A stretch of DNA of 64,000 nt, taken from assembly GCA_001972305.1 (NCBI GenBank), contig BDDD01005171.1:1-64000 (forward strand), read 5' to 3'. Shown piece after piece: positions 1-64,000 of the stretch (the first letter of the stretch is position 1; the number at the start of each line of letters is the position of its first letter). Both the position numbers and the translations under genes were made by a program. Source of the stretch: Cephalotus follicularis (lineage: Eukaryota > Streptophyta > Magnoliopsida > Oxalidales > Cephalotaceae). The notes under the pieces were generated by a model that saw only the letters and a program-made list of their open reading frames with translations, was not told the DNA's origin and did not search any database.

Positions 1-2292
1 CCCGGATGTATAGAAAATGGAGAACTGTGTGCCTCAGACAAAACAGTATCTCTGATAGAAGAATCTGACGGAACACACAACCGATTACCCAGCCATATCA
101 CACCATGCTCATCCATACGGAACTCTGATTGCTTACCCTTTTCAACATTCTGGACTAAGGCCCAAAGCTCACCATCGTCACTCTGAGCTGTCTTAATCCG
201 AGATACAAGAGTAGGCTCAACATTCATCGCAGCAAAACAACAATCAGAACCCCGAACATACAGATGCAAATCCATCCGCTCCATATCAGCTATCAACTAC
301 GGCTGAGTAAGCAAAGCAGCAACACTCCCAGAACTCTTCCGACTTAGAGCATCAGCTACCACATTTGCTTTACCAGGACAATACTGAATGTTCAGATCAT
401 AGTCTTTCAGAAGTTCTAACCACCTTCTCTGACGCATATTCAACAATTTCTGTGTAAAGATATACTTGAGACTCTTATGATCGGTAAAGCCGTCACAAGT
501 TTCTCCATACAAGTAGTGCCTCCAAATCTTCAATGCAAACACTACCGCTGCCAACTCGAGATCATGTGTAGGATAGTTCACTTCATAAGGCTTCAACTGC
601 CTCGAAGCATAAGCTATCACATGACCGTGCTGCATCAGAACACATCCCAAACCCTTCCTAGAAGCATCGCTGTATATCTGGTATCCACCCGACAAAGATG
701 GTAAACGAAGAATCGGTGCTGACACAATACCATTCTTCAATTTCCCGAAGCTTGCTTCTCGCTCCTCATTCCATTCAAACTTCGCTCCCTTCCTCATAAG
801 CTGAGTAAGTGGTAAGGCTATAGAGGAAAAGCCTTCCATAAACCGCCTATAATATCCGGCTAAACCCAAGAAACTCCTAACCTCCGTCAATGTGGTAGGT
901 CTCGGCCATTTCGTAATAGCCTCAACTTTAGCAGGATCCATACAGATACCTTCCGATGTAACCACATGACCCAAAACGCCACCTGTTCCAACAAGAACTC
1001 ACACTTTGAGAACTTTGCGTATAACTGATTCTTCCTCAGAATCTCTAACACAATGTGAAGCTGTTCTTCGTGCGCTTCCCTCGACTTGGAATACACAAGA
1101 ATGTCATCTATGAACACAATAACAAACTGATCCAAGTACTTATGAAAAACCATGTTCATTAAATCCATGAAAACTGCAGGTGCATTAGTGAGTCCAAAAG
1201 GCATCACAAAAAACTCATAATGCCCATACCGAGTACGGAAAGCAGTTTTAGGCACATCTTCATCCTTTATCCGAAGCTGATGATATCCCGATCTCAAATC
1301 GATCTTCGAGAAATACCGAGCACCCTGGAGTTGATCAAACAAGTCATCAATCCTAGGTAGTGGGTATTTATTTCGAACAGTGATTCGGTTCAACTCTCTG
1401 TAGTCTATACATAACCTTCTTTCTTCTTCACAAAAAGAACAGGAGCACCCCATGACGAAACACTAGGCCGAATGAAACCCCGATCCAACAGCTCTTGTAA
1501 CTGTTCCTTCAACTCTTGCAGTTCCAACGGTGCCATTCTGTAAGGTGCCTTAGTTATAGGTGCCGCTCCGGGAATGAGTTCGATGGTAAACTCCACTTCC
1601 CGTTGTTGTGGCAAATTTGGTAGCTCTTCCAGAAACACATCAGAAAATTCTCGCACCACAGGATAGTCTTCAAGGTGAGGCTCAACCTTTGAAACATCCT
1701 TCACAACAGCTAAGAAACCTTCAGCGCCCTTAGCTACCATCTTCCGAGCTTTCAAAGCGGATATAACTTTCACTTCTTTCCTAGGTTGTGAAACCTGAAA
1801 AACAAACTCAGGACTATTCACATCCCCAAATAGAACTCTCCGAACATAGCAGTCGATCGTAGCCCGATGTCGATCCAACCAGTACATTCCCAAAATCATA
1901 TCGAAGTCGTACATATTGATAGGCAAAAGGTCCGCATCACAAACCCGATCATCGAAAACAAGAGGACAAGCATAAAAGCACTCAGATATCACAACAGAAG
2001 AACCCATAGGGGTCGAAAGAAACAAAGCTGGATCAAGCAACTGAGAAAACATCCCAAGATGAAGAACAAAAGACCTCGCTACAACCGAGTGGGTCGATCC
2101 AGTATCATTCAAAACATAAGCCCTACGGTTACCAACATAAATAAGGCCCGAAACAGTACCTGGTGCATTAGCTCCCTGCTGGGTCGTGATAGCAAAGACA
2201 CGACCTCCCACGTTGTGCTGTCCATGATATGCATTGTTTCCCCTTCTTTCCTTCGCACGAGGGTCAGGGCAATCCTTCACGTAATGCCCTTT
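1..2292 (-). pseudogene. pol: R1 pol: protease-RT-RNase H, start of integrase, broken
   Basis: In order: aspartic protease (DTGSTHS present, ILGM motif later), RT with the catalytic FIDD at about 1103-1114, then RNase H (YSDAS, TDHKSL, DALSRK motifs), then the first part of the integrase N-terminal region. gag and pol share one frame in this family. Breaks seen against R2: a 10-bp deletion near 1420-1430 removes the DGTM codons before RLCIDYR and shifts the frame; one base is missing near 972 in the LGHVV region; CAG became TAG at about 297-299. This copy cannot make a full polyprotein. Confidence 0.9.
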
Positions 2293-2295
2293 CTA

Positions 2296-3312
2296 TCCAC
2301 ACACAAAACAGGCCCCGATAGCCTTATAGCACACTCCCACTGGATGCTGTCTACCGCACACTTCACACTTTGCAATCTGAACATCCGCAGCTCCCTGTGT
2401 CTGCCTTTGGTCATTACCGGAATGTTGCTGTCCCCGGTAATCAGTTCTCTTCCCACTCTTTCCATTCCTATTCTTATTCTGTCCAGAACCTTGCCCCTGA
2501 GAATCACCTCTATTTCTCTTTCTGTCAAACTCCTGTCAAGCATCCTGGAAATCTAACCTTTCCAGCTCAATGTTTTTAGCCGCATTAGCCACTTCAGATA
2601 CATCAGCAAACCTGGTGTTGATCAATTTACCCCAGAACTGGTAGTGCAACTTCCACTTGAACTTTTCTGCCTGTTCCAATGCTGTCCCTGCCGCAGAACC
2701 AGCAAAACCAGCAAACCTAGTGAAACGGGTCAAGAACTCTGTCACCGACTCTCCATCCTTTTGTCTTGTATTGATAAATTCTCTAGCGTAAGCCTCCTTA
2801 TCAGCGGTGGGAAAATACTGCTGATAAAAGACCTCGCAAAGCTCAGACCAGGTCAAAGTCTCCGCATAGTTGCCACCTTTAGCCAAAACCACAGCTTTCC
2901 ACCATTTCTGAGCATCACCCTCAAGCTTGTATACAGCTAACTTAATCTTCTGTTCATCACTGCAACCAAGGACATCAAAGATCTTGTCCATATTACCAAT
3001 CCAGTGCTCAGCTTCCACCGGAGTCACGGCTGAGCTGAAAGACAGTGGTCTCTGCTTCTGGAACCGCTCAAGCCAAACATAAGTGGGCGTAACAGTCCCA
3101 TTCCCAACATCTCTTCCCAACTGGACATCAGGTGGAGCATCATTAGCAGCAACCGGCTCCCTACGGTCCTGATTCTGATTCTGTTCGTTCAACACGCATC
3201 GTATCTCCTGAGCAACTGCCTGACGTACAAGCTCCTCCATAGTAGGCTCATTTTTGACTTCCTGAGTCTCAACGGGTGCAGTCCTCTGAGCAGCGTTCCT
3301 TGTACGTGCCAT
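2296..3312 (-). pseudogene. gag: R1 gag with zinc knuckle, stop-broken
   Basis: Starts at the ATG at 3312 (MARTRN), shortly after the primer site. The capsid-like part contains the gypsy gag signatures WW, LTWSE, YFPTADKEAY and FTRFAGFAG. A basic Arg/Gly/Asn/Gln linker follows, then the Cys motif CEVCGRQH and a zinc knuckle of type CX2CX4HX4C. Two in-frame stops break it: TGA after LDFQDA, at an Arg codon in related copies, and TAG at 2293-2295 inside the knuckle where relatives have CAG. Otherwise the frame is open into protease. Gag would form the virus-like particle and bind genomic RNA. Confidence 0.9.
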
Positions 3313-3471
3313 CTACGAAAAGGCGCTTAAACATAAAACATCACAAGGAACAAAACAGGAAGCAGAAAACAGAAAACATATCAGAAAATCATAACCGAAA
3401 CAGCCTAACCCGGTGTCTACCCAATCTCACAGGTCAAACCTAGTTAGGTCTTCTAAGGAAACAAAACTTAT

Positions 3472-3482
3472 CTCTGATACCA
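3472..3482 (-). other. R1 primer-binding site (tRNA-iMet type)
   Basis: The complement reads TGGTATCAGAG, six bases inside the 5' LTR edge; it matches the initiator methionine tRNA 3' end used by plant gypsy elements. The leader from here to gag (3313-3471) contains no ORF. Confidence 0.9.
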
Positions 3483-3488
3483 TAAATC

Positions 3489-6220
3489 TGTAACACCCCC
3501 GGACGGCGGGAGTCGTCACAGGGTCATATCATACATAACTTAACATTACTCATAAATTTGCTTTATTAGCCAAAAGCAGCCGAAAACGTGACAGTCTTAT
3601 CGAAACATTAAAATTTAACCATTTGTCATATTATGCAGTTGCGGAAAATTCAAAACATAATTCAGTTCCAATTTAAAACATAAAACAAAATAATCAATGT
3701 TTGACCACTAAACATAAAACATAAAGATCACTCTCCTAAGGATCCAACATATAGGGTGGTCATCACTCAATCACACTTTCCCCCGCTGCTCCTGAAAACC
3801 TGCCGCATGGAAAACAAAAATGCGGCTGAGCAAACCTCAGTACGGATAAGGGAAATAAAACAGTAAACGGTAATTTAAAAACAGTAATATTTCAATAAAC
3901 TTCGTAACAGAAATCTTAAACAGTTACAACAGTTTAATCATATTTAAAGGACAGTTGCATATTTTTCGAAACAATTACGAAATAATTTAAAACGTTATAA
4001 ATCGTAGTTCGTAAAACATACTGAGCCATATTCATATCACATATCATAATTTTGGCAAGGGAGGCGCTAATTTCACATGCCCACTCGAATTGAAGTGTGT
4101 GGCACTACACAAGTCAATTCTCACATACATATATCCGATCACACCTCGGACCATATATCTGAATTCACCTCAGATCACATAAACTAGAATCGATTCATAC
4201 GCCTCTATCATATAGCGGATCCACAAATCCACCTCATGGGATTCGTTCATACACTCAGAGACGCCGTAGTCTAATCACACCGCTACGGAAGTGTCACATC
4301 CCCGTGCCAGGCCCACGACGTGCCTATGGATACGCCCCATAGATGGGTACAATACTCAGTATTTAATTTAAAATAATTGATTTATCAAAATCAACTTAAA
4401 TCACATAAATATGTTTTCACACAACATATTCAAAAAAAATTGCTCACAACAGTATTATAACATAACATATAATAACATATCGTATCCTAACATATCGTAC
4501 CATAACACATTGTATAGATAAAGTCGGAATCAATTAAAATGTCAAACCAAATTTAAATCCAAAATGTATTAAAATCATGAAACATCATTGATTTCATAAA
4601 CGAAGATGTTTATCAAAACAGTTTCAGTTTGAATGTCAGATAGCCAAGGAACAGAAAATCCATACCTTATGCGCTTGCAAAGTACTTACGAATAGACAAT
4701 TTAAACGGAATCCACTTGAAACTCAACAATCTATAAAGACATTCAAAATCATATGTATAAGAGTTTAAAACACATCAGAAGCATTAAACAGACTCATAAA
4801 AGTGTTTGGAAGAGATTCGGATCGATTCGGGGGTCAAACGAATCAAAACCGTTGAAAACAACACATTCCAGGGCATAACAGTCGACTAGAACAAGGGTCC
4901 AGTCACCTGGGGAGGCTTGGCAGTCTATTGGATCATATGAATAGTCGACTATTAACAAAAAATGCAGGTAGTCGACTGTGTTCTTAAATCCAGTCGACTA
5001 CACAACCATTCCAGTCGACTGTCCGCTCAGATAGCCGACTGTTCTGGGCAACATAATAGTTGGAAATCCGACGATTTGCTACTGAAAATGGATCAAATGA
5101 TTTCTACATTAAACTAGAGACATATGGACATAAACATATGATTATATATGACTTGTAGGTGACTTACAAACACAAATTTGACAAAGAAACGACCTTTCAA
5201 TGATTTAACTTGCAAGAGGAAGCAAGAAGACATTGCGTGAACATGTCCAGATTTTGTTTCTAATTGATTGCAGATGTTGTAAACTCGGTTTGTGACATAT
5301 ATAGGTGCATAAAACATGCAGATAACATTACTAACACAATAGCAACATGTTTAGGCAAGAATCAAAGACTCCAAGATACCAAGAGCACAAAAACTCAAAG
5401 TAAGCCATTGAAACAAAACTATAATTAAAGGGGACGAATTTACTGGCCTTTAGTGATGTTAGAGAACCCAGAAAATAGTAGGAAGAACACAAACACAGAC
5501 ACACAATCTGCTGTGAACAGAAACAAGGAAAGAAAAAATACAAAACCATGGTATCTTTAGACATACATAGCAAACTAAGAGAATTTAATCCAAGGAAACA
5601 ACTAAAGGATTGAGATTACCTCTTGAACTTTGAAGAATGATTTACACAGCAAATTATTGCACAATAACAAGGCAAATTCGGAGTGGTTTGCAATAAGGAT
5701 GGTGGCATCATATAAAAATGGCAATGGCACTCAATAATGAAGAAAGGGGGAGACAAGATTTGACAAAAGAGGAAGAAGGGAACTTTTCTGGATTTTGAAA
5801 TGGAAAAGGAGAGATTCTAACATGGCATTTGATGGTGGGATTTGCTAGAAAGAAGGAGATGGTGGAAGGAAGTAGGAAGAAATGGTAGAAAATGATAAAA
5901 TAGGAAAAAGAAAAGAAAAAGAATTAATAATAAAAGAATTAATAATGAAAAAGGAATTTAGGAATATTAAAATAAAAGAATAATAATTTGTTTTTGATAA
6001 AATAAGTTTTTTGGATTAAAATAAGAATTTATAAAACCCAACATAGCATAACATACCCAAATTCAGACTGGTATCATTCCGCACAATTCACATAAACCCG
6101 ATCATAGGGCAACCGAACTTTTAAAATTAACCAAAATTAAAAGTCCGAAACACATATAAAATCCGTAAAATATATTTACGAACCCGGAAAAATACATTTA
6201 CGAACGAACAGGGTATTACA
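3489..6220 (-). repeat. R1 5' LTR (2732 bp)
   Basis: On the minus strand it begins TGTAATACCCTG and ends GGTGTTACA, next to the primer site. It contains the family-shared core (about 4053-4361), one TACGGAT-type unit near 4660-4680, the phased AGTCGACT array (4880-5040), and AT-rich purine tracts at 5860-6000. Open frames on this stretch are chance readings of AT-rich DNA. A weak TATA-like box may lie near 5708-5716. Confidence 0.9.
4880..5040. repeat. Phased AGTCGACT palindrome array in R1 LTR
   Basis: Eight 8-bp sites start at 4880, 4901, 4922, 4943, 4970, 4992, 5013 and 5033, giving steps of 21, 21, 21, 27, 22, 21 and 20 bp. Five are perfect AGTCGACT, one is AGCCGACT, and 4901 and 4922 are decayed but still in phase. 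The spacers do not resemble one another. Function unknown. Confidence 0.85.
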
Positions 6221-7083
6221 ATAAACATGTTGACAGTCTTACCAATACCATGACAGAACATATTAACATACGAATTGAAATCAAGGACCATAGGAATATA
6301 AAACTGACATTATAACATTGAAACAAAACCATCACTGAAGGGAACGAATTTAACTAACCTGCAGTGATTACTAGGAACACGAAAACACAGTAAGAACACT
6401 CCAATTAATTTGTTAACCGGTTGTACACAGGAGACCAAAGAGAACAAAACCAAGAGAAAAGTATAGAACTTTAAACCAATCAAAGAAATCCAACCAAAGG
6501 ACAACAGGAAATTGAGATTACCTTGGCAATCTGATGCAATGAATCCACAGGAGATTAACACAGACTCACAAGGCAGAATTCGGCAGTGGCTTGCAAGATA
6601 GAGAGACACACATATAAAAATGGCAATGACACTCTCCAAAAGGAAAAGGAGAAGACAAAATCTGCTCCAAAAAGGAAGAAGAGGGAACAAGAATTGGTTG
6701 AATAAGGAAATTGGAGATTGAAAACGTGTGAGAGTAATGAGGGGGGGGAGAGTTCGGGGGAAGAAGGGAGAAGAATAGGAAAGGAAGAAAGGAAAAAGAA
6801 AGAAAGAAATAAAAGGAAATAAGGAAATAATTAAAATAAATGAAATAAAAGGATTTTAAAATAAGAAAAATAGTTTTAATATAATAAAATGTTGATAAAA
6901 TAACAATAAACCCAACCCAATATTGCATAACATGTCCGAAATTCGGACTGATATTAGTCAGCCCAAATCACATAAGCCAAAAACATAGGGCAACCGGTCT
7001 TTTAAAAATTAACAAAATTAAAAGTCTGAAAATAAAAACATAAAAAGTCCGTAAAAACACATACGAACAAGCAGGGTATTACA
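6221..7083 (-). repeat. R2 3' LTR, first 863 bp
   Basis: On the minus strand this begins TGTAATACCCTGC right after the polypurine tract, and it is nearly the same as 22127-22990, the R2 5' LTR start. It is cut by R1; the remainder lies left of the window. It contains a long A/G-rich run (about 6720-6830) and no gene. Confidence 0.9.
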
Positions 7084-7102
7084 TCCACCCCCCCTAAAAA
7101 GG
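7084..7102 (-). other. R2 polypurine tract
   Basis: The complement is a purine run (AAAAAGG-AGGGGGGG type) ending in GGTGGA directly before the 3' LTR; it follows the conserved GGGACGAAATCTC region seen before 3' LTRs here. It would prime plus-strand DNA. Confidence 0.85.
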
Positions 7103-7137
7103 AGATTTCGTCCCGAAATCACAAACACAAACATACC

Positions 7138-8640
7138 TCAAACAAACAAGTGCGGATATCGCTCCCGAATATGCTCCTCGAGCTCCCAAGTAGCCTCACG
7201 TTCGGGATGATTCCTCCACATCACTTTTACAAAAGAAACGGTCTTGCTACGTGTCACCCGTTCCTGTCGATCCAGAATAGCCTCAGCCTCCTTGTCATAA
7301 GATAGATCCTCCCGAATACTATCCAACAGATAGTGAACTACATGAAGGGGATGATACTGATAACCCCTCAGCAAAGACACGTGGAACATGTTATGGACAT
7401 GTGCTAACTGCGGAGCCAAAGCTAACCGATAAGCAACCGCGCCAATCCTCTCTAGAACTTCGAAAGGCCCGATAAAACGTGGACTCAATTTTCCTTTCAG
7501 CCCAAAACGTCGGACTCCTTTCCAAGGTGAAACTTTCAAGAACACATGTTCACCCACCTTGAACTCCAAATCCCTCCGATGTCTGTCTGCATAACTCTTC
7601 TGTCGAGACTGAGCTGCTTTCAATCACTCCCTTGCTATTGCCACTTTCTCCATAGTGATCTACACTAGCTCGGGTCCCTCAATAACTCGTTCTCCAACCT
7701 CATCCCAAAATGTCAAAGCACGACACTTCCTCCCATACAGAGCTTCAAACGGAGCTATACCGATACTAGCATGCCAACTGTTATTGTAGGCAGACTCCAC
7801 CAAGCTCAAATACTTATCCCAACTCCCAGTCCACTCCAAAGCACAAGACCTCAACATATCTTCTAAGGTCTAGAAGGTTCTTTCAATCTACCCATCTGTT
7901 TGTGGATGAAAAGCTGTACTGTAACTGAGCCTAGTACCCCAAGCTTTCTGAAACCCTTTCCAAAACCGCGAAGTGAAACGAGGATCCCTATCCGAAACAA
8001 TGGATACCGGAGTCCCATGCAGTCTCACTATCTCCTGCTGAAACACTTCAGCCAAACTATCAACCGAAAACTCCTCTCGGATAGCTAAGAAGTGAGCCGA
8101 TTTAGTCAATCGATCCACTACTACCCAGATAGCATCATTCCTCTGAAAGTTCTCGGTAAACCCGTAATGGTATCCCATTTCCAAACTGGAACTTCCGAGG
8201 GTTGTAACAAACCACTAGCACGTTGGTGCTCAATCTTTACCTGCTGACAGATCAAACACTTCCCAACGTACTCCACAACATCCCTTTTCATTCCATTCCA
8301 CCAGAAGTTCTTCTTCAAGTCTCTATACATTTTTGTAGAACCCGGATGTATGGAAAATGGAGAACTGTGTGCCTCTGACAAAACAGCATCTCTGATAGAA
8401 GAGTCTGCTGGAACACACAACTGATTACCCAGCCATATCACACCATGCTCATCCATACGAAACTCTGATTGCTTACCCTTTTCAACATTCTGGACTAAGG
8501 CCCAAAGTTCACCATCGTCACTCTGAGCTATCTTAATCCGAGATATAAGAGTAGGCTCAACATTCATTGCAGCAATACAACCTTCAGAACCCCGAACATA
8601 CAGATGTAAATCCATCCGCTCCATATCGGCTATCAACTGC
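7138..8640 (-). pseudogene. int: R2 integrase with C-terminal chromodomain, broken
   Basis: Read from 8640 down: zinc-binding N-terminus ([19 protein letters not shown]), catalytic core ([31 protein letters not shown]), the C-terminal GPFEVLERIG and HNMFHVSLL region, and a chromodomain-like end (FVKVMW...EATWELEEHIRERYPHLF). Integrase inserts the cDNA; the chromodomain is known to direct chromoviruses to heterochromatin. Breaks: the MDF residues holding the first catalytic Asp are missing after KWDTIT, one base is lost before NDAIW near 8135-8150, CAG became TAG at several places (after FHPQTDG, before TLED, after ELV), and CGA became TGA before LKAAQS. Confidence 0.9.
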
Positions 8641-10540
8641 GACTGAGTAAGCAAAGCCGCTACACTCCCAGAACTCTTCCGACTAAGAGCATCAGCTGCC
8701 ACATTTGCTTTACCATGATGGTACTGAATATTCAGATCATAGTCTTTCAGAAGTTCCAACCATCTTCTCTGACGCATGTTCAACTCTATCTGCATAAAAA
8801 TGTACTTGAGACTCTTATGATCAGTAAAGACATCACAAGTTTCTCTGTCCAACTAGTGCCTCTAGATCTTCAACGCAAACACCACTGCTGCCAACTCGAG
8901 ATCATGTGTAGGATAGTTCACTTCGTAAGGCTTCAACTGTCTCGAAGCATAAGCTATCACATGACCACGCTGCATCAAAACACACCCCAAACCCTTTTTA
9001 GAAGCATCACTGTAAATCTGGTATCCACTCGGCCCAGATGGTAAACGAAGAATCAGTGCTGACGCAAGACCATTCTTCAATTTCTCGAAGCTTGCTTCTC
9101 GCTCCTCATTCCATTCGAACTTAGCTCCTTTCCTCATAAGCTGAGTTAGTGGTAAGGCTATAGAGGAAAAGCCTTCCACAAACCGCCTATAATATCCCGC
9201 CAAACCCAGGAAGCTCCTAGCCTCCGTCACTGTGGTAGGTCTCGGCCATTTAGTAATAGCCTCAACTTTAGCAGGATCCACACTAATCCCTTCAGTTGTA
9301 ACCACATGACCCAAAAATGCCACCTGTTCCAACCAAAACTCACACTTTGAGAACTTCGCGTATAACTGATTCTTCCTCATAATACCCAGCACAATGCAAA
9401 GTTGCTTTTCATGCTCTTCCTTAAACTTGGAATATACAAGAATATCATCTATGAACACAATAACAAAGTGATCCAAGTACTCATGGAACACCCTATTCAT
9501 CAGATCCATGAAAACTGCCGGTGCATTAGTGAATCCGAAAGGCATCACCAAAAACTCATAATGCCCATACCGAGTACGGAAAGCAGTTTTAGGCACATCT
9601 CCATCCATTATACGAAGCTGATGATATCCCGATTTCAAATCGATCTTCGAGAAATACCGAGCACCTTGGAGTTGGTCAAACAAGTCGTCAATCCTAGGTA
9701 GCGGGCATTTATTCTGAACAATAATTCGGTTCAACTCTCTGTAGTCTATGCATAACCTCATAGTCCCGTCTTTCTTCTTCACAAACAAAACCGGTGCACC
9801 CCACGGTGAAACACTAGGACGAATGAAACCCCGATCCAACAGTTCTTGCAACTGTTCTTTCAACTCTTGCAGTTCCAACGGTGCCATTCTGTAAGGTGCC
9901 TTAGATAAAGGTGTCGCTCCAGGAATGAGTTCGATGGTAAACTCCACTTCTCGTTGCGGTGGAAAACCCGGTAACTCCTCTGGAAACACATCAAAAAATT
10001 CTCTAACCACAGGATAGTCCTCAAGGCGTGGCTCAACCCTTGAGGCATCCTTCACAACAGCTAAGAAACCTTCAGCACCCTTAGCTACCAATTTTTGAGT
10101 TTTCAGAGCAGATATAACTTTCACTTCTTTTCTAGGCTGTGAACCCTGATAAACAAAATCAGCACTATTCACATCCCCAAACAGAACCCTCCGAGCATTG
10201 CAGTCGATCATAGCCTGATGACGATCCAACCAGTTCATACCCAGAATAATATCAGAGTCATACATATCGATAGGCAAAAGATCCGCATCACAAACCCGAT
10301 CATCAAAAACAAGAGGGCAAACATAAAAACACTCATATATCACAACAGAAGAACCCGTAGGTGTTGAAAGAACATAAGCTGGATCAAGCAATTGTGAAGA
10401 CATCCCAAGATGCCGAACAAAAGACCTTGCTACAACTGAGTGAGTTGATCCGGTATCATATAAAACATAAGCCCTACGGTTACCAACATAAATAAAGCCC
10501 GAAACAGTACCTGGTGCGTTAGCAGCCTACTGAGTCCTGA
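8641..10540 (-). pseudogene. pol: R2 protease, reverse transcriptase and RNase H
   Basis: The longest surviving pol frame runs 10403-8862 (513 codons). Protease has DTGSTHS and the distal ILGMNWLD motif; RT has the FIDD active site near 9447-9458 and the [10 protein letters not shown] thumb-side motif; RNase H has [19 protein letters not shown] and TDHKSL. Two stops fall where relatives have WRHYL: Trp codons became TAG near 8854-8862. RT itself reads through without a break, so this domain decayed less than its neighbours. Confidence 0.9.
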
Positions 10541-11666
10541 TAGCAAAGACACGACCTCCCACATTGTGCTATCCATGATCCGCACTGTTCCCCTTCCTTT
10601 CCTTCGTACGAGGGTCAGGAAAATCCTTCACGAAATGCCCTTTCTGACCACACACAAAACAGGCCCCGATAGCCTTGTAGCACACGCACACTGGATGCTA
10701 TCTACCACATACATCACACTTGGCAATCTGAACATCCGCAACTCCCCGTGTCTGCCTTTGATCAATACCAGGCTGTTGCTGCCCCCGGTTTTCATTCCTC
10801 TTTCCTAGCTTGCCATTTCTATTCTTATAATTTTGTCCAGAACCCTACCCTTGCGAATCCCCTCTGTTTCTCTTTCTGTCACTCTCCTGACGAGCTGCCT
10901 GGAAATCTAACCTTTCCAGTTCTATGTTCTTCGCTGCATTTGCCACTTCAGAGACATCAGCAAACCTGGTGTTGATCAGTTTACCCAGGAGCTGATAGTG
11001 TAACTTCCACTTGAACTTTTCTGCCTGCTCCAGTGCCGTCCCCGTCGCGGACCCAGCAAAACCAGCAAGCCTAGTGAAACGAGTCAGAAACTCTGTCACC
11101 GACTCTCCATCCTTCTATCTAGTATTTATGAATTCATTGGCGTAAGCCTCCTTATTAGCAGTGGGAAAGTACTGCTGATATAAGACTTCACAAAACTCGG
11201 ACCAGGTCAAATTCTCCGTATAGTTACCACCCTTAGCTAAATCCACAGCCTTCCACAATTTTTAAGCATCACCCTCAAGCTTGTAAACAACTAGCTTAAT
11301 CTTCTGTTCATCACTGCAACCAAGCACATCGAAGATTTTGTCCATATGCGCAATCCAATGCTCAGCCTCCACCGAAGTCGCGGCTGAGCTGAAAGTCTGC
11401 GGTCTCTGCTTCTGGAACCGCTCAAGCCAGATATAGGCAGGTGTGTCAGTCTTGTCCCCAGCTTCTCTTCCCAACTGAACATCAGCTGGAGCATCCTCCT
11501 CCACAACCGGCTCCCTACGGCCTTGTTCCTGATTCTGCTCCCCCAATACGCGTCGTACCTCCTAAGCGACTGCCTGACGTACTAGCTCCTCCATAGGAGG
11601 CTCATTTCTGACTTCCTGAGCCTCAGCAGGTGCAGTCCTCCAGGCAATGTTCCTCGTACGTGCCAT
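10541..11666 (-). pseudogene. gag: R2 gag, multiple stops
   Basis: ATG at 11666 (MARTRN). Same domain order as R1 gag: capsid-like part, basic linker, CDVCGR motif, zinc knuckle. At least seven stops: before EVRR, after LEGDA, before KDGES, after DSQG, in GR-HPV, before HNVGG and in TQ-AANAP. Nearly all are TAG where sister copies have CAG. The last Cys of the zinc knuckle is Phe (KDFPDP). The leader to the LTR (11667-11826) has no ORF. Confidence 0.9.
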
Positions 11667-11826
11667 CTACGAAAAGGTATTGGAAACATAAAACATCACA
11701 AAGAACAAAAGCTGAAACAGAAAACATATCATAAGACCATAACGGAAAAGCCTAACCCAGTGTCTACCCAATCTCACAGGTCAAACCTAGTTAGGTCTTC
11801 TAAGGAAACAAAACCTATATCTCTTA

Positions 11827-13574
11827 GCAATATAGAACCTATCATAACATATCTGATCATATACATAACATATCTAATCAAATCATTACTTTATTAGCCA
11901 ACAACGTGGCGGTCTAATCATAACTGAAACATTAAAAACTTAGCAATTAAATCATTTCCGGAAAGACTTAAACATATCCAAGTTCCAAATTTAAAACATA
12001 AAAAACATAAGTATCATTGTTTATGGCCACTAGACATAACATAGGGATCACACTCCTAGGGATCCAAAGACATAGGGTAGTCATCTCTCGTTCACACATT
12101 TCCCCGCTGCTCCCAATAACCTGCCGAATGGAAAACAAAAACGCGGTTGAGCAAACCTCAGTACGGATAAGGGAAACAAAACAGTAAACAATAAGTTTAA
12201 AAGCAGTAAGATTCATAACAGAAATCTTAAGTAATTAAAACAAATAAATAATCGTAAAATCACATTTGTACTTTCATAAAATCCATATAACTTTCGAAAC
12301 ATTTATGAAGCATTTCATAGAATCATTTATGAATCATAGGTCATACTGAGCCACATACATATCACATAACATAAATTTGGCAAGGGAGGCGCTAATTCCA
12401 CATGCCCATTAGAATTGAAGTGTACGGCACTACACAAGTCAATTCTCACATATCACATATCTGATCACACCTCAGATCACATATCATAAACTAGAGTCAA
12501 TTCATACGCCTCTATCATACATAGCGGATCCATAAATCCGCCTCATAGGATTTATTCATAACACTCAGAGGCGTCGTAGACTAATCACACCGCTACGAAA
12601 GTGTCACGTCCCCGTGCCAGGCCTACGACGTGCCTATGGTACACCTCATAGGTGGGTACAATACTCAGTATTCAATTATTACGAAAGCATTGATTTATCA
12701 AAATCAATTTAAAAACCACATAAAATATGGTTTCACAAAACATATCGGAAAACCGCTCACAACGGTATCATAACATACATTTCATAACCCAAATTATCAA
12801 CTCATTTATACTTCGCTATAAAGAGGTGATCATATCGTAACATATCGTATCATTTCATATCATATGCATAAAGTAGGAATCATTTAACAATGTCAAACCA
12901 ACTTCATTTTCGAAACATGTCAAAACCATAAAACATTACCAAGTTCGTAAACGAAAAAGCATAGCAAAACTGTTTCAGTTCGAAATTCAGATAGCCAAGG
13001 AAATGATAGAAATCCGTACAATGTTCCTAAAGTAAAAATATCTTTTGTTTACTATAGTAAAACTGATAGGAGGGTATCAAGAAACGAAAATCCGTACCTT
13101 ATGCGTTCACAATGCTCTTACGGATAAGTGATTCAACAAACTCCACTTGAAGCACAATAATCTAAAGACACCCAAAATCATACATATAAGAGTCTAGGAC
13201 ACATCAAAACCATTATACAGACTCATTACTCTGTTTGGAGAAGACCCGGATCGATTCGAAGAACAAACGGATCAAAACAGTTGAAAACAATACATTTCTG
13301 GGCAAAACAGTCGACTATTACAGAGCACCAGCCGACTGGGGAAGCTTGGCAGTCGACTAATCACAAGGTCCTGTCCACTACTCAAACCAGAATGCAGACA
13401 GTCGACTGGTTCATAGATCCAGACGACTACTCAACCCAAGACAGTCGACTGCGTTCATATGGTAGTCGACGGCACATCCAATCCAGCCGACTGTCCACAG
13501 GAAAAGCCGACTGTTCTGGATGACAGAACAGTAGTAACATGACAATTTCAATACAAAAAATGGTTCAAATGATT
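11827..13574 (-). repeat. R2 5' LTR, gag-proximal part; terminus and primer site deleted
   Basis: Aligned by eye to R1 and R3, about 50 bp covering the primer site and the last bases of the LTR (GGTGTTACA side) are missing near 11826, so reverse transcription could not start from this copy. The part kept holds the shared core (12378-12671), two TACGGAT-type units near 13010-13100 and the phased palindrome array. The LTR continues at 21921 beyond N1. Confidence 0.85.
13309..13512. repeat. Phased AGTCGACT array in R2 LTR
   Basis: Sites begin at 13309, 13330, 13351, 13372 (decayed, TGTCCACT), 13400, 13421 (AGACGACT), 13443, 13464, 13485 and 13505. The steps are 21, 21, 21, 28, 21, 22, 21, 21 and 20 bp. 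Variants are mostly AGCCGACT. Confidence 0.85.
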
Positions 13575-13579
13575 ACCAC
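13575..13579. other. N1 target-site duplication, left
   Basis: ACCAC here and at 21916-21920 flank N1 exactly, marking it as a complete insertion in the R2 LTR. Confidence 0.9.
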
Positions 13580-13844
13580 TATAATATCCCATTTTCGTAT
13601 AGATTTTCGGGGTTTTCGATATGTTTCGTATGGGCTGTCGATTTTTTTCGGTTTGTGGACTGCCCATTTTTCGGTTTGTTTTGCTTTTGGCTAGGCTAAG
13701 CGGGTTTTGGCCTTAGCCTAGTGGGTTTTGATATTGAGTCTATGAATTAATAAAATAATTTTTGGCTTTTAATGTATTTGTTAAAAACCCAATTTCAGCA
13801 TTTTTAGAAGTCAAAAGAAACCTCATTTTATGTTCCGTCAGTGC

Positions 13845-14295
13845 AGATATGGCACCGGCGAAGACACCGGTCGAATCCCCACAGCCTCCTGAGTCCACCG
13901 GTCCCAACCCCTGTACCGGCCGACGTCTCCAACGGCGTGCGGGGTGACTTCTCTTTCCGAATCTGTTTGGCGTCGATTCTCCCTCTCCGTTGATCGGCAC
14001 GACAAACCAGTCACATATTCGGCATCCTGGCGACGAGAGGAAGCGAACCCGACCGGCCTCGACCCTTGGCGACACCGGAAAAGCAGATCGGCGTAAGTCA
14101 AGCCGCGGTCAAACGTCTTCATTCCGGCCAAATGCGGCGATTTCAAGGCAAATGCGCCTCAGATATGGAATCACCGGCCTCAAACGGTCCAGATCGGCCC
14201 ATTTTGGAGACTGACCGGCGGCGCGTGAGCCCACGCGCCGGCGACCCTCCGGCGAGAAATTTTTTTGGACTATTTCCGACTCCGCTCTTCGCATA
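13845..14295. other. GC-rich island in N1 LTR, origin unknown
   Basis: A sharply GC-rich block, rich in CCGG and CGGCG, lies inside an AT-rich LTR; the 3' LTR has it at about 18965-19445. Short frames are open on both strands (61-111 codons) but none is conserved end to end between the two copies and none was recognised. It could be a captured host 5' exon, since in the 3' LTR a CT-rich run and an ATG precede it, or an LTR regulatory island. No domain was seen. Confidence 0.5.
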
Positions 14296-14722
14296 GGTGT
14301 GATCCGCTCCAGTTCCGCGATGTGATTATGGCTCTGTGCGCTGTTTCAACTGCTTTCGGTAAATTCTGAACCCTGCTCCGTTAAATTCTGTTTTCAGTTG
14401 AATTATGTATTTATGTAATCGTTTTACGATATTATGAGCTGAACTAGTGTTATGATTCGAAATTGGATGAATTGGACAAATTGGACTTACCTTAGCGAAT
14501 CCAAAATTATGTTTAGATGACAATTTTGCGATTGGACGTATTAAACGTGTTATTATCTTATATGGTCATGATTAGTGTATAATCACCCATGAGTTGAGGT
14601 CTGATGTTATTTCAAGTCCTTATGAGAACGATTTTATTTCTGTTAGATGTTTGCAACAACCGATGAGCGGTCTAGAGAAGTCTCGATACATATTCTTGAG
14701 GTTGTTTTGGTGATCGCACAAG

Positions 14723-15260
14723 GTACAGATTTTTCGTTCCTTCAAACACTCCTATTGTTTTATAGTAAAAGAATAGTTTTACACTATGGATAACGTAAGG
14801 ATCATTCTTTCTTTGGCGCTCTTATCAATTTTATTTGAGTAAAGTCAATTTTACTATTTAATGATTATGTACGGATTCTCTTTGCTTTGGATTTCTCTGT
14901 CGGTTTTGTTTAAATGAATTCAGTTTTATTTGAATCGAATATGTTGTTGAAATGTACGGATTATTCTTTCGTTCTTGGATACTCCATTCGATTTTGTTTG
15001 AATAAAGTCGGTTATGTTTTTGTACGGATGTTTCGTTCCTTGATATCTCTTTCGGTATTGTTGGGATAAATTCGGTTTTAATTTTAGTAAATGAAGTACG
15101 GATGTCCTTCTTTCTTTGATATCCTTCTGATTTTATTTGAGATAATTTCAGATTCTGTATTTGGTATGGATCTCATTTCTTGGTTATCATCGATCGGTTT
15201 TTGATTGAATAAAACCGTTTTATTGCCTAATTGATATGTACAGAATTTTCTGTTCCTTGG
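14723..15260 (+). repeat. Eight-unit TACGGAT tandem repeat in N1 LTR
   Basis: Units start with GTACGGAT or near variants at 14723, 14795, 14869, 14954, 15022, 15096, 15164 and 15238, with steps of 72, 74, 85, 68, 74, 68 and 74 bp. Each continues with a TTCGTTCCTTG-like run and then an inverted pair of the CGGTTTT/AAAACCG kind, able to form a hairpin. The 3' LTR has the same set. R9 has about three such units, R2 two, R1 and R3 one. Confidence 0.75.
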
Positions 15261-15510
15261 CCATCTGACATTCAAACTGAAAGTCTTTTGATAAGCATCT
15301 TCGTTTATGAAATCAACGATGTTTTACGACTTTGACATGTTTCGCAATTAAAGTTGGTTTGATATTGAAATTATTCCGACTTTATACATATGATATGTTA
15401 TGAAATGAATGTTATGATACCGTTGTGAGCGGTTTTTGAATATGTTATGCGAAAACATATGTTATGTGATTTTAAATTGATTTTGATAAATCAATGATTT
15501 TGAAAAGAAT

Positions 15511-15816
15511 ACTGAGTATTGTACCCACCTATGGGGCGTACCATAGGCACGTTGTGGGCCTGGCATGGGGACGTGAAACTTCCGTAGCGGTGTGATTAGT
15601 CTACGACGTCTCTGAGTGTATGAACAAATCCCATGAGGTGGATTTGTGGATCCGCTATGTATGATAGAGGCGTATGAACCGATTCTAGTTTATGTTATGT
15701 GATCTGAGGTATGATCAGATATGTGATCCGAGCTGTGATCGGATATATGAGAATTGATTGTGTAGTGCCGTACACTTCAATTCTAGTGGGCATGTGGAAT
15801 TAGCTACTCCCTTGCC
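15511..15816 (+). repeat. LTR core shared by R1-R3, N1 and R9
   Basis: About 300 bp from ACTGAGTATTGTACC to CTCCCTTGCC. Recognisable copies lie at 4053-4361, 12378-12671 and 25961-26227 (minus), and at 20663-20968, 54341-54510 (partial) and 58735-58985 (plus). It holds an inverted pair CCTATGG/CCATAGG around GGCGTA and two dyads at 15702-15720 and 15726-15744. It is far better kept than the rest of the LTRs, so it probably carries a function such as promoter, RNA processing or packaging; that is inference. Confidence 0.8.
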
Positions 15817-16767
15817 ATATGTGATCAGATGTGTGATCATGTTATGTGATATGTTATGTGGTTCAGTATGGAACTTATGTTTTGAAAAGATTTGTCATAC
15901 GTTTTGAAAGTTATGGATTTGATTTTTATGAAAGTTCATATGTGACTTCAAAGAATGTTTAAACTGATTTATTGCTTAAGATTTCTGTTTTGAGTTAACT
16001 TTGAAATCTTACTGTCGTGAAATTATCGTTTATCGTTTACTGCTTTGTTTTGTTCCGAAATCTGTTTGTTTCGTAATGTTCAGAAACTGTTTTCTTTTGC
16101 TCCGTAAATTGTTCTATTCTGTTTCGTAGAGTGTTTCCTTTCGTAAAATGTTTTGTACCGTATAGTGTTTGTTTCAGATACTATATTGAGTATGATATTG
16201 TTCTGTTTCGGATACTGTTTCGTTTTGGTAAAATGCTTTGTTTTGGATACAGTTTTGTTTCGTTTTGTTATGATTCGTAACTATTCTGTTTTGTTTCGTA
16301 ATTGTTCTATTTTGATTTGTATCTGTTTTGATTCGTATTTATGTTGTTTCGTTATTGATTTGTTTCATAAACTATTCGTAAACTGTTTTATGATTCTATA
16401 TCTGTACTAAGGTTTGCGCAGCCGCGTTTTTGTTTTCCATGCGGCAGGTTTTCAGGGACAGCATGGGCAAGTGTGATGAGAGAGTTACCCTATGTCTGAG
16501 GATCATCTAGGAGTTTGATCCGGTTATATTCTTAGTAGTGTTATGGTCGTGTATAGGCTAGTTATCTAAATAGTATTGTGATTTTGGTTTATGAAAAAGT
16601 TTTCAGTTTATGTTTCATGATTATACATGTTTTCAAATTTTTAGAACCGCCACGTATTGATGATGATTAAGATTATGATCTTTGATATGTTTTTAGTTCA
16701 GTTTTGTGTGACACACCAATCCCGAATCGGGAGTGATCCTGGTTCCGAATCGGGGGTGTTACAGCTA

Positions 16768-16778
16768 TGGTATCAGAG
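16768..16778 (+). other. N1 primer-binding site
   Basis: TGGTATCAGAG, four bases after the 5' LTR end; initiator-tRNA-Met type, as in the coding elements. Confidence 0.9.
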
Positions 16779-16938
16779 AATAGATTTTTCTTTCCTTAGA
16801 AGACCTATCTAGGTTTGTCCTGTGAGATGGGTAGACATTTGGGTTTGGGCTATTCCTTAAGAGTCGTTTCGGTATGTTCCTTTGTATTCCAGTTTTCTGT
16901 CTCTCTTTGTTTTACTTCGTTTCTATTTTGTTTCTTTG

Positions 16939-17031
16939 ATGACACAAAGAGTCGGACGACTAAGGAATGTTAATTTGGAAGCTGACTCAGCTGTTTCACA
17001 AGAGGATGCACGGTATGAGCCAACTGTATAG
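16939..17031 (+). pseudogene. Possible gag start remnant in N1
   Basis: A 30-codon frame starting MTQRVGRLRNVN lies where gag begins in R1-R3, about 160 bp after the primer site, following a T-rich run and preceding YEPTV and a stop. Its position and the RLRN/RTRN likeness suggest a relic of the gag N-terminus kept with the packaging leader. The likeness is short, so this is tentative. Confidence 0.35.
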
Positions 17032-17190
17032 CGATTAAAAGACCGACTGAACAAGCCGTAATGCTATGCGATCGATCGAATGGGCCGAAAAGTATAAGGG
17101 TTTGTCTGAATAGCTTCCATATCGAATAGTGGTTGATCGAGATAGAATATGAATGGTCATTGTGAATGGATAGTGTATGGATGGCTAGTG

Positions 17191-17400
17191 TATCGTTATC
17201 GATTGCATCGTATCGTTAAGGACCGTTATTGAACAGATCGTGATCGTAAGGACCATTGTTGAACGGTTAGTGATCGTGTGACCCGTTATCAAATGAATAG
17301 TGATCAAATGGATCGTTATTGATCAGACAGTGATCAAATGGGTTGTTATTGAACGGTTAGTGATCGGATGGACTGTTATTGAATGGGTGGGCATTGCATG
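17191..17400 (+). repeat. 30-bp minisatellite in N1 internal region
   Basis: Six successive units of exactly 30 bp (17221, 17251, 17281, 17311, 17341, 17371), each of the form GAYCGTTATTGAACGG + TTAGTGATCRRATG. A weaker seventh is at 17191. The units differ at many positions but none differs in length. It replaces gag-pol sequence. Confidence 0.85.
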
Positions 17401-18100
17401 GATGCTCGAAATAGTTTGTGAATGAACCGATGTGACAGTTAACTACTTATATATGCTGGTATGGGACAATATATGTATTTAGTCAGCCACTCGATGTCAA
17501 CTACATATGGAGTTTACCTCTGCATTCCTAGTGGAGTGCTATATGGCTATGAATCATAAACGGATATGGATTGTAAATGGATATGGACCGCAAACGGATA
17601 TGAAATGTAATAGATATAGCATGGTCATGGTTTGATATGGATAAAAGGTTTGGATGATGACATATGGTGGAGTTACTGATGATAGGTTGTGTTATGGCTT
17701 ATATGGAAATGATATGACATTGTTCACATTTTTTTATGCTAGATATGCATCTCACATGATCGATTTTATATATATCTGCTACACCTCTGCACACATTTAT
17801 TGCTTATGATACTGAATATGGATTTGGTTATATGGTTTGTGAAGAGTACCTTTTGATTATAAACTAAACTGTATAGATTTATGATACTTGTTATGTATAA
17901 GAGGTAACTAAAGAGATATGTTTATTCAGTTATCGACCTGCCAACATGTGGCAGTGCTTATGATATGTGTGTTGATGTATTGGATATGCATGAGTTCATA
18001 CTTGAGAGATTGGGATGATGATTTGGACTTAAATTGTGGTTTACTGAGGGCTGAGCCCATTTATAACTGATTGTTCCTCCTTTGGGAGTGTGGATATAAA
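17401..18100 (+). other. N1 internal non-coding region
   Basis: AT-rich, with many ATATGGAT-like words (17570-17660). No gag, protease, RT or integrase motif in any frame. Origin not recognised. Confidence 0.6.
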
Positions 18101-18114
18101 TTGTGTTTTCTTGA

Positions 18115-18465
18115 CAGGGGGCATAAGTCCGATAAACGAATACTACATGCCCAATTTTCGGGAGATTATAAGAGTTAGAATGTACTCAATTGATTATTTC
18201 ATTGATATGATTATCATTTGCATGGTTATATTAGTATTGGATATGATTAAGCCAATCTTTGAGAGTATTGAAAGGACTATCCTTCGCGTGTAAATGGTAT
18301 ATTTGATTTAGTTGTGATGTAGTCTGGTGCGGGCTGAGCCCCAGTAAATAGATTATGATGAGACATGAGAATTGATCTCCAAACATATAAACTGTGGTTT
18401 ATCAGGTGGCATGGAGTCCGATAAACGAATACATCATGCCCGATTTTTGGGAAATCCTAAGAGTA
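18115..18465 (+). repeat. Diverged direct repeat near N1 3' end
   Basis: A block of about 60 bp at 18119-18178 (GTCCGATAAACGAATAC, then ATGCCC and GGGA) recurs at 18409-18465 with about ten differences. Each copy lies near the words GGGCTGAGCCC (18048-18060, 18326-18340). It occupies the region just before the polypurine tract. Confidence 0.65.
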
Positions 18466-18596
18466 TGGTTTGTAATGGTTATCCATACTGTTTTACATAT
18501 GGTTTGAGGTTTTCGCTGATACGATATGGTGTGTTCCATAGGGATAATCTGTTTGCTTCAGGTTAGTAGTTGTTTAGATTTTGGGACGAAATCTTT

Positions 18597-18612
18597 TTAA
18601 GGGGGGTGGAGT
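18597..18612 (+). other. N1 polypurine tract
   Basis: TTAAGGGGGGTGGAG next to the 3' LTR, after the TTTTGGGACGAAATC signature that also precedes the 3' LTRs of R2 and R9. Confidence 0.85.
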
Positions 18613-21600
18613 TGTAATATCCCGTTTTCCGTATAGATTTGTGGGCTTTTCGATATGTTTCGTATGGGCTGTCGATTTTTTTTGGTTTGTGGACTGCCCA
18701 TTTTTTGGTTTGTTTTGCTTTTGGCTAGGCTAAGCGGGTTTTGGCCTTAGCCTAGTGGGTTTTAATATTGAGTCTATGAATTAATAAAATAATTTTTGGC
18801 TTTTTATGTATCTGTTAAAAACCCAATTTCAGCATATTTAGAAGTCAAAAGAAACCCCATTTTATGTTAAAAATTGTTTCTCTCCCACTCACTCTCTCTC
18901 TCTCTCTCTCTATCTCTCTGTCTCCCATTCTCTCTCCCCTCTCACCTGCTGTCGTCACCGTCAGTGCTGATATGGCACCGGCGAAGACACCGGTCGAACC
19001 CCCGCAACCTCCTGAGTCCACGGGTCCCAACCCCTGCACCAACCGACGTCTCCAACGGCGTGCGCGATGACTTCTCTTCCCGAATCTGTTTGGCGTCGAT
19101 TCTCCCTCTCCGATGATCAGCATGACAAACCAGTCACATATTCGGCATCCTGGCGACGAGAGGAAGTGAACCCGACCGGCCTCGACCCTTGGCGACGTCG
19201 GAAAATCAGATCGGCACAAGTCAAGCTGCGGTCAAACGTCTTCGTTCCGGCCAAATACGGAGATTTCAAGGCAAACGCGCCTCAGATATGGAATCACCGG
19301 CCTCAAACGGTCCAGATCGGCACTTTTTGGTGACTGACCGGTGACGCGTGAAAGACACGCGCCGGCAAGCGGTGGCGCGTGAGCCCACGTGCCGGCGACC
19401 CTCCTTCGAGAAATTTTTGTGGACAGTTTCTGACTCCGCTCTTCGCATAGGTGTGATCCGCTCCAGTTCTGCGACGTGATTATGGATCTGTGCTCTGTTT
19501 CGACTGCTTTCGGTAAACTCTGAACCCTGCTCCGCTAAATTCTGTTTTCCGTTGAATTATGTATTTATGTAAGCGTTTTACGATATTATGAGCTGAACTA
19601 GTGTTATGATTCGAAATTGGATGAATTGGACAAATTCAACTTACCTTAGCGAATCCGAAATTATGTTTAGATGAGAATTTTGCGATTGGACGTATTAAAC
19701 ATGTTATTATCTTTTATGCTCATGATTAGTGTATAATCACCCATGAGTTAAGGTCTGATATTATTTCAAATCCTTATGAGAACGATTTTATTTCTGTTAG
19801 ATGTTTGCAACAACCGATGAGCGGTGTAGAGAAGTCTCAATACATATTCTTGAGGTTGTTTTGGTGATCGCATGAGGTACAAATTTTTCGTTCCTTCATA
19901 CACTCCTACTGTTTTATAGTAAAAGAATAGTGATACACTGTGGATAACGTACGGATCATTCTTTCTTTGGCACTCTTATCAATTTTATTTGAGTAAAGTC
20001 AATTTTACTGTTTAATGATTATGCACGGATTCTCTTTGCTTTGGATTTCTCTGTCGGTTTTCTTTAAATGAATTCGGTTTTATTTGAATCGAATCTGTTG
20101 TTGAAATGTACGGAATTTATTTCGTTCTTGGATACTCCATTCGATTTTGTTTGAATAAAGTCGGTTATGTTTTTGTACGGATGTTTTGTTCGTTGATATC
20201 TCTTTCGGTATTGTTGGGATAAATTCGGTTTTGTTTTAGTAAATGAAGTACGGATGTCCTTCTTTCTTTGATATCCTTCTGATTTTATTTGAGATAATTC
20301 CAGATTCTGTATTTGGTATGGATCTCATTTCTTGGTTATCATCGATCGGTTTTTGATTGAATAAAACCGTTTTATTGCCTAATGGATATGTACAGAATTT
20401 TCTGTTCCTTGGCTATCTGACATTCAAACTGAAACTGTTTTGATAAGCATCTTCGTTTATGAAATCAACGATGTTTTATGACTTTGACATGTTTCGCAAT
20501 TAAAGTTGGTTTGCTATTGAAATGATTCCGACTTTGTACATATGATATGCTATGAAATGTATGTTATGATACCGTTGTGAGCGTTTATCAAATATGTTAT
20601 GTGAAAACATATGTTATGTGATTTTAAATTGATTTTGATAAATCAATGATTTTGAAAAGAATACTAAGTATTGTACCCGCCTATGGGGCGTACCATAGGC
20701 ACGTCGTGGGCCTGGCACGGGCACGTGACACTTCCGTAGCGGTGTGATTAGTCTACGGCGTCTCTGATTGTATGAACAAATCGCATGAGGTGGATTTGTG
20801 GATCCGCTATGTATGATAGAGGCGTATGAATCGATTCTAGTTTATGTTATGTGATCTGAGGTGTGATCAGATATGTGATCCGAGCTGTGATCGGATATAT
20901 GAGAATTGATTGTGTAGTGTCGTACACTTCAATTCTAGTGGGCATGTGGAATTAGCAACTCCCTTGCCATATGTGATCAGATGTGTGATCATGTTATGTG
21001 ATATGTTATGTGGCTCAGTATGGAACTTATGTTTTGAAAAGATTTGTCATACGTTTTGAAAGTTATGGATTTGATTTTTATGAAAGTTCATATGTGACTT
21101 CAAAGAATGTTTAAACTGATTTATTGCTTAAGATTTCTGTTTTGAGTTAACTTTGAAATCTTACTGCCTTCAAATTATCGTTTATCGTTTACTGCTTTGT
21201 TTTGTTCCGAAATCTGTTTGTTTCGTAATGTTCAGAAACTGTTTTCTTTTGCTCCGTAAATTGTTCTATTCTGTTTTGTAGAGTGTTTCCTTTCGTAAAA
21301 TGTTTTGTACCGTATCGTGTTTGTTTCATATACTGTATTGAGTATGATATTGTTCTGTTTCGGATACTGTTTCGTTTTGGTAAACTACTTTGTTTTGGAT
21401 ACAGTTTTGTTTCATTCTGTTATGATTCGTAACTATTCTGTTTTGTTTCGTAATTGTTCTATTTTCATTCGTATCTGTTTTGATTCGTATTTATGTTGTT
21501 TCGTTATTGATTTGTTTCATAAACTGTTCGTAAACTATTTTATGATTCTATATCTGTACTGAGGTTTGCTCAGCCGCGTTTTTGTTTTCCATGCGGCAGG

Positions 21601-21915
21601 TTTTCAGGGACAGCATGGGCAAGTGTGATAAGAGAGTTACCCTATGTCTGAGGATCATCTAGGAGTTTGATCCGGTTATATTCTTAGTAGTGTTATGGTC
21701 GTGTATAGGCTAGTTATCTAAACAGTATTGTGATTTTGGTTTATGACAAAGTTTTCAGTTTATGTTTCATGATTATACATGTTTTCAGATTTTTAGAACC
21801 ACCACGTATTGATGATGATTAAGATTATGATCTTTGATATGTTTTTAGTTCAGTTTTGTGTGACACACCGATCCCGAATCGGGAGTGATCCCGATTCCGA
21901 ATCCGGGGTGTTACA
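18613..21915 (+). repeat. N1 3' LTR (3303 bp)
   Basis: Begins TGTAATATCCCG and ends GGGGTGTTACA. It matches 13580-16763 along its whole length except for a CT microsatellite block (18866-18960) and a GC-rich segment near 19340-19370. Two short peptides with Leu/Ser runs (18864-19116) come only from the CT repeat. Confidence 0.92.
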
Positions 21916-21920
21916 ACCAC
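21916..21920. other. N1 target-site duplication, right
   Basis: ACCAC, identical to 13575-13579. Confidence 0.9.
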
Positions 21921-22990
21921 ATTAAACCAGAAGCACAAGGACATAAACATAGGACATAATATGGCATTTAGATGCTAAAAGAACACAAAATTGATAGGAA
22001 AACAGTTGGACAGTGGCTTAACTTCTAAGGGAGACAAGAAAACATGCATACACATATGTCCAGATTTTGTCCATTATCATTTGCGGACTTTTAAAACCAG
22101 ATTATGACATGTTCAAGGTGTATAAAACATGTTGACAGTCTTACCAATACTATGACAGAACATATTAACATAGGAATTGAAACCAAGGACAGTAGGAATA
22201 TAAAACTGACATTATAACACTGAAACAAAACCATCACTGAACGGAACGAATTTAACTAACCTGCAGTGATTACCAGGAACACAAAAACACAGCAAGAACG
22301 CTCCAATTAATTTTTTAACTGGCTGTACACAGGAGACCAAAGAGAACAAAACCAAGAGAAAAGTATAGAACTTTAAACCAATCAAAGAAATCCAACCAAA
22401 GGACAACAGGAAATTGAGATTACCTTGACAATCTGATGCAATGAATCCACAGCAGATTAGCAAAGACTCACAAGGCAGAATTCGGCTGTGGCTTGCAAGA
22501 AAGAGAGACACACATATAAAAATGGCAATGACACTCTCCAAAAGGAAAAGGAGAAGACAAAATCTGCTCCAAAAAGGAAGAAGAGGGAACGAGAATCGGC
22601 TGAATAAGGATATTGGAGATTGAAAACGTGTGAGAGTAATGAGGGGAGGGAGAGTTCGGGGGAAGAAGGGAGAAGAACAGGAAAGGAAGAAAGGAAAAAG
22701 AAATAAATAAATAAATAAAAGAAATAAAAGGAAATAATTAAAATAAATGAAATAAAATGATTTTTAAAATAAGAAAAATTGTTTTAATATAATAAAATGT
22801 TGATAAAATAACAATAAACCCAACCCAATATTGCATAACATATCCAAAATTCGGACTGATATCAGTCAGCCCAAATCACATAAGCCCAAAACATAGGGCA
22901 ACCGGACTTTTAAAAATTAACAAAATTAAAAGTCCAAAAACAAAAACATAAAAGTCCGTAAAAACACATACGAACAAGCAGGGTATTACA
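21921..22990 (-). repeat. R2 5' LTR, outer part
   Basis: Continues the LTR interrupted by N1 and ends GCAGGGTATTACA, i.e. TGTAATACCCTGC on the minus strand. Beyond it RT sequence of R3 resumes at once. The LTR without N1 is about 2.8 kb. Confidence 0.9.
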
Positions 22991-23600
22991 TGTCATCTAT
23001 GAACACAATCACAAACTGATCCAAGTACTCATGAAACACCCTATTCATCAGATCCAAGAAAACCGCCGGTGCATTAGTGAGTCCAAAAGGCATCACCAAA
23101 AACTCATAATGACCATACCGAGTACGGAAGGCAATTTTAGGCACATCTTCATCCTTTATACGAAGTTGATGATATCCCGATCTCAAATCGATCTTAGAGA
23201 AATACCGAGCACCCTGTAGTTGATCAAACAAGTCATCAATCCTAGGTAGCGGGTATTTATTCTGAACAGTAATCCGATTAAACTCTCTGTAGTCTATGCA
23301 TAGCCTCATAGACCCGTCTTTCTTCTTCACAGAAAAAACCGGAGCACCCCACGGCGAAACACTAGGCCGAATGAAACCTCGATCCAACAGCTCTTGCAAC
23401 TGTTCTTTCAATTCTTGTAGTTCCAATGGTGCCATCCTGTAAGGTGCCTTAGATAAAGGTGCCACTCCAGGAATGAGTTCGATGGTAAACTCCACTTCCC
23501 GTTGCGGTAGAAAACCCGGCAACTCCTCCGCAAACACATCAGAAAATTTTCTAACCACAGGATAGTCTTCAAGGCGAGGCTCAAGCTTTGAGACATCCTT
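22991..23600 (-). pseudogene. pol: R3 reverse transcriptase, N-terminal half, cut by R2
   Basis: Contains [65 protein letters not shown] and ends [10 protein letters not shown]2 entered directly after the codons of the catalytic FIDD; the thumb, RNase H and integrase lie left of the window. The five bases TGTCA at 22991-22995 would be one side of the R2 target duplication. One Cys-containing frame change (AEGCLAV) occurs just upstream near 23585-23605. Confidence 0.9.
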
Positions 23601-24116
23601 TTATAACAGCTAAGCAACCTTCAGCGCCCTTAGCCACCAATTTCTGAGCCTTCAGAGAAGATATAACCTTCACTTCTTTCTCGGCTGTGAACCCCGATAA
23701 ATAAAATCAGGACTGTTCACATCCCCAAACATAACCCTCCGAGCATAGCAATCAATCGTAGCCCGATGACGATCCATCAAGTTCATACCCAGAATCATAT
23801 CAAAGTCATACATATCGATAGGCAGTAGATCCGCATCTCAAATCCGATCATCAAAAACAAGAGGACAAGCATAAAAATATTCAAATATCACAACAGAAGA
23901 ACCCGTAGGGGTCGAAAGAACCAAAGCCGGATCAAGCAATTATGAAGACATCCCAAGATGCCGAACAAAAGATCTCGCTACAACCGAGTGGGTCGATCCA
24001 ATATCATATAAAACATAAGCCCTACGGTTACCAACAGAAATAAAGCCTGAAACAACACCTGGTGCATTAGCAGCCTGCTGAGTCATGATAGCAAAGACAC
24101 GACCTCCTCAATGGCG
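23601..24116 (-). pseudogene. R3 protease region, broken
   Basis: The protease motif reads DIGSTHS instead of DTGSTHS, a change of the catalytic-loop Thr codon of ACN-to-ATN type. Stops fall after HLGMSS and in DDRI-DADLL, and the ILGMN motif is followed by LMD instead of WLD. Linked in frame to gag upstream. Confidence 0.85.
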
Positions 24117-25214
24117 CTATCCATGATATGGGTTGTTCCCTTTCCTTTCCTTCGCACGAGGATAAGGACAATCCTTCACGAAATGTCCTTTCTGACCACA
24201 TACAAAACATGCCCCGATAGCCTTATAGCACACTCCCACCGGATGCTGTCTACCGCAAACATCACACTTGGCAATCTGGACATCCGCAGCTCCTGGTGTC
24301 TGCCTTTGATCATTATCAGAATGTTGCTGTCCCCGGTTATCATTCCTCCTTCCACGCTTGTCATTTCTATTCTTATTATTCTGTCCAGAGCCTTGCCCTT
24401 GAGAATCCCCTCTGTTTCTCTTCCTGTCACTTTCCTGGCGAGCTGCCTGGAAATCTAACGTTTCCAGTTCTATGTTCTTTGCCGCATTTGCCACTTCAGA
24501 AACATCAGCAAACCTGGTGTTGATCAGTTTATTCGGGAGCTTATAGTGTAACTTCCACTTGAACTTTTCTGCCTGCTCCAATGCTGTCCCCGCCATGGAC
24601 CCAGCAAAACCAGCAAGCCTAGTGAAACGGGTCAGAAACTCCATGACTGACTCCCAATCCTTCTGTCTGGAATTGATGAACTCCCTGACGTAAACCTCCT
24701 TATCAGCAGCGGGAAAGTACTGCTGATAAATGACTTCAAAAAACTCAGACCAGGTCAAACTCTCCGCATAGTTACCACCACTAGACAAATCCACAGCCTT
24801 CCACCATTTTTGAGCATCACCCTCAAGCTTGTAAACAGCTAACTTAACCTTCTGCTCGTCATTACAACCAAGCACATCGAAGATCTTGTCCATATGAGCA
24901 ATCCAGTGCTCAGCCTCCACAGGAGTCACGGCTGAGCTAAAAGACCATGGTCTCTGCTTCTGGAACCGCTCAAGCCAGATATAAGTAGGCGTGTCGGTCC
25001 TGCCCCCAGATTCTCATCCCAACTTAACATCAGCTGGAGCATCCTCCTCAACAACCGGCTCCCTACGGCCATGATCGTGATTTTGTTCACCCAACAAGCG
25101 TCGTACCTCTCGAGTGACTGCCTAACGTACTAGCTCCTCCATAGATGACTCATTTCTGACTTCCTGAGCCTCAGCGGGTGCAGTCCTTCGAGCAGCATTC
25201 CTTGTACGTGCCAT
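24117..25214 (-). pseudogene. gag: R3 gag, best-preserved gag of the R1-R3 family
   Basis: ATG at 25214. From 24929 down to 24117 there are 270 open codons covering the capsid-like part (EAEHWIAHMDKIF, QKWWKAV, YFPAADKE), the basic linker and both Cys motifs, including an intact zinc knuckle CFVCGQKGHFVKDC. N-terminal stops are near EELVR-AV and KLG-ESGG; TAG follows NNPYHG. The related copies R1, R2 and R9 align along its length. Confidence 0.9.
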
Positions 25215-25367
25215 CTATGAAAAGGCACTCAAAACATAAAAATCACAAAGAATAAAGACCGAAACAGAAAACATATCATAAAATCATAACCGAAATAGCC
25301 TAACTCAGTGTCTACCCAATCTCACAGGTCAAACCTAGTTAGGTCTTCTAAGGAAACAAAACCTATT

Positions 25368-25378
25368 CTCCGATACCA
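25368..25378 (-). other. R3 primer-binding site, one base changed
   Basis: The complement reads TGGTATCGGAG, one mismatch from the tRNA-iMet match, five bases inside the LTR edge. The leader 25215-25367 has no ORF. Confidence 0.8.
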
Positions 25379-26439
25379 CAATCTGGAACACTCCCGGATG
25401 GCGGGAGTCATCACAGGTCGTAATGCAGAATCTATCAAAACATAACATAACATATCTGAACATAAACATAACTTATCAGCCAAAACATGGCGGTCATAGC
25501 ATAACTGAAATCTTAAAAACTTAACAATTTTTGAAAACTTAAACATTTTCCAGTTCAAAACTAATAGATATGTTACTTATTGTTCATGACCACTAAACAA
25601 AAAACATAAAGGGATGACACCCCTAGGGATCCAAAACATAAGGTGGTCATCTCTCGTTCACACATTTCCTCGCTGCTCCTGATAACCTGTCGCATGGAAA
25701 ACAAAAACGCGGCTGAGCAAACCTCAGAATGGATAAGGGAATTAAAATAGTAAACGATGAATTTTAAAAGCAGTAACATTTCAATAAAAATCATAACAGG
25801 AATCTTAAGCAATTAAAAACAATTAAATATTCGTAAAGTCACATTTGTACTTTCATAAAATCCATATAACTTTCGAAACTTTTAAGAAACATTTCAAAAC
25901 ATCATATCATGATTCATAAGACATACTGAGCCACATACACATCGCATAAATATATATTTTTCAAGGGAGGCGTTAATTCTACATGCCCACTAGAATTGAA
26001 GTATACGGCACTACCAAGTCAATTCTCACATATCACATATCATATACTAGAATCGATTCATACGCCTCTATCACATAACGGAACCATAAATCCACCTCAT
26101 GGGATTTATTCATAACATTAAGAGATGTCGTAGACTAATCACACCGCTACGAAAGTGTCATGTCCTCGTGCCAGGCCTACGACATGCCTATGGTACGCCC
26201 CATAGGTGGGTACAATACTCAGTATTCAATCATTTCAAAAACATTGATTTATCAAAATCAATTTAAAATCACATAAATGTGCTTTCGCAAAACATATTTG
26301 AAAACCGTTCACAACGGTATCATAACATATATTTCATAGTCAAAACACCAACTCATTTATGCTTCGCTATAAGGAGGTGATCATAACATATCGTAACATA
26401 TCGTATCATTTCGTATCATAAAGTCGGAAACATTCATAA

Positions 26440-26992
26440 ATATCTGTTGACGATTAAGTCTCAATCCTTGTTTTGATGATAACATATTTGCATCTAACTA
26501 AGTTACTTGATGTGCAAGGAATTACAAGTTGAATATCAAAGTCTAAAACCATTCTGCAGAAAAAGAAGTCGACTCCTTTCCAATAGCATAGACTCCTTTT
26601 GTAACAGCATTAACTGCAAGGAAAGCATCTACCTCCCAGTATAGAGATCGACGTCCGTACTAAAAGAAGTCGACTACTTCCAGAAGACGTCGACTACATT
26701 AAAGAAGACATCGACTACTTCAGTGAAAACATCGACGGGATTAGTCATTTTTGGAACAGAAGCTACTGTCTGAAAAATGCACTCAAAGACATCGATCCTC
26801 AGAGAAAGACATCGACGTCCAAGAGAAAGACATAAAGTGGACGTAGGCAAGAGTTAGCCGAACCACTCTAAATTTTGGAGAAGTTTTTCTTTCCTTATCT
26901 ATTTACATTTAAAGTTTTTAAATTTCCGCATATTCCTCAATATTCAATTCACCCCCCTCTTGTATATTGCAAGAGTGTTTTATTTCAATATC
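26440..26992 (+). mobile_element. C1: solo LTR, Copia-like, with target duplication
   Basis: 543 bp at 26445-26987, from TGTTGACGATTAAG to GTTTTATTTCA, flanked by ATATC at 26440-26444 and 26988-26992. R1 and R2 lack the whole block, so the empty site is visible. The start (TTGTTTTGATGATAACA) and CACCCCCCTCTTG near the end look like a plant Ty1/copia LTR; the superfamily is inference from style, as a solo LTR has no coding part. It carries its own palindrome array, at 26569-26835. Confidence 0.85.
26569..26835. repeat. Phased TCGA-core array in C1
   Basis: Cores (TCGA or decayed forms) start at 26569, 26589, 26610, 26628, 26648, 26670, 26690, 26711, 26732, then 26792, 26812 and 26832. Steps are 20, 21, 18, 20, 22, 20, 21, 21, (60), 20 and 20 bp. 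Flanks are GAAG/GACA on the left and CTYCTTT/CGTC on the right. Confidence 0.75.
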
Positions 26993-27338
26993 AAAATCAA
27001 CTTCTTTTTTGAAACATGTCAGAACCATAAAACATTACCAATTTCATAAACGATAAGGCATAGCATAAAACAAAACTGATTTCGGTTTGATAATCAGATA
27101 GCCAAGGAACGATAGAAATCTATACCTTTTTGCATTCACAAAACTCTTACGAAAAGATTGTTCACTCAACTCCCTTTGAAGCACAACAATCTAAAAGACA
27201 CCCAAAACCATTCATATAAGGGTCTCAGAAACATTAAAGACATTAAACAGACTTATCACAGTGTTTGGAAAAGACCCGGATCGATTCGAGGAACAAACCA
27301 ATCAAAACAGTTGAAAACAATAATTTTCTGGGCAAAAC

Positions 27339-27584
27339 AGCCGACTATTACAGAGCACCAGCCGACTGGGGAAGCTTGGCAGTCGACTAATCACAAGGGC
27401 CAGCCGACTACACTAGACAGACTGCAGGCAGTCGACTGTCACATAGATCCAATCGACTGTGCATAACAAGGCAATCGACTTGTTCATAGAGCAGTTGACT
27501 ACATAACACAAGGCAGTCGACTATGTTCATATGGCAGTCGACTACTCATCCAATCCAGCCGACTTTCCATAAGAACAGCCGACT
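27339..27584. repeat. Phased AGTCGACT array in R3 LTR, 12 sites
   Basis: Sites at 27339, 27360, 27381, 27402, 27429, 27451, 27473, 27493, 27514, 27536, 27557 and 27577; steps 21, 21, 21, 27, 22, 22, 20, 21, 22, 21 and 20 bp. Four are AGTCGACT; five are AGCCGACT, two AATCGACT and one AGTTGACT. Confidence 0.85.
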
Positions 27585-28743
27585 GTTCTGGACGACAGAA
27601 CAACAGAAACTTGATATTTTTTATACAGAAACTGGTTCAAATGATTACAACATTCAACCAGTGACACAAGGACATAAACATATATCATTACAGGGCATTA
27701 GATGACACAAAGAAAAAAAATTGACATGGAAACCGTTAGACAGTGGCTTAACTTCAAGAGAAAGAAATAACTCTCTAAGCATATGCATATGTTCAAGTCC
27801 AAATTCTGTCCATTATCACTTGCAAAAATTTAAAACCTAATTATGACATGTCTAGAGTGTTTAAAACGTGTTGACAGGCTTAGTAAAATAATTACAGAAC
27901 ATATTGACAGGGATTGAAATCAAGAGACACTCACAATGCAAAGCTGAAATTATAACAATGAATAAGTGACCATCACAGTAAGAATTACTGACCTGTAATG
28001 GTGTTAAAGACAATGAAAACAGCAGAGGAAACACTACAACATAATCATAAGCGGCTGAACACAAAGACAAAAGGAAACCAAACAAAGAGATACATAAACA
28101 TGCTTAACAAAACAGAGGAATTCAACCCAAAAGAACAACCAAAGGAATTCAGATTACCTATGTAAACTGATGAAACGATTTCACATGGATCAACAAACTC
28201 CAATAACGCAGAAACTCGGCAGTGACAGGCTTTGCAAAGGTGAGAGAGAGAGATAACCCATAACAATGGCCTGGCATTCTTAAACATGAAAGAAAGAGTA
28301 ATTGAGGGATGAATAAGGAAGAAGAGGAGACAAAATCGGGTTATTAAGGAAGAAAAAGATTGAAAACGTGTAGAACTAATGAGGGGAAAGAGAGAGCTTT
28401 GGGAGAGGAGGAGAAGAAAAGGAAAGAAATGAGAAAAAAGAAAGAAAAAGAATAAAAGAAATTAAGAAATAAAATAAAAGAAATAATAGAAATTAAGGAA
28501 TTTTAAAATAAAAAGAAAGTAAATTGTTTTAATAAAATAAGTTGGATTATAATCAAATAAATAAAATCCCAAACCCAACATTGCGCTACATATCCAAAAA
28601 TTCAGGCTAGTATCAGACAGCCCAAATCACATAGGCCCAAAACAAAGGGCAACCGGACTTTTAAAATTAACAAAATTAAAAAGCCCAAAAACAAACACAT
28701 AAAAAGTCCGTAAAACACATTTACGAATATGCAGGGTATTACA

Positions 28744-29556
28744 GCAGCCCCAGGTTCGTCCCTTGTTGCAAGCTATCAGCTCCAAGCTCCCAAGCTCCAC
28801 TGGTTCAACAATGGTGGAACTCCCTCTTCATACTCACTGTTTCTTTCTTTCCTCTCCTTAGGTGTTTTAAACGAGAGAGAGGGGTGGGGATGGGGTTGTT
28901 CTTATGTAGATGGATCCCTCTCCCTCCTCCTCTCTGCACTAAACGAACACTCCCGTGTTCTCTCCCTCTTCCCAATTCAAGTCCTGCATTCTAACTTTGT
29001 TTCCTTCTCTACTTTTGCAGGTTGCATGCATGCTAACACTTGTTACATTCTCCATCCTTCTTCAGTCATGCAGGTCAGGGGGGCTATTATGCATGCCCAA
29101 CACGTCCCACTTCGTGTCCCAAGGTGCTTTCAACAAGCCCAGAATTGCCTCCCTTTGCACATTATTCTGTCACTTCATAACGTGACTGATATCCTTTTTA
29201 AAGACGTCGATGTCTTCTTTAGACGTCGATGTCTTTTCCTCTTTCGTACAAGGGCGTCGATGCCTTCGTCTGCATCGACGTGCATGTGCATGCATTTACG
29301 TGCGCCCCTTGATCCCATAGGCGTCGACGTCTTTACAAAGACATCGATGCGTTTAGCCCAAAACTGCACCGTTTTGCCTCTAATTGCATCTTTTAGAATT
29401 TCTTTAACATCTCCAGCATTCCTCCTTCAAAAATCTAACCTTTTAAATTTTGGAAAGCATCATTTAAGTCAAAATTTATGCCATTGTCATTAACTCAATA
29501 ATAATATTTCAATAAAATTGAAATATTACATCGTGCAAAAATCTTGGGCGTTACAT
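28744..29556 (-). repeat. R4: LTR fragment, R7-like family
   Basis: The minus strand begins TGTAACGCCCAAG at 29556 and resembles the start of the R7 LTR (TGTAACGCCCGG, then GATGTAATATTTC). It carries paired GACGTCGATGTC sites at 29207/29226 and 29324/29344. R3 interrupts it at 28743. No polypurine tract lies beyond 29556, so that edge is an outer element border set in R5 gag. Whether it is a solo LTR or a full element cannot be seen. Confidence 0.8.
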
Positions 29557-29619
29557 ATGTACACCCATTTAGCTTATTCATGGCTTGTAGGGACACCCAA
29601 CTCCAACACTCGGAGCAGT

Positions 29620-29975
29620 AATGAGTCCAAGTGATCAGGGAAGAATAGCCCGGGTTAGGGTGGCTCACCCAAGAGTGTCGGCAGTCCACCCTATTTTTTT
29701 GGCCAGAGAGGGCAATTCAGAAGTTCACAACAGAGGGGTAGTGGATAGGGCTTCCGAGAGGGGCAGTAGAGGAGGACATCTTCTCAGGGAGGTCGCTCTA
29801 GACTTTCTAGTGGTGGTAGTCATACCTCTTTTGATCCATGCGTGCATTGCCAACACACTAACCATACATCGGATGATTGTTGGTCGAGAGTTGGTAAGTG
29901 TATGGTTTATGGAGTTTCTTATCACATGGCTAGAGAGTGCCTTCATGATAGATATAGTTCAGGGAGTCAGCTAAG
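29620..29975 (+). pseudogene. gag: R5 gag C-terminus with two zinc knuckles
   Basis: In the frame of base 29839 a Ser/Gly/Arg-rich stretch leads to CVHCQHTNHTSDDC, a CX2CX4HX4C knuckle, and then CMVYGVSYHMAREC, a second knuckle whose second Cys is Tyr. The 117-codon frame at 29621 in another phase is a shadow. The N-terminal gag is beyond R4. The stretch 29976-30225 links to protease and contains stops. Confidence 0.7.
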
Positions 29976-30225
29976 GCAAAGCATGGGTCAATCTCAGGGA
30001 GGTTCTCAATAGAACCAAAATATCGACTATCATCTAGGTCGTGATTCTGAACAGCAGTATCAGGGCCGTCCTAGTTCGAGTTCGCCTTCAATAGCAGGGA
30101 GAGATCATGGTAAGCCACCTCTGGGATCAAGACTTACTGTGAAAGATAGGGTATATGGTACAGATTCGAGAGTTGCGTGGGGATCTGCTTCAATGATATG
30201 AGGTACTATTTGTATCTCTCAGCAT

Positions 30226-32030
30226 ATGGCACAAACTTTTATACATCCGGGTTCATCCCATTTATACATTGCATCACATTTTATATGCTATGTTAATGTG
30301 GAGCCTAAGCCTTTGCCTTTTGTGATGGAGGTTAGCACCCCAGTAGGAGAGCTTGTGTATTCCGAGTGGGTGTGTAAGTCTTGTCTCATAGAGATCGTTG
30401 GTCGTATTATGTTAGCAGATCTTATAATGTTACCGATGGGTGAGTTAGATGTGATCCTAGGGATGGATTGGTTACTGGCACACTATGCTCAAGTAGATTG
30501 TTATGGGAAAGTTGTGACCTTCCATATGCCAGGGCAGTCTCGGTTCCAGTTTATTGGGACCTTAGAGCAACAGTCAGTTAAGATGATATTGGCCATTCAT
30601 GTTGACAGGCTTTTGAGACAAGGTTGTAGTGGTTACCTGGCACATGTGACGGATAGTAGGAAATGCGTACCGAGGTTGGAGGATGTTCCAGTGGTGTGTG
30701 AATTCCCAGACGTATTTCCAGAGGAGTTGACATCCTTACCTTCACAGAGGTATACAGTGTTTGTCATTGATCTCCTACTAGGGACAGCGTCGATATCGAG
30801 AGCTCCTTATCATATGGCCACCCCATAAATGAAAGAGTGGAAGCTTCAGTTGCAGGAGTTTCTCGATAGAGGATTTATCAGGCCGAATGTTTCCACCTGG
30901 GGAGCACCAGTTTTCTTTGTGAAGAAAAAGGATGGATCCCTCCGGATGTGTATCGATTATCGATAACTCAACAGGATCATTGTTAATAACAAGTACCCAT
31001 TGCCACATATCGATGAATTGTTTGATTTGTTGAGAAGTGCTTCAGTGTTCTCCAAGTTGGATTTGTGGTCAGGATATCATCAGCTCAGGGTTAGAGCTGA
31101 AAATGTTCCAAAGACAGCCTTTAGGTCATGGTATGGGCACTATGAGTTCGTGGTAATTGCATTTGGGGTGACCAATTCCCCCTATCGCCTTCATGAGTCT
31201 GATGAATAGAGTGTTTAGCCTGTATCTTGACCAGTTCACTGTGGACTTCATTGATGATATTTTGGGGTATTCCAAGAGTATGGGGGAACATGGGGAACAT
31301 TTGCACTTGGCATCGCAGGTTTAGAGAGACCATCAATTGTATGCCAAGTTCAACAAATGTGAGTTCTGGTTGTTAGAGGTGGTTTTTCTGGGTCATGTTA
31401 TCTCTAGTGTCAGTTTGTCAGTAAATCCAGCAAAGGTAGAGGTAGTGAGGGACTGGAAACTGCTGACAAACGTGACAAAAGTCCGTAGTTTTTTTTTGGC
31501 TTAGCGGGTTACTAATACCACTTTGTCAAAGGTTTCTCACAGATTGCTACACCTTTGACTAGGTTGACACAGAAGAATATAGTGTTTTTCTGGGATGGGA
31601 GTAATGAACTGAGTTTTTAGAAGTTTAAACATCGCCTGATTTCTGCGTCGATCTTGGCCTTAACAGAAGGTAATGAGGACTTAGTGGTGTACAGTGATGC
31701 ATCAGGGAGTGGTTTTGGTTGTGTCTTGATGTAGTATGGGAAGGTGATTACCTAAGCCTCATGGAAGTTGAAGCCTCATGAGGAGAGTTATCCTACTCAT
31801 GACCTAGTGTTGGCAGTAATAGTCTTTGCACTACACAAATGGAGCAATTACTTATTTAGTACCAAGTTCGATTTGTACATGGACAATGAAAGATTAAAGC
31901 ACCTTTTCTCCCAAAAGGATCTAAATATGAGACAAAGAAGGTGGATGGAGCTACTCAATGAATACAACTACGAGATACAATATCACCTAAGCATGGCTGA
32001 TATGGTTGCAGACGCCTTAAGTCACCGATA
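30226..32030 (+). pseudogene. pol: R5 protease, RT and RNase H, heavily decayed
   Basis: Protease: the catalytic DTG reads HPG (HPGSSHLYIASHF), so the active Asp is lost, while DVILGMDWLLAHYAQVDC is kept. [36 protein letters not shown] and FIDD near 31246-31258 are present, with stops after YHMATP, in CIDYR-LNR and after the FGVTNS region plus a frameshift. RNase [38 protein letters not shown]-run near 31490 marks another frameshift. Confidence 0.85.
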
Positions 32031-32239
32031 AGCTTGCTTGACCATAGCTCAGATTCAGGCTCAACCGGGGTTATTGGACAAAATCAGAGAGGTTCAGGAT
32101 ATGGATGGAAGCTTGTTAAAGGTTTCATTGGATGGTCAAGGAGGGTTGAAAACCAAAATTCTTGATTCATGGTTATGAATTGATAAGGTTTCAAGGTAGG
32201 GTCTGTGTTCCTTAAAGTAAAGAATTGAAGGATGAGCTG

Positions 32240-33490
32240 TTGTCACAAGCTCATGGCTCCAGTTTCTCAGTGCATCCAGGGAGTACCAAGACTTAAAGCT
32301 CAATTATTGGTGGAATAATATGAAGAGGGAGATAGTAGAGTATGTTGCTTCTTGCCTAACCTGTCACCAAGTCAAGGCAAAACACCAGAGGCCAGCTGGA
32401 TTGCTTCAGCCATTGCCAGTAGCATAGTAGAAATGGGAGCATATCATGATTGATTTTGTGATAGGGTTACCAAGGACGATGACTAACCGTGATTCCATAT
32501 CGGCTATCATTGACCGCTTCACAAAGTCTGCACATTATCTAGCGATCAAGATGAGTTTCTCACTGGAAAGGTTGGCATCCTTGTATGTTTAGGAGATTGT
32601 TAGGCTTTATGGAGTACCAGTCATTATTGTGCCCGACAGGGACCCACGGTTTACCTAGAAATTTAGGAAAGAAACTCCAAACAGCTTTTGTTACTCAACT
32701 AAGTTTCAGCACGTCCTTTCATCCCAAAACAAATGGCCAGTCTGAGCAGACAATTCAAACACTTGAGGATATGCTTCAAGCATGTGGGTTGGATTGGGGT
32801 GGAAGTTGGGACAAGCATCTGTCATTGGTAGAGTTCTTATACAACAACAATTATCATTATAGCATCGGAATGGCACCGTATGAGGCTATTTATGGATGGA
32901 AGTGTCGAACCCCAGTTTGTTGGTTTGAGGTAGGTGAGCAACGTCTTTTAGGGACAAAGCTTGTACAAGGGGCGACGAAAAAGGCCAGGGTTATTAGGGA
33001 AAGGCTTGTAACGGCTCAGAGTTGGCAGAAGGGTTATGCAGAAAACCGAAGGCAGAACTTACAGTTCTCAGTGGGAGATCACATGTTCCTCAAAGTTTCA
33101 CCAACCAAAGGAATTATGAGGTTTGGTAAGAGAGAAAAGTTAGCTCCGCGGTATATAGGATCGTTTGAGATCCTTGAGAGAGTAGGTGCTATTGCCTACA
33201 GACTTGCCTTACTACCAGATTTGTCAAAGGTACACAATGTCTTCCATGTATCGATGGTGAGAAAATATCATCCAGATCCTTCACATGTGTTGCAGTATAA
33301 TCCGTTGCAGGTTAGGACATATATGAGTTTTGAGGAGATGCTTGTTCATATTCTTGATCGCCGAGTCAAGTAGTTAAGGAACAAGAGCATCGCCCTGGTC
33401 AAAGAGTTATGCCAGTGTCATGGACTCGAGGAAGCAGCGTTGGGATATGAAGAAGACATGAGAGCATTATATCCTTGTCTATATTGATCC
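32240..33490 (+). pseudogene. int: R5 integrase with chromodomain-like tail
   Basis: Zinc-binding part (HPGSTK, CLTCHQVK), core with all three acidic residues still coded (IDFVIG, VPDRDPRF, then SEQTIQTLEDML), GDHMFLKVSPTKG, GSFEILERVGAIAYRL, HNVFHVSMVRKY, then a degraded chromodomain ending YPCLY. The largest open part is 32585-33373 (262 codons). A frame change lies near 32655-32680 and stops in YV-EIVRL and PVA--KWEH. Confidence 0.85.
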
Positions 33491-33516
33491 TAGGGAATCT
33501 CGGGACGCGATTTCTC

Positions 33517-33530
33517 CAAGGAGGGGAGGA
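33517..33530 (+). other. R5 polypurine tract
   Basis: AAGGAGGGGAGGA immediately before TGTAAGCCC, the LTR start. Confidence 0.85.
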
Positions 33531-33712
33531 TGTAAGCCCTGAGTATAGATGTCCATACTTGATTGTATTTATATGGTATTGTATAGCGGTGTATTGATGG
33601 ATGACATTGATTGTATATAGTATATAGTATTTTCCACTTTTATGGATGTTTATGGGTTGTCGAGGTTCAATCGAACCTAAGCGTAGTTTTTGAGATTTTC
33701 ACCCAAATGAGT

Positions 33713-33722
33713 CTATATATAG
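33713..33722 (+). promoter_or_regulatory. R5 LTR TATA box
   Basis: CTATATATAG about 180 bp into the LTR, followed by a C/T-rich transcribed-leader-like stretch. Confidence 0.6.
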
Positions 33723-33920
33723 ATGAGTTAACTCTTTCTATTCTCATTTTCATATCTTGCCTCTAGTTCTAGAGAAAGAGTGAGTTAGAGAGAGAGAGAG
33801 TAGGCAGAATCGAGCAAGGGAGGGGTCTTTGGATTCATGTCAGAGCGTAGAACTTGAAGGGACAAGTGGAACATGGATTCAAGCAGCCAATCAGCTTGTT
33901 CTTCGTTCTGAACGAAATTG

Positions 33921-33929
33921 AGGTAGGTT
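33921..33929 (+). other. Candidate splice donor in R5 LTR
   Basis: GAG|GTAGGT about 200 bp after the TATA box, at the same relative place as donors in R6, R7 and R8. Confidence 0.4.
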
Positions 33930-34284
33930 TTACATATATTCTTTGAATCCATGCATATTGATTGAATCGTATGCTTGTATGGTTATAGATGGATGTAGGT
34001 TAGATGGATGAGTTAGGGTGATTGTTATACTTGATTATTGCTTAAAATGAGAATCAGAGAGAGAATTGAGGGTTATAGGTTTATAGGCCTATTCTATCCC
34101 CTCTCTCTCTCGATTATGGGTTACGGGTATGGATAATAGTGTTTTAAAGATGTTTAAGGTTGTAATCGACCATAGGGGGCTTCTATCTTCCACTGGATCG
34201 AGTTTTAAACGATTTAAATGAATTTAAACTTGTTTTCAATCGATTTTTTGAACTCTTGATGAACTGTCTGCAACCGCCTAACCA

Positions 34285-34512
34285 TCGACTCTTTGATGAA
34301 AAGCGTCGACGCTTGGCGGGTGACCAGTTAATGCTTGTATGCAATTTGTCAACGCTTTTGGATCCGATCCTTAACCATCGACACCTTGCATGAAGCCGTC
34401 GATGCTTTGCTTATGGGATAATAGTCAATGCCTAGTGCAATCGTCAGCGTTTTATGAATTATTAACGCTCTGGATGCTAACTGTCGGTGCTTTGGATGAG
34501 CCAGTCGATGCT
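34285..34512. repeat. Phased TCGA-core array in R5 LTR
   Basis: Cores at 34285, 34306, 34328, 34349, 34378, 34399, 34425, 34444, 34462, 34484 and 34505; steps 21, 22, 21, 29, 21, 26, 19, 18, 22 and 21 bp. The best site is AAGCGTCGACGCTT at 34301. Others are CGTCGATGCTT, TGTCAACGCTT and similar decayed forms. Confidence 0.8.
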
Positions 34513-35345
34513 TAGCACCCTGTTTTCTACAAAATACATTGTTTTAAACCATTTTTCAACCCCAAATGTTTTTATCTTCAAATCGGTTCCATAGGAAGCC
34601 TCCCTAAGGCCGTGTAACCTATGTGAACCCTTCTTTAAAACAAATGATCTTCAAATCAATCTTCAAAAAGGGATTTTCAATGAGGTTTTCAATAAATGGT
34701 TATGTTAGTTCGATTGGGATGTTTGGACGTGAATATCGTTGTTGGGCTTCCTCTCCATTGTTTTACAAACTCTAATAGGGACCAATAAATGGTTATGGAA
34801 ATGGCTATAGAAATGGTTTTGACGGATGGATCTCATGTGATCCTTTATTGTTAGGTCCTAATCCTTTAAATGGATATATAGTCATGGTGTATGATTGATG
34901 CTTGCTATTGTTTGAGACCTGATGAGATAACCCATTCATAATCTTCATTCCCATCATGAAGATTAGGGTGTTAGACCACATCATATGGGGGTTACAGAAC
35001 CCCACTTTAGGGGTGGACCTACGGGGACCATCGCATTGTGGGCGGACCATTGAGAATATCGCATCATGGGCTGCGACCATTGTGAACAAGCCCTATCATA
35101 TCGTTGGCTGGGACCATTGTGAACAAGCGTTATCATATGGATGATGTGGTCAGCGTTATCTCAACCCCACTCTGCTACGACCCCAAAAAGGTTGGTAGTC
35201 GGTGGTAGTACTATCTTGGGCCGGAGAGGCAGAGTGTAATGACCAGAAATTTTGATTGATAATGTTAAGAAGTATGTTCTTTTACTTGGTTTCTTGTTTG
35301 CATCATGTTTTATGTTGAAAACATCATTTACAGGGGATTAAAGCG

Positions 35346-35690
35346 TCAACGATATAGTTTTAAGCGTCAGCGCTTAGCCTTAACAATGTAACGGATGCTT
35401 CTAACGTTAACAAACCAAGACAAAGTCACCTAAGCGCGGAAGGTTTATTAAAGCGGCGACGCTTTGAGGGTAAACCATCGATGCTTGGACCTCTTCCAAC
35501 GCCGGTTAAAAATAGAGGGTTTTCAATTTGGACAAACTCCTCCAACCGACGACGTTTCAACTAAAGCGGCAACGCTTGGATGAAACCAACGACACTTAAA
35601 TGTAACCGTCGATTATTTGAAGTCAAGCATTTCCAGTCGACTTGGACGAAGCCCGTGAGCGACGACGCTTGGAAGTGAAGCGCCGACGCT
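35346..35690. repeat. Phased TCGA-core array in R6 5' LTR
   Basis: Consensus AAGCGTCGACGCTT. Well-placed cores are 35346/35367 (21 bp), 35456/35478 (22), 35549/35569/35589/35609 (20, 20, 20) and 35662/35683 (21). Many have one arm changed, for example AAGCGGCAACGCTT. The 3' LTR has the matching set near 60370-60720. Confidence 0.75.
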
Positions 35691-35870
35691 TTGGTCTGTA
35701 GATCAGTTGCCAAATCTGTCTTTTTGTCTTTTTGTGAGGAAATTAATATTAATGAGAGGACAAGTGTCCAGCCAGGGAGAGAGGAGACCAGATATTTTAC
35801 CTTGGTATGCCAAGTGTCACAATTTGATTGGTGGAATTAGGCACATGGGCAAGTAAAGAGATGACTCATA

Positions 35871-35894
35871 AGAGAGAGAGAGAGAGAGAGAGAG
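35871..35894 (+). repeat. (AG)12 microsatellite in R6 5' LTR
   Basis: The same place in the 3' LTR (60900-60956) has about 28 units, so it changed after insertion. Confidence 0.9.
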
Positions 35895-35918
35895 AAGCTT
35901 CTTCTCTAAGTAACTTAG

Positions 35919-35927
35919 CTATATATA
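35919..35927 (+). promoter_or_regulatory. R6 LTR TATA box
   Basis: CTATATATA just after the AG repeat; the 3' LTR keeps it near 60980 (CTATATATG). It places the transcription start near 35950. Confidence 0.65.
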
Positions 35928-36033
35928 CATGCTTGTGACCTGAATAAAGTTAGTTTAACTGAGAAGAGAGTGTTGTCTGCTGAGTTTGAAGAGGAGAATT
36001 CAAAAGGAGAAGGAGAAAAAGGAAATCTAAATC

Positions 36034-36042
36034 AAAGTAAGG
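36034..36042 (+). other. Candidate splice donor in R6 LTR
   Basis: AAA|GTAAGG about 118 bp after the TATA box, conserved in the 3' LTR (near 61097). It pairs with the acceptor at 37267. Confidence 0.45.
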
Positions 36043-37196
36043 AAAATCTAATACCCATTTTTACAAAAGTTTCCTCTGTTTTACTTCAAAATTATACAGC
36101 AGATTGTTTTATTCATATCTTGCTCATTTCTAGATGAAATTTTGAATGGGTTATGTTTTGGAAACCTTAAGATGTCTTATTTAATTGTTATGTTTCATGA
36201 ATATCGAATTTCTGCTGAAATTTTATGTTTAAGATTACTACTCATGTCCTGTTTTCATATGGAATCTGCAACTTTAAAAATTCATTGCAGCTTCATTTCT
36301 CAATCGAATTTAATGATTTTTATGATTCTGGAATAGTTGAAGTTTCTGCTTTAACTTTTATGCCTTATATTTTCTCTGAAAATGATTACTTCTATTCAAA
36401 TGAAAATTTTAGAAATATTATGCAAAGTTGTTTTATGAATGCATTTGAGTTAATTACTCAAATGAAGAGAAAGGCTTTATGAATTGTGAAAGGAAATGAA
36501 ATGAAATGAACAACTCTTGGATTACGATCCAAGAGGGAATAATTTGAGATGGATTAAAGTTATGGAGCGAGATGCTCACGGACATGCACGTGATGTAAGG
36601 ATAGTAATCGGGGAGTGCACAATGCCCCGGTGAGGCGGTGTTGAAAGGGTTCATTAAGTTTTTACAACCCCTAAGTTTATGAAATGTTCTGGTTATGTGT
36701 TATAATCACAAAATGAATTGTGATAAAGTGTATTTACTGTGAAAACCTTACTGGGCTATTTAAGCTCATTCCTTGCAATGTTTTGTTTTCAAATAAAAGA
36801 TTTTCAGGAAATGATTGAATGGAGAATACGAGCTTTAGAGGGAGCTCACAAGAAGAAGTTTTGAGAAACAAAATGTGTTATGTAGTAGTGCTTGCATAAA
36901 CTGATTTTGGAATGTAATATGATATTGTTTTTCTGCTGTGTAATATTTACGACAAATGATGCTTAAATGCAATAGTATATGTATGTGATGGTTTATGACA
37001 TCTTTTGATAAGATGATGATGTTTGAAGCTTGAATTCAAAGTGGAATAATATGTTGAAAAGTATGAGGATTTAATGGTATATGTTATCATTAGGCAAGAT
37101 TACTAAAAGATGTAATGGTTCACCCCACGTAATGCACCGACTCCTCGAGGTTCACTTTGAGCATTTAGCGGACTCAGATCGGGGGCATTACAAGAA

Positions 37197-37207
37197 TGGT
37201 ATCAGAG
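37197..37207 (+). other. R6 primer-binding site
   Basis: TGGTATCAGAG, four bases inside the LTR end. Confidence 0.9.
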
Positions 37208-37252
37208 AGTTGTTTATTGATATATATATTGATGATATGAATTGCATACTTG

Positions 37253-37268
37253 CTAACCTGATTTTCAG
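37253..37268 (+). other. Candidate splice acceptor before R6 accessory ORF
   Basis: CTAAC branch-point word at 37253-37257, a short T-rich run, then CAG at 37266-37268 directly abutting an ATG. Confidence 0.45.
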
Positions 37269-37640
37269 ATGTCGACAACGAGTGAATCCAAGTCGATCAT
37301 CGGAAACAGTAGATTGGCGAGTGCAAACTTTAATGGCTGAAAACCAGGAGTTACGACAAGAAAACGAAAGTTTAAGGAAAATAATAGCAAATAACAGAGA
37401 GGAGTTTTATACAACATATACCAAAGGGAGGAAGAATATACTCAAGAATTAGCAATAACGGATGTAGTTCTTAGAGAAATAAAATCTGGTCTTAAGGTGC
37501 CTCTAAGATACATATGGGGAATCAATGGCATTTTCATGAGGGGTGTTAGAGAGAATATACGGATGATGATAAGATGTATTCAACAGGAAGTACCCGATGA
37601 TGATATACCTAGTGACGAAGACTATAGTGATGACAAATAA
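37269..37640 (+). pseudogene. R6 accessory ORF with leucine zipper, decayed, function unknown
   Basis: Between the primer site and gag lies about 120 codons of protein-like sequence: a Ser/Thr-rich start (MSTTSESKS), then in the next frame a hydrophilic heptad helix (LMAENQELRQENESL, Leu at every seventh residue), then back in the first frame a part with LKVPLRYIWGINGIF and a strongly acidic end (DDDIPSDEDYSDDK). Two compensating one-base shifts and a TGA separate the parts. It is not gag, PR, RT, RH or IN. An accessory protein or gag N-terminal extension are both possible; some Tat/Ogre elements have an extra ORF here, but not of this recognisable type. Confidence 0.5.
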
Positions 37641-37812
37641 ACTTTGTAAGATATGTGTAAATGTAGATATATGTGAGATATGTATAAAGGAAATGTGGAT
37701 AAATAAAATTGTTAGGTTTCTGTATGATCTTGAGCATTAGAATTTAACTGTTGTGCCTAACATACGAGTAGAATTGCTTAAGATTAAGGACTAACTTGAG
37801 AATGCTAACTAG

Positions 37813-38840
37813 ATGGGTGACACGAGAAGAGGTCATGGGCAAAGGAGAAACGGGAATGCGCGAGACGATGGAGAAGATAATTCTCTAAATGCGGTTTTTA
37901 ACTGATTGGCCGAGGTCATAGCCAATAACAACGGTAACAGTCATCAAGTACCCCGGCCATCAAGGCCAACTCTAGAGCAGTTCACAAGACACAATCCAAA
38001 AATCTTTTGGGGAGCGACAGATCCGTTGGAGGCCGAAGCATGGATCCAAGGAAATGAAAAGATCTTCAGAGCACTGTGTTGTACAGATAGTCAGAAGGTG
38101 GAGTTTTCGATATACAAGTTAGACGGAGAGGCAGATCAGTGGTGGGAAATGATCCAGAGGACAAAGACATGTCGAGAAAGAGAAGCCATGATGTGGGAAG
38201 AGTTTAAGAAAATATTTATGGACAAATATTTTCCACAAACAATGAAGGATAAGATGAAGGAGGACTTCCTTCATTTGGAGCAAGGCGAATCAGAAACCGT
38301 AGTCCAGTATGAGGCAAACTTTGCAAGGATGTCTCGATACGTGGCTCATGTAGTGTCGAAATAAGAGAGAAGGGAAAATAGGTTTTTCCAGGGTCTGAAG
38401 CCTCATATTCGAAGCCTGCTGATAGCATAAGATCTACAAACTTATGAGGCAGTTTTGAGATGTGCAATAAGAATAGAGATTGACAATCAAAGGTAACAAC
38501 AAAGACAGGCTGCGCAAGGACAAGGAAAGAGGAAGGCGGGTGAATCCTATAATAATAAGAACAAGAAAGGAAGATCTGATGGGGGAGGAAATCATAAACC
38601 CTGTCAGCAGTGCGGAAAGACCCATCGTGGGGAATGACTACTGGGAAAGGGAGTTTGTTACAAGTGTGGAAAACCGGGACATCAATTGAGAGAATGCAAA
38701 CAAGGGCAAGGTCAAGCTCCACCCATCAAATTTTATAACTATGGCAAGGAAGGGCACATGTCAAACCAATGCACTCAACCAAAGATGGGAGGACAAGGAG
38801 AGGGTGGATCGCAACAAAGAGCACTGGCCAGAACCTATGC
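37813..38840 (+). pseudogene. gag: R6 gag with three zinc knuckles, stop-broken
   Basis: ATG at 37813. Capsid-like part: FTRHNPKIFWGATDPLEAEA, QWWEMI, MDKYFPQTMKDKM, FLHLEQGE. The linker is Gln/Lys/Arg-rich. Then CQQCGKTHRGE with the last Cys now a stop, an intact CYKCGKPGHQLREC, and a third knuckle starting FYNYGKEGH where both first Cys are lost. Stops occur near 37900, 38362, after LIA (about 38430) and after IDNQR (about 38494). Three knuckles set R6 apart from R1-R3. The stretch 37641-37812 between the accessory ORF and gag is AT-rich without an ORF. Confidence 0.85.
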
Positions 38841-40141
38841 TATGACGGCTGATGAGACAAAAAATCCTAATGATGTGGTAACAGGTACTTTTCCTGTATG
38901 CTCTAAAACTGCATATGTATTGTTTGATATGGGAGCAACGCATTCATTTGTATCATTATCTTTGGCACAATGTTTAAGTACCTCATCGCAAGAGTTGGAG
39001 ATAGGTTTAACCGTTGAAACGCCAAGTGGTAATCCTTTGATGGCTGATAAAGTACATAAGTCTTGTGATCTAAAGTTATGTGATAGGATGATGCTAGTAG
39101 ACCAAGTACCCTAGCAATCCTAAATTTTGATGTCATACTAGGCATGGATTGGCTTTCGGCGAATCATGCTAGTGTTGACTGTTTTAAAAAGGAAGTTAGG
39201 TTTGCTATGCCTAACCAACCTGAGTTTATCTTCCGAAGTACTGGAATTAGTGAACCTTTAAAGATCATATCATCGATACAAGCTAAGCGATTGTTGAAAA
39301 GCGGTTGCGAAGGTTACCTTGCATATGTGATAGACACCAAGGAAGAGAAGTTGAAGATCGAGGATGTTCATATTGTGAAAGAATTTACATAAGTTTTCCC
39401 TGAAGATTTACAGGGTATGCCACCGGATCGAGAAGTGGAGTTTACGATTGATATAATCCCTGGAATGGCCCCTATTTCAAAGAGTCCTTATAGCATGGGA
39501 CCAGCTGAATTGAAAGAATTGAAGACTCAGTTATAAGAAATTTTGGATAAAGGATTTATTCGGCCAAGTGTATCACCATGGGGTGCACCGGTACTGTTCG
39601 TAAACAAGAAAGACGGGACAATGAGACTCGGCATAGATTATCGAGAGCTGAATCAAGCCACCATCAAGAATAAATACCCACTACCAAGGATTGACAACTT
39701 GTTTGATCAACTCAAGAATGCTCGGTACTACTCAAAGATTGATCTTCGATCAGGCTACCATCTAGTGAAATCGAGAAAGATGATATACCGAAAACTGCTT
39801 TCCAGACAAGATATGGACATTTTGAGTTTTTAATAACGTCGTTTGGATTAATTAATGCTCCAACAGTATATATAGAATTGATGAACATAATATTCAGTGA
39901 ATTTTTGGATCAGTTTGTGATAATCTTCTTCGACGACATACTAGTATACTCAAGGGGTCGAGAGGATCATGAGGAGCATTTAACTCGTGTGCTATAAACA
40001 CTGCGAAAGGAAGAGCTCTACGCTAAGTTCAGCAAATGCTAGTTTTGGATTGAGGAGATATGATTTCTAGGGCACGTGATCATGTGGGAAGGTATCTCAG
40101 TAGACCCTGCTAAGACAGAAGCGATAAGAGAATGTCAACGA
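38841..40141 (+). pseudogene. pol: R6 protease and reverse transcriptase, cut by R8
   Basis: Protease motif DMGATHSF, with Met for the usual Thr; the ILGMDWLSANHASVDC motif is in another frame. [38 protein letters not shown], then a frameshift, then FFDD near 39930-39941 and FLGHV. Stops occur after VKEFT, TQL, RVL, SKC and EEI. R8 entered in the codons after TEAIREC, before the FLGLVGYYRRF part, which resumes at 53398. Confidence 0.85.
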
Positions 40142-40258
40142 TATAACGTCCCCGACCCGAACCCGCTAATTGCTCAAAGCAAACTACAAGGATCGGTTGC
40201 GTTACGTGGGGTGAACCATTAACCATCAAATCAATTAATCACTTAATGATCCATTAAC

Positions 40259-40263
40259 CATTT
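40259..40263. other. R7 target-site duplication, left
   Basis: CATTT here and at 49817-49821 exactly flanks R7. Confidence 0.9.
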
Positions 40264-40435
40264 TGTAACGCCCGGTATTTTCCTGGATGTAATATTTCGT
40301 TTTATGATGTAATCATTTAACTTGATTTAATGAGAATGTCGACTTTTGAACTCAAAAGATGCTTGCAAACCCTATCTATGGACTTGGAAATGGAATGTGT
40401 ATGTTAAAGCTTGAAACGGCAATGTTCTGGGACAA

Positions 40436-40593
40436 AGACATCGACGTCTTTGGAAAAGACGTCGACGCCTTTGGGAGCCAGAGCACACGTGTTTGAAGGG
40501 ACATGCACGTCGATAACGGAAGAAAGCATCGACACCTTCTTACCAAACTGGAAAAGACATCGACGTCTAAGGAAAGACGTCGATGCCTTTGTA
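40436..40593. repeat. Paired AGACRTCGACGTCT palindromes, R7 5' LTR (cluster 1)
   Basis: TCGA cores at 40441, 40462, 40510, 40529, 40560 and 40580: three pairs with 21, 19 and 20 bp between partners. Flanks are AGAC(A/G) and CG(T/C)CTT. Confidence 0.85.
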
Positions 40594-41093
40594 AGAATGG
40601 CCAGCACGTTCTTCGTCGGCAGAATAACATGCAGGGGGGATTGTTTAAAGGCTTTACCTAATGCCTTTTCAAGTGCGTTTCGACGTGTTGAGCATGTCTG
40701 TGTACTGACCAAAGGCACTAAAACCTACCCTCACATGGAACATGCAAGGAATTATGCCATCCTACCATGCAACCTGCAAAAGGGAGATTAGAAAACAAAA
40801 AGCTATGCAGAAAACTTGGAAGTGGGAGAGATCTTGGGAGTGGCTGTTAAATGACAAAAGAAGGGTGTTAGGTGAGAGTCATCTGCATAAGAATACCCTT
40901 CCCCACTTCTCTCTCTCATTTTATAACACCAGAAGAAAGAGAAACAGTGAGTGTGTGTGTGTGCCATTGTTGAGTTGCTAGGAGCTTGGGGTTGAGCTCG
41001 TGGGTAGCAGTTGCTAAGGGATCTTGGAGCTGTTAGTAGCCAGAACGTGGGAACTTAAAGAGGTGGACTTTCCAGTTCCTAACTTAGAACATT

Positions 41094-41102
41094 AAGGTAG
41101 GG
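41094..41102 (+). other. Candidate splice donor in R7 LTR
   Basis: AAG|GTAGGG about 175 bp after the TATA-like box; also in the 3' LTR near 47531. It would pair with an acceptor at 43117. Confidence 0.45.
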
Positions 41103-41559
41103 GAAAGTGATGGATTTATTTATGCATTTTGAGTTCTAAGTTAATTTATAGCATGGTGAATTGCATGTTAATGATTGGATTGAAATTCTGGACTTGTTGT
41201 AGTGTTACTGTGATACACTGAGTTAAGCTTGCATGTATGTGTGCATGAATACGTGAATCTGTCGTGTAAAAGATTGATTTAGAAATGGCTGGGTGTGTTG
41301 AAATCATGGAAAACACGTTCTGGGTTGCAAAGACATCGACTTCTTTCCTGGGAAATTGTATGAACTATAATATTCAGATGGCCATTTTAGCCACTTGGGA
41401 TCGCCTGTTTAGTTTCAATTTGATGTTATGGATGTGTATCTATTAACCAGTAGCATACCCTATACGTTTATAGAGCAATATTCGTTTATATGATGGATTA
41501 AAAGGTTGGTTTCTACCCTCTAGAAGCACGACTCACGAACTGGTACTCCCTGGTATGAA

Positions 41560-41690
41560 AAAGACATCGACGTCTTTGTAAAAGACATCGACGTCTTTGG
41601 GTCGTATACACCTGGAAATATTTGTATACAGGATTTACGCTTTAGGCTAAAAGACATCGACGCCTTAGGAAATGACATCGACGTCTTTCC
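41560..41690. repeat. Paired AGACRTCGACGTCT palindromes, R7 5' LTR (cluster 2)
   Basis: Cores at 41567/41588 and 41657/41678, each pair exactly 21 bp apart. In the 3' LTR the first pair is a single site (near 48021), exactly 21 bp shorter. Confidence 0.88.
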
Positions 41691-42176
41691 TCCTGGACAG
41701 TATAATTTCACACAAATGAGAACCGTTAGACCCGAAACGACTCTAGAAATGAACCTAGATGCATTCTGAGCATATGGTTGCATTGTTACTGTGATTTGCA
41801 TTATGGTTGCCTTCCTGAAAGTATTAAACCATTTTGAAAAGCTTGCATGGTTATTATGATCATTTGGGTACAAAAGGTATATTTGTCAACACCTGAATTT
41901 ATATATTTTCGAAATGATTGGGGAAGTATTTCCAATGACAGAGAACTGTTTTAAAGCTTTGATTACGAAACCAAATGTAATTTGCGAAAATGTATAAATT
42001 ATGAATGTATATGTTTTCGAAATGATTGGGGAAGTATTTCCAAAGACAGAGAAATGCATTGTTTTAAGTTTCTGACTTATTACAACTTGTGAACGGAAAA
42101 AGTATATTTTAAACGAATATATTTTGATCAAGTAATTATATGTAATTGCTTGACTTGTACTGTGAAATGCCTGTGC

Positions 42177-42298
42177 TTGTTGATTATTGGCCATCGTGCT
42201 AATAACCTGTTGATTATTAGCCGCCGTGCTAGTAACTTGTTGATTACTTAGCCACTGTGCTAGTAACCTGCTGTTGGTTTAGTCGCCGTGCTAAACGA
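42177..42298 (+). repeat. Four-unit ~30-bp repeat in R7 LTR
   Basis: Units of the form TGTTGATTATTAGCC + GCCGTGCTAGTAAC repeat four times with 30-31 bp steps; the last is most diverged. The 3' LTR copy is at about 48613-48734. Confidence 0.8.
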
Positions 42299-43015
42299 CT
42301 TACTGAGGACTTGCTCCAAAACCATTTGGGTTAAAGCAAGAGTGCGTGACGTTGGTGCCAGGAGGTGGCGACGGTCACGACGACTGGTTTGTCTGGTTCC
42401 TTTTTGGGAGCATATGTACTGCCTGTATTGATGTAACTTATGAGTTATACTTGTATTGTGAGCATGCATATATTTTATATGTACACACGGAGGTATTTTA
42501 CTGAAAGAAATTACATGTCATGGCTCATCATTATGCATTTATTCATGATACTCTTTATCTTATGACTCGAACTGTATTTTATGGATTTATTCACTTAGCC
42601 GAGTGAGGACAAAGGCTAACCCCTACTGTAACAGATTGATGGAGTGGTCTTGACATGGAGCATGCACGGAGATTTAAGGAGAAGGCTTGTTATCTCTTTA
42701 TTTATGTATTTTGGTTATTGAACACTGACCATGTCATTGGATTTTGTAATAATTGATATCTTGTTATTTCGCACTGATGTATTATTTCACGCTCCGTTTG
42801 GGCGATCGACAGTTCTGTTTGGGATTTTGATATCTTGTTGGGCACCACGTAGTATGGGATGCGTGATGTGCGTTTGTATTCGGCTCTTTATGTTGTTGCT
42901 TCCGCTACTGAAGGTTTTAAATTATTGACATTTTGCATGAGCTGCTTTATCTTATGTCGATTGCTGTACCACTTTTACGTTGTCTATGATTTGTGGAAAC
43001 GGGGTGTAACAGCAG

Positions 43016-43027
43016 TGGTATCAGAGC
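43016..43027 (+). other. R7 primer-binding site
   Basis: TGGTATCAGAGC, 12 bases matching the initiator-tRNA-Met 3' end, four bases inside the LTR end. Confidence 0.93.
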
Positions 43028-43095
43028 ATATTCCATATATGCTTAGCTAGGATATTTTCCTTGGCAATCAATGAATTGTTTTCCTAAAGTCGTGA

Positions 43096-43117
43096 CTAAC
43101 TGTCGTCCTTCTTATAG
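43096..43117 (+). other. Candidate splice acceptor before R7 gag
   Basis: CTAAC at 43096-43100, a T/C-rich run, then TATAG ending at 43117; the gag ATG is at 43124. Confidence 0.45.
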
Positions 43118-43123
43118 GAACAA

Positions 43124-44395
43124 ATGGACCGAAGAAGAACGCGTTGTAGGGCTAGGGCCGCTAGAGCCAATGCCCCTGAAGGAGTGAATGTGCCTCAAGA
43201 TAATAGAGACCCAATGACCCGGATTGCTGACTACTTCCAGCAACAGATGGCCTTTAATATGGCCAATGCGGAGGAGATGCGCAAGTACCACGCGCAAGCT
43301 CGACCGCAACACAGAGCTCCCGATCACTGTCTGGGATAGGACGGTAGTCAATTTGGAAGGGACATCGAGAGATTCATGAGACAGAATCCATCTAGTTTCC
43401 GGGGAGAACTTGATGCCACAATTGCTGAAAGATGGCTTCAAGATTTGGAGAAGATTTTTACGGTGATGGACTGTACCGATACTCAGAAGCTGAAATATGC
43501 CGTGTACCGTCTATGGGGAGAGGCCACTCACTGGTGGAAGATGGTCAAGTCAATGTGGGAGTCCGCTGGACTTGACGCTACATGGGAGAGGTTCCAGACA
43601 GAGTTCCTCGATTCCTATGTACCTCGGATGGAGCAAGAACGGAGGGAGAGTGAGCTTTTGGATTTACGGCAAGGGGAGATGTCTGTGGCCGAGTACTAGG
43701 CCAGGTTTATGGAGCTATCCAGACATTCACCATATCTAGTGGCTGATGATGTGAAAAAGATAAGGAGATTTTTGAAGGGTTTGCGACCGGACCTTCGGTC
43801 AATGATCAGGGCTATGGAGCTGGGTACCTTTTCAGAGGTCGCACAGAAGGCGAGGCTGCTAGAGAGGATATCTGGCGAGGATCGAGCAGAGAGGGCTCGG
43901 GTGCAACAAGTTAAACAAAACCCGACAAGACCAGCTTCTTCGAAATGGCAGGGTAACGGTTCTCCGAGTAAGTCATCGAAGAACAGGTTTGGGCAGACTG
44001 CCACACTGAGGACTCCTAGTCAGGGGAGTAATACAGGAACCGGAGTCTGTTATCACTGTGGTCGGAAGGGCCACTTATAGAAGGATTGTTGGAGGATGAA
44101 TGGGCTATGTTTGAGGTGTGAAGCATCTGGCCATTCGGTGAGGGACTGTCCGAAGGGTTCAACTACAGCACCTACTGGGCCGGGGAGCAGCAGTGGCGCG
44201 GCTGCGGGGCCTTCACAGCGAAGGGACACCGGCAAGGGCATCGTAAAAGGTAGAGTCTTTGTACTTGCTCAGACTGAGGTTCCAGAGTCGACTTCCGTTG
44301 TTGGAGGTACTCTGTATATATATGGTTATTCTGCTAGAGTACTGATGGATTTAGGTGCATCGCATTCATTTATATCTGCACGTTTTAAAAAAGAA
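43124..44395 (+). pseudogene. gag: R7 gag and protease start, three stops
   Basis: One frame from ATG 43124 (MDRRRTRCRARAARANAPEG) through the capsid-like part (FRGELDATIAERWLQDLEKIF, THWWKMV, YVPRMEQERR, FLKGLRPDLR), a linker, and two zinc knuckles (CYHCGRKGH...DC and CLRCEASGHSVRDC), then GRVFVLAQTEVPES and the protease start [11 protein letters not shown], where the usual Thr of DTG is Leu. Stops are TAG at 43337, about 43697 (EY-ARF) and about 44078 (HL-KDC). The last two fit CAG to TAG. At 44390 the protease breaks off into RT. Confidence 0.9.
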
Positions 44396-45490
44396 AGATG
44401 GGTCGATGAGGCTCTGCATTGACTACAGGATGTTGAACAAAGCAACTATCAAGAACAAGTATCCTTTACCCCATATCGAAGATTTGTTTGACTAGTTGCA
44501 AGGAGCAAGAGTGTTCTCGAAGCTTGATTTGAGAACAGGATATCACCAGTTGAGGGTGAGGGTAGGAGACATTGAGAAAACTGCCTTCCGGACAAGATAC
44601 GGTCACTATGAGTTCCTGGTGATGCATTTTGGTGTTACCAATGCCCCAACTGCGTTCATGTCATTGATGAACGATGTGTTCCGACCGTACTTGGACCAGT
44701 TCGTCGTTGTGTTTATTGACGACGTACTTGTATACTCGAAAAGTGAGGAAGAGCATGCTTCCCACCTGAGGTTGGCTCTACAGATTCTCCGAGAGCACTA
44801 GCTATATGCCAAATTCAGTAAGTGTGAATTTTGGCTTCACCATGTGATCTTTCTTGGTCACATTGTATCTGGAGAGGGTTTGGCGGTGGATCCGTCAAAG
44901 ACAGAAGTGGTACGAGATTGGCCACAGCCGAGGAATGTGACGGAGGTACGTAGTTTTCTTGGCTTGGCTGGATATTACAGAAGGTTTATTTAGAATTTCT
45001 CAAGAATAGCTGTACCTTTGACAAGACTAACCCAGAAGAAGACTCTGTTTGTCTGGGATGATGTCTGCGAAGCTAGTTTCCGTGAACTAAAGGGCCGGTT
45101 GGTTTTCGCTCCTATCTTGGCATTACCTGAGGGTAATGAGGGCTTTGCAGTCTACAGTGACGGATCAGGAAAAGGTTTGGGCTGTGTATTGATGCAGCGA
45201 GGCAGAGTGATTGCATATGCCTCAAGGAAGCTCAAACCGTATGAAGAAAACTACCCGACTCATGCCTTGAGCTTGCAGCTATTATCTTCACCCTTCAGAA
45301 GTGGAGACACTATCTTTATGGGGCGCAGTTTGAGATTTTTACCGATCATAAAAGCTTGAGGTACCTGTTCTGCCAAGACACGTTGAACATGAGACAGCGT
45401 AGATGGGTGGAATTCTTTAATGATTATGACTGCAGTATCCAGTACCACCCTGGGAAGCAAATATAGTCGCTGATGCCTTGAGCCGCAAGG
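44391..45490 (+). pseudogene. pol: R7 reverse transcriptase and RNase H, N-terminus deleted
   Basis: After SFISARF the sequence jumps to [14 protein letters not shown], so most of the protease and the RT N-terminus (about 215 codons by comparison with R2) are missing and the frame changes. Kept: [74 protein letters not shown] base lost in PTHDLEL near 45262 and another near 45462 shift RNase H. Stops occur at LFD-LQG, REH-LYA and FI-NFS. Confidence 0.9.
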
Positions 45491-45525
45491 CTATGATCGC
45501 TAGTACCATGGTATCGTAATGGAAG

Positions 45526-46651
45526 ATGTTAGAAGACTTCCAGGAATGGTCTCCATTCAATCAGTCACCGGGGATCTTTCTTGCAGACATGCGGGTAGAA
45601 CCAGTATTACTACATCGCATCAAGGAGGCACAACCGCATGACCCTGATCTACAGCGGATTCGAGAGAATCTGGATTCGGAGTCTGATTTTAAGGTACATG
45701 ATGATGGTATTTTGAGATATCGGGGGCGTGTGTGTCTTCCGAATGAACCGGAGTTGAAGAGTAGATTACTTCACGGGGCCCATAAATCTACGTATAGTAT
45801 ACATCCTGGTAGTACCAAGATGTATCAAGACATGAAGAAGTGCTATTGGTGGCCCGGCATGAAGCGGGAGATCGCGGAGTATGTGGCAAAGTGTTGGACT
45901 TGCCAGATAGTTAAGGACGAGCACCAAAGACCGGCAGGCTTGCTACAGCCTTTGCCCATTCCGGAGTGGAAGTGGGAACATGTTACAATGGATTTTGTTT
46001 CAGGTTTTCCTCTGACTCGGAACAATCATAATGCTGTGTGGGTCATCGTGGACAGACTCACCAAATCAGTGCACTTTTTACCGACACATGTTACTGATTC
46101 TGCGAGCAAACTGGCTCGGCTGTATGTGAAGGAGATAGTGAGGCTACACGGGGTTCCAGTCAGCATCGTATGTGCTCAGAGTCGGCAGAAGAGCTACACT
46201 GACAACGTAAAGAGAAGACCTCTGATCTTTAGCGTGGGTGATCACGTGTTCCTGAAAGTATCACCGTGGAAGGGCGTGCAATGGTTTGGAAGGAAGGGCA
46301 AATTAGCTCCTCGATACATTGGTCCTTTCGAGATTTTGGAGAAAGTCGGGGAGGTAGCCTATCAGCTTGCCTTTACCTCCTGCACTGTCAAACGTGCACA
46401 ACGTCTTCCACATATCTATGCTGAGGAGATATATCCCGGACCCATCACATGTCCTGGATTATGATGCTGTTCCTGTACAGGATGATCTATCTTGTGAGGA
46501 GTTACCTGTGCAGATTCTCGATTGGAAGACGCAGACTTTGAGTAACCGAACCATTTCCATGGTCAAGGTTCAATGGCAGTTTCACAAACCTGATGAGGCA
46601 ACTTGGAAGGGTGAGGAGGACATCCGAGAACGCTACCCGCACTTGTTCTAG
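45526..46651 (+). pseudogene. int: R7 integrase lacking its catalytic core, with chromodomain-like end
   Basis: The zinc-binding part ([30 protein letters not shown]) and the first core Asp (TMDFVSGFP) are present, but IVRLHGVPVSIV runs straight into CAQSRQKSYTD. About 127 codons that carry the other two catalytic residues are missing, in frame. GPFEILEKVGEVAYQL follows, then a one-base shift near 46370, HNVFHISMLRRYIPDPSH, and a chromodomain-like end (MVKVQWQFH...DEATW, RERYPHLF). This protein could not integrate DNA. Confidence 0.9.
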
Positions 46652-46681
46652 TATCGTGTAAATTTCGAGGACAAAATTTCT

Positions 46682-46696
46682 TGAAGGAGGGGTGGA
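46682..46696 (+). other. R7 polypurine tract
   Basis: TGAAGGAGGGGTGGA directly before the 3' LTR. Confidence 0.88.
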
Positions 46697-49600
46697 TGTA
46701 ACGCCCGGTATTTTCCTGGATGTAATATTTCATTTTATGATGTAATCATTTAACTTGATTTAATGAGAATGTCAACTTTTGAACTCAAAAGATGCTTACA
46801 AACCCTATCTATGGACTTGGAAATGGAATGTGTATGTTAAAGCTTGAAACGGCAACGTTCTGGGACAAAGACATCGACGTCTTTGGAAAAGACGTCGACG
46901 CCTTTGGGAGCCAGAGCACACGTGTTTGAAGGGACATGCACGTCGATAATGGAAGAAAGCATCGACACCTTCTTACCAAATTGGAAAAGACATCGACGTC
47001 TAAGGAAAGACGTCGATGCCTTTGTAAGAATGGCCAGCACGTTCTTCGTCGGTAGAATAACATGCAGGGGGGGGGATTGTTTAAAGGCCTTACCTAATGC
47101 CTTTTCAAGTGCGTTTCGATGTGTTGAGCATGTCTGTGTACTGACCAAGGGCACTAAAACCTACCCTCACATGGAACATGCAAGGAATTATGCCATCCTA
47201 CCATGCAACCTGCAAAAGAGAAATTAGAAAACAAAAAGATATGCAGAAAACTTGGAAGTGGGAGAGATCTCGGGAGTGGATGTTAAATGACAAAAAAAGA
47301 GTGATAGGTGAGAGTCATCTGCATAAGAATACCCTTCCCCACTTCTCTCTCTCGTTTTATAACACCAGAAGAAAGAGAAACAGTGAGTGTGTGTGTGTGC
47401 CATTGTTAAGTTGCTGGGAGCTTAGGGTTGAGCTCGTGGGAAGCAGATGCTAAGGGATCTTGGAGCTGTTAGTAGCCAGAACGTGGGAACTTAAAGAGGT
47501 GGACTTTCCAGTTCCTAACTTGGAACATTAAGGTAGGGGAAAGTGATGGATTTATATATGCATTTTGAGTTCTAAGTTAATGTATAGCATGGTGAATTGC
47601 ATGTTAATGATTGGATTGAAATTCTGGACTTGTTGTAGTGTTATTGTGATACACTGAGTTAAGCTTGCATGTATGATTATATGAATACGTGAATCTGTCG
47701 TGTAAAAGATTGATTTAGAAATGGCTGGGTGTGTTGAAATCGTGGAAAACACGTTCTGGGTTGCAAAGACATCGACGTCTTTTATAAAGACATCGACTTC
47801 TTTCCTGGGAAATTGTATGAACTGTAATATTCAGATGGCCATTTTAGCCACCTGGGATCGCCTCTATAGTTTCAATTTGATGTTATGGATGTGTACCTAT
47901 TAACCAGTAGCATACCCTATACGTTTATAGAGCAATATTCGTTTATATGATGGATTAAAAGGTTGGTTTCTACCCTCTAGAAGCACGACTCACGAACTGG
48001 TACTCCCTGGTATGAAAAAGACATCGACGTCTTTGGGTCGTATACACCTGGAAATATTTGTATACAGGATTTACGCTTTAGGCTAAAAGACATCGACGCC
48101 TTAGGAAATGACATCGACGTCTTTCCTCCTGGACAGTAGAATTTCACACAAATGAGAACAGTTAGACCCGAAACGACTCTAGAAATGAACCTAGATGCAT
48201 TCTGAGCATATGGTTGCATTGTTACTGTGATTTGCATTATGGTTGCCTTCCTGAAAGTATTAAACCATTTTGAAAAGCTTGCATGGTTATTATGATCATT
48301 TGGGTACAAAAGGTATATTTGTCAACACCTGAATTTATATATTTTCGAAATGATTGGGGAAGTATTTCCAATGACAGAGAACTGTTTTAAAGGTTTGATT
48401 ACGAAACCAAATGTAATTTGCGAAAATGTATAAATTATGAATGTATATGTTTTCGAAATGATTGGGGAAGTATTTCCAAAGACAGAGAAATGTATTGTTT
48501 TAAGTTTCTGAGTTATTACAACTTGTGAACGGAAAAAGTATATTTTAAACAAATATATTTTGATCAAGTAATTATATGTAATTGCTTGACTTGTACTGTG
48601 AAATACCTGTGCTTGTTGATTATTGGCCATCGTGCTAATAACCTGTTGATTATTAGCCGCCGTGCTAGTAACTTGTTGATTACTTAGCCACTGTGCTAGT
48701 AACCTGCTGTTGGTTTAATCGCCGTGCTAAACGACTTACTGAGGACTTGCTCCAAAACCATTTGGGTTAAAGCAAGAGTGCGTGACGTTGGAGCCAGGAG
48801 GTGGCGACGGTCAAGAAGACTGGTTTGTCTGGTTCCTTTTTGGGAACATATGTACTGCCTGTATTGATATAACTTATGAGTTATACTTGTATTGTGAGCA
48901 TGCAAATATTTTATATGTACACACAGAGGTATTTTACTGAAAGAAATTACATGTCATGGCTCATCATTATGCATTTATTCATGATACTCTTTATCTTATG
49001 ACTCGAACTGTATTTTATGGATTTATTCACTTAGCCGAGTGAGGACAAAGGCTAACCCCTACTGTAACAGATTGATGGAGTGGTCTTGACATGGAGCATG
49101 CACGGAGATTTAAGGAGAAGGCTTGTTATCTCTTTATTTATGTATTCTGGTTATTGAGCACTGATCATGTCATTGGATTTTGTAATAATTGATATCCTGT
49201 TATTTCGCACTGATGTATTATTTCACGCTTCGTTTGGGCGATCGACAGTTCTGTTTGGGATTTTGATATCTGGTTGGGCACCACGTAGTATGGGATGCGT
49301 GATGTGCGTTTGTATTCGGCTCTTTATGTTGTTGCTTCCGCTACTGAAGGTTTTAAATTATTGACATTTTGCATGAGCTGATTTTATGGATTTATTCACT
49401 TAGCCGAGTGAGGACAAAGGCTAACCCCTACTGTAACAGATTGATGGAGTGGTCTTGACATGGAGCATGCACGGAGATTTAAGGAGAAGGCTTGTTATCT
49501 CTTTATTTATGTATTCTGGTTATTGAGCACTGATCATGTCATTGGATTTTGTAATAATTGATATCCTGTTATTTCGCACTGATGTATTATTTCACGCTTC

Positions 49601-49816
49601 GTTTGGGCGATCGACAGTTCTGTTTGGGATTTTGATATCTGGTTGGGCACCACGTAGTATGGGATGCGTGATGTGCGTTTGTATTCGGCTCTTTATGTTG
49701 TTGCTTCCGCTACTGAAGGTTTTAAATTATTGACATTTTGCATGAGCTGATTTATCTTATGTCGATTGCTGTACCACTTTTACGTTGTCTATGATTTGTG
49801 AAAACGGGGTGTGACA
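46697..49816 (+). repeat. R7 3' LTR (3120 bp) with internal duplication
   Basis: Same as the 5' LTR except for a 369-bp tandem duplication near its end, two 21-bp differences in the palindrome clusters and scattered single changes. The paired palindromes at 47772/47793 are 21 bp apart; the 5' LTR has only one site there. Confidence 0.93.
49012..49749 (+). repeat. 369-bp tandem duplication in R7 3' LTR
   Basis: Unit 49012-49380 is followed head to tail by 49381-49749, apparently identical. The 5' LTR has one copy (about 42573-42941), so the second arose during or after reverse transcription. The unit begins ATTTTATGG and short T-rich homology lies at the junction. Confidence 0.92.
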
Positions 49817-49821
49817 CATTT

Positions 49822-50378
49822 AATCGTAACTTAGATTTAAAACCTAACATCATTACTTTGTGGAAATATCTCATCATATTCAATAGCTTCAGAGGATCTC
49901 AATATACTTATAACTTTGAACACCAAATTTCAAAATATCATATTCTCGTTATTATGATCATTACTAATACCTTTGCATGTGTACATCACTTGACATATAA
50001 CATTTCACAGTGCAAAACATAAACTTATTACATCATAGAAGAGTCATATTCGTTTCTCACCTTTACCGTTAACTTCTCATACTCTCAAGTATGTTCAATA
50101 ACTTTTGATATCATCATCTTACATGAAAACATCATAACCTATAGCATTCATTTCCTTACTTTAACATCTATACTTCGTCTATCATGAAACGTTACATGGC
50201 GAAAAACATTAACACATGAAATTAAGCATAAAACTTCATAGCATAACATACTTCCTTTCCAATAGTTCGTTTACAAACTTGTTCTAAAGCTTGCACTTTT
50301 ACGTTTGATGTCTCCTGGAAAACAATTTGGAAACAAGACATTGAAAGGAGTGAGCTCAAATATCCCAGTAAGGATCAT
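49822..50378 (-). repeat. R8 solo LTR, middle piece
   Basis: AT-rich sequence that matches the inverted end part of the R6 LTR, e.g. the stretch with GGAGTGAGCTCAAATA and CCCAGTAAGG near 50346-50373. No gene. Confidence 0.7.
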
Positions 50379-51830
50379 TGATAAGCATAAAAATGTGTGA
50401 TTTTAATGATATATTTATTATATTTTTATGCTTGGAATAGTCTACTGTGGTGGTGTTTATTTGATTTTCAGGTAATATTTCATTATTGCGGAAAAAGAGA
50501 AAATGAAGCGAAAACGTTTCTTTTTGAGTTAAAGTGGTTTGAAGTCAACGATCGGCTAAAGTGTGTACCCACTTAAGCGAGAGAAGTCAAAATTTAAAGC
50601 GCTGAAGATATTGAATATTGGGCTCATTTGTTCATAAAATTATTTGGAGCACTTTTAGTTCTTGGGCCAATTTATTCTAAAGATCCAATGAAGAGATATT
50701 GCAAGAAAACAAATGTTGAAGCATTTGCAAGTTAAGCTCCACGTGTCAACTCTGACAACTCCAGCCGGTTCCAACCATTCAATGCGTGTTCCATTCAGCC
50801 CATGAGCATGCATACATCAACCCATACACCATCATCCATCAGCCCACGATCCAACAGCAATGCGCCACAAGTCTTCAGCCTGCATCATGCATTCATGACA
50901 GCCTTGCCTCTAGCCGCAATTCAACGCAGCATCTTCAATGTGCATCAGCCCACATCCATGCAGGCCATGCACATCAGCAGCCCATGCATGCACAATGCAA
51001 CACGCCTAGTAATCTGTCGAGCCCATGCACGCATCAGCCACACCTCACATGCATACATTAGTTTTTATTTGTTTTAGTCAGCTACGTATGTATATATATA
51101 TGGCATAAAGCGAAACAAGGAGAGGCAGTAGACGAAACAAAAAGTGCTTAGCAGTAGAGGCAGCCGGCAATAGGAAGGTGGAGAAGATGGAGAATTCATT
51201 GAAGAATATTACTACCATTGTCATCATTCCCGACTAAGTATTTTAATCCCTAGATGTAGATTAACCCATGTTATATATATTTTTCAGTTTTTGTTTCAAG
51301 TTTAATTGCATGTTTGTGAGACACTTTTTCTTGTTAGTGTAGTGACAACATTGATGAGAAGAATTTTTAATATATAAAATTTGTTTTGATGATTTATTAT
51401 TAGTAGCTTTATTTCATCTATATCATGCAATACTTTTTTTATGTGATTGAACCAATGTCAGCCTTTAATCAATCAAACTTTTGAGAGTATCAAGGTGTGA
51501 CAGGATAGGTTGTACCTGAGCTAAATTGCTAGTTTGCTATGTTAATCAAAGACAGCCTTTAACCAATTAAATTTTTGAGAGTATCAAGGTTTGACAGGAT
51601 AGGTTGTACCTAGGTTAATTCGGTAATTTTCTGCGCTAAACTGAAACTTGTGCCATGAATTTGAATATATATATATATACATACGAGGATTCTCACATCT
51701 ATGGGATTGTTGTTTCATATTATTTTTCTTATTTATTTATTTTGTTAGTTTACGTTAGATATTTAATTTGAATTGTTCAATTTCTCATTAAATTAATTTA
51801 ATCCAAATCAATCCTCTTTTCAATTCATTT
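50379..51830 (+). mobile_element. Insertion in R8, probably a Tat/Ogre-type LTR; right edge uncertain
   Basis: Starts TGATAAGCATAAAAATGTG after ATCAT and has the look of Tat/Ogre LTR starts (AAAATGTGTGATTTTAATG, then TTTTCAGGTAATATTTC). It breaks the R8 LTR, whose sequence resumes near 51830-51870. Contains a CATGCA-rich stretch (50780-51060), an (AT)n run near 51665 and a 94-bp duplication. No coding motif. The superfamily is a guess from style; no clear right-hand target duplication was found. Confidence 0.45.
51457..51644 (+). repeat. Two-copy 94-bp tandem repeat
   Basis: GTCAGCCTTTAATCAATCAA at 51457 and GACAGCCTTTAACCAATTAA at 51551 begin units sharing TTTTGAGAGTATCAAGGT and GACAGGATAGGTTGTACCT. 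Both lie in the Tat-like insert. Confidence 0.8.
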
Positions 51831-53392
51831 TATCTCGCTCCATCAACATTGAGCATCTCGCTCCATTAACATTAATCTTTACTAGATTAGTCCTCCCTGG
51901 ATCACAATCGAGGGGTTGTTCATCTCAGTTCGTTACCATTTCCATTTCATAAAACATTTCTTAATACTTTGAGTATAACATTTCTTTCACAATTCATAAA
52001 AATTTTTCATCACTTTGAGTAATTCAACACAAAACATTCATAAAACAGCTTTGCATAACATTTCTAAATCTTGAATTTCATATAGAAATAAACAATTTCA
52101 GAGAAAACTTAAAACATAAACATTAAAGTAGACATCTTCAGAAATTCAGAAAGCTCAAGTTCATAAAAATTTGTTGAGAATCCAATTCATTATAAATTTT
52201 TAAAGTGGTTGGTTCCATATGAAAACAGGACATGAGCAGTAAAACGAAATATGGATTCTCATCATGAATTCGACAGAATTTTGAGAAGCATAAAACATAT
52301 GAGTTAGACAAGACATCCTGAAGTTTCTATAACATTAAACCATTCCAAATTTCATCAATAATTGAGCAAGATATGAATAAAACAATCTATTGCATAATTT
52401 GGAAGTAGAACAGAGGAACTTTGATAAAAATGGGTATGGAATTTCCTTACCTTGCTTTGATCTTCTTCTCTCTTGCTCTCCCATGAATTCTCCTTTTATT
52501 ACCAGTAGAAAACCCCTCCTTTCCTCATCCAAAATGATTGAACTCAGCCTTCATTGCCTATAAATAGGCTAGTTGCTTGGGGAGTAAGTCTTCTCCCTCT
52601 CTCTCATGACTCAACACTCTTAGTTGCCCATGTTTTAAATTTAATCCAACCAAATGGTGAAACTTGTTATATCATCTGAAAATATCTCAGATCCTTCTCC
52701 CCTGGCCTGCCACGTGTCCATAATTAATGAATTTAACTCACAAAATGATAAAAAGTCAGACTTTGGCAACTAGTCTGCAGCTCAAAGTGTCGGCGCTTCA
52801 CTTTCAAGTGTCGCCTCTTACGATCTTGTTCTGAGTTCTTCAACTTCCTCCTCGACTAAAGCGCTGACACTTCATTTTAAAGCGTCGCCGCTTTAGGGTC
52901 TCGTCCAAGTCAACTGAAATACTTGACTTCAAAGCATCGAAGATTACATTTAGGGCGTCGTCGGTTGTACCAAGCGGTGCCGCTTTCATCCAAGCATAGT
53001 CGGTTAGAGGAATTTGTCCAAGTTCAAAACTCTCTATTTTTAACCGGCGCCAAAAGGGCTCTAGGAGTCGATGGTTACCTTCAAATCGTCGCCGCTTTAA
53101 GTGAAACCGTCGGTGCTTTAGACATCTTCATCAATTCTTAACCTTCGAAATCGACGCTTTCAACATGACACATCAAAAACAAATAGCCAATTTTGATTTT
53201 CTTCCTGGCGCACTGCCCCCGAGCCCCTGCCCGCTGTCCGGGCAGCGGTACCCCCCGTCCGCTCACTGGGCAGTGGAACCCCTAACCCTCCGAGCATTAG
53301 GGTCATATCTTGGGTCCCTTGAAACATTTTCCAACCTCAGCAATGGCAACGATATATCCATATAACTTTAACAAAATTTCCCGGTCATTACA
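51831..53392 (-). repeat. R8 solo LTR, outer piece with array, TATA box and donor
   Basis: For the minus strand: TGTAATGACCGGG at 53392, palindrome array 52790-53000 (AAGCGTCGCCGCTTT type), TATA-like TATTTATAG at 52557-52570 and donor CAAG|GTAAGG at 52445-52454. A short duplicated TCTCGCTCCAT motif lies near 51824-51868. A GC-rich stretch is at 53205-53290. Confidence 0.75.
52790..53000. repeat. Phased TCGA-core array in R8 LTR
   Basis: Core starts 52790/52811 (21 bp), 52864/52885 (21), and 52937/52958/52977/52997 (21, 19, 20). Best arms match AAGCGTCGACGCTT, as in R5 and R6. Confidence 0.75.
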
Positions 53393-53397
53393 AATGA

Positions 53398-54340
53398 CCC
53401 ACATCCATAGCCAAAATGCATATTTTTTCTGGGACTAGTAGGCTACTATCGAAGGTTTGTCAAAAATTTCTCTCGCATTGCGAACCCTCTCACAAGATTG
53501 ACGCAGAAGAATGTTAAATTTGAGTGGTCCAACCAATGATAAATAAGTTTCTTGGAGTTGAAAGATAGGTTGATGAATGCACCAATATTGGCCTTGCCAT
53601 TGGGATCAGAAGGTTTTGTAGTATATAGCGACGCATCTCGTAAAGGACTGGGTTGTGTGCTGATACAACAAGGGAAAGAGATCGCTTATGCTTGTCGACA
53701 ACTTAAAACACATGAACATAATTATCCTACCCACGATTTGGAATTGGCTGCAGTTATTTTCGCACTAAAGATTTGGAGGCACTATCTATATGGAGAGAAG
53801 TGTGAAATCTTCACCGATCACAAAAGTCTCAAATACATTTTCACCCCAAAAGACTTAAACATGAGGCAAATGAGATGGTGAGAACTTATAAAGGACTACG
53901 ACTACACTATTCAGTACCATCTGGGAAAAGAAAATGTAGTGGCGGACACCTTTAGCCGAAACAGCATGGGGAACTTAGCTATGACGATCACTTCAGAGGA
54001 AGAATTCATAAAAGATTTCCAAAAGATGATTCTGGAAGTGAGAAAAGAAGGAGAAGGAGTTTCCCTATCTCAAGTCATAGTTCAACCATCTATAGTTGAA
54101 AGAATAAAGCAAATTCAGTTTGATGATCTAGAGCTGAAGAGGATAGCGAAATAAGTGCGGAACGGAAAAGTGTCACACTTCAAGTTGGGAGACGATGGCG
54201 TATAAGGATTCAATTCGAGACTGTTCATCCCATCTAATGCAGATTTGAAGAATGAAGTATTAAAGGAATCACATAGTTCTATTTTCTTAGTTCATCCATG
54301 AATTGCGAAGATGTATAGAGACTTACGAGATCTCTACTTG
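53398..54340 (+). pseudogene. pol: R6 RT end, RNase H and integrase start
   Basis: Continues R6 after R8: LGLVGYYRRFVKNFSRIANPL, then RNase H with [53 protein letters not shown]. Stops occur in EWSNQ--IS, MRW-EL, RIAK-VRN and DDGV-GF. The integrase zinc part begins (LKESHSSIFLVHP, KMYRDLRDLYL) and is cut at 54340 by a deletion joining it to R9. Confidence 0.88.
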
Positions 54341-55276
54341 TAGACTACGGCGTCTCTCTATGTTTTGAATAAATCCCATGAGGTGGATTTACGGATCCGA
54401 TATGTGTGATAGAGGCGTATGGGTATACTCTAGTTATATATTATGTTAAGGATATGGATTCTGGGAATTGATTGTGTAGTGCCGTACACATCCGTCCGTT
54501 TGGCATGTGGGCCTTGCACCCCTTCCACCTATGCATATGTGTATGCACTTTGGATCTCGGTAATGAGATTATGGAATCAGATAAGTCTCTGTTTGTTGTT
54601 TTTCGTTTGAATATGTTTTGGGATTTTGAACTTGGATCATGTTTTGAAATTGAATAACGCCTTGAAAATTTGATATTCGTTTTGAATTAATTGTATGACT
54701 AATTACCTCCGCTTTTGAAAATAATGTCAAATTATGTTATGCATAAGGTATATGATATTTAAAGATTCAGGTATTCTCTATTTTTTTTAATTATCGTTTT
54801 ATGTTTTATGATTCTATATCCGTACTGAGGTTTGCTCAGTCGCGTTTTTGTTTCCATGCGGCAGGTATTCTGGGACAACATCCGGGCAATGTGTGATGAG
54901 CGAGATGTCACCTATGATAAGGATCACTTAGGAGATGGAACAGGTTATGCATAGTTATTTTATGGTCATGTTTGGACCCCTAATTGAACAATGTAATGTC
55001 TTTTAGTTTATGACTTTGGATTATATTTAAGCTTTTGGTTTATGTTTAAGTTTTCATATTATGAATAAAGTCTTAGACAGTGATTTAGATTATGAATAAA
55101 GTCTTAGACAATGTTTTAGATTTTGAATATTAAGTTTAGACCATCATGCAATTTGAATAAAATATGAGATAATAATCTGATAAAAAGAAATAAAATCGAG
55201 TTATATTTCATGATAGGTTATGTTTAGTCTTGGATTAGGAACCGTAACGACTCCCGCCGTTCGGGGGGTGTTACAG
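54341..55276 (+). repeat. R9 5' LTR, last 936 bp
   Basis: Begins inside the shared core (CTACGGCGTCTCTCTATG, equal to 58810 in the 3' LTR) and ends GGGGGGTGTTACA. Holds about 330 bp (54673-55001) absent from the 3' LTR, including TGAGGTTTGCTCAG and CCATGCGGCAGG, words also found in R1-R3 and N1 LTRs. Confidence 0.88.
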
Positions 55277-55280
55277 AGAT

Positions 55281-55291
55281 GGTATCAGAGA
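55281..55291 (+). other. R9 primer-binding site
   Basis: TGGTATCAGAG, four bases after the LTR end. Confidence 0.9.
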
Positions 55292-55447
55292 ATGGTTTTT
55301 CTTTCCTTAGAAGACCTGTCTAGGCTTGACCTGTGAGATTGGGTAGACCTTGGGTTAGGATCTTTTGTTGTGATCTTTCTGACATGTTTGTTGTTTCGAC
55401 CTTGGTTTCTTTGTGGTTGTGTTATGTTTTGGATTTATGTTTCGTAG

Positions 55448-56647
55448 ATGGTACGAGCAAGGAATACCCCACAATGAAACAAACCAACTGAGGCTCGTGA
55501 AGGAGTGCGAACTAAGCCTACGGTTGAAGAGTTAGTTTGAAAGGTAGTTGCTCAGGAAATAGATCGACTGATTCATGCTATACAAAATAAAGGGCAAAGA
55601 CGCCAAGAGCAAGTCACGGCGGAAAATGCACCGGCTAATGTTCAGGTTGGTAGAGAAACTGGGGACCGGCCCGACACTCCTGCATATGTCTGGATTGAGC
55701 GATTCCAAAAGCAGAGGCCACAGTCATTTAGTTCGGCCCTCACACCTGTAGAGGCTGAACACTGGATTGCGCACATGGAGAAAATTTTCAATGTGTTAGG
55801 ATGTGATGACGATCAAAAGGTAAGGTTGGAAGCTTATAAATTAGAAGGAGCTGCTCAGAAATGGTGGCAAACTTTGAAGTTATCTAACGGAGGAGATTAC
55901 ATTGATGCCCTGACGTGGTTTGAATTCTATGAAGTTTTCTATCAGCAGTATTTCCCCACTGCTGACAAGGAAGCTTACGCAAGGGAGTTTGTTAACACTA
56001 CGCAGAAGGATGGTGAATCAGTCACTGAGTTTTTGGCCCGGTTCACTAGGTTAGCGGGTTTTGCTGTATCCGCGGTGGGGTCTGCATTGGAGCAAGCAGA
56101 GAAGTTCAAATGGAAATTGCAGTACCAGCTAAGGGGAAAACTGATAAACTCCAGGTTTGCTGATGTGGCAGAAGTAGCAAATGCTGCGAAGAATATTGAA
56201 TTGGAGAGGTTGGACTTTCAGGAAGCAAGACAAGAAAAGGAAAGGAAGCGGAATAGGAGTGATTTTCATGGGAAGAATTCTGAACAACAAGGTGAAGGCA
56301 AACAACATAAGAAGGATCATAATCAGAATAAGGATGGGGGAAACCCCGATGTTCAGATTTCCTTGTGTGATACGTGTGGGAAGCGACATCCGATTGGGAC
56401 ATGTTACAAGGCCACTGGGGCATGTTTTGCTTGTGGACAAAAGGGTCATCTCTTTAAGGATTTCCCAAATCCTCGTACGAGAAATAAAGGAGGAAATGGC
56501 AATGATGTGGAGCAACGTAATGTGGAAGGTAGAGTCTTCTCCTTAACGACGCATCAGGCTGCAAACGCCCCAGGTATTGTTTTGGTTTTGTTTTGTTTTG
56601 GTAACTGTAAGAAGTTTGACTTGTTGATAAGTCAACTTATTATGTGA
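55448..56647 (+). pseudogene. gag: R9 gag, nearly intact: two CGA-to-TGA type stops only
   Basis: 399 codons from ATG 55448 (MVRARN, compare MARTRN). From 55775 on, 290 codons are open: EKIFNVLGC, QKWWQTL, YFPTADKEAY, FTRLAGFAV, the KNIELERLDF helix, a Lys/Arg/Gln/Asn-rich linker, CDTCGKRHPIGTC and CFACGQKGHLFKDF, where the last knuckle Cys is Phe. The stops after NTPQ and EELV are TGA where the family has Arg. After GRVFSLTTHQAANAPG the family sequence stops and about 25 unrelated codons end in TGA. A working version could have packaged R9 RNA. Confidence 0.88.
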
Positions 56648-56750
56648 TAACTGCGTTATTTTGTTATGCATATTGAGTTGTCCTTCTGTTATTGATTCGG
56701 ATTGGTTTATGATTAGATTTCGGGGCGAAATCTTTATAAGGGGGTAAGGA
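56648..56750 (+). other. R9 gag-LTR junction and polypurine tract
   Basis: The short segment after gag holds TTTCGGGGCGAAATC and a purine tract AAGGGGGTAAGGA right before TGTAATACC. pol is absent, so gag end and tract are brought together. Confidence 0.85.
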
Positions 56751-59355
56751 TGTAATACCACGATTTTCATGTGCATATTTTTGGAATTTTAGTTTATTAT
56801 ATGGTTGGTCAATTTTAAATTGGGCTTTTATGTTTTAGGCTTAAAGACGTTAATTTTGGGCTGTTAAATATTGGTTACACTATGTACATGAATAAGTAAA
56901 ATTAATTGAATTATATTTGGTATAAACATAATATCAGTTATTATTATTATTTCGGCCTATTTTAATTTATGAGCTATATGATATTATAATTTTTGGGCTT
57001 TTATGACTTCGACTAAATAATACCATCTTTGGGCTTTTGATAAATTATTGGAATAGGGATTATGAGAAAGATAAAATTTATTGTTTTGTATTTTAAAATC
57101 AGTTTTTAAATTATTAATATGGCAAAGGTGTTTTAAACTAGAAATAAAATAAGAGTATTATGGCAAATTTTATTTTTTCCCTTATTTCTTCACTCCCTCT
57201 CCCTCTCCCGTACGTTTTGCTCCCTCTCCCTCACAAAACAGATTTCTTTCTCTTTCTCCCTAGCAATCCCGAAATTCTTGCCCTCTTTCCTTATAAAAAC
57301 AGATTTTGATTCTCTCTTTCCATAGCCTAGCCGAAAATTGCCTCATATTTTCTGTTTATGTACACAGTTGCTCATTGTTTCTGCCTCCACGATTTTGTTG
57401 AGCCTGGTAGCCAAATTTTCAAGGATTAGGAGCCTGTTTTGTTCTTCGTTGCTTCATTGAATCAGGTCTGATATCCTCTACTATTAAGGATTAGCACTGA
57501 ACTTTGGTTTTAACGATATCAAAATTGTTTGTATATAGGTTGCTAGTGAGTTTTAGTTTTGACTCCTGCCATGTTTATTCTGTTATGGTTTATAAGATTG
57601 TTAGTAAGTTCTGGGGAGGCTAATAATGGTAGTAAACAGGTTTTAAATTTAACAGTTAGTGTTTGACAGTAAATTGATCACATAGTTATGCAAATAATGA
57701 ATTGGAAAATTGTCTCTATAAAGCATGATCACCAATTGCATGAACTTTTTTATTCTAGGTGTTTAAATGCAAGTCTTAAGTCACATAAATCCTATGTAAG
57801 TGTTTAAGATCATCTGGTATGGTAATAATAGAAGTTTGACAGAAAATTGGATTGGAAACTGCAGTATTTTGCTGTTCTGTCGAGCAGAACAGTCGACTAT
57901 CCAGTTAAACAGTCGACTGTCAGGCTTTGAGTAGTCGACTGCCTTGTAAAACAGTCGACTGGTTGCCTTACACAGTCGACTGCACCTTTGTCACAGTCGA
58001 CTGGATTCATACCCAGTTTGAGTAGTCGGCTGCCTATGCCATACAGTCGACTGCCACCCTTTGAATAGTCGACTGGATTTTGTTACAGTCGGCTGGAATT
58101 GTCCAGTAATTTTTCTGGTTTCAAGTTTTGTTATCCGTTTGGTTTTGTAATGATTTGGAGTATGCTTTTGACACTGCTAAATTACTGTTTGATGATTGGA
58201 AGTGATTTTTGAATCCTTATATGTATGAAATTGCATCTCTTAGATTTTTGTGCTACGAGGGACAATTAGAAATTGTTGTTCAATTCGTAAAGTTATTTTT
58301 GTGATCGCCTAAGGTACGGATAACTCTTTCTTTGATACCCTCCTACTGTTTTTATAGTAAAAAGATAGTTTTACTTTCTAGATAACGTACGAATTTTTCG
58401 TTCCTTGATGTACTCTGATGATTTTATTAAAATAAATCAGTTATATGTTTTTGTGAAAATGTACGGATGCTTTCGTTCTTTGGCTATCTTCCCCTGATTT
58501 TATTAGAATACATTCAGTTTTACTTTATGAAATTAAATGTTCCTAACTTTATTTTTATGCTAAGATACGTTACGATATGAAATGATCATCTCTTTATAGT
58601 GGAAAATAAATGAGTTCATGTTATGTAATGATTTTGCTATGTCCAGAAAATGTTTAGAAAATGTGTCTACATATTTAAATTGTTTGTAGAAATAAAACAA
58701 CGTTTTTGAAATAAAGATATACATAGAGATATTTCCTACCTATGGAGGTACCATAGGCATGTCGTGGGCCTGGCACGGGGACATGACATTCCCGTAGCGG
58801 TGTGATTGGACTACGACGTCTCTCTATGTTTTGAATAAATCCCATGAGGTGGATTTATGGATCCGATATGTGTGATAGAGGCGTATGGGTATACTCTAGT
58901 TATATGTTATGTTAAGGATATGGATTCTGGGGATTGATTGTGTAGTGCCGTACACGTCCGTCCGTTTGGCATGTGGGCCTTGCAAACCCCTTGCACCTAT
59001 GCATATGTGTATGCACTTTGGATCTCGGTAATGAGATTATGGAATCGGATAAGTCTCTGTTTGTTGTTTTTCGTTTGAATGTGTTTTGGGATTTTGAACT
59101 TGGATCATGTTTTGAAATTGAATAACGCCTTGAAAATTTGCTTTTAGTTTATGACTTTGGATTATATTTAAGCTTTTGGTTTATGTTTAAGTTTTCATAT
59201 TATGAATAAAGTCTTAGACAATGATTTAGATTATGAATAAAATATGAGATAATAATCTGATAAAAAGGAATAAAATAAAGTTATTTTTCATGATAGGTTA
59301 TGTTTAGTCTTGGATTAGGAACCGTAACGACTCCCGCCGATCGGGGGGTGTTACA
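56751..59355 (+). repeat. R9 3' LTR (2605 bp)
   Basis: TGTAATACCACG to GGGGTGTTACA. Contains CT-rich and TATA-like (CCTTATAAAAAC, 57288) promoter-type sequence, the phased array 57891-58094, about three TACGGAT-type units (58314-58470), and the shared core 58735-58985. It lacks the 330-bp piece of the 5' copy. Beyond it R6 integrase resumes at VFDRDIRF. Confidence 0.9.
57891..58094. repeat. Phased AGTCGACT array in R9 LTR
   Basis: Sites at 57891, 57911, 57933, 57953, 57974, 57995, 58024, 58045, 58067 and 58087; steps 20, 22, 20, 21, 21, 29, 21, 22 and 20 bp. Eight are perfect AGTCGACT, two are AGTCGGCT. This is the inverse orientation of R1-R3, including the single long step. Confidence 0.9.
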
Positions 59356-60215
59356 GTTTTTGATCGAGATATCCGTTTCACATCATGCTTTTGGAAGAGT
59401 TTATAGAATGCTTTGGGAACAAGGCTGAATTTTAGTACGACATACCATCCGCAGACAGATGGGAATTCATAATGGACTAGTCAAATATTGGAAGACATGC
59501 TAAGAGCCTGTGTCATAGATTTTCAAGGGAGTTTGGAACAACATGTCACTTTGATTGAATTTCCGTACAACAATAGTTTCCAAGCAAGCATTCAGATGGC
59601 ACCTTTCAAAGCACTTTATGGACGGAGGTGTCAAACGCCGATATGTTGGGATGAAGTAGGAGAAAGAAAGATGTTGGGACCAGAAATGGTGCAAATAACT
59701 ACTGAGAAGTTGAAACTAATTCGGAAACGTCTCTTAACATCCCAAAGCAGACAGAAGAGCTATGCGGATAAAAGATGGAGAGAGCTACAGTTTGAAGTAG
59801 GCGATCATGTTTTTCATAAGGTATCGCCATGGAAAAGGGGTTATGAGATTTGGCAAGAAAGGAAAGCTCGGTCCTCGATACATTGGACCATTTGAGATTT
59901 TGGAAAGAATTGGAGAGGTTGCGTATAAACCTGCATTGCCACCAAATTTCTCTCACATTCACAATGTGTTCCATGTATCCTCACTCCGGAAGTATATACC
60001 CAAACCCTCTCATCTTCTAAGAACGGAACTGATACAAGTGCATGAAGGTTTGTCATACAACGAACAACCAGTGGAAATCTTAGACTATAAAGAACAAGTC
60101 CTACGGACTAAGACCATCCCGTTAGTAAAAGTTTTATAGAAAGACCACAGAGTTGAAGAAGCCACCTAGGAACTAGAGGTCACAATGAGACAAGAATACC
60201 TTCATCTTTTTAAGT
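59356..60215 (+). pseudogene. int: R6 integrase core end and chromodomain
   Basis: VFDRDIRF (second catalytic Asp), TTYHPQTDG, LEDMLRACVIDFQGS, EALYGRR-type motif, SQSRQKSYADKRW, GDHVFHKVSPWK, then a one-base shift near 59835, GPFEILERIGEVAYK, HNVFHVSSLRKYIP, and a chromodomain-like tail (IPLVKVL...EEAT-ELE, LHLFK). The Glu of the catalytic triad is lost with a stop (NS-WT). Trp codons became stops in the tail. Confidence 0.87.
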
Positions 60216-60250
60216 AGGATGTGTAACAAATTTTGAGGACAAATTTTTTG

Positions 60251-60264
60251 TAAGGAGGGTAGAA
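60251..60264 (+). other. R6 polypurine tract
   Basis: TAAGGAGGGTAGAA directly before TGTAATGAC. Confidence 0.85.
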
Positions 60265-60896
60265 TGTAATGACTAGAAATTTTGTTTGATAATGTTAAGG
60301 AGTATGTTCTTTTACTTGGTTTCTTGTTTGTATCATGTTTTATGTTGAAAATGTCGTTTACAGGGGATAAAGCATCAACAGTATAGTTTTAAGCGTCAGC
60401 GCTTAGCCTTAACCGTTGAACAGATGCTTCTAGCGTCAACTGACCAAGACAAAGTCACCTAAGCACCGACGGTTTATTAAAGCGGCGACGCTTTGAAGGT
60501 AAACCATCAACGCTTGGACCTCTGTCAACGCCGGTTAAAAACAGGGGGTTTTCAACTTGGACAAACTCCTCGAACCGATGATGTTTCAATTAAAGCGGCA
60601 ACGCTTCGATGAAACCGACGATGCTTAAATGTAAGGTTTGATGCTTTGAAGTCAAGCATTTGCAGTCGACTTGGATGAAGCCCGTGAGAGGCGACGCTTG
60701 GAAGTGAAGCTCCGACGCTTTGGTCTGCAGATCAGCTGCCAAACCAGACTTTTTGTCTTTTAGTGAGTAAATCAATATTAACGAGAGGACAAGTGTCCAA
60801 CAAGGGAGAGAGGAGACTAGATATTTTATGTTGGTATGCCAAGTGTCACAGTTTGATTGGGTTAATTATACACATGGGCAACCAAAGAGATGACTC

Positions 60897-60958
<62 letters not shown>

Positions 60959-62265
60959 CTTCTTCTCTAAGTAACATGGCTATATATGCATGCTTGTGAC
61001 TTGAATTCAGTTAGTTTAGCTGAGAAGAGAGTGACATCTGATGAGTTTGAAGAGGAGAATTCAGGAGGTGAAGGAGAAAAAGGAAATGTAAATCAAAGTA
61101 AGGAAAATCTAATACCCATTTTTACTAAAGTTTCCTTTGTTTAACTTCCAAATTATGTAGCAGATTGTTTTATTCATATCTTGTTCATTTCTAGATGAAA
61201 TTTTGAATGGTTTAATGTTTTGGAAACCTTAATATGTATTCTTTAACTGTTATGTTTCATGAATATCGAATTTCTACCGAATTCCTGATGAAAATTTATG
61301 TTTAATATTACTACCCATGTCCTGTTTTCATATAGAACCTGCAACTTAAAAAATTCATTGCAGCTTCGTTTCTCAATAGAATTTAATGATTTTTATCATT
61401 CTGGAATCGTTGAAGTTTCTACTTTAACTTTTATGCCTTATATTTTCTCTGAAAATGATTACTTCTATTCAAATGCAAATTTTAGAAATATTATGCAAAG
61501 TTGTTTTATGAATGCATTTGAGTTGATTACTCAAATGAAGAGAAAGGCTTTATGAATTGTGAAAGGTAATGAAATAAAATGAACCACTCTTGGATTACGA
61601 TCGAAGAGGGAATAATCTGAGAAGGATTAATGTTATGGAGAGAGATGCTCACAGACATTCATGTGATGTAAGGATAGTAATCAGGGAGTGCATAATGCCC
61701 CGGTGAAGCAGTGTTGAAAGGGTTCATTAAGTTTTTATAACCCCTAAGTTTATGAAATGCTCTGGTTATATGTTATAATTAGAAAATGAAATGTGATAAA
61801 GTATATTTACTGTGAAAACCTTATTGGGCTATTTAAGCTCATTCCTTGCAATGTTTTGTTTTCAAATAAAATGCTTTCAGGAAATGATTGAATGGAGAAT
61901 ACGAGCTTTAGAGAGAGCTCACAAGAAGAAGTTTTGAGAAAGAAAATGTGTTATGAAATAGTGTTTTCATAAATTGATTTTGGAATGTAATAAGATATTG
62001 TTTTTCCGCTGTGTAATATTCATGACAAATAATGCTTAAATGCAATAGTATATGTATGTGATGGTTTATGACATCTTTAGATAAGATGATGATATTTGAA
62101 GATTTAATTCAATGTGGAGTAATATGTTGAAAAGTAAGAGGATTTAATGGTATATGCTAGCATTAGGCAAGAGTACTAAAAGATGCAATGGTTCACCGCA
62201 CGTAACCCACCGACTCCTCGAGGTTCACTTTTGGAATTTAGCGGACTCGGATCGGGGGCATTACA
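60265..62265 (+). repeat. R6 3' LTR (2001 bp)
   Basis: Full partner of 35235-37192; ends GGGGGCATTACA. The main length change is the GA microsatellite at 60900-60956 (about 28 units against 12). The palindrome array lies near 60370-60720. Confidence 0.92.
60900..60956 (+). repeat. (GA)28 microsatellite in R6 3' LTR
   Basis: Uninterrupted GA run immediately before the TATA region. Confidence 0.93.
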
Positions 62266-62904
62266 CTGAGTGGTACTCAAACCTTATGGATTGTTTGACC
62301 CATGGATGATTATGGATGGACTTATGGAGTGTCTGCAGACCTATGTTCCTTTATGTGATTAGGACTAGCCAAGTATACCATCGCTTAGGGATGGTTGGTA
62401 TACTAACATTGTCCACAATTGGCATTCATGCATATCACATGTCATGCATATAACTGTATATTTATTGTTTACTTCATTGCATATAGTATTACCTACATAA
62501 TCATGTTTGGTTGACCCATTCTCGAAATGGGCACAACATTTTAGGGACGAGTGCTATTGCCGGCTCGATGTGAGATGGGACATGTTGCAGAGCAGGATAC
62601 CCATTGTAGTGCAGTTCCCTCTATCTACCTTGTTGTATAATATACTTGTGTATAAGACTTTTTTTAATTTAGTTTTGTTGACCTGCCAGCTTGTGCCAGT
62701 GCTTCAGATATATTAGGATGTTGTATATGTGGTAGGGCTCACATATGCAGGTGTTGAATGGTTTCTTTTGCAAGCATATTTATGTATTAAAGTTTTAAAT
62801 TTGCAGTGTAATGTGGGGTATGATGCTATGTATATGATGGATCGTATGGACAGACCTGCTAGGTGTCAGGTCTTGGGGTCGTCCTTGGGGTTCAAGGCGT
62901 GACA
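62266..62904 (+). repeat. R5 3' LTR, last part
   Basis: Resumes R5 after R6 (CTGAG at 62266-62270 is the duplication) and ends AAGGCGTGACA at 62904. With 33531-35234 it makes an LTR of about 2.34 kb. GGTGT at 62905-62909 would be the R5 target duplication; its partner is off-window. Confidence 0.7.
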
Positions 62905-62906
62905 GG

Positions 62907-63172
62907 TGTCTTCATAAGCCAGAAAACCTTGAAAACACTTCCTTACATTCTATTACTCAAACAGATGATGGTATTATTAAAATAGGATTTGGCAAAATAG
63001 TTAAAAATAATAACAATAACAATTCTCCTTCAACTTCTGATAATATACGCACAAAACTCAATTATTTAAACATTTATTGCCTTTTGAAGAAATAAGAAAC
63101 AATTCTCAACAACACCACTCACGTAGATCATATACTTCTAGTCGCTATTCTCATATCAGTAGTGATTCCTAG
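62907..63172 (+). pseudogene. Short decayed ORF at the base of the nest, unrecognised
   Basis: 62907-63095 is open for 62 codons (starting CLHKPENLENTSLH, with an Asn run near codon 38). A one-base shift near 63079 leads into a second frame ending at a TAG at 63170-63172 with a Ser/Arg/Tyr/His-rich tail (RRSYTSSRYSHISSDS). Codon-like composition and the joined frames suggest real former coding DNA into which R5 inserted. A TATATAAAT box follows at 63185. It could be a host exon or part of an endogenous pararetrovirus; no diagnostic motif decides. Confidence 0.35.
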
Positions 63173-63823
63173 TTGTTGTGGTTGTATATAAATGCTAGTC
63201 ACTTAGCGAGTTCTCGAACTCGCCTGATCCTTAGACTTGAGCGGCTACTCTCTATTGTATGGAGACAGTTATGCTTTGATCTCCACCGTACCCAGTTCTT
63301 GCATAGGGCTAGCAATTAGGTAGACTTTGGGTATGATCGAATCTATACGAATATAAGCGAGTGCGCAATAAGGGATTGTCACACATGAGCGAAGGTGATT
63401 GGCCCTATTATGGTCTGACTGTACTTAGGACTTATGAAATCCTTGGCAAGGTTGAGGTGGACTGGAAATTAGATTTCCAAAGAGTCTGCCAAAGGTCCTA
63501 CTAATAATCAGATATTTTATCCATTTAGGTATTACATAGGGTTGACACGTGTCCTTACCTAAGACCTTAATCGGGGCCAAGTATGACAAGGAATTATAGT
63601 ACATTCGAACTGACGAATTAAAAAGTCTCGCATTACGGCGGTGTGTAATAAATTATGAGAAAATAAATTGGATTAATTTTTCATCTGGACAATATTGGAT
63701 ATTAGTCTGGGAGCATTTAAACAGGTCTCGTACTATTTAGAATGGCTTAACCGAACCCTAGGGCTATTTCGGTAATTTATGAACACCACAAATTATAACC
63801 GAGATTTTAAAGGTTCCCTGGCC
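63173..63823. other. Unassigned region
   Basis: No ORF, LTR end or known repeat recognised. It has a TATATAAAT box at 63185-63193 and an inverted pair GCGAGTTC/GAACTCGC with a two-base gap at 63206-63223. Confidence 0.5.
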
Positions 63824-64000
63824 TGTAATGACCGCAAAATTTTGTTAGAGTTATTATGGAAATATGGTTGCTATTGTTCAAGGGACCGGCTAGGACATAT
63901 GCATTGACAGCCGATGAAGTGCAGAATCCCAATGAAGTGGTGACAGGTACTTTCCCAGTATGCTCCAAAGCTGCTTATATATTGTTTGATACAGGAGCGA
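63824..64000 (+). mobile_element. R10: deleted gypsy fragment, LTR start fused to protease
   Basis: 63824 begins TGTAATGACCGCAAAATTTTG, like the R6/R8 LTR start, for about 55 bp. At about 63880 it jumps to coding sequence RTYALTADEVQNPNEVVTGTFP and ILFDTGA, the R6-type gag-protease link with an intact DTG. The window ends inside protease. The missing LTR body, primer site and gag imply one large deletion. Confidence 0.75.

Follow-up and report, generated by a model that had tools for sequence, protein, structure and literature searches.

TCGA-centred palindromes on a 21-bp lattice in the long terminal repeats of Ty3/gypsy chromoviruses of Cephalotus follicularis: candidate binding rows for a sequence-specific protein

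Long terminal repeats (LTRs) of several retrotransposon families in Cephalotus follicularis carry rows of short palindromes, all centred on TCGA and repeated about every two turns of B-DNA, and the question raised by such rows is what keeps both the sites and their step. The rows were analysed in a stretch of 64,000 nucleotides (contig BDDD01005171.1, positions 1 to 64,000; the window) and in the wider genome. Three site types were distinguished, namely a-type, AG[T/C]CGACT (AGTCGACT-like), b-type, AAGACRTCGAYGTCTT-like, and c-type, with AAGCGTCGACGCTT arms and the site AGCGTCGACGCT. With up to two mismatches to AGTCGACT allowed, the array R3 at 27339-27584 (minus strand), in an LTR with the start TGTAATACCC at 28743, has 12 a-type sites with steps of 21, 21, 21, 28, 21, 22, 20, 22, 21, 21 and 20 bp. 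Three further a-type arrays are R1 at 4880-5040 (minus strand; 8 sites, steps 21, 21, 21, 27, 22, 21 and 20), R2 at 13309-13512 (minus strand; 10 sites, steps 21, 21, 21, 28, 21, 22, 21, 21 and 20), whose LTR was later split by an element referred to here as X, and R9 at 57891-58094 (plus strand; 10 sites, steps 20, 22, 20, 21, 21, 29, 21, 22 and 20), whose LTR ends with GTGTTACA at about 59355. These four arrays were found where the sequence-only reading of this DNA had placed them, mostly with steps of 20-22 bp and an occasional step of 27-29 bp, which is present in all four and placed after site 4.

In both R4 and R7 the b-type sites form short runs, of 4-5 sites each, that are set apart by longer gaps, a weaker pattern than the sequence-only reading had given. 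R4, at 26645-26835 on the minus strand, lies within the R3 LTR (five sites at 26649-26733, steps 22, 20, 21 and 21), in a stretch (about 26434-26986) without a match in the R2 LTR when the window was compared with itself. Another b-type run, at 29200-29364 on the minus strand, belongs to an LTR fragment homologous to R7 with its start, TGTAACGCCC, at 29555. The 5' LTR of R7 has two b-type slots on the plus strand, 40424-40590 (LTR positions 179-318) and 41330-41690 (LTR positions 1074-1416), and the 3' LTR, starting at 46697, has the same slots at 46860-47020 and 47765-48125 (plus strand), the sites of the latter being listed but not called as an array in the three-type scan. Weak c-type sites were found in R5 at 34281-34512 (no strand assigned; up to 4 mismatches in 12), in R6 at 35342-35690 (plus strand; its LTR has the start TGTAATGACC at 35235, and a partner copy is located around 60393-60720) and in R8 at 52787-53100 (minus strand; LTR start TGTAATGACC at 53392). 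Neither R5 nor R8 was called as an array in the three-type scan, and the sole c-type run in the window to pass it comprises three sites at 60467-60508. The earlier assignment of arm types by lineage was upheld for the a-type sites of R1-R3 and R9 and for the b-type runs of R4 and R7, but it is weak for R5, R6 and R8, whose AAGCGTCGACGCTT-armed sites have numerous mismatches and long gaps.

A chance origin of these arrays was considered and rejected using shuffled sequence and other cores. Spacings of 20-22 bp separate 23 pairs of TCGA-core dyads in the window; when its 1-kb blocks were dinucleotide-shuffled 30 times, the mean was 0.5 such pairs and no shuffle gave more than 3. The excess recurs at 41-43 bp (10 against 0.2) and 62-64 bp (8 against 0.3). 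A 200-kb sample was drawn as 20 windows of 10 kb at fixed 75-kb positions (one step omitted) from two contigs, C128 and C191, each chosen as it has one R3-like match; 3,762 of its 200,000 letters are N. Here TCGA pairs numbered 57 at 20-22 bp and 5.25 at control distances, and among the other 15 palindromic 4-mer cores the runner-up, AGCT, gave 7 against 3, leaving only TCGA in excess. Scanning the sample for the three site types yielded 34 arrays in 14 of the 20 windows, and none in five shuffled versions or for eight other cores with the same arms; the b-type motif had been fixed after viewing sites of the same data later scanned, and the shuffles and other cores therefore serve as its control. 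Across the 1.577-Gb assembly, exact AGTCGACT triples numbered 35,726 against 131 for the reversed pattern, and pairs 107,493 against 336. This confirmed that the TCGA palindrome arrays are real and genome-wide.

The step itself is narrowly set. Over the window and the sample, a-type distances numbered 24 at 20 bp, 65 at 21 bp and 18 at 22 bp, with one at 23 bp, none at 15-19 bp or 24-26 bp and 13 at 27-29 bp; b-type distances within 19-23 bp averaged 20.6 bp (n=61), the c-type mean being 20.8 bp (n=30). The variance of the distance spanned by one, two, three and four steps was 0.55, 0.74, 0.73 and 0.61 (n=116, 78, 40 and 19), where independent steps would predict 0.55, 1.10, 1.66 and 2.21, and adjacent steps were correlated at -0.31 over all chains and at -0.19 in 39 genome triples. 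The chains used share descent, and a few ancestral ones may inflate the full-set variance result, so that permutation of the non-duplicate, non-nested chains is the more trustworthy test; in this small set (11 of 38 chains) the observed variance was reached in 33, 14 and 20 of 2000 permutations for two, three and four steps. The mean span of four steps is 84 bp, or 21.0 bp per step, which is two turns of B-DNA. The steps compensate, keeping the sites on a 21-bp lattice. Apart from the recurrent 27-29 bp step of a-type arrays, a recurrent 31-bp step was seen in b-type runs (window and L029-L048); 31 bp is about three turns and 28 bp a non-integer number of turns.

A step of 21 bp had also raised the thought of 21-nt small-RNA biology, the arrays being a host silencing or small-RNA signal in the form of 21-nt phased or hairpin-like sources or of sites for the silencing machinery. 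A palindrome-rich LTR region of maize Sireviruses is indeed given as a hotspot of small-RNA mapping in the available part of one account (PMC5311732). However, a 21-nt register would be interrupted by the common 27-29 bp step, none of the short palindromes has a loop, palindromic arms with compensating steps would be unlike the traces expected of dicing, and it would be unexpected for an element to conserve the sites of its own silencing over the spacers. We therefore regard this explanation as very improbable, and that part of the sequence-only reading is not supported.

The spacers speak to whether the lattice is merely inherited from a tandem repeat. Within R1, spacer identity was 0.25 against 0.24 when shuffled, in line with the claim that spacers of one array do not resemble one another; for R2, R3 and R9 the claim holds less well, their values of 0.33, 0.36 and 0.41 against 0.25-0.26 being somewhat above chance, part of which is due to the outer C and G of the palindrome. 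In 39 genome triples, kept from 50 listed on the plus strand after 11 near-repeats were dropped, 63 distinct spacers collapsed at 3 mismatches to 44 types, and 24 spacer 13-mers had a mean identity of 0.381 against 0.366 shuffled. A young or diverged minisatellite was rejected, since the spacers are almost unrelated and fail to align as one unit, and the earlier statement that the arrays are not a young tandem repeat stands.

Array units nevertheless show tandem gain and loss, although they are not a minisatellite. Gaps of 42 and 44 columns between lineages correspond to whole units. From 40 places listed for an LTR flank, 20 copies were fetched; one (L062) did not match and 19 were aligned, L066 and L068 over 71-87 bases only, yet these two were counted in the percentages given below. 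Eleven of the 19 lacked exactly 20-21 or 41 bp and one had 43 extra columns, five were free of gaps of at least 3, and two aligned badly. Such whole-unit changes are what would be expected of an old 21-bp tandem repeat whose register is maintained through slippage and unequal exchange, the palindrome then being a functionless by-product of exchange where similarity is highest, and gain and loss of whole units would by itself keep a rough 21-bp step too, a point that weighs against binding rows. Set against an old repeat are the near-unrelated spacers, the compensation between steps, about the same step in b-type and c-type sites of other sequence, and the persistence of sites across lineages whose spacers are much diverged. 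An origin of the lattice in repeat turnover of this kind appears improbable to us.

The last of these points comes from comparison between lineages. In all six pairings of R1, R2, R3 and R9, site columns were 81-91% identical and spacer columns 43-82%, and this conservation holds although every site contains a CpG. Within the R3 family the difference vanishes: among the 19 flank-fetched copies sites differed at 15.6% and spacers at 16.1%, and CpG decay was 17% at 11 site CpGs against 15% at merely 3 flank CpG columns. In copies fetched by the array (28 of the 40 R3-like places scored among 4501 candidates in the genome), decay had been 10% for 12 CpGs in sites and 39% for 6 in flanks, which could be taken for current selection on CpG retention in inserted copies, but these 28 had been picked by array similarity and the contrast, which we count as a retrieval effect, was gone in the flank-fetched copies; the claim of CpG protection was therefore dropped. 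As within-family sites are kept no better than spacers, an ongoing function of old copies finds no support. Selection in replicating lineages followed by neutral decay after insertion appears the best explanation of these alignments, so that the past selection suggested earlier from surviving CpG-bearing sites is retained between lineages and given up for the time after insertion.

The CpGs are also unevenly placed. In R1, R2, R3 and R9, 36 of 40 sites are CG-centred and the spacers hold 2 CpG where 27.5 would be expected. In the three-type scan, 139 of 152 a-type sites are CG-centred (the scan itself requires three of the four core letters). Over 20 a-only arrays the observed/expected ratio of spacer CpG was 0.19 (12 CpG) against 0.59 in the flanks; in samples of equal size from the flanks, where C and G are scarcer, the mean was 23.6 CpG and the lowest count 9. 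This depletion suggests methylation-driven loss near the sites or selection against extra CpGs. It would also suit a special case of binding rows, in which the arrays are anti-silencing targets as in VANDAL transposons and a co-evolving protein removes or blocks LTR methylation, arms and protein changing together; the targets of VANC are described, in the parts available of two accounts, as tandem non-coding motif arrays varying among related elements (PMC5735166, PMC10398659). The CG-centred sites and CpG-poor spacers favour this special case, but with 12 CpG against a flank mean of 23.6 the depletion is moderate.

The form of the site was considered next to its spacing. Position 3 is T or C at 25:12 in R1, R2, R3 and R9 and at 122:93 in the flank-fetched copies, and the mirror position stays A. 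Arm pairing exceeds independence at offset 3 (84% against 46%) and offset 4 (48% against 30%) and hardly does so at offsets 2 and 5-8, among sites preselected to pair at one or more of the offsets 2-4, so that the pairing is inflated. The palindromic arms suggest a two-fold symmetric reading by the candidate protein; strict dimer symmetry would not be required, as position 3 may be T or C while its mirror stays A.

Known stress factors of the CBF/DREB type might be such readers, since the full site types contain RYCGAC and cold or drought factors could then drive the LTR. One source gives RYCGAC, in its available part, as CBFHV, the CRT element of barley (PMC4482647), and the R3 variants AGCCGACT and AATCGACT remain within it. 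The match is partly built in, as any R-TCGA-C site matches RYCGAC, and a further R3 variant, AGTTGACT, lies outside it; moreover, the phase and the lineage-specific outer arms would be left unexplained. It seems improbable that CBF/DREB factors account for the arrays. Decay of the CG would yield TTGACT, which might presumably be read as a W-box, a mere idea on our part.

We then asked whether arm types belong to whole LTRs or change within them. The LTR of locus L032 opens with TGTAACGCCCGG, like the R7a LTR, and matches the latter at 71-77% in pieces over R7a positions 1485-2741. A further piece, over 794-877, matches at 76%, and elsewhere none was found. The a-type centres of L032 lie at 168-309 and 1153-1359, and the b-type sites of R7a at 179-318 and 1074-1416; no b-type site was found in the 1,966 bases of L032 scanned and no a-type site in the R7a slots, one a-like match lying outside the slots at the same thresholds. 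By sequence comparison, then, homologous LTRs carry different site types in the same two slots, an arm switch seen in one well-anchored LTR pair. L032 (8035-10000) together with L069 (1-564) is probably a solo LTR with two a-type arrays, AGATT being seen by eye on both sides.

Other loci with two runs were either all a-type (L030, L033, L043) or b-type with some c-type calls (L031, L038, L041, L042, R7), and by eye no mixture of a-type and b-type was found among them, most being without anchoring to an LTR start. Two exceptions were noted: the run of L038 at 3542-3809 has one a-type call among b-type sites, and the R3 LTR carries a separate b-type run (26645-26835) beside its a-type array, a point against binding rows. 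A change of arms in two slots at once, in the pair L032/R7a, is what co-evolution with an anti-silencing protein would lead one to expect.

Whether such a protein could be encoded by the elements themselves depends on their coding content. The window elements are Ty3/gypsy chromoviruses with Pfam matches for gag, protease, reverse transcriptase, RNase H, integrase, SH3_Tf2-1 and chromodomain. In the R1/R2-type element, a protease-reverse transcriptase frame lies at 8862-10526 on the minus strand (RVP_2, RVT_1, RT_RNaseH_2, RT_RNaseH), and SH3_Tf2-1 with the chromodomain, the Ty3/gypsy chromovirus mark, at 7138-7623 on the minus strand; Chromo (PF00385) comes after SH3_Tf2-1, and an integrase H2C2 match was obtained too. 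On the minus strand the R1 LTR extends from 7083 to 3489 (about 3.6 kb), and after it, at about 3482, comes TGGTATCAGAG, which we take to be a usual plant primer site. The chromovirus assignment follows from the chromodomain with pol proteins and the primer site after the LTR; the long LTRs only suggest the Tekay lineage for the array-bearing chromoviruses. Among the best 120 of 8,000 relatives scored for the R2 protease-reverse transcriptase frame, the top one is from Cucumis melo and many of those named are from Asteraceae, for example Tanacetum and Mikania.

Around the R1 LTR, gag starts at 3312, about 170 bp from the primer site at 3482, and the chromodomain frame stops 55 bp short of the LTR start, so that neither the interval from primer site to gag nor that from chromodomain to LTR has space for an additional gene. 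An LTR-encoded protein was also considered and rejected, as neither a Pfam match nor a usable ATG was found for the frames 6310-6855 and 22212-22763, and the first ATG of the frame 28045-28461 comes only at codon 59; all three frames start in pyrimidine-rich tracts. This shortage of space counts against anti-silencing arrays with their own protein, and the likeness to VANDALs proposed by the sequence-only reading holds as an analogy, in that the arrays differ among relatives, but not for gene content. Such an anti-silencing role is in our judgement rather unlikely. With no space for a gene besides gag-pol, a host factor is the more likely binder around the R1 LTR.

Three groups of LTRs were recognised by their starts: TGTAATACCC for R1-R3, joined by R9 on similarity, with mainly a-type arrays; TGTAACGCCC for R7 and its relatives, with two array slots; and TGTAATGACC for R6 and R8, with weak c-type sites. 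The reverse transcriptase stretch between the R7 LTRs has 66% protein identity to that of R2, and that of the R6 element 57-61%, its protease having 35% over 83 residues; arrays thus recur in families with diverged pol.

Several features of these LTRs were recorded in passing. The start TGTAATACCC occurs twice in the R1 LTR, at 7083 and 6220 (window 5587-7083), as by an old tandem duplication of the first 0.9 kb. Element X (13582-21915), inserted in the R2 LTR, is a non-autonomous LTR element with a short internal part and LTRs at about 13582-16763 and 18613-21915 that are 94-95% alike; it is flanked by ACCAC on each side as judged by eye, although the left end has lost its TG and a scripted test accordingly found none. 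The second half of its LTR is in common with R1/R2, and no array was called there. Near the end of the R7 3' LTR (49012-49753) are two 369-bp tandem copies that are 100% identical, despite R7 LTRs only about 96% alike, pointing to a recent duplication or an assembly effect. A donor-like AAGGTAYGGAT lies between array and LTR end in R1 (3489-5040, minus strand) and R9 (57890-59355, plus strand), and R1 also has an acceptor-like GCGGCAGGTTTTCAG, a pattern that would fit splicing of the leader.

Taken as a whole, the comparisons make it likely that the arrays are binding rows for a sequence-specific protein approaching one DNA face, selected in replicating Ty3/gypsy chromovirus lineages. The one-face protein of the sequence-only reading is well supported at the level of sequence by site conservation, the register of about 21.0 bp, compensation between steps and the differing arms of L032 and R7a. 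The putative protein, probably as a dimer, would occupy sites two turns (21.0 bp) apart in long LTRs, and cooperative side-by-side binding of neighbouring proteins would account for the adherence of every site to the lattice. The arrays may help LTR transcription, as an enhancer or by keeping silencing away, with selection presumably working on replicating copies and inserted copies left to decay neutrally. TATA boxes gave no transcription start in the LTR comparison; R6-type LTRs have a TATATATA-like stretch after the sites, and the arrays could lie within the transcribed leader. A bolder proposal, which we put forward tentatively and think possible more than probable, is that of a chromovirus LTR code, in which phase-locked cooperative arrays would be read by a protein family of varied palindromic specificities round a constant TCGA and lineages would escape or compete by switching all their arrays at once, with over 100,000 site pairs in one genome.

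A very abundant group of plant retrotransposons carries rows of palindromes spaced by two turns, putative protein docking rows with a lineage-specific preferred site, which touches on the open question of how genome-filling plant LTR retrotransposons get expressed in silenced chromatin. We found no report in the open-access literature searched of the two-turn lock, its Ty3/gypsy setting or the arm switch. With a single step and two arm types, an array of constant core and lineage-specific arms is a ready bait for the binder, and LTRs whose corresponding slots differ in arm type are a natural experiment on the co-evolution of site and binder. Should the binder be a host factor, more than 100,000 exact site pairs would be a major sink for it.

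Among known systems, the 21-bp repeats of SV40 and HTLV-1 are helically phased homotypic enhancers and resemble the present arrays in that sites recur within a promoter or LTR at intervals of about two turns; they differ in their few copies, in the factors bound and in having no lineage-wise change of arms. Sunflower Tekay elements are plant chromoviruses too, and one group of them encodes in a 5' frame an additional, conserved protein that bears a nuclear localization signal (PMC11728184; elements with an additional frame also in PMC12844716), but at the R1 LTR the interval from primer site to gag is too short for such a frame, and arrays are not mentioned in the available part of the former source. 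VANDALs share tandem arrays of short motifs in non-coding DNA that vary among relatives, and VANC target arrays contract and expand and differ between related VANDALs (PMC5735166, PMC10398659). In contrast, VANDALs encode VANC, for which the one LTR surveyed, that of R1, leaves no place, and palindromes spaced by a fixed helical step are not described in the available parts of these sources.

The closest known kind, as far as the available text of PMC2829016 goes, is the palindromic LTR motif array of the Ty1/copia Sireviruses, which carry, for the most part in the LTR, 8-32 copies per element of a short palindrome with arms that vary between elements and divergent flanks. At least 8 LTR-clustered palindromes per element is a number reached here by R1, R2, R3 and R9 (8, 10, 12 and 10), and two of the 13 Sirevirus motifs listed, CGGTCGACCG of a Vitis element and ACAATCGATTGT of Tnd-1, are themselves centred on TCGA (PMC2829016). 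Twelve of the 13, all but that of Tnd-1, bear a CGG-CCG signature, and the motifs form CpG islands just upstream of the TATA box (PMC2829016). In contrast, the sites described here, AG[T/C]CGACT, AAGACRTCGAYGTCTT and AAGCGTCGACGCTT, are without the CGG-CCG signature. No conserved TATA was seen after the array in R1-R3, and the R6-type LTRs have the TATATATA-like stretch mentioned above. Thus, while both kinds are rows of LTR palindromes, those reported here belong to Ty3/gypsy chromoviruses rather than to Ty1/copia elements and are set on a 21-bp lattice, of which the available Sirevirus text (PMC2829016) makes no mention.
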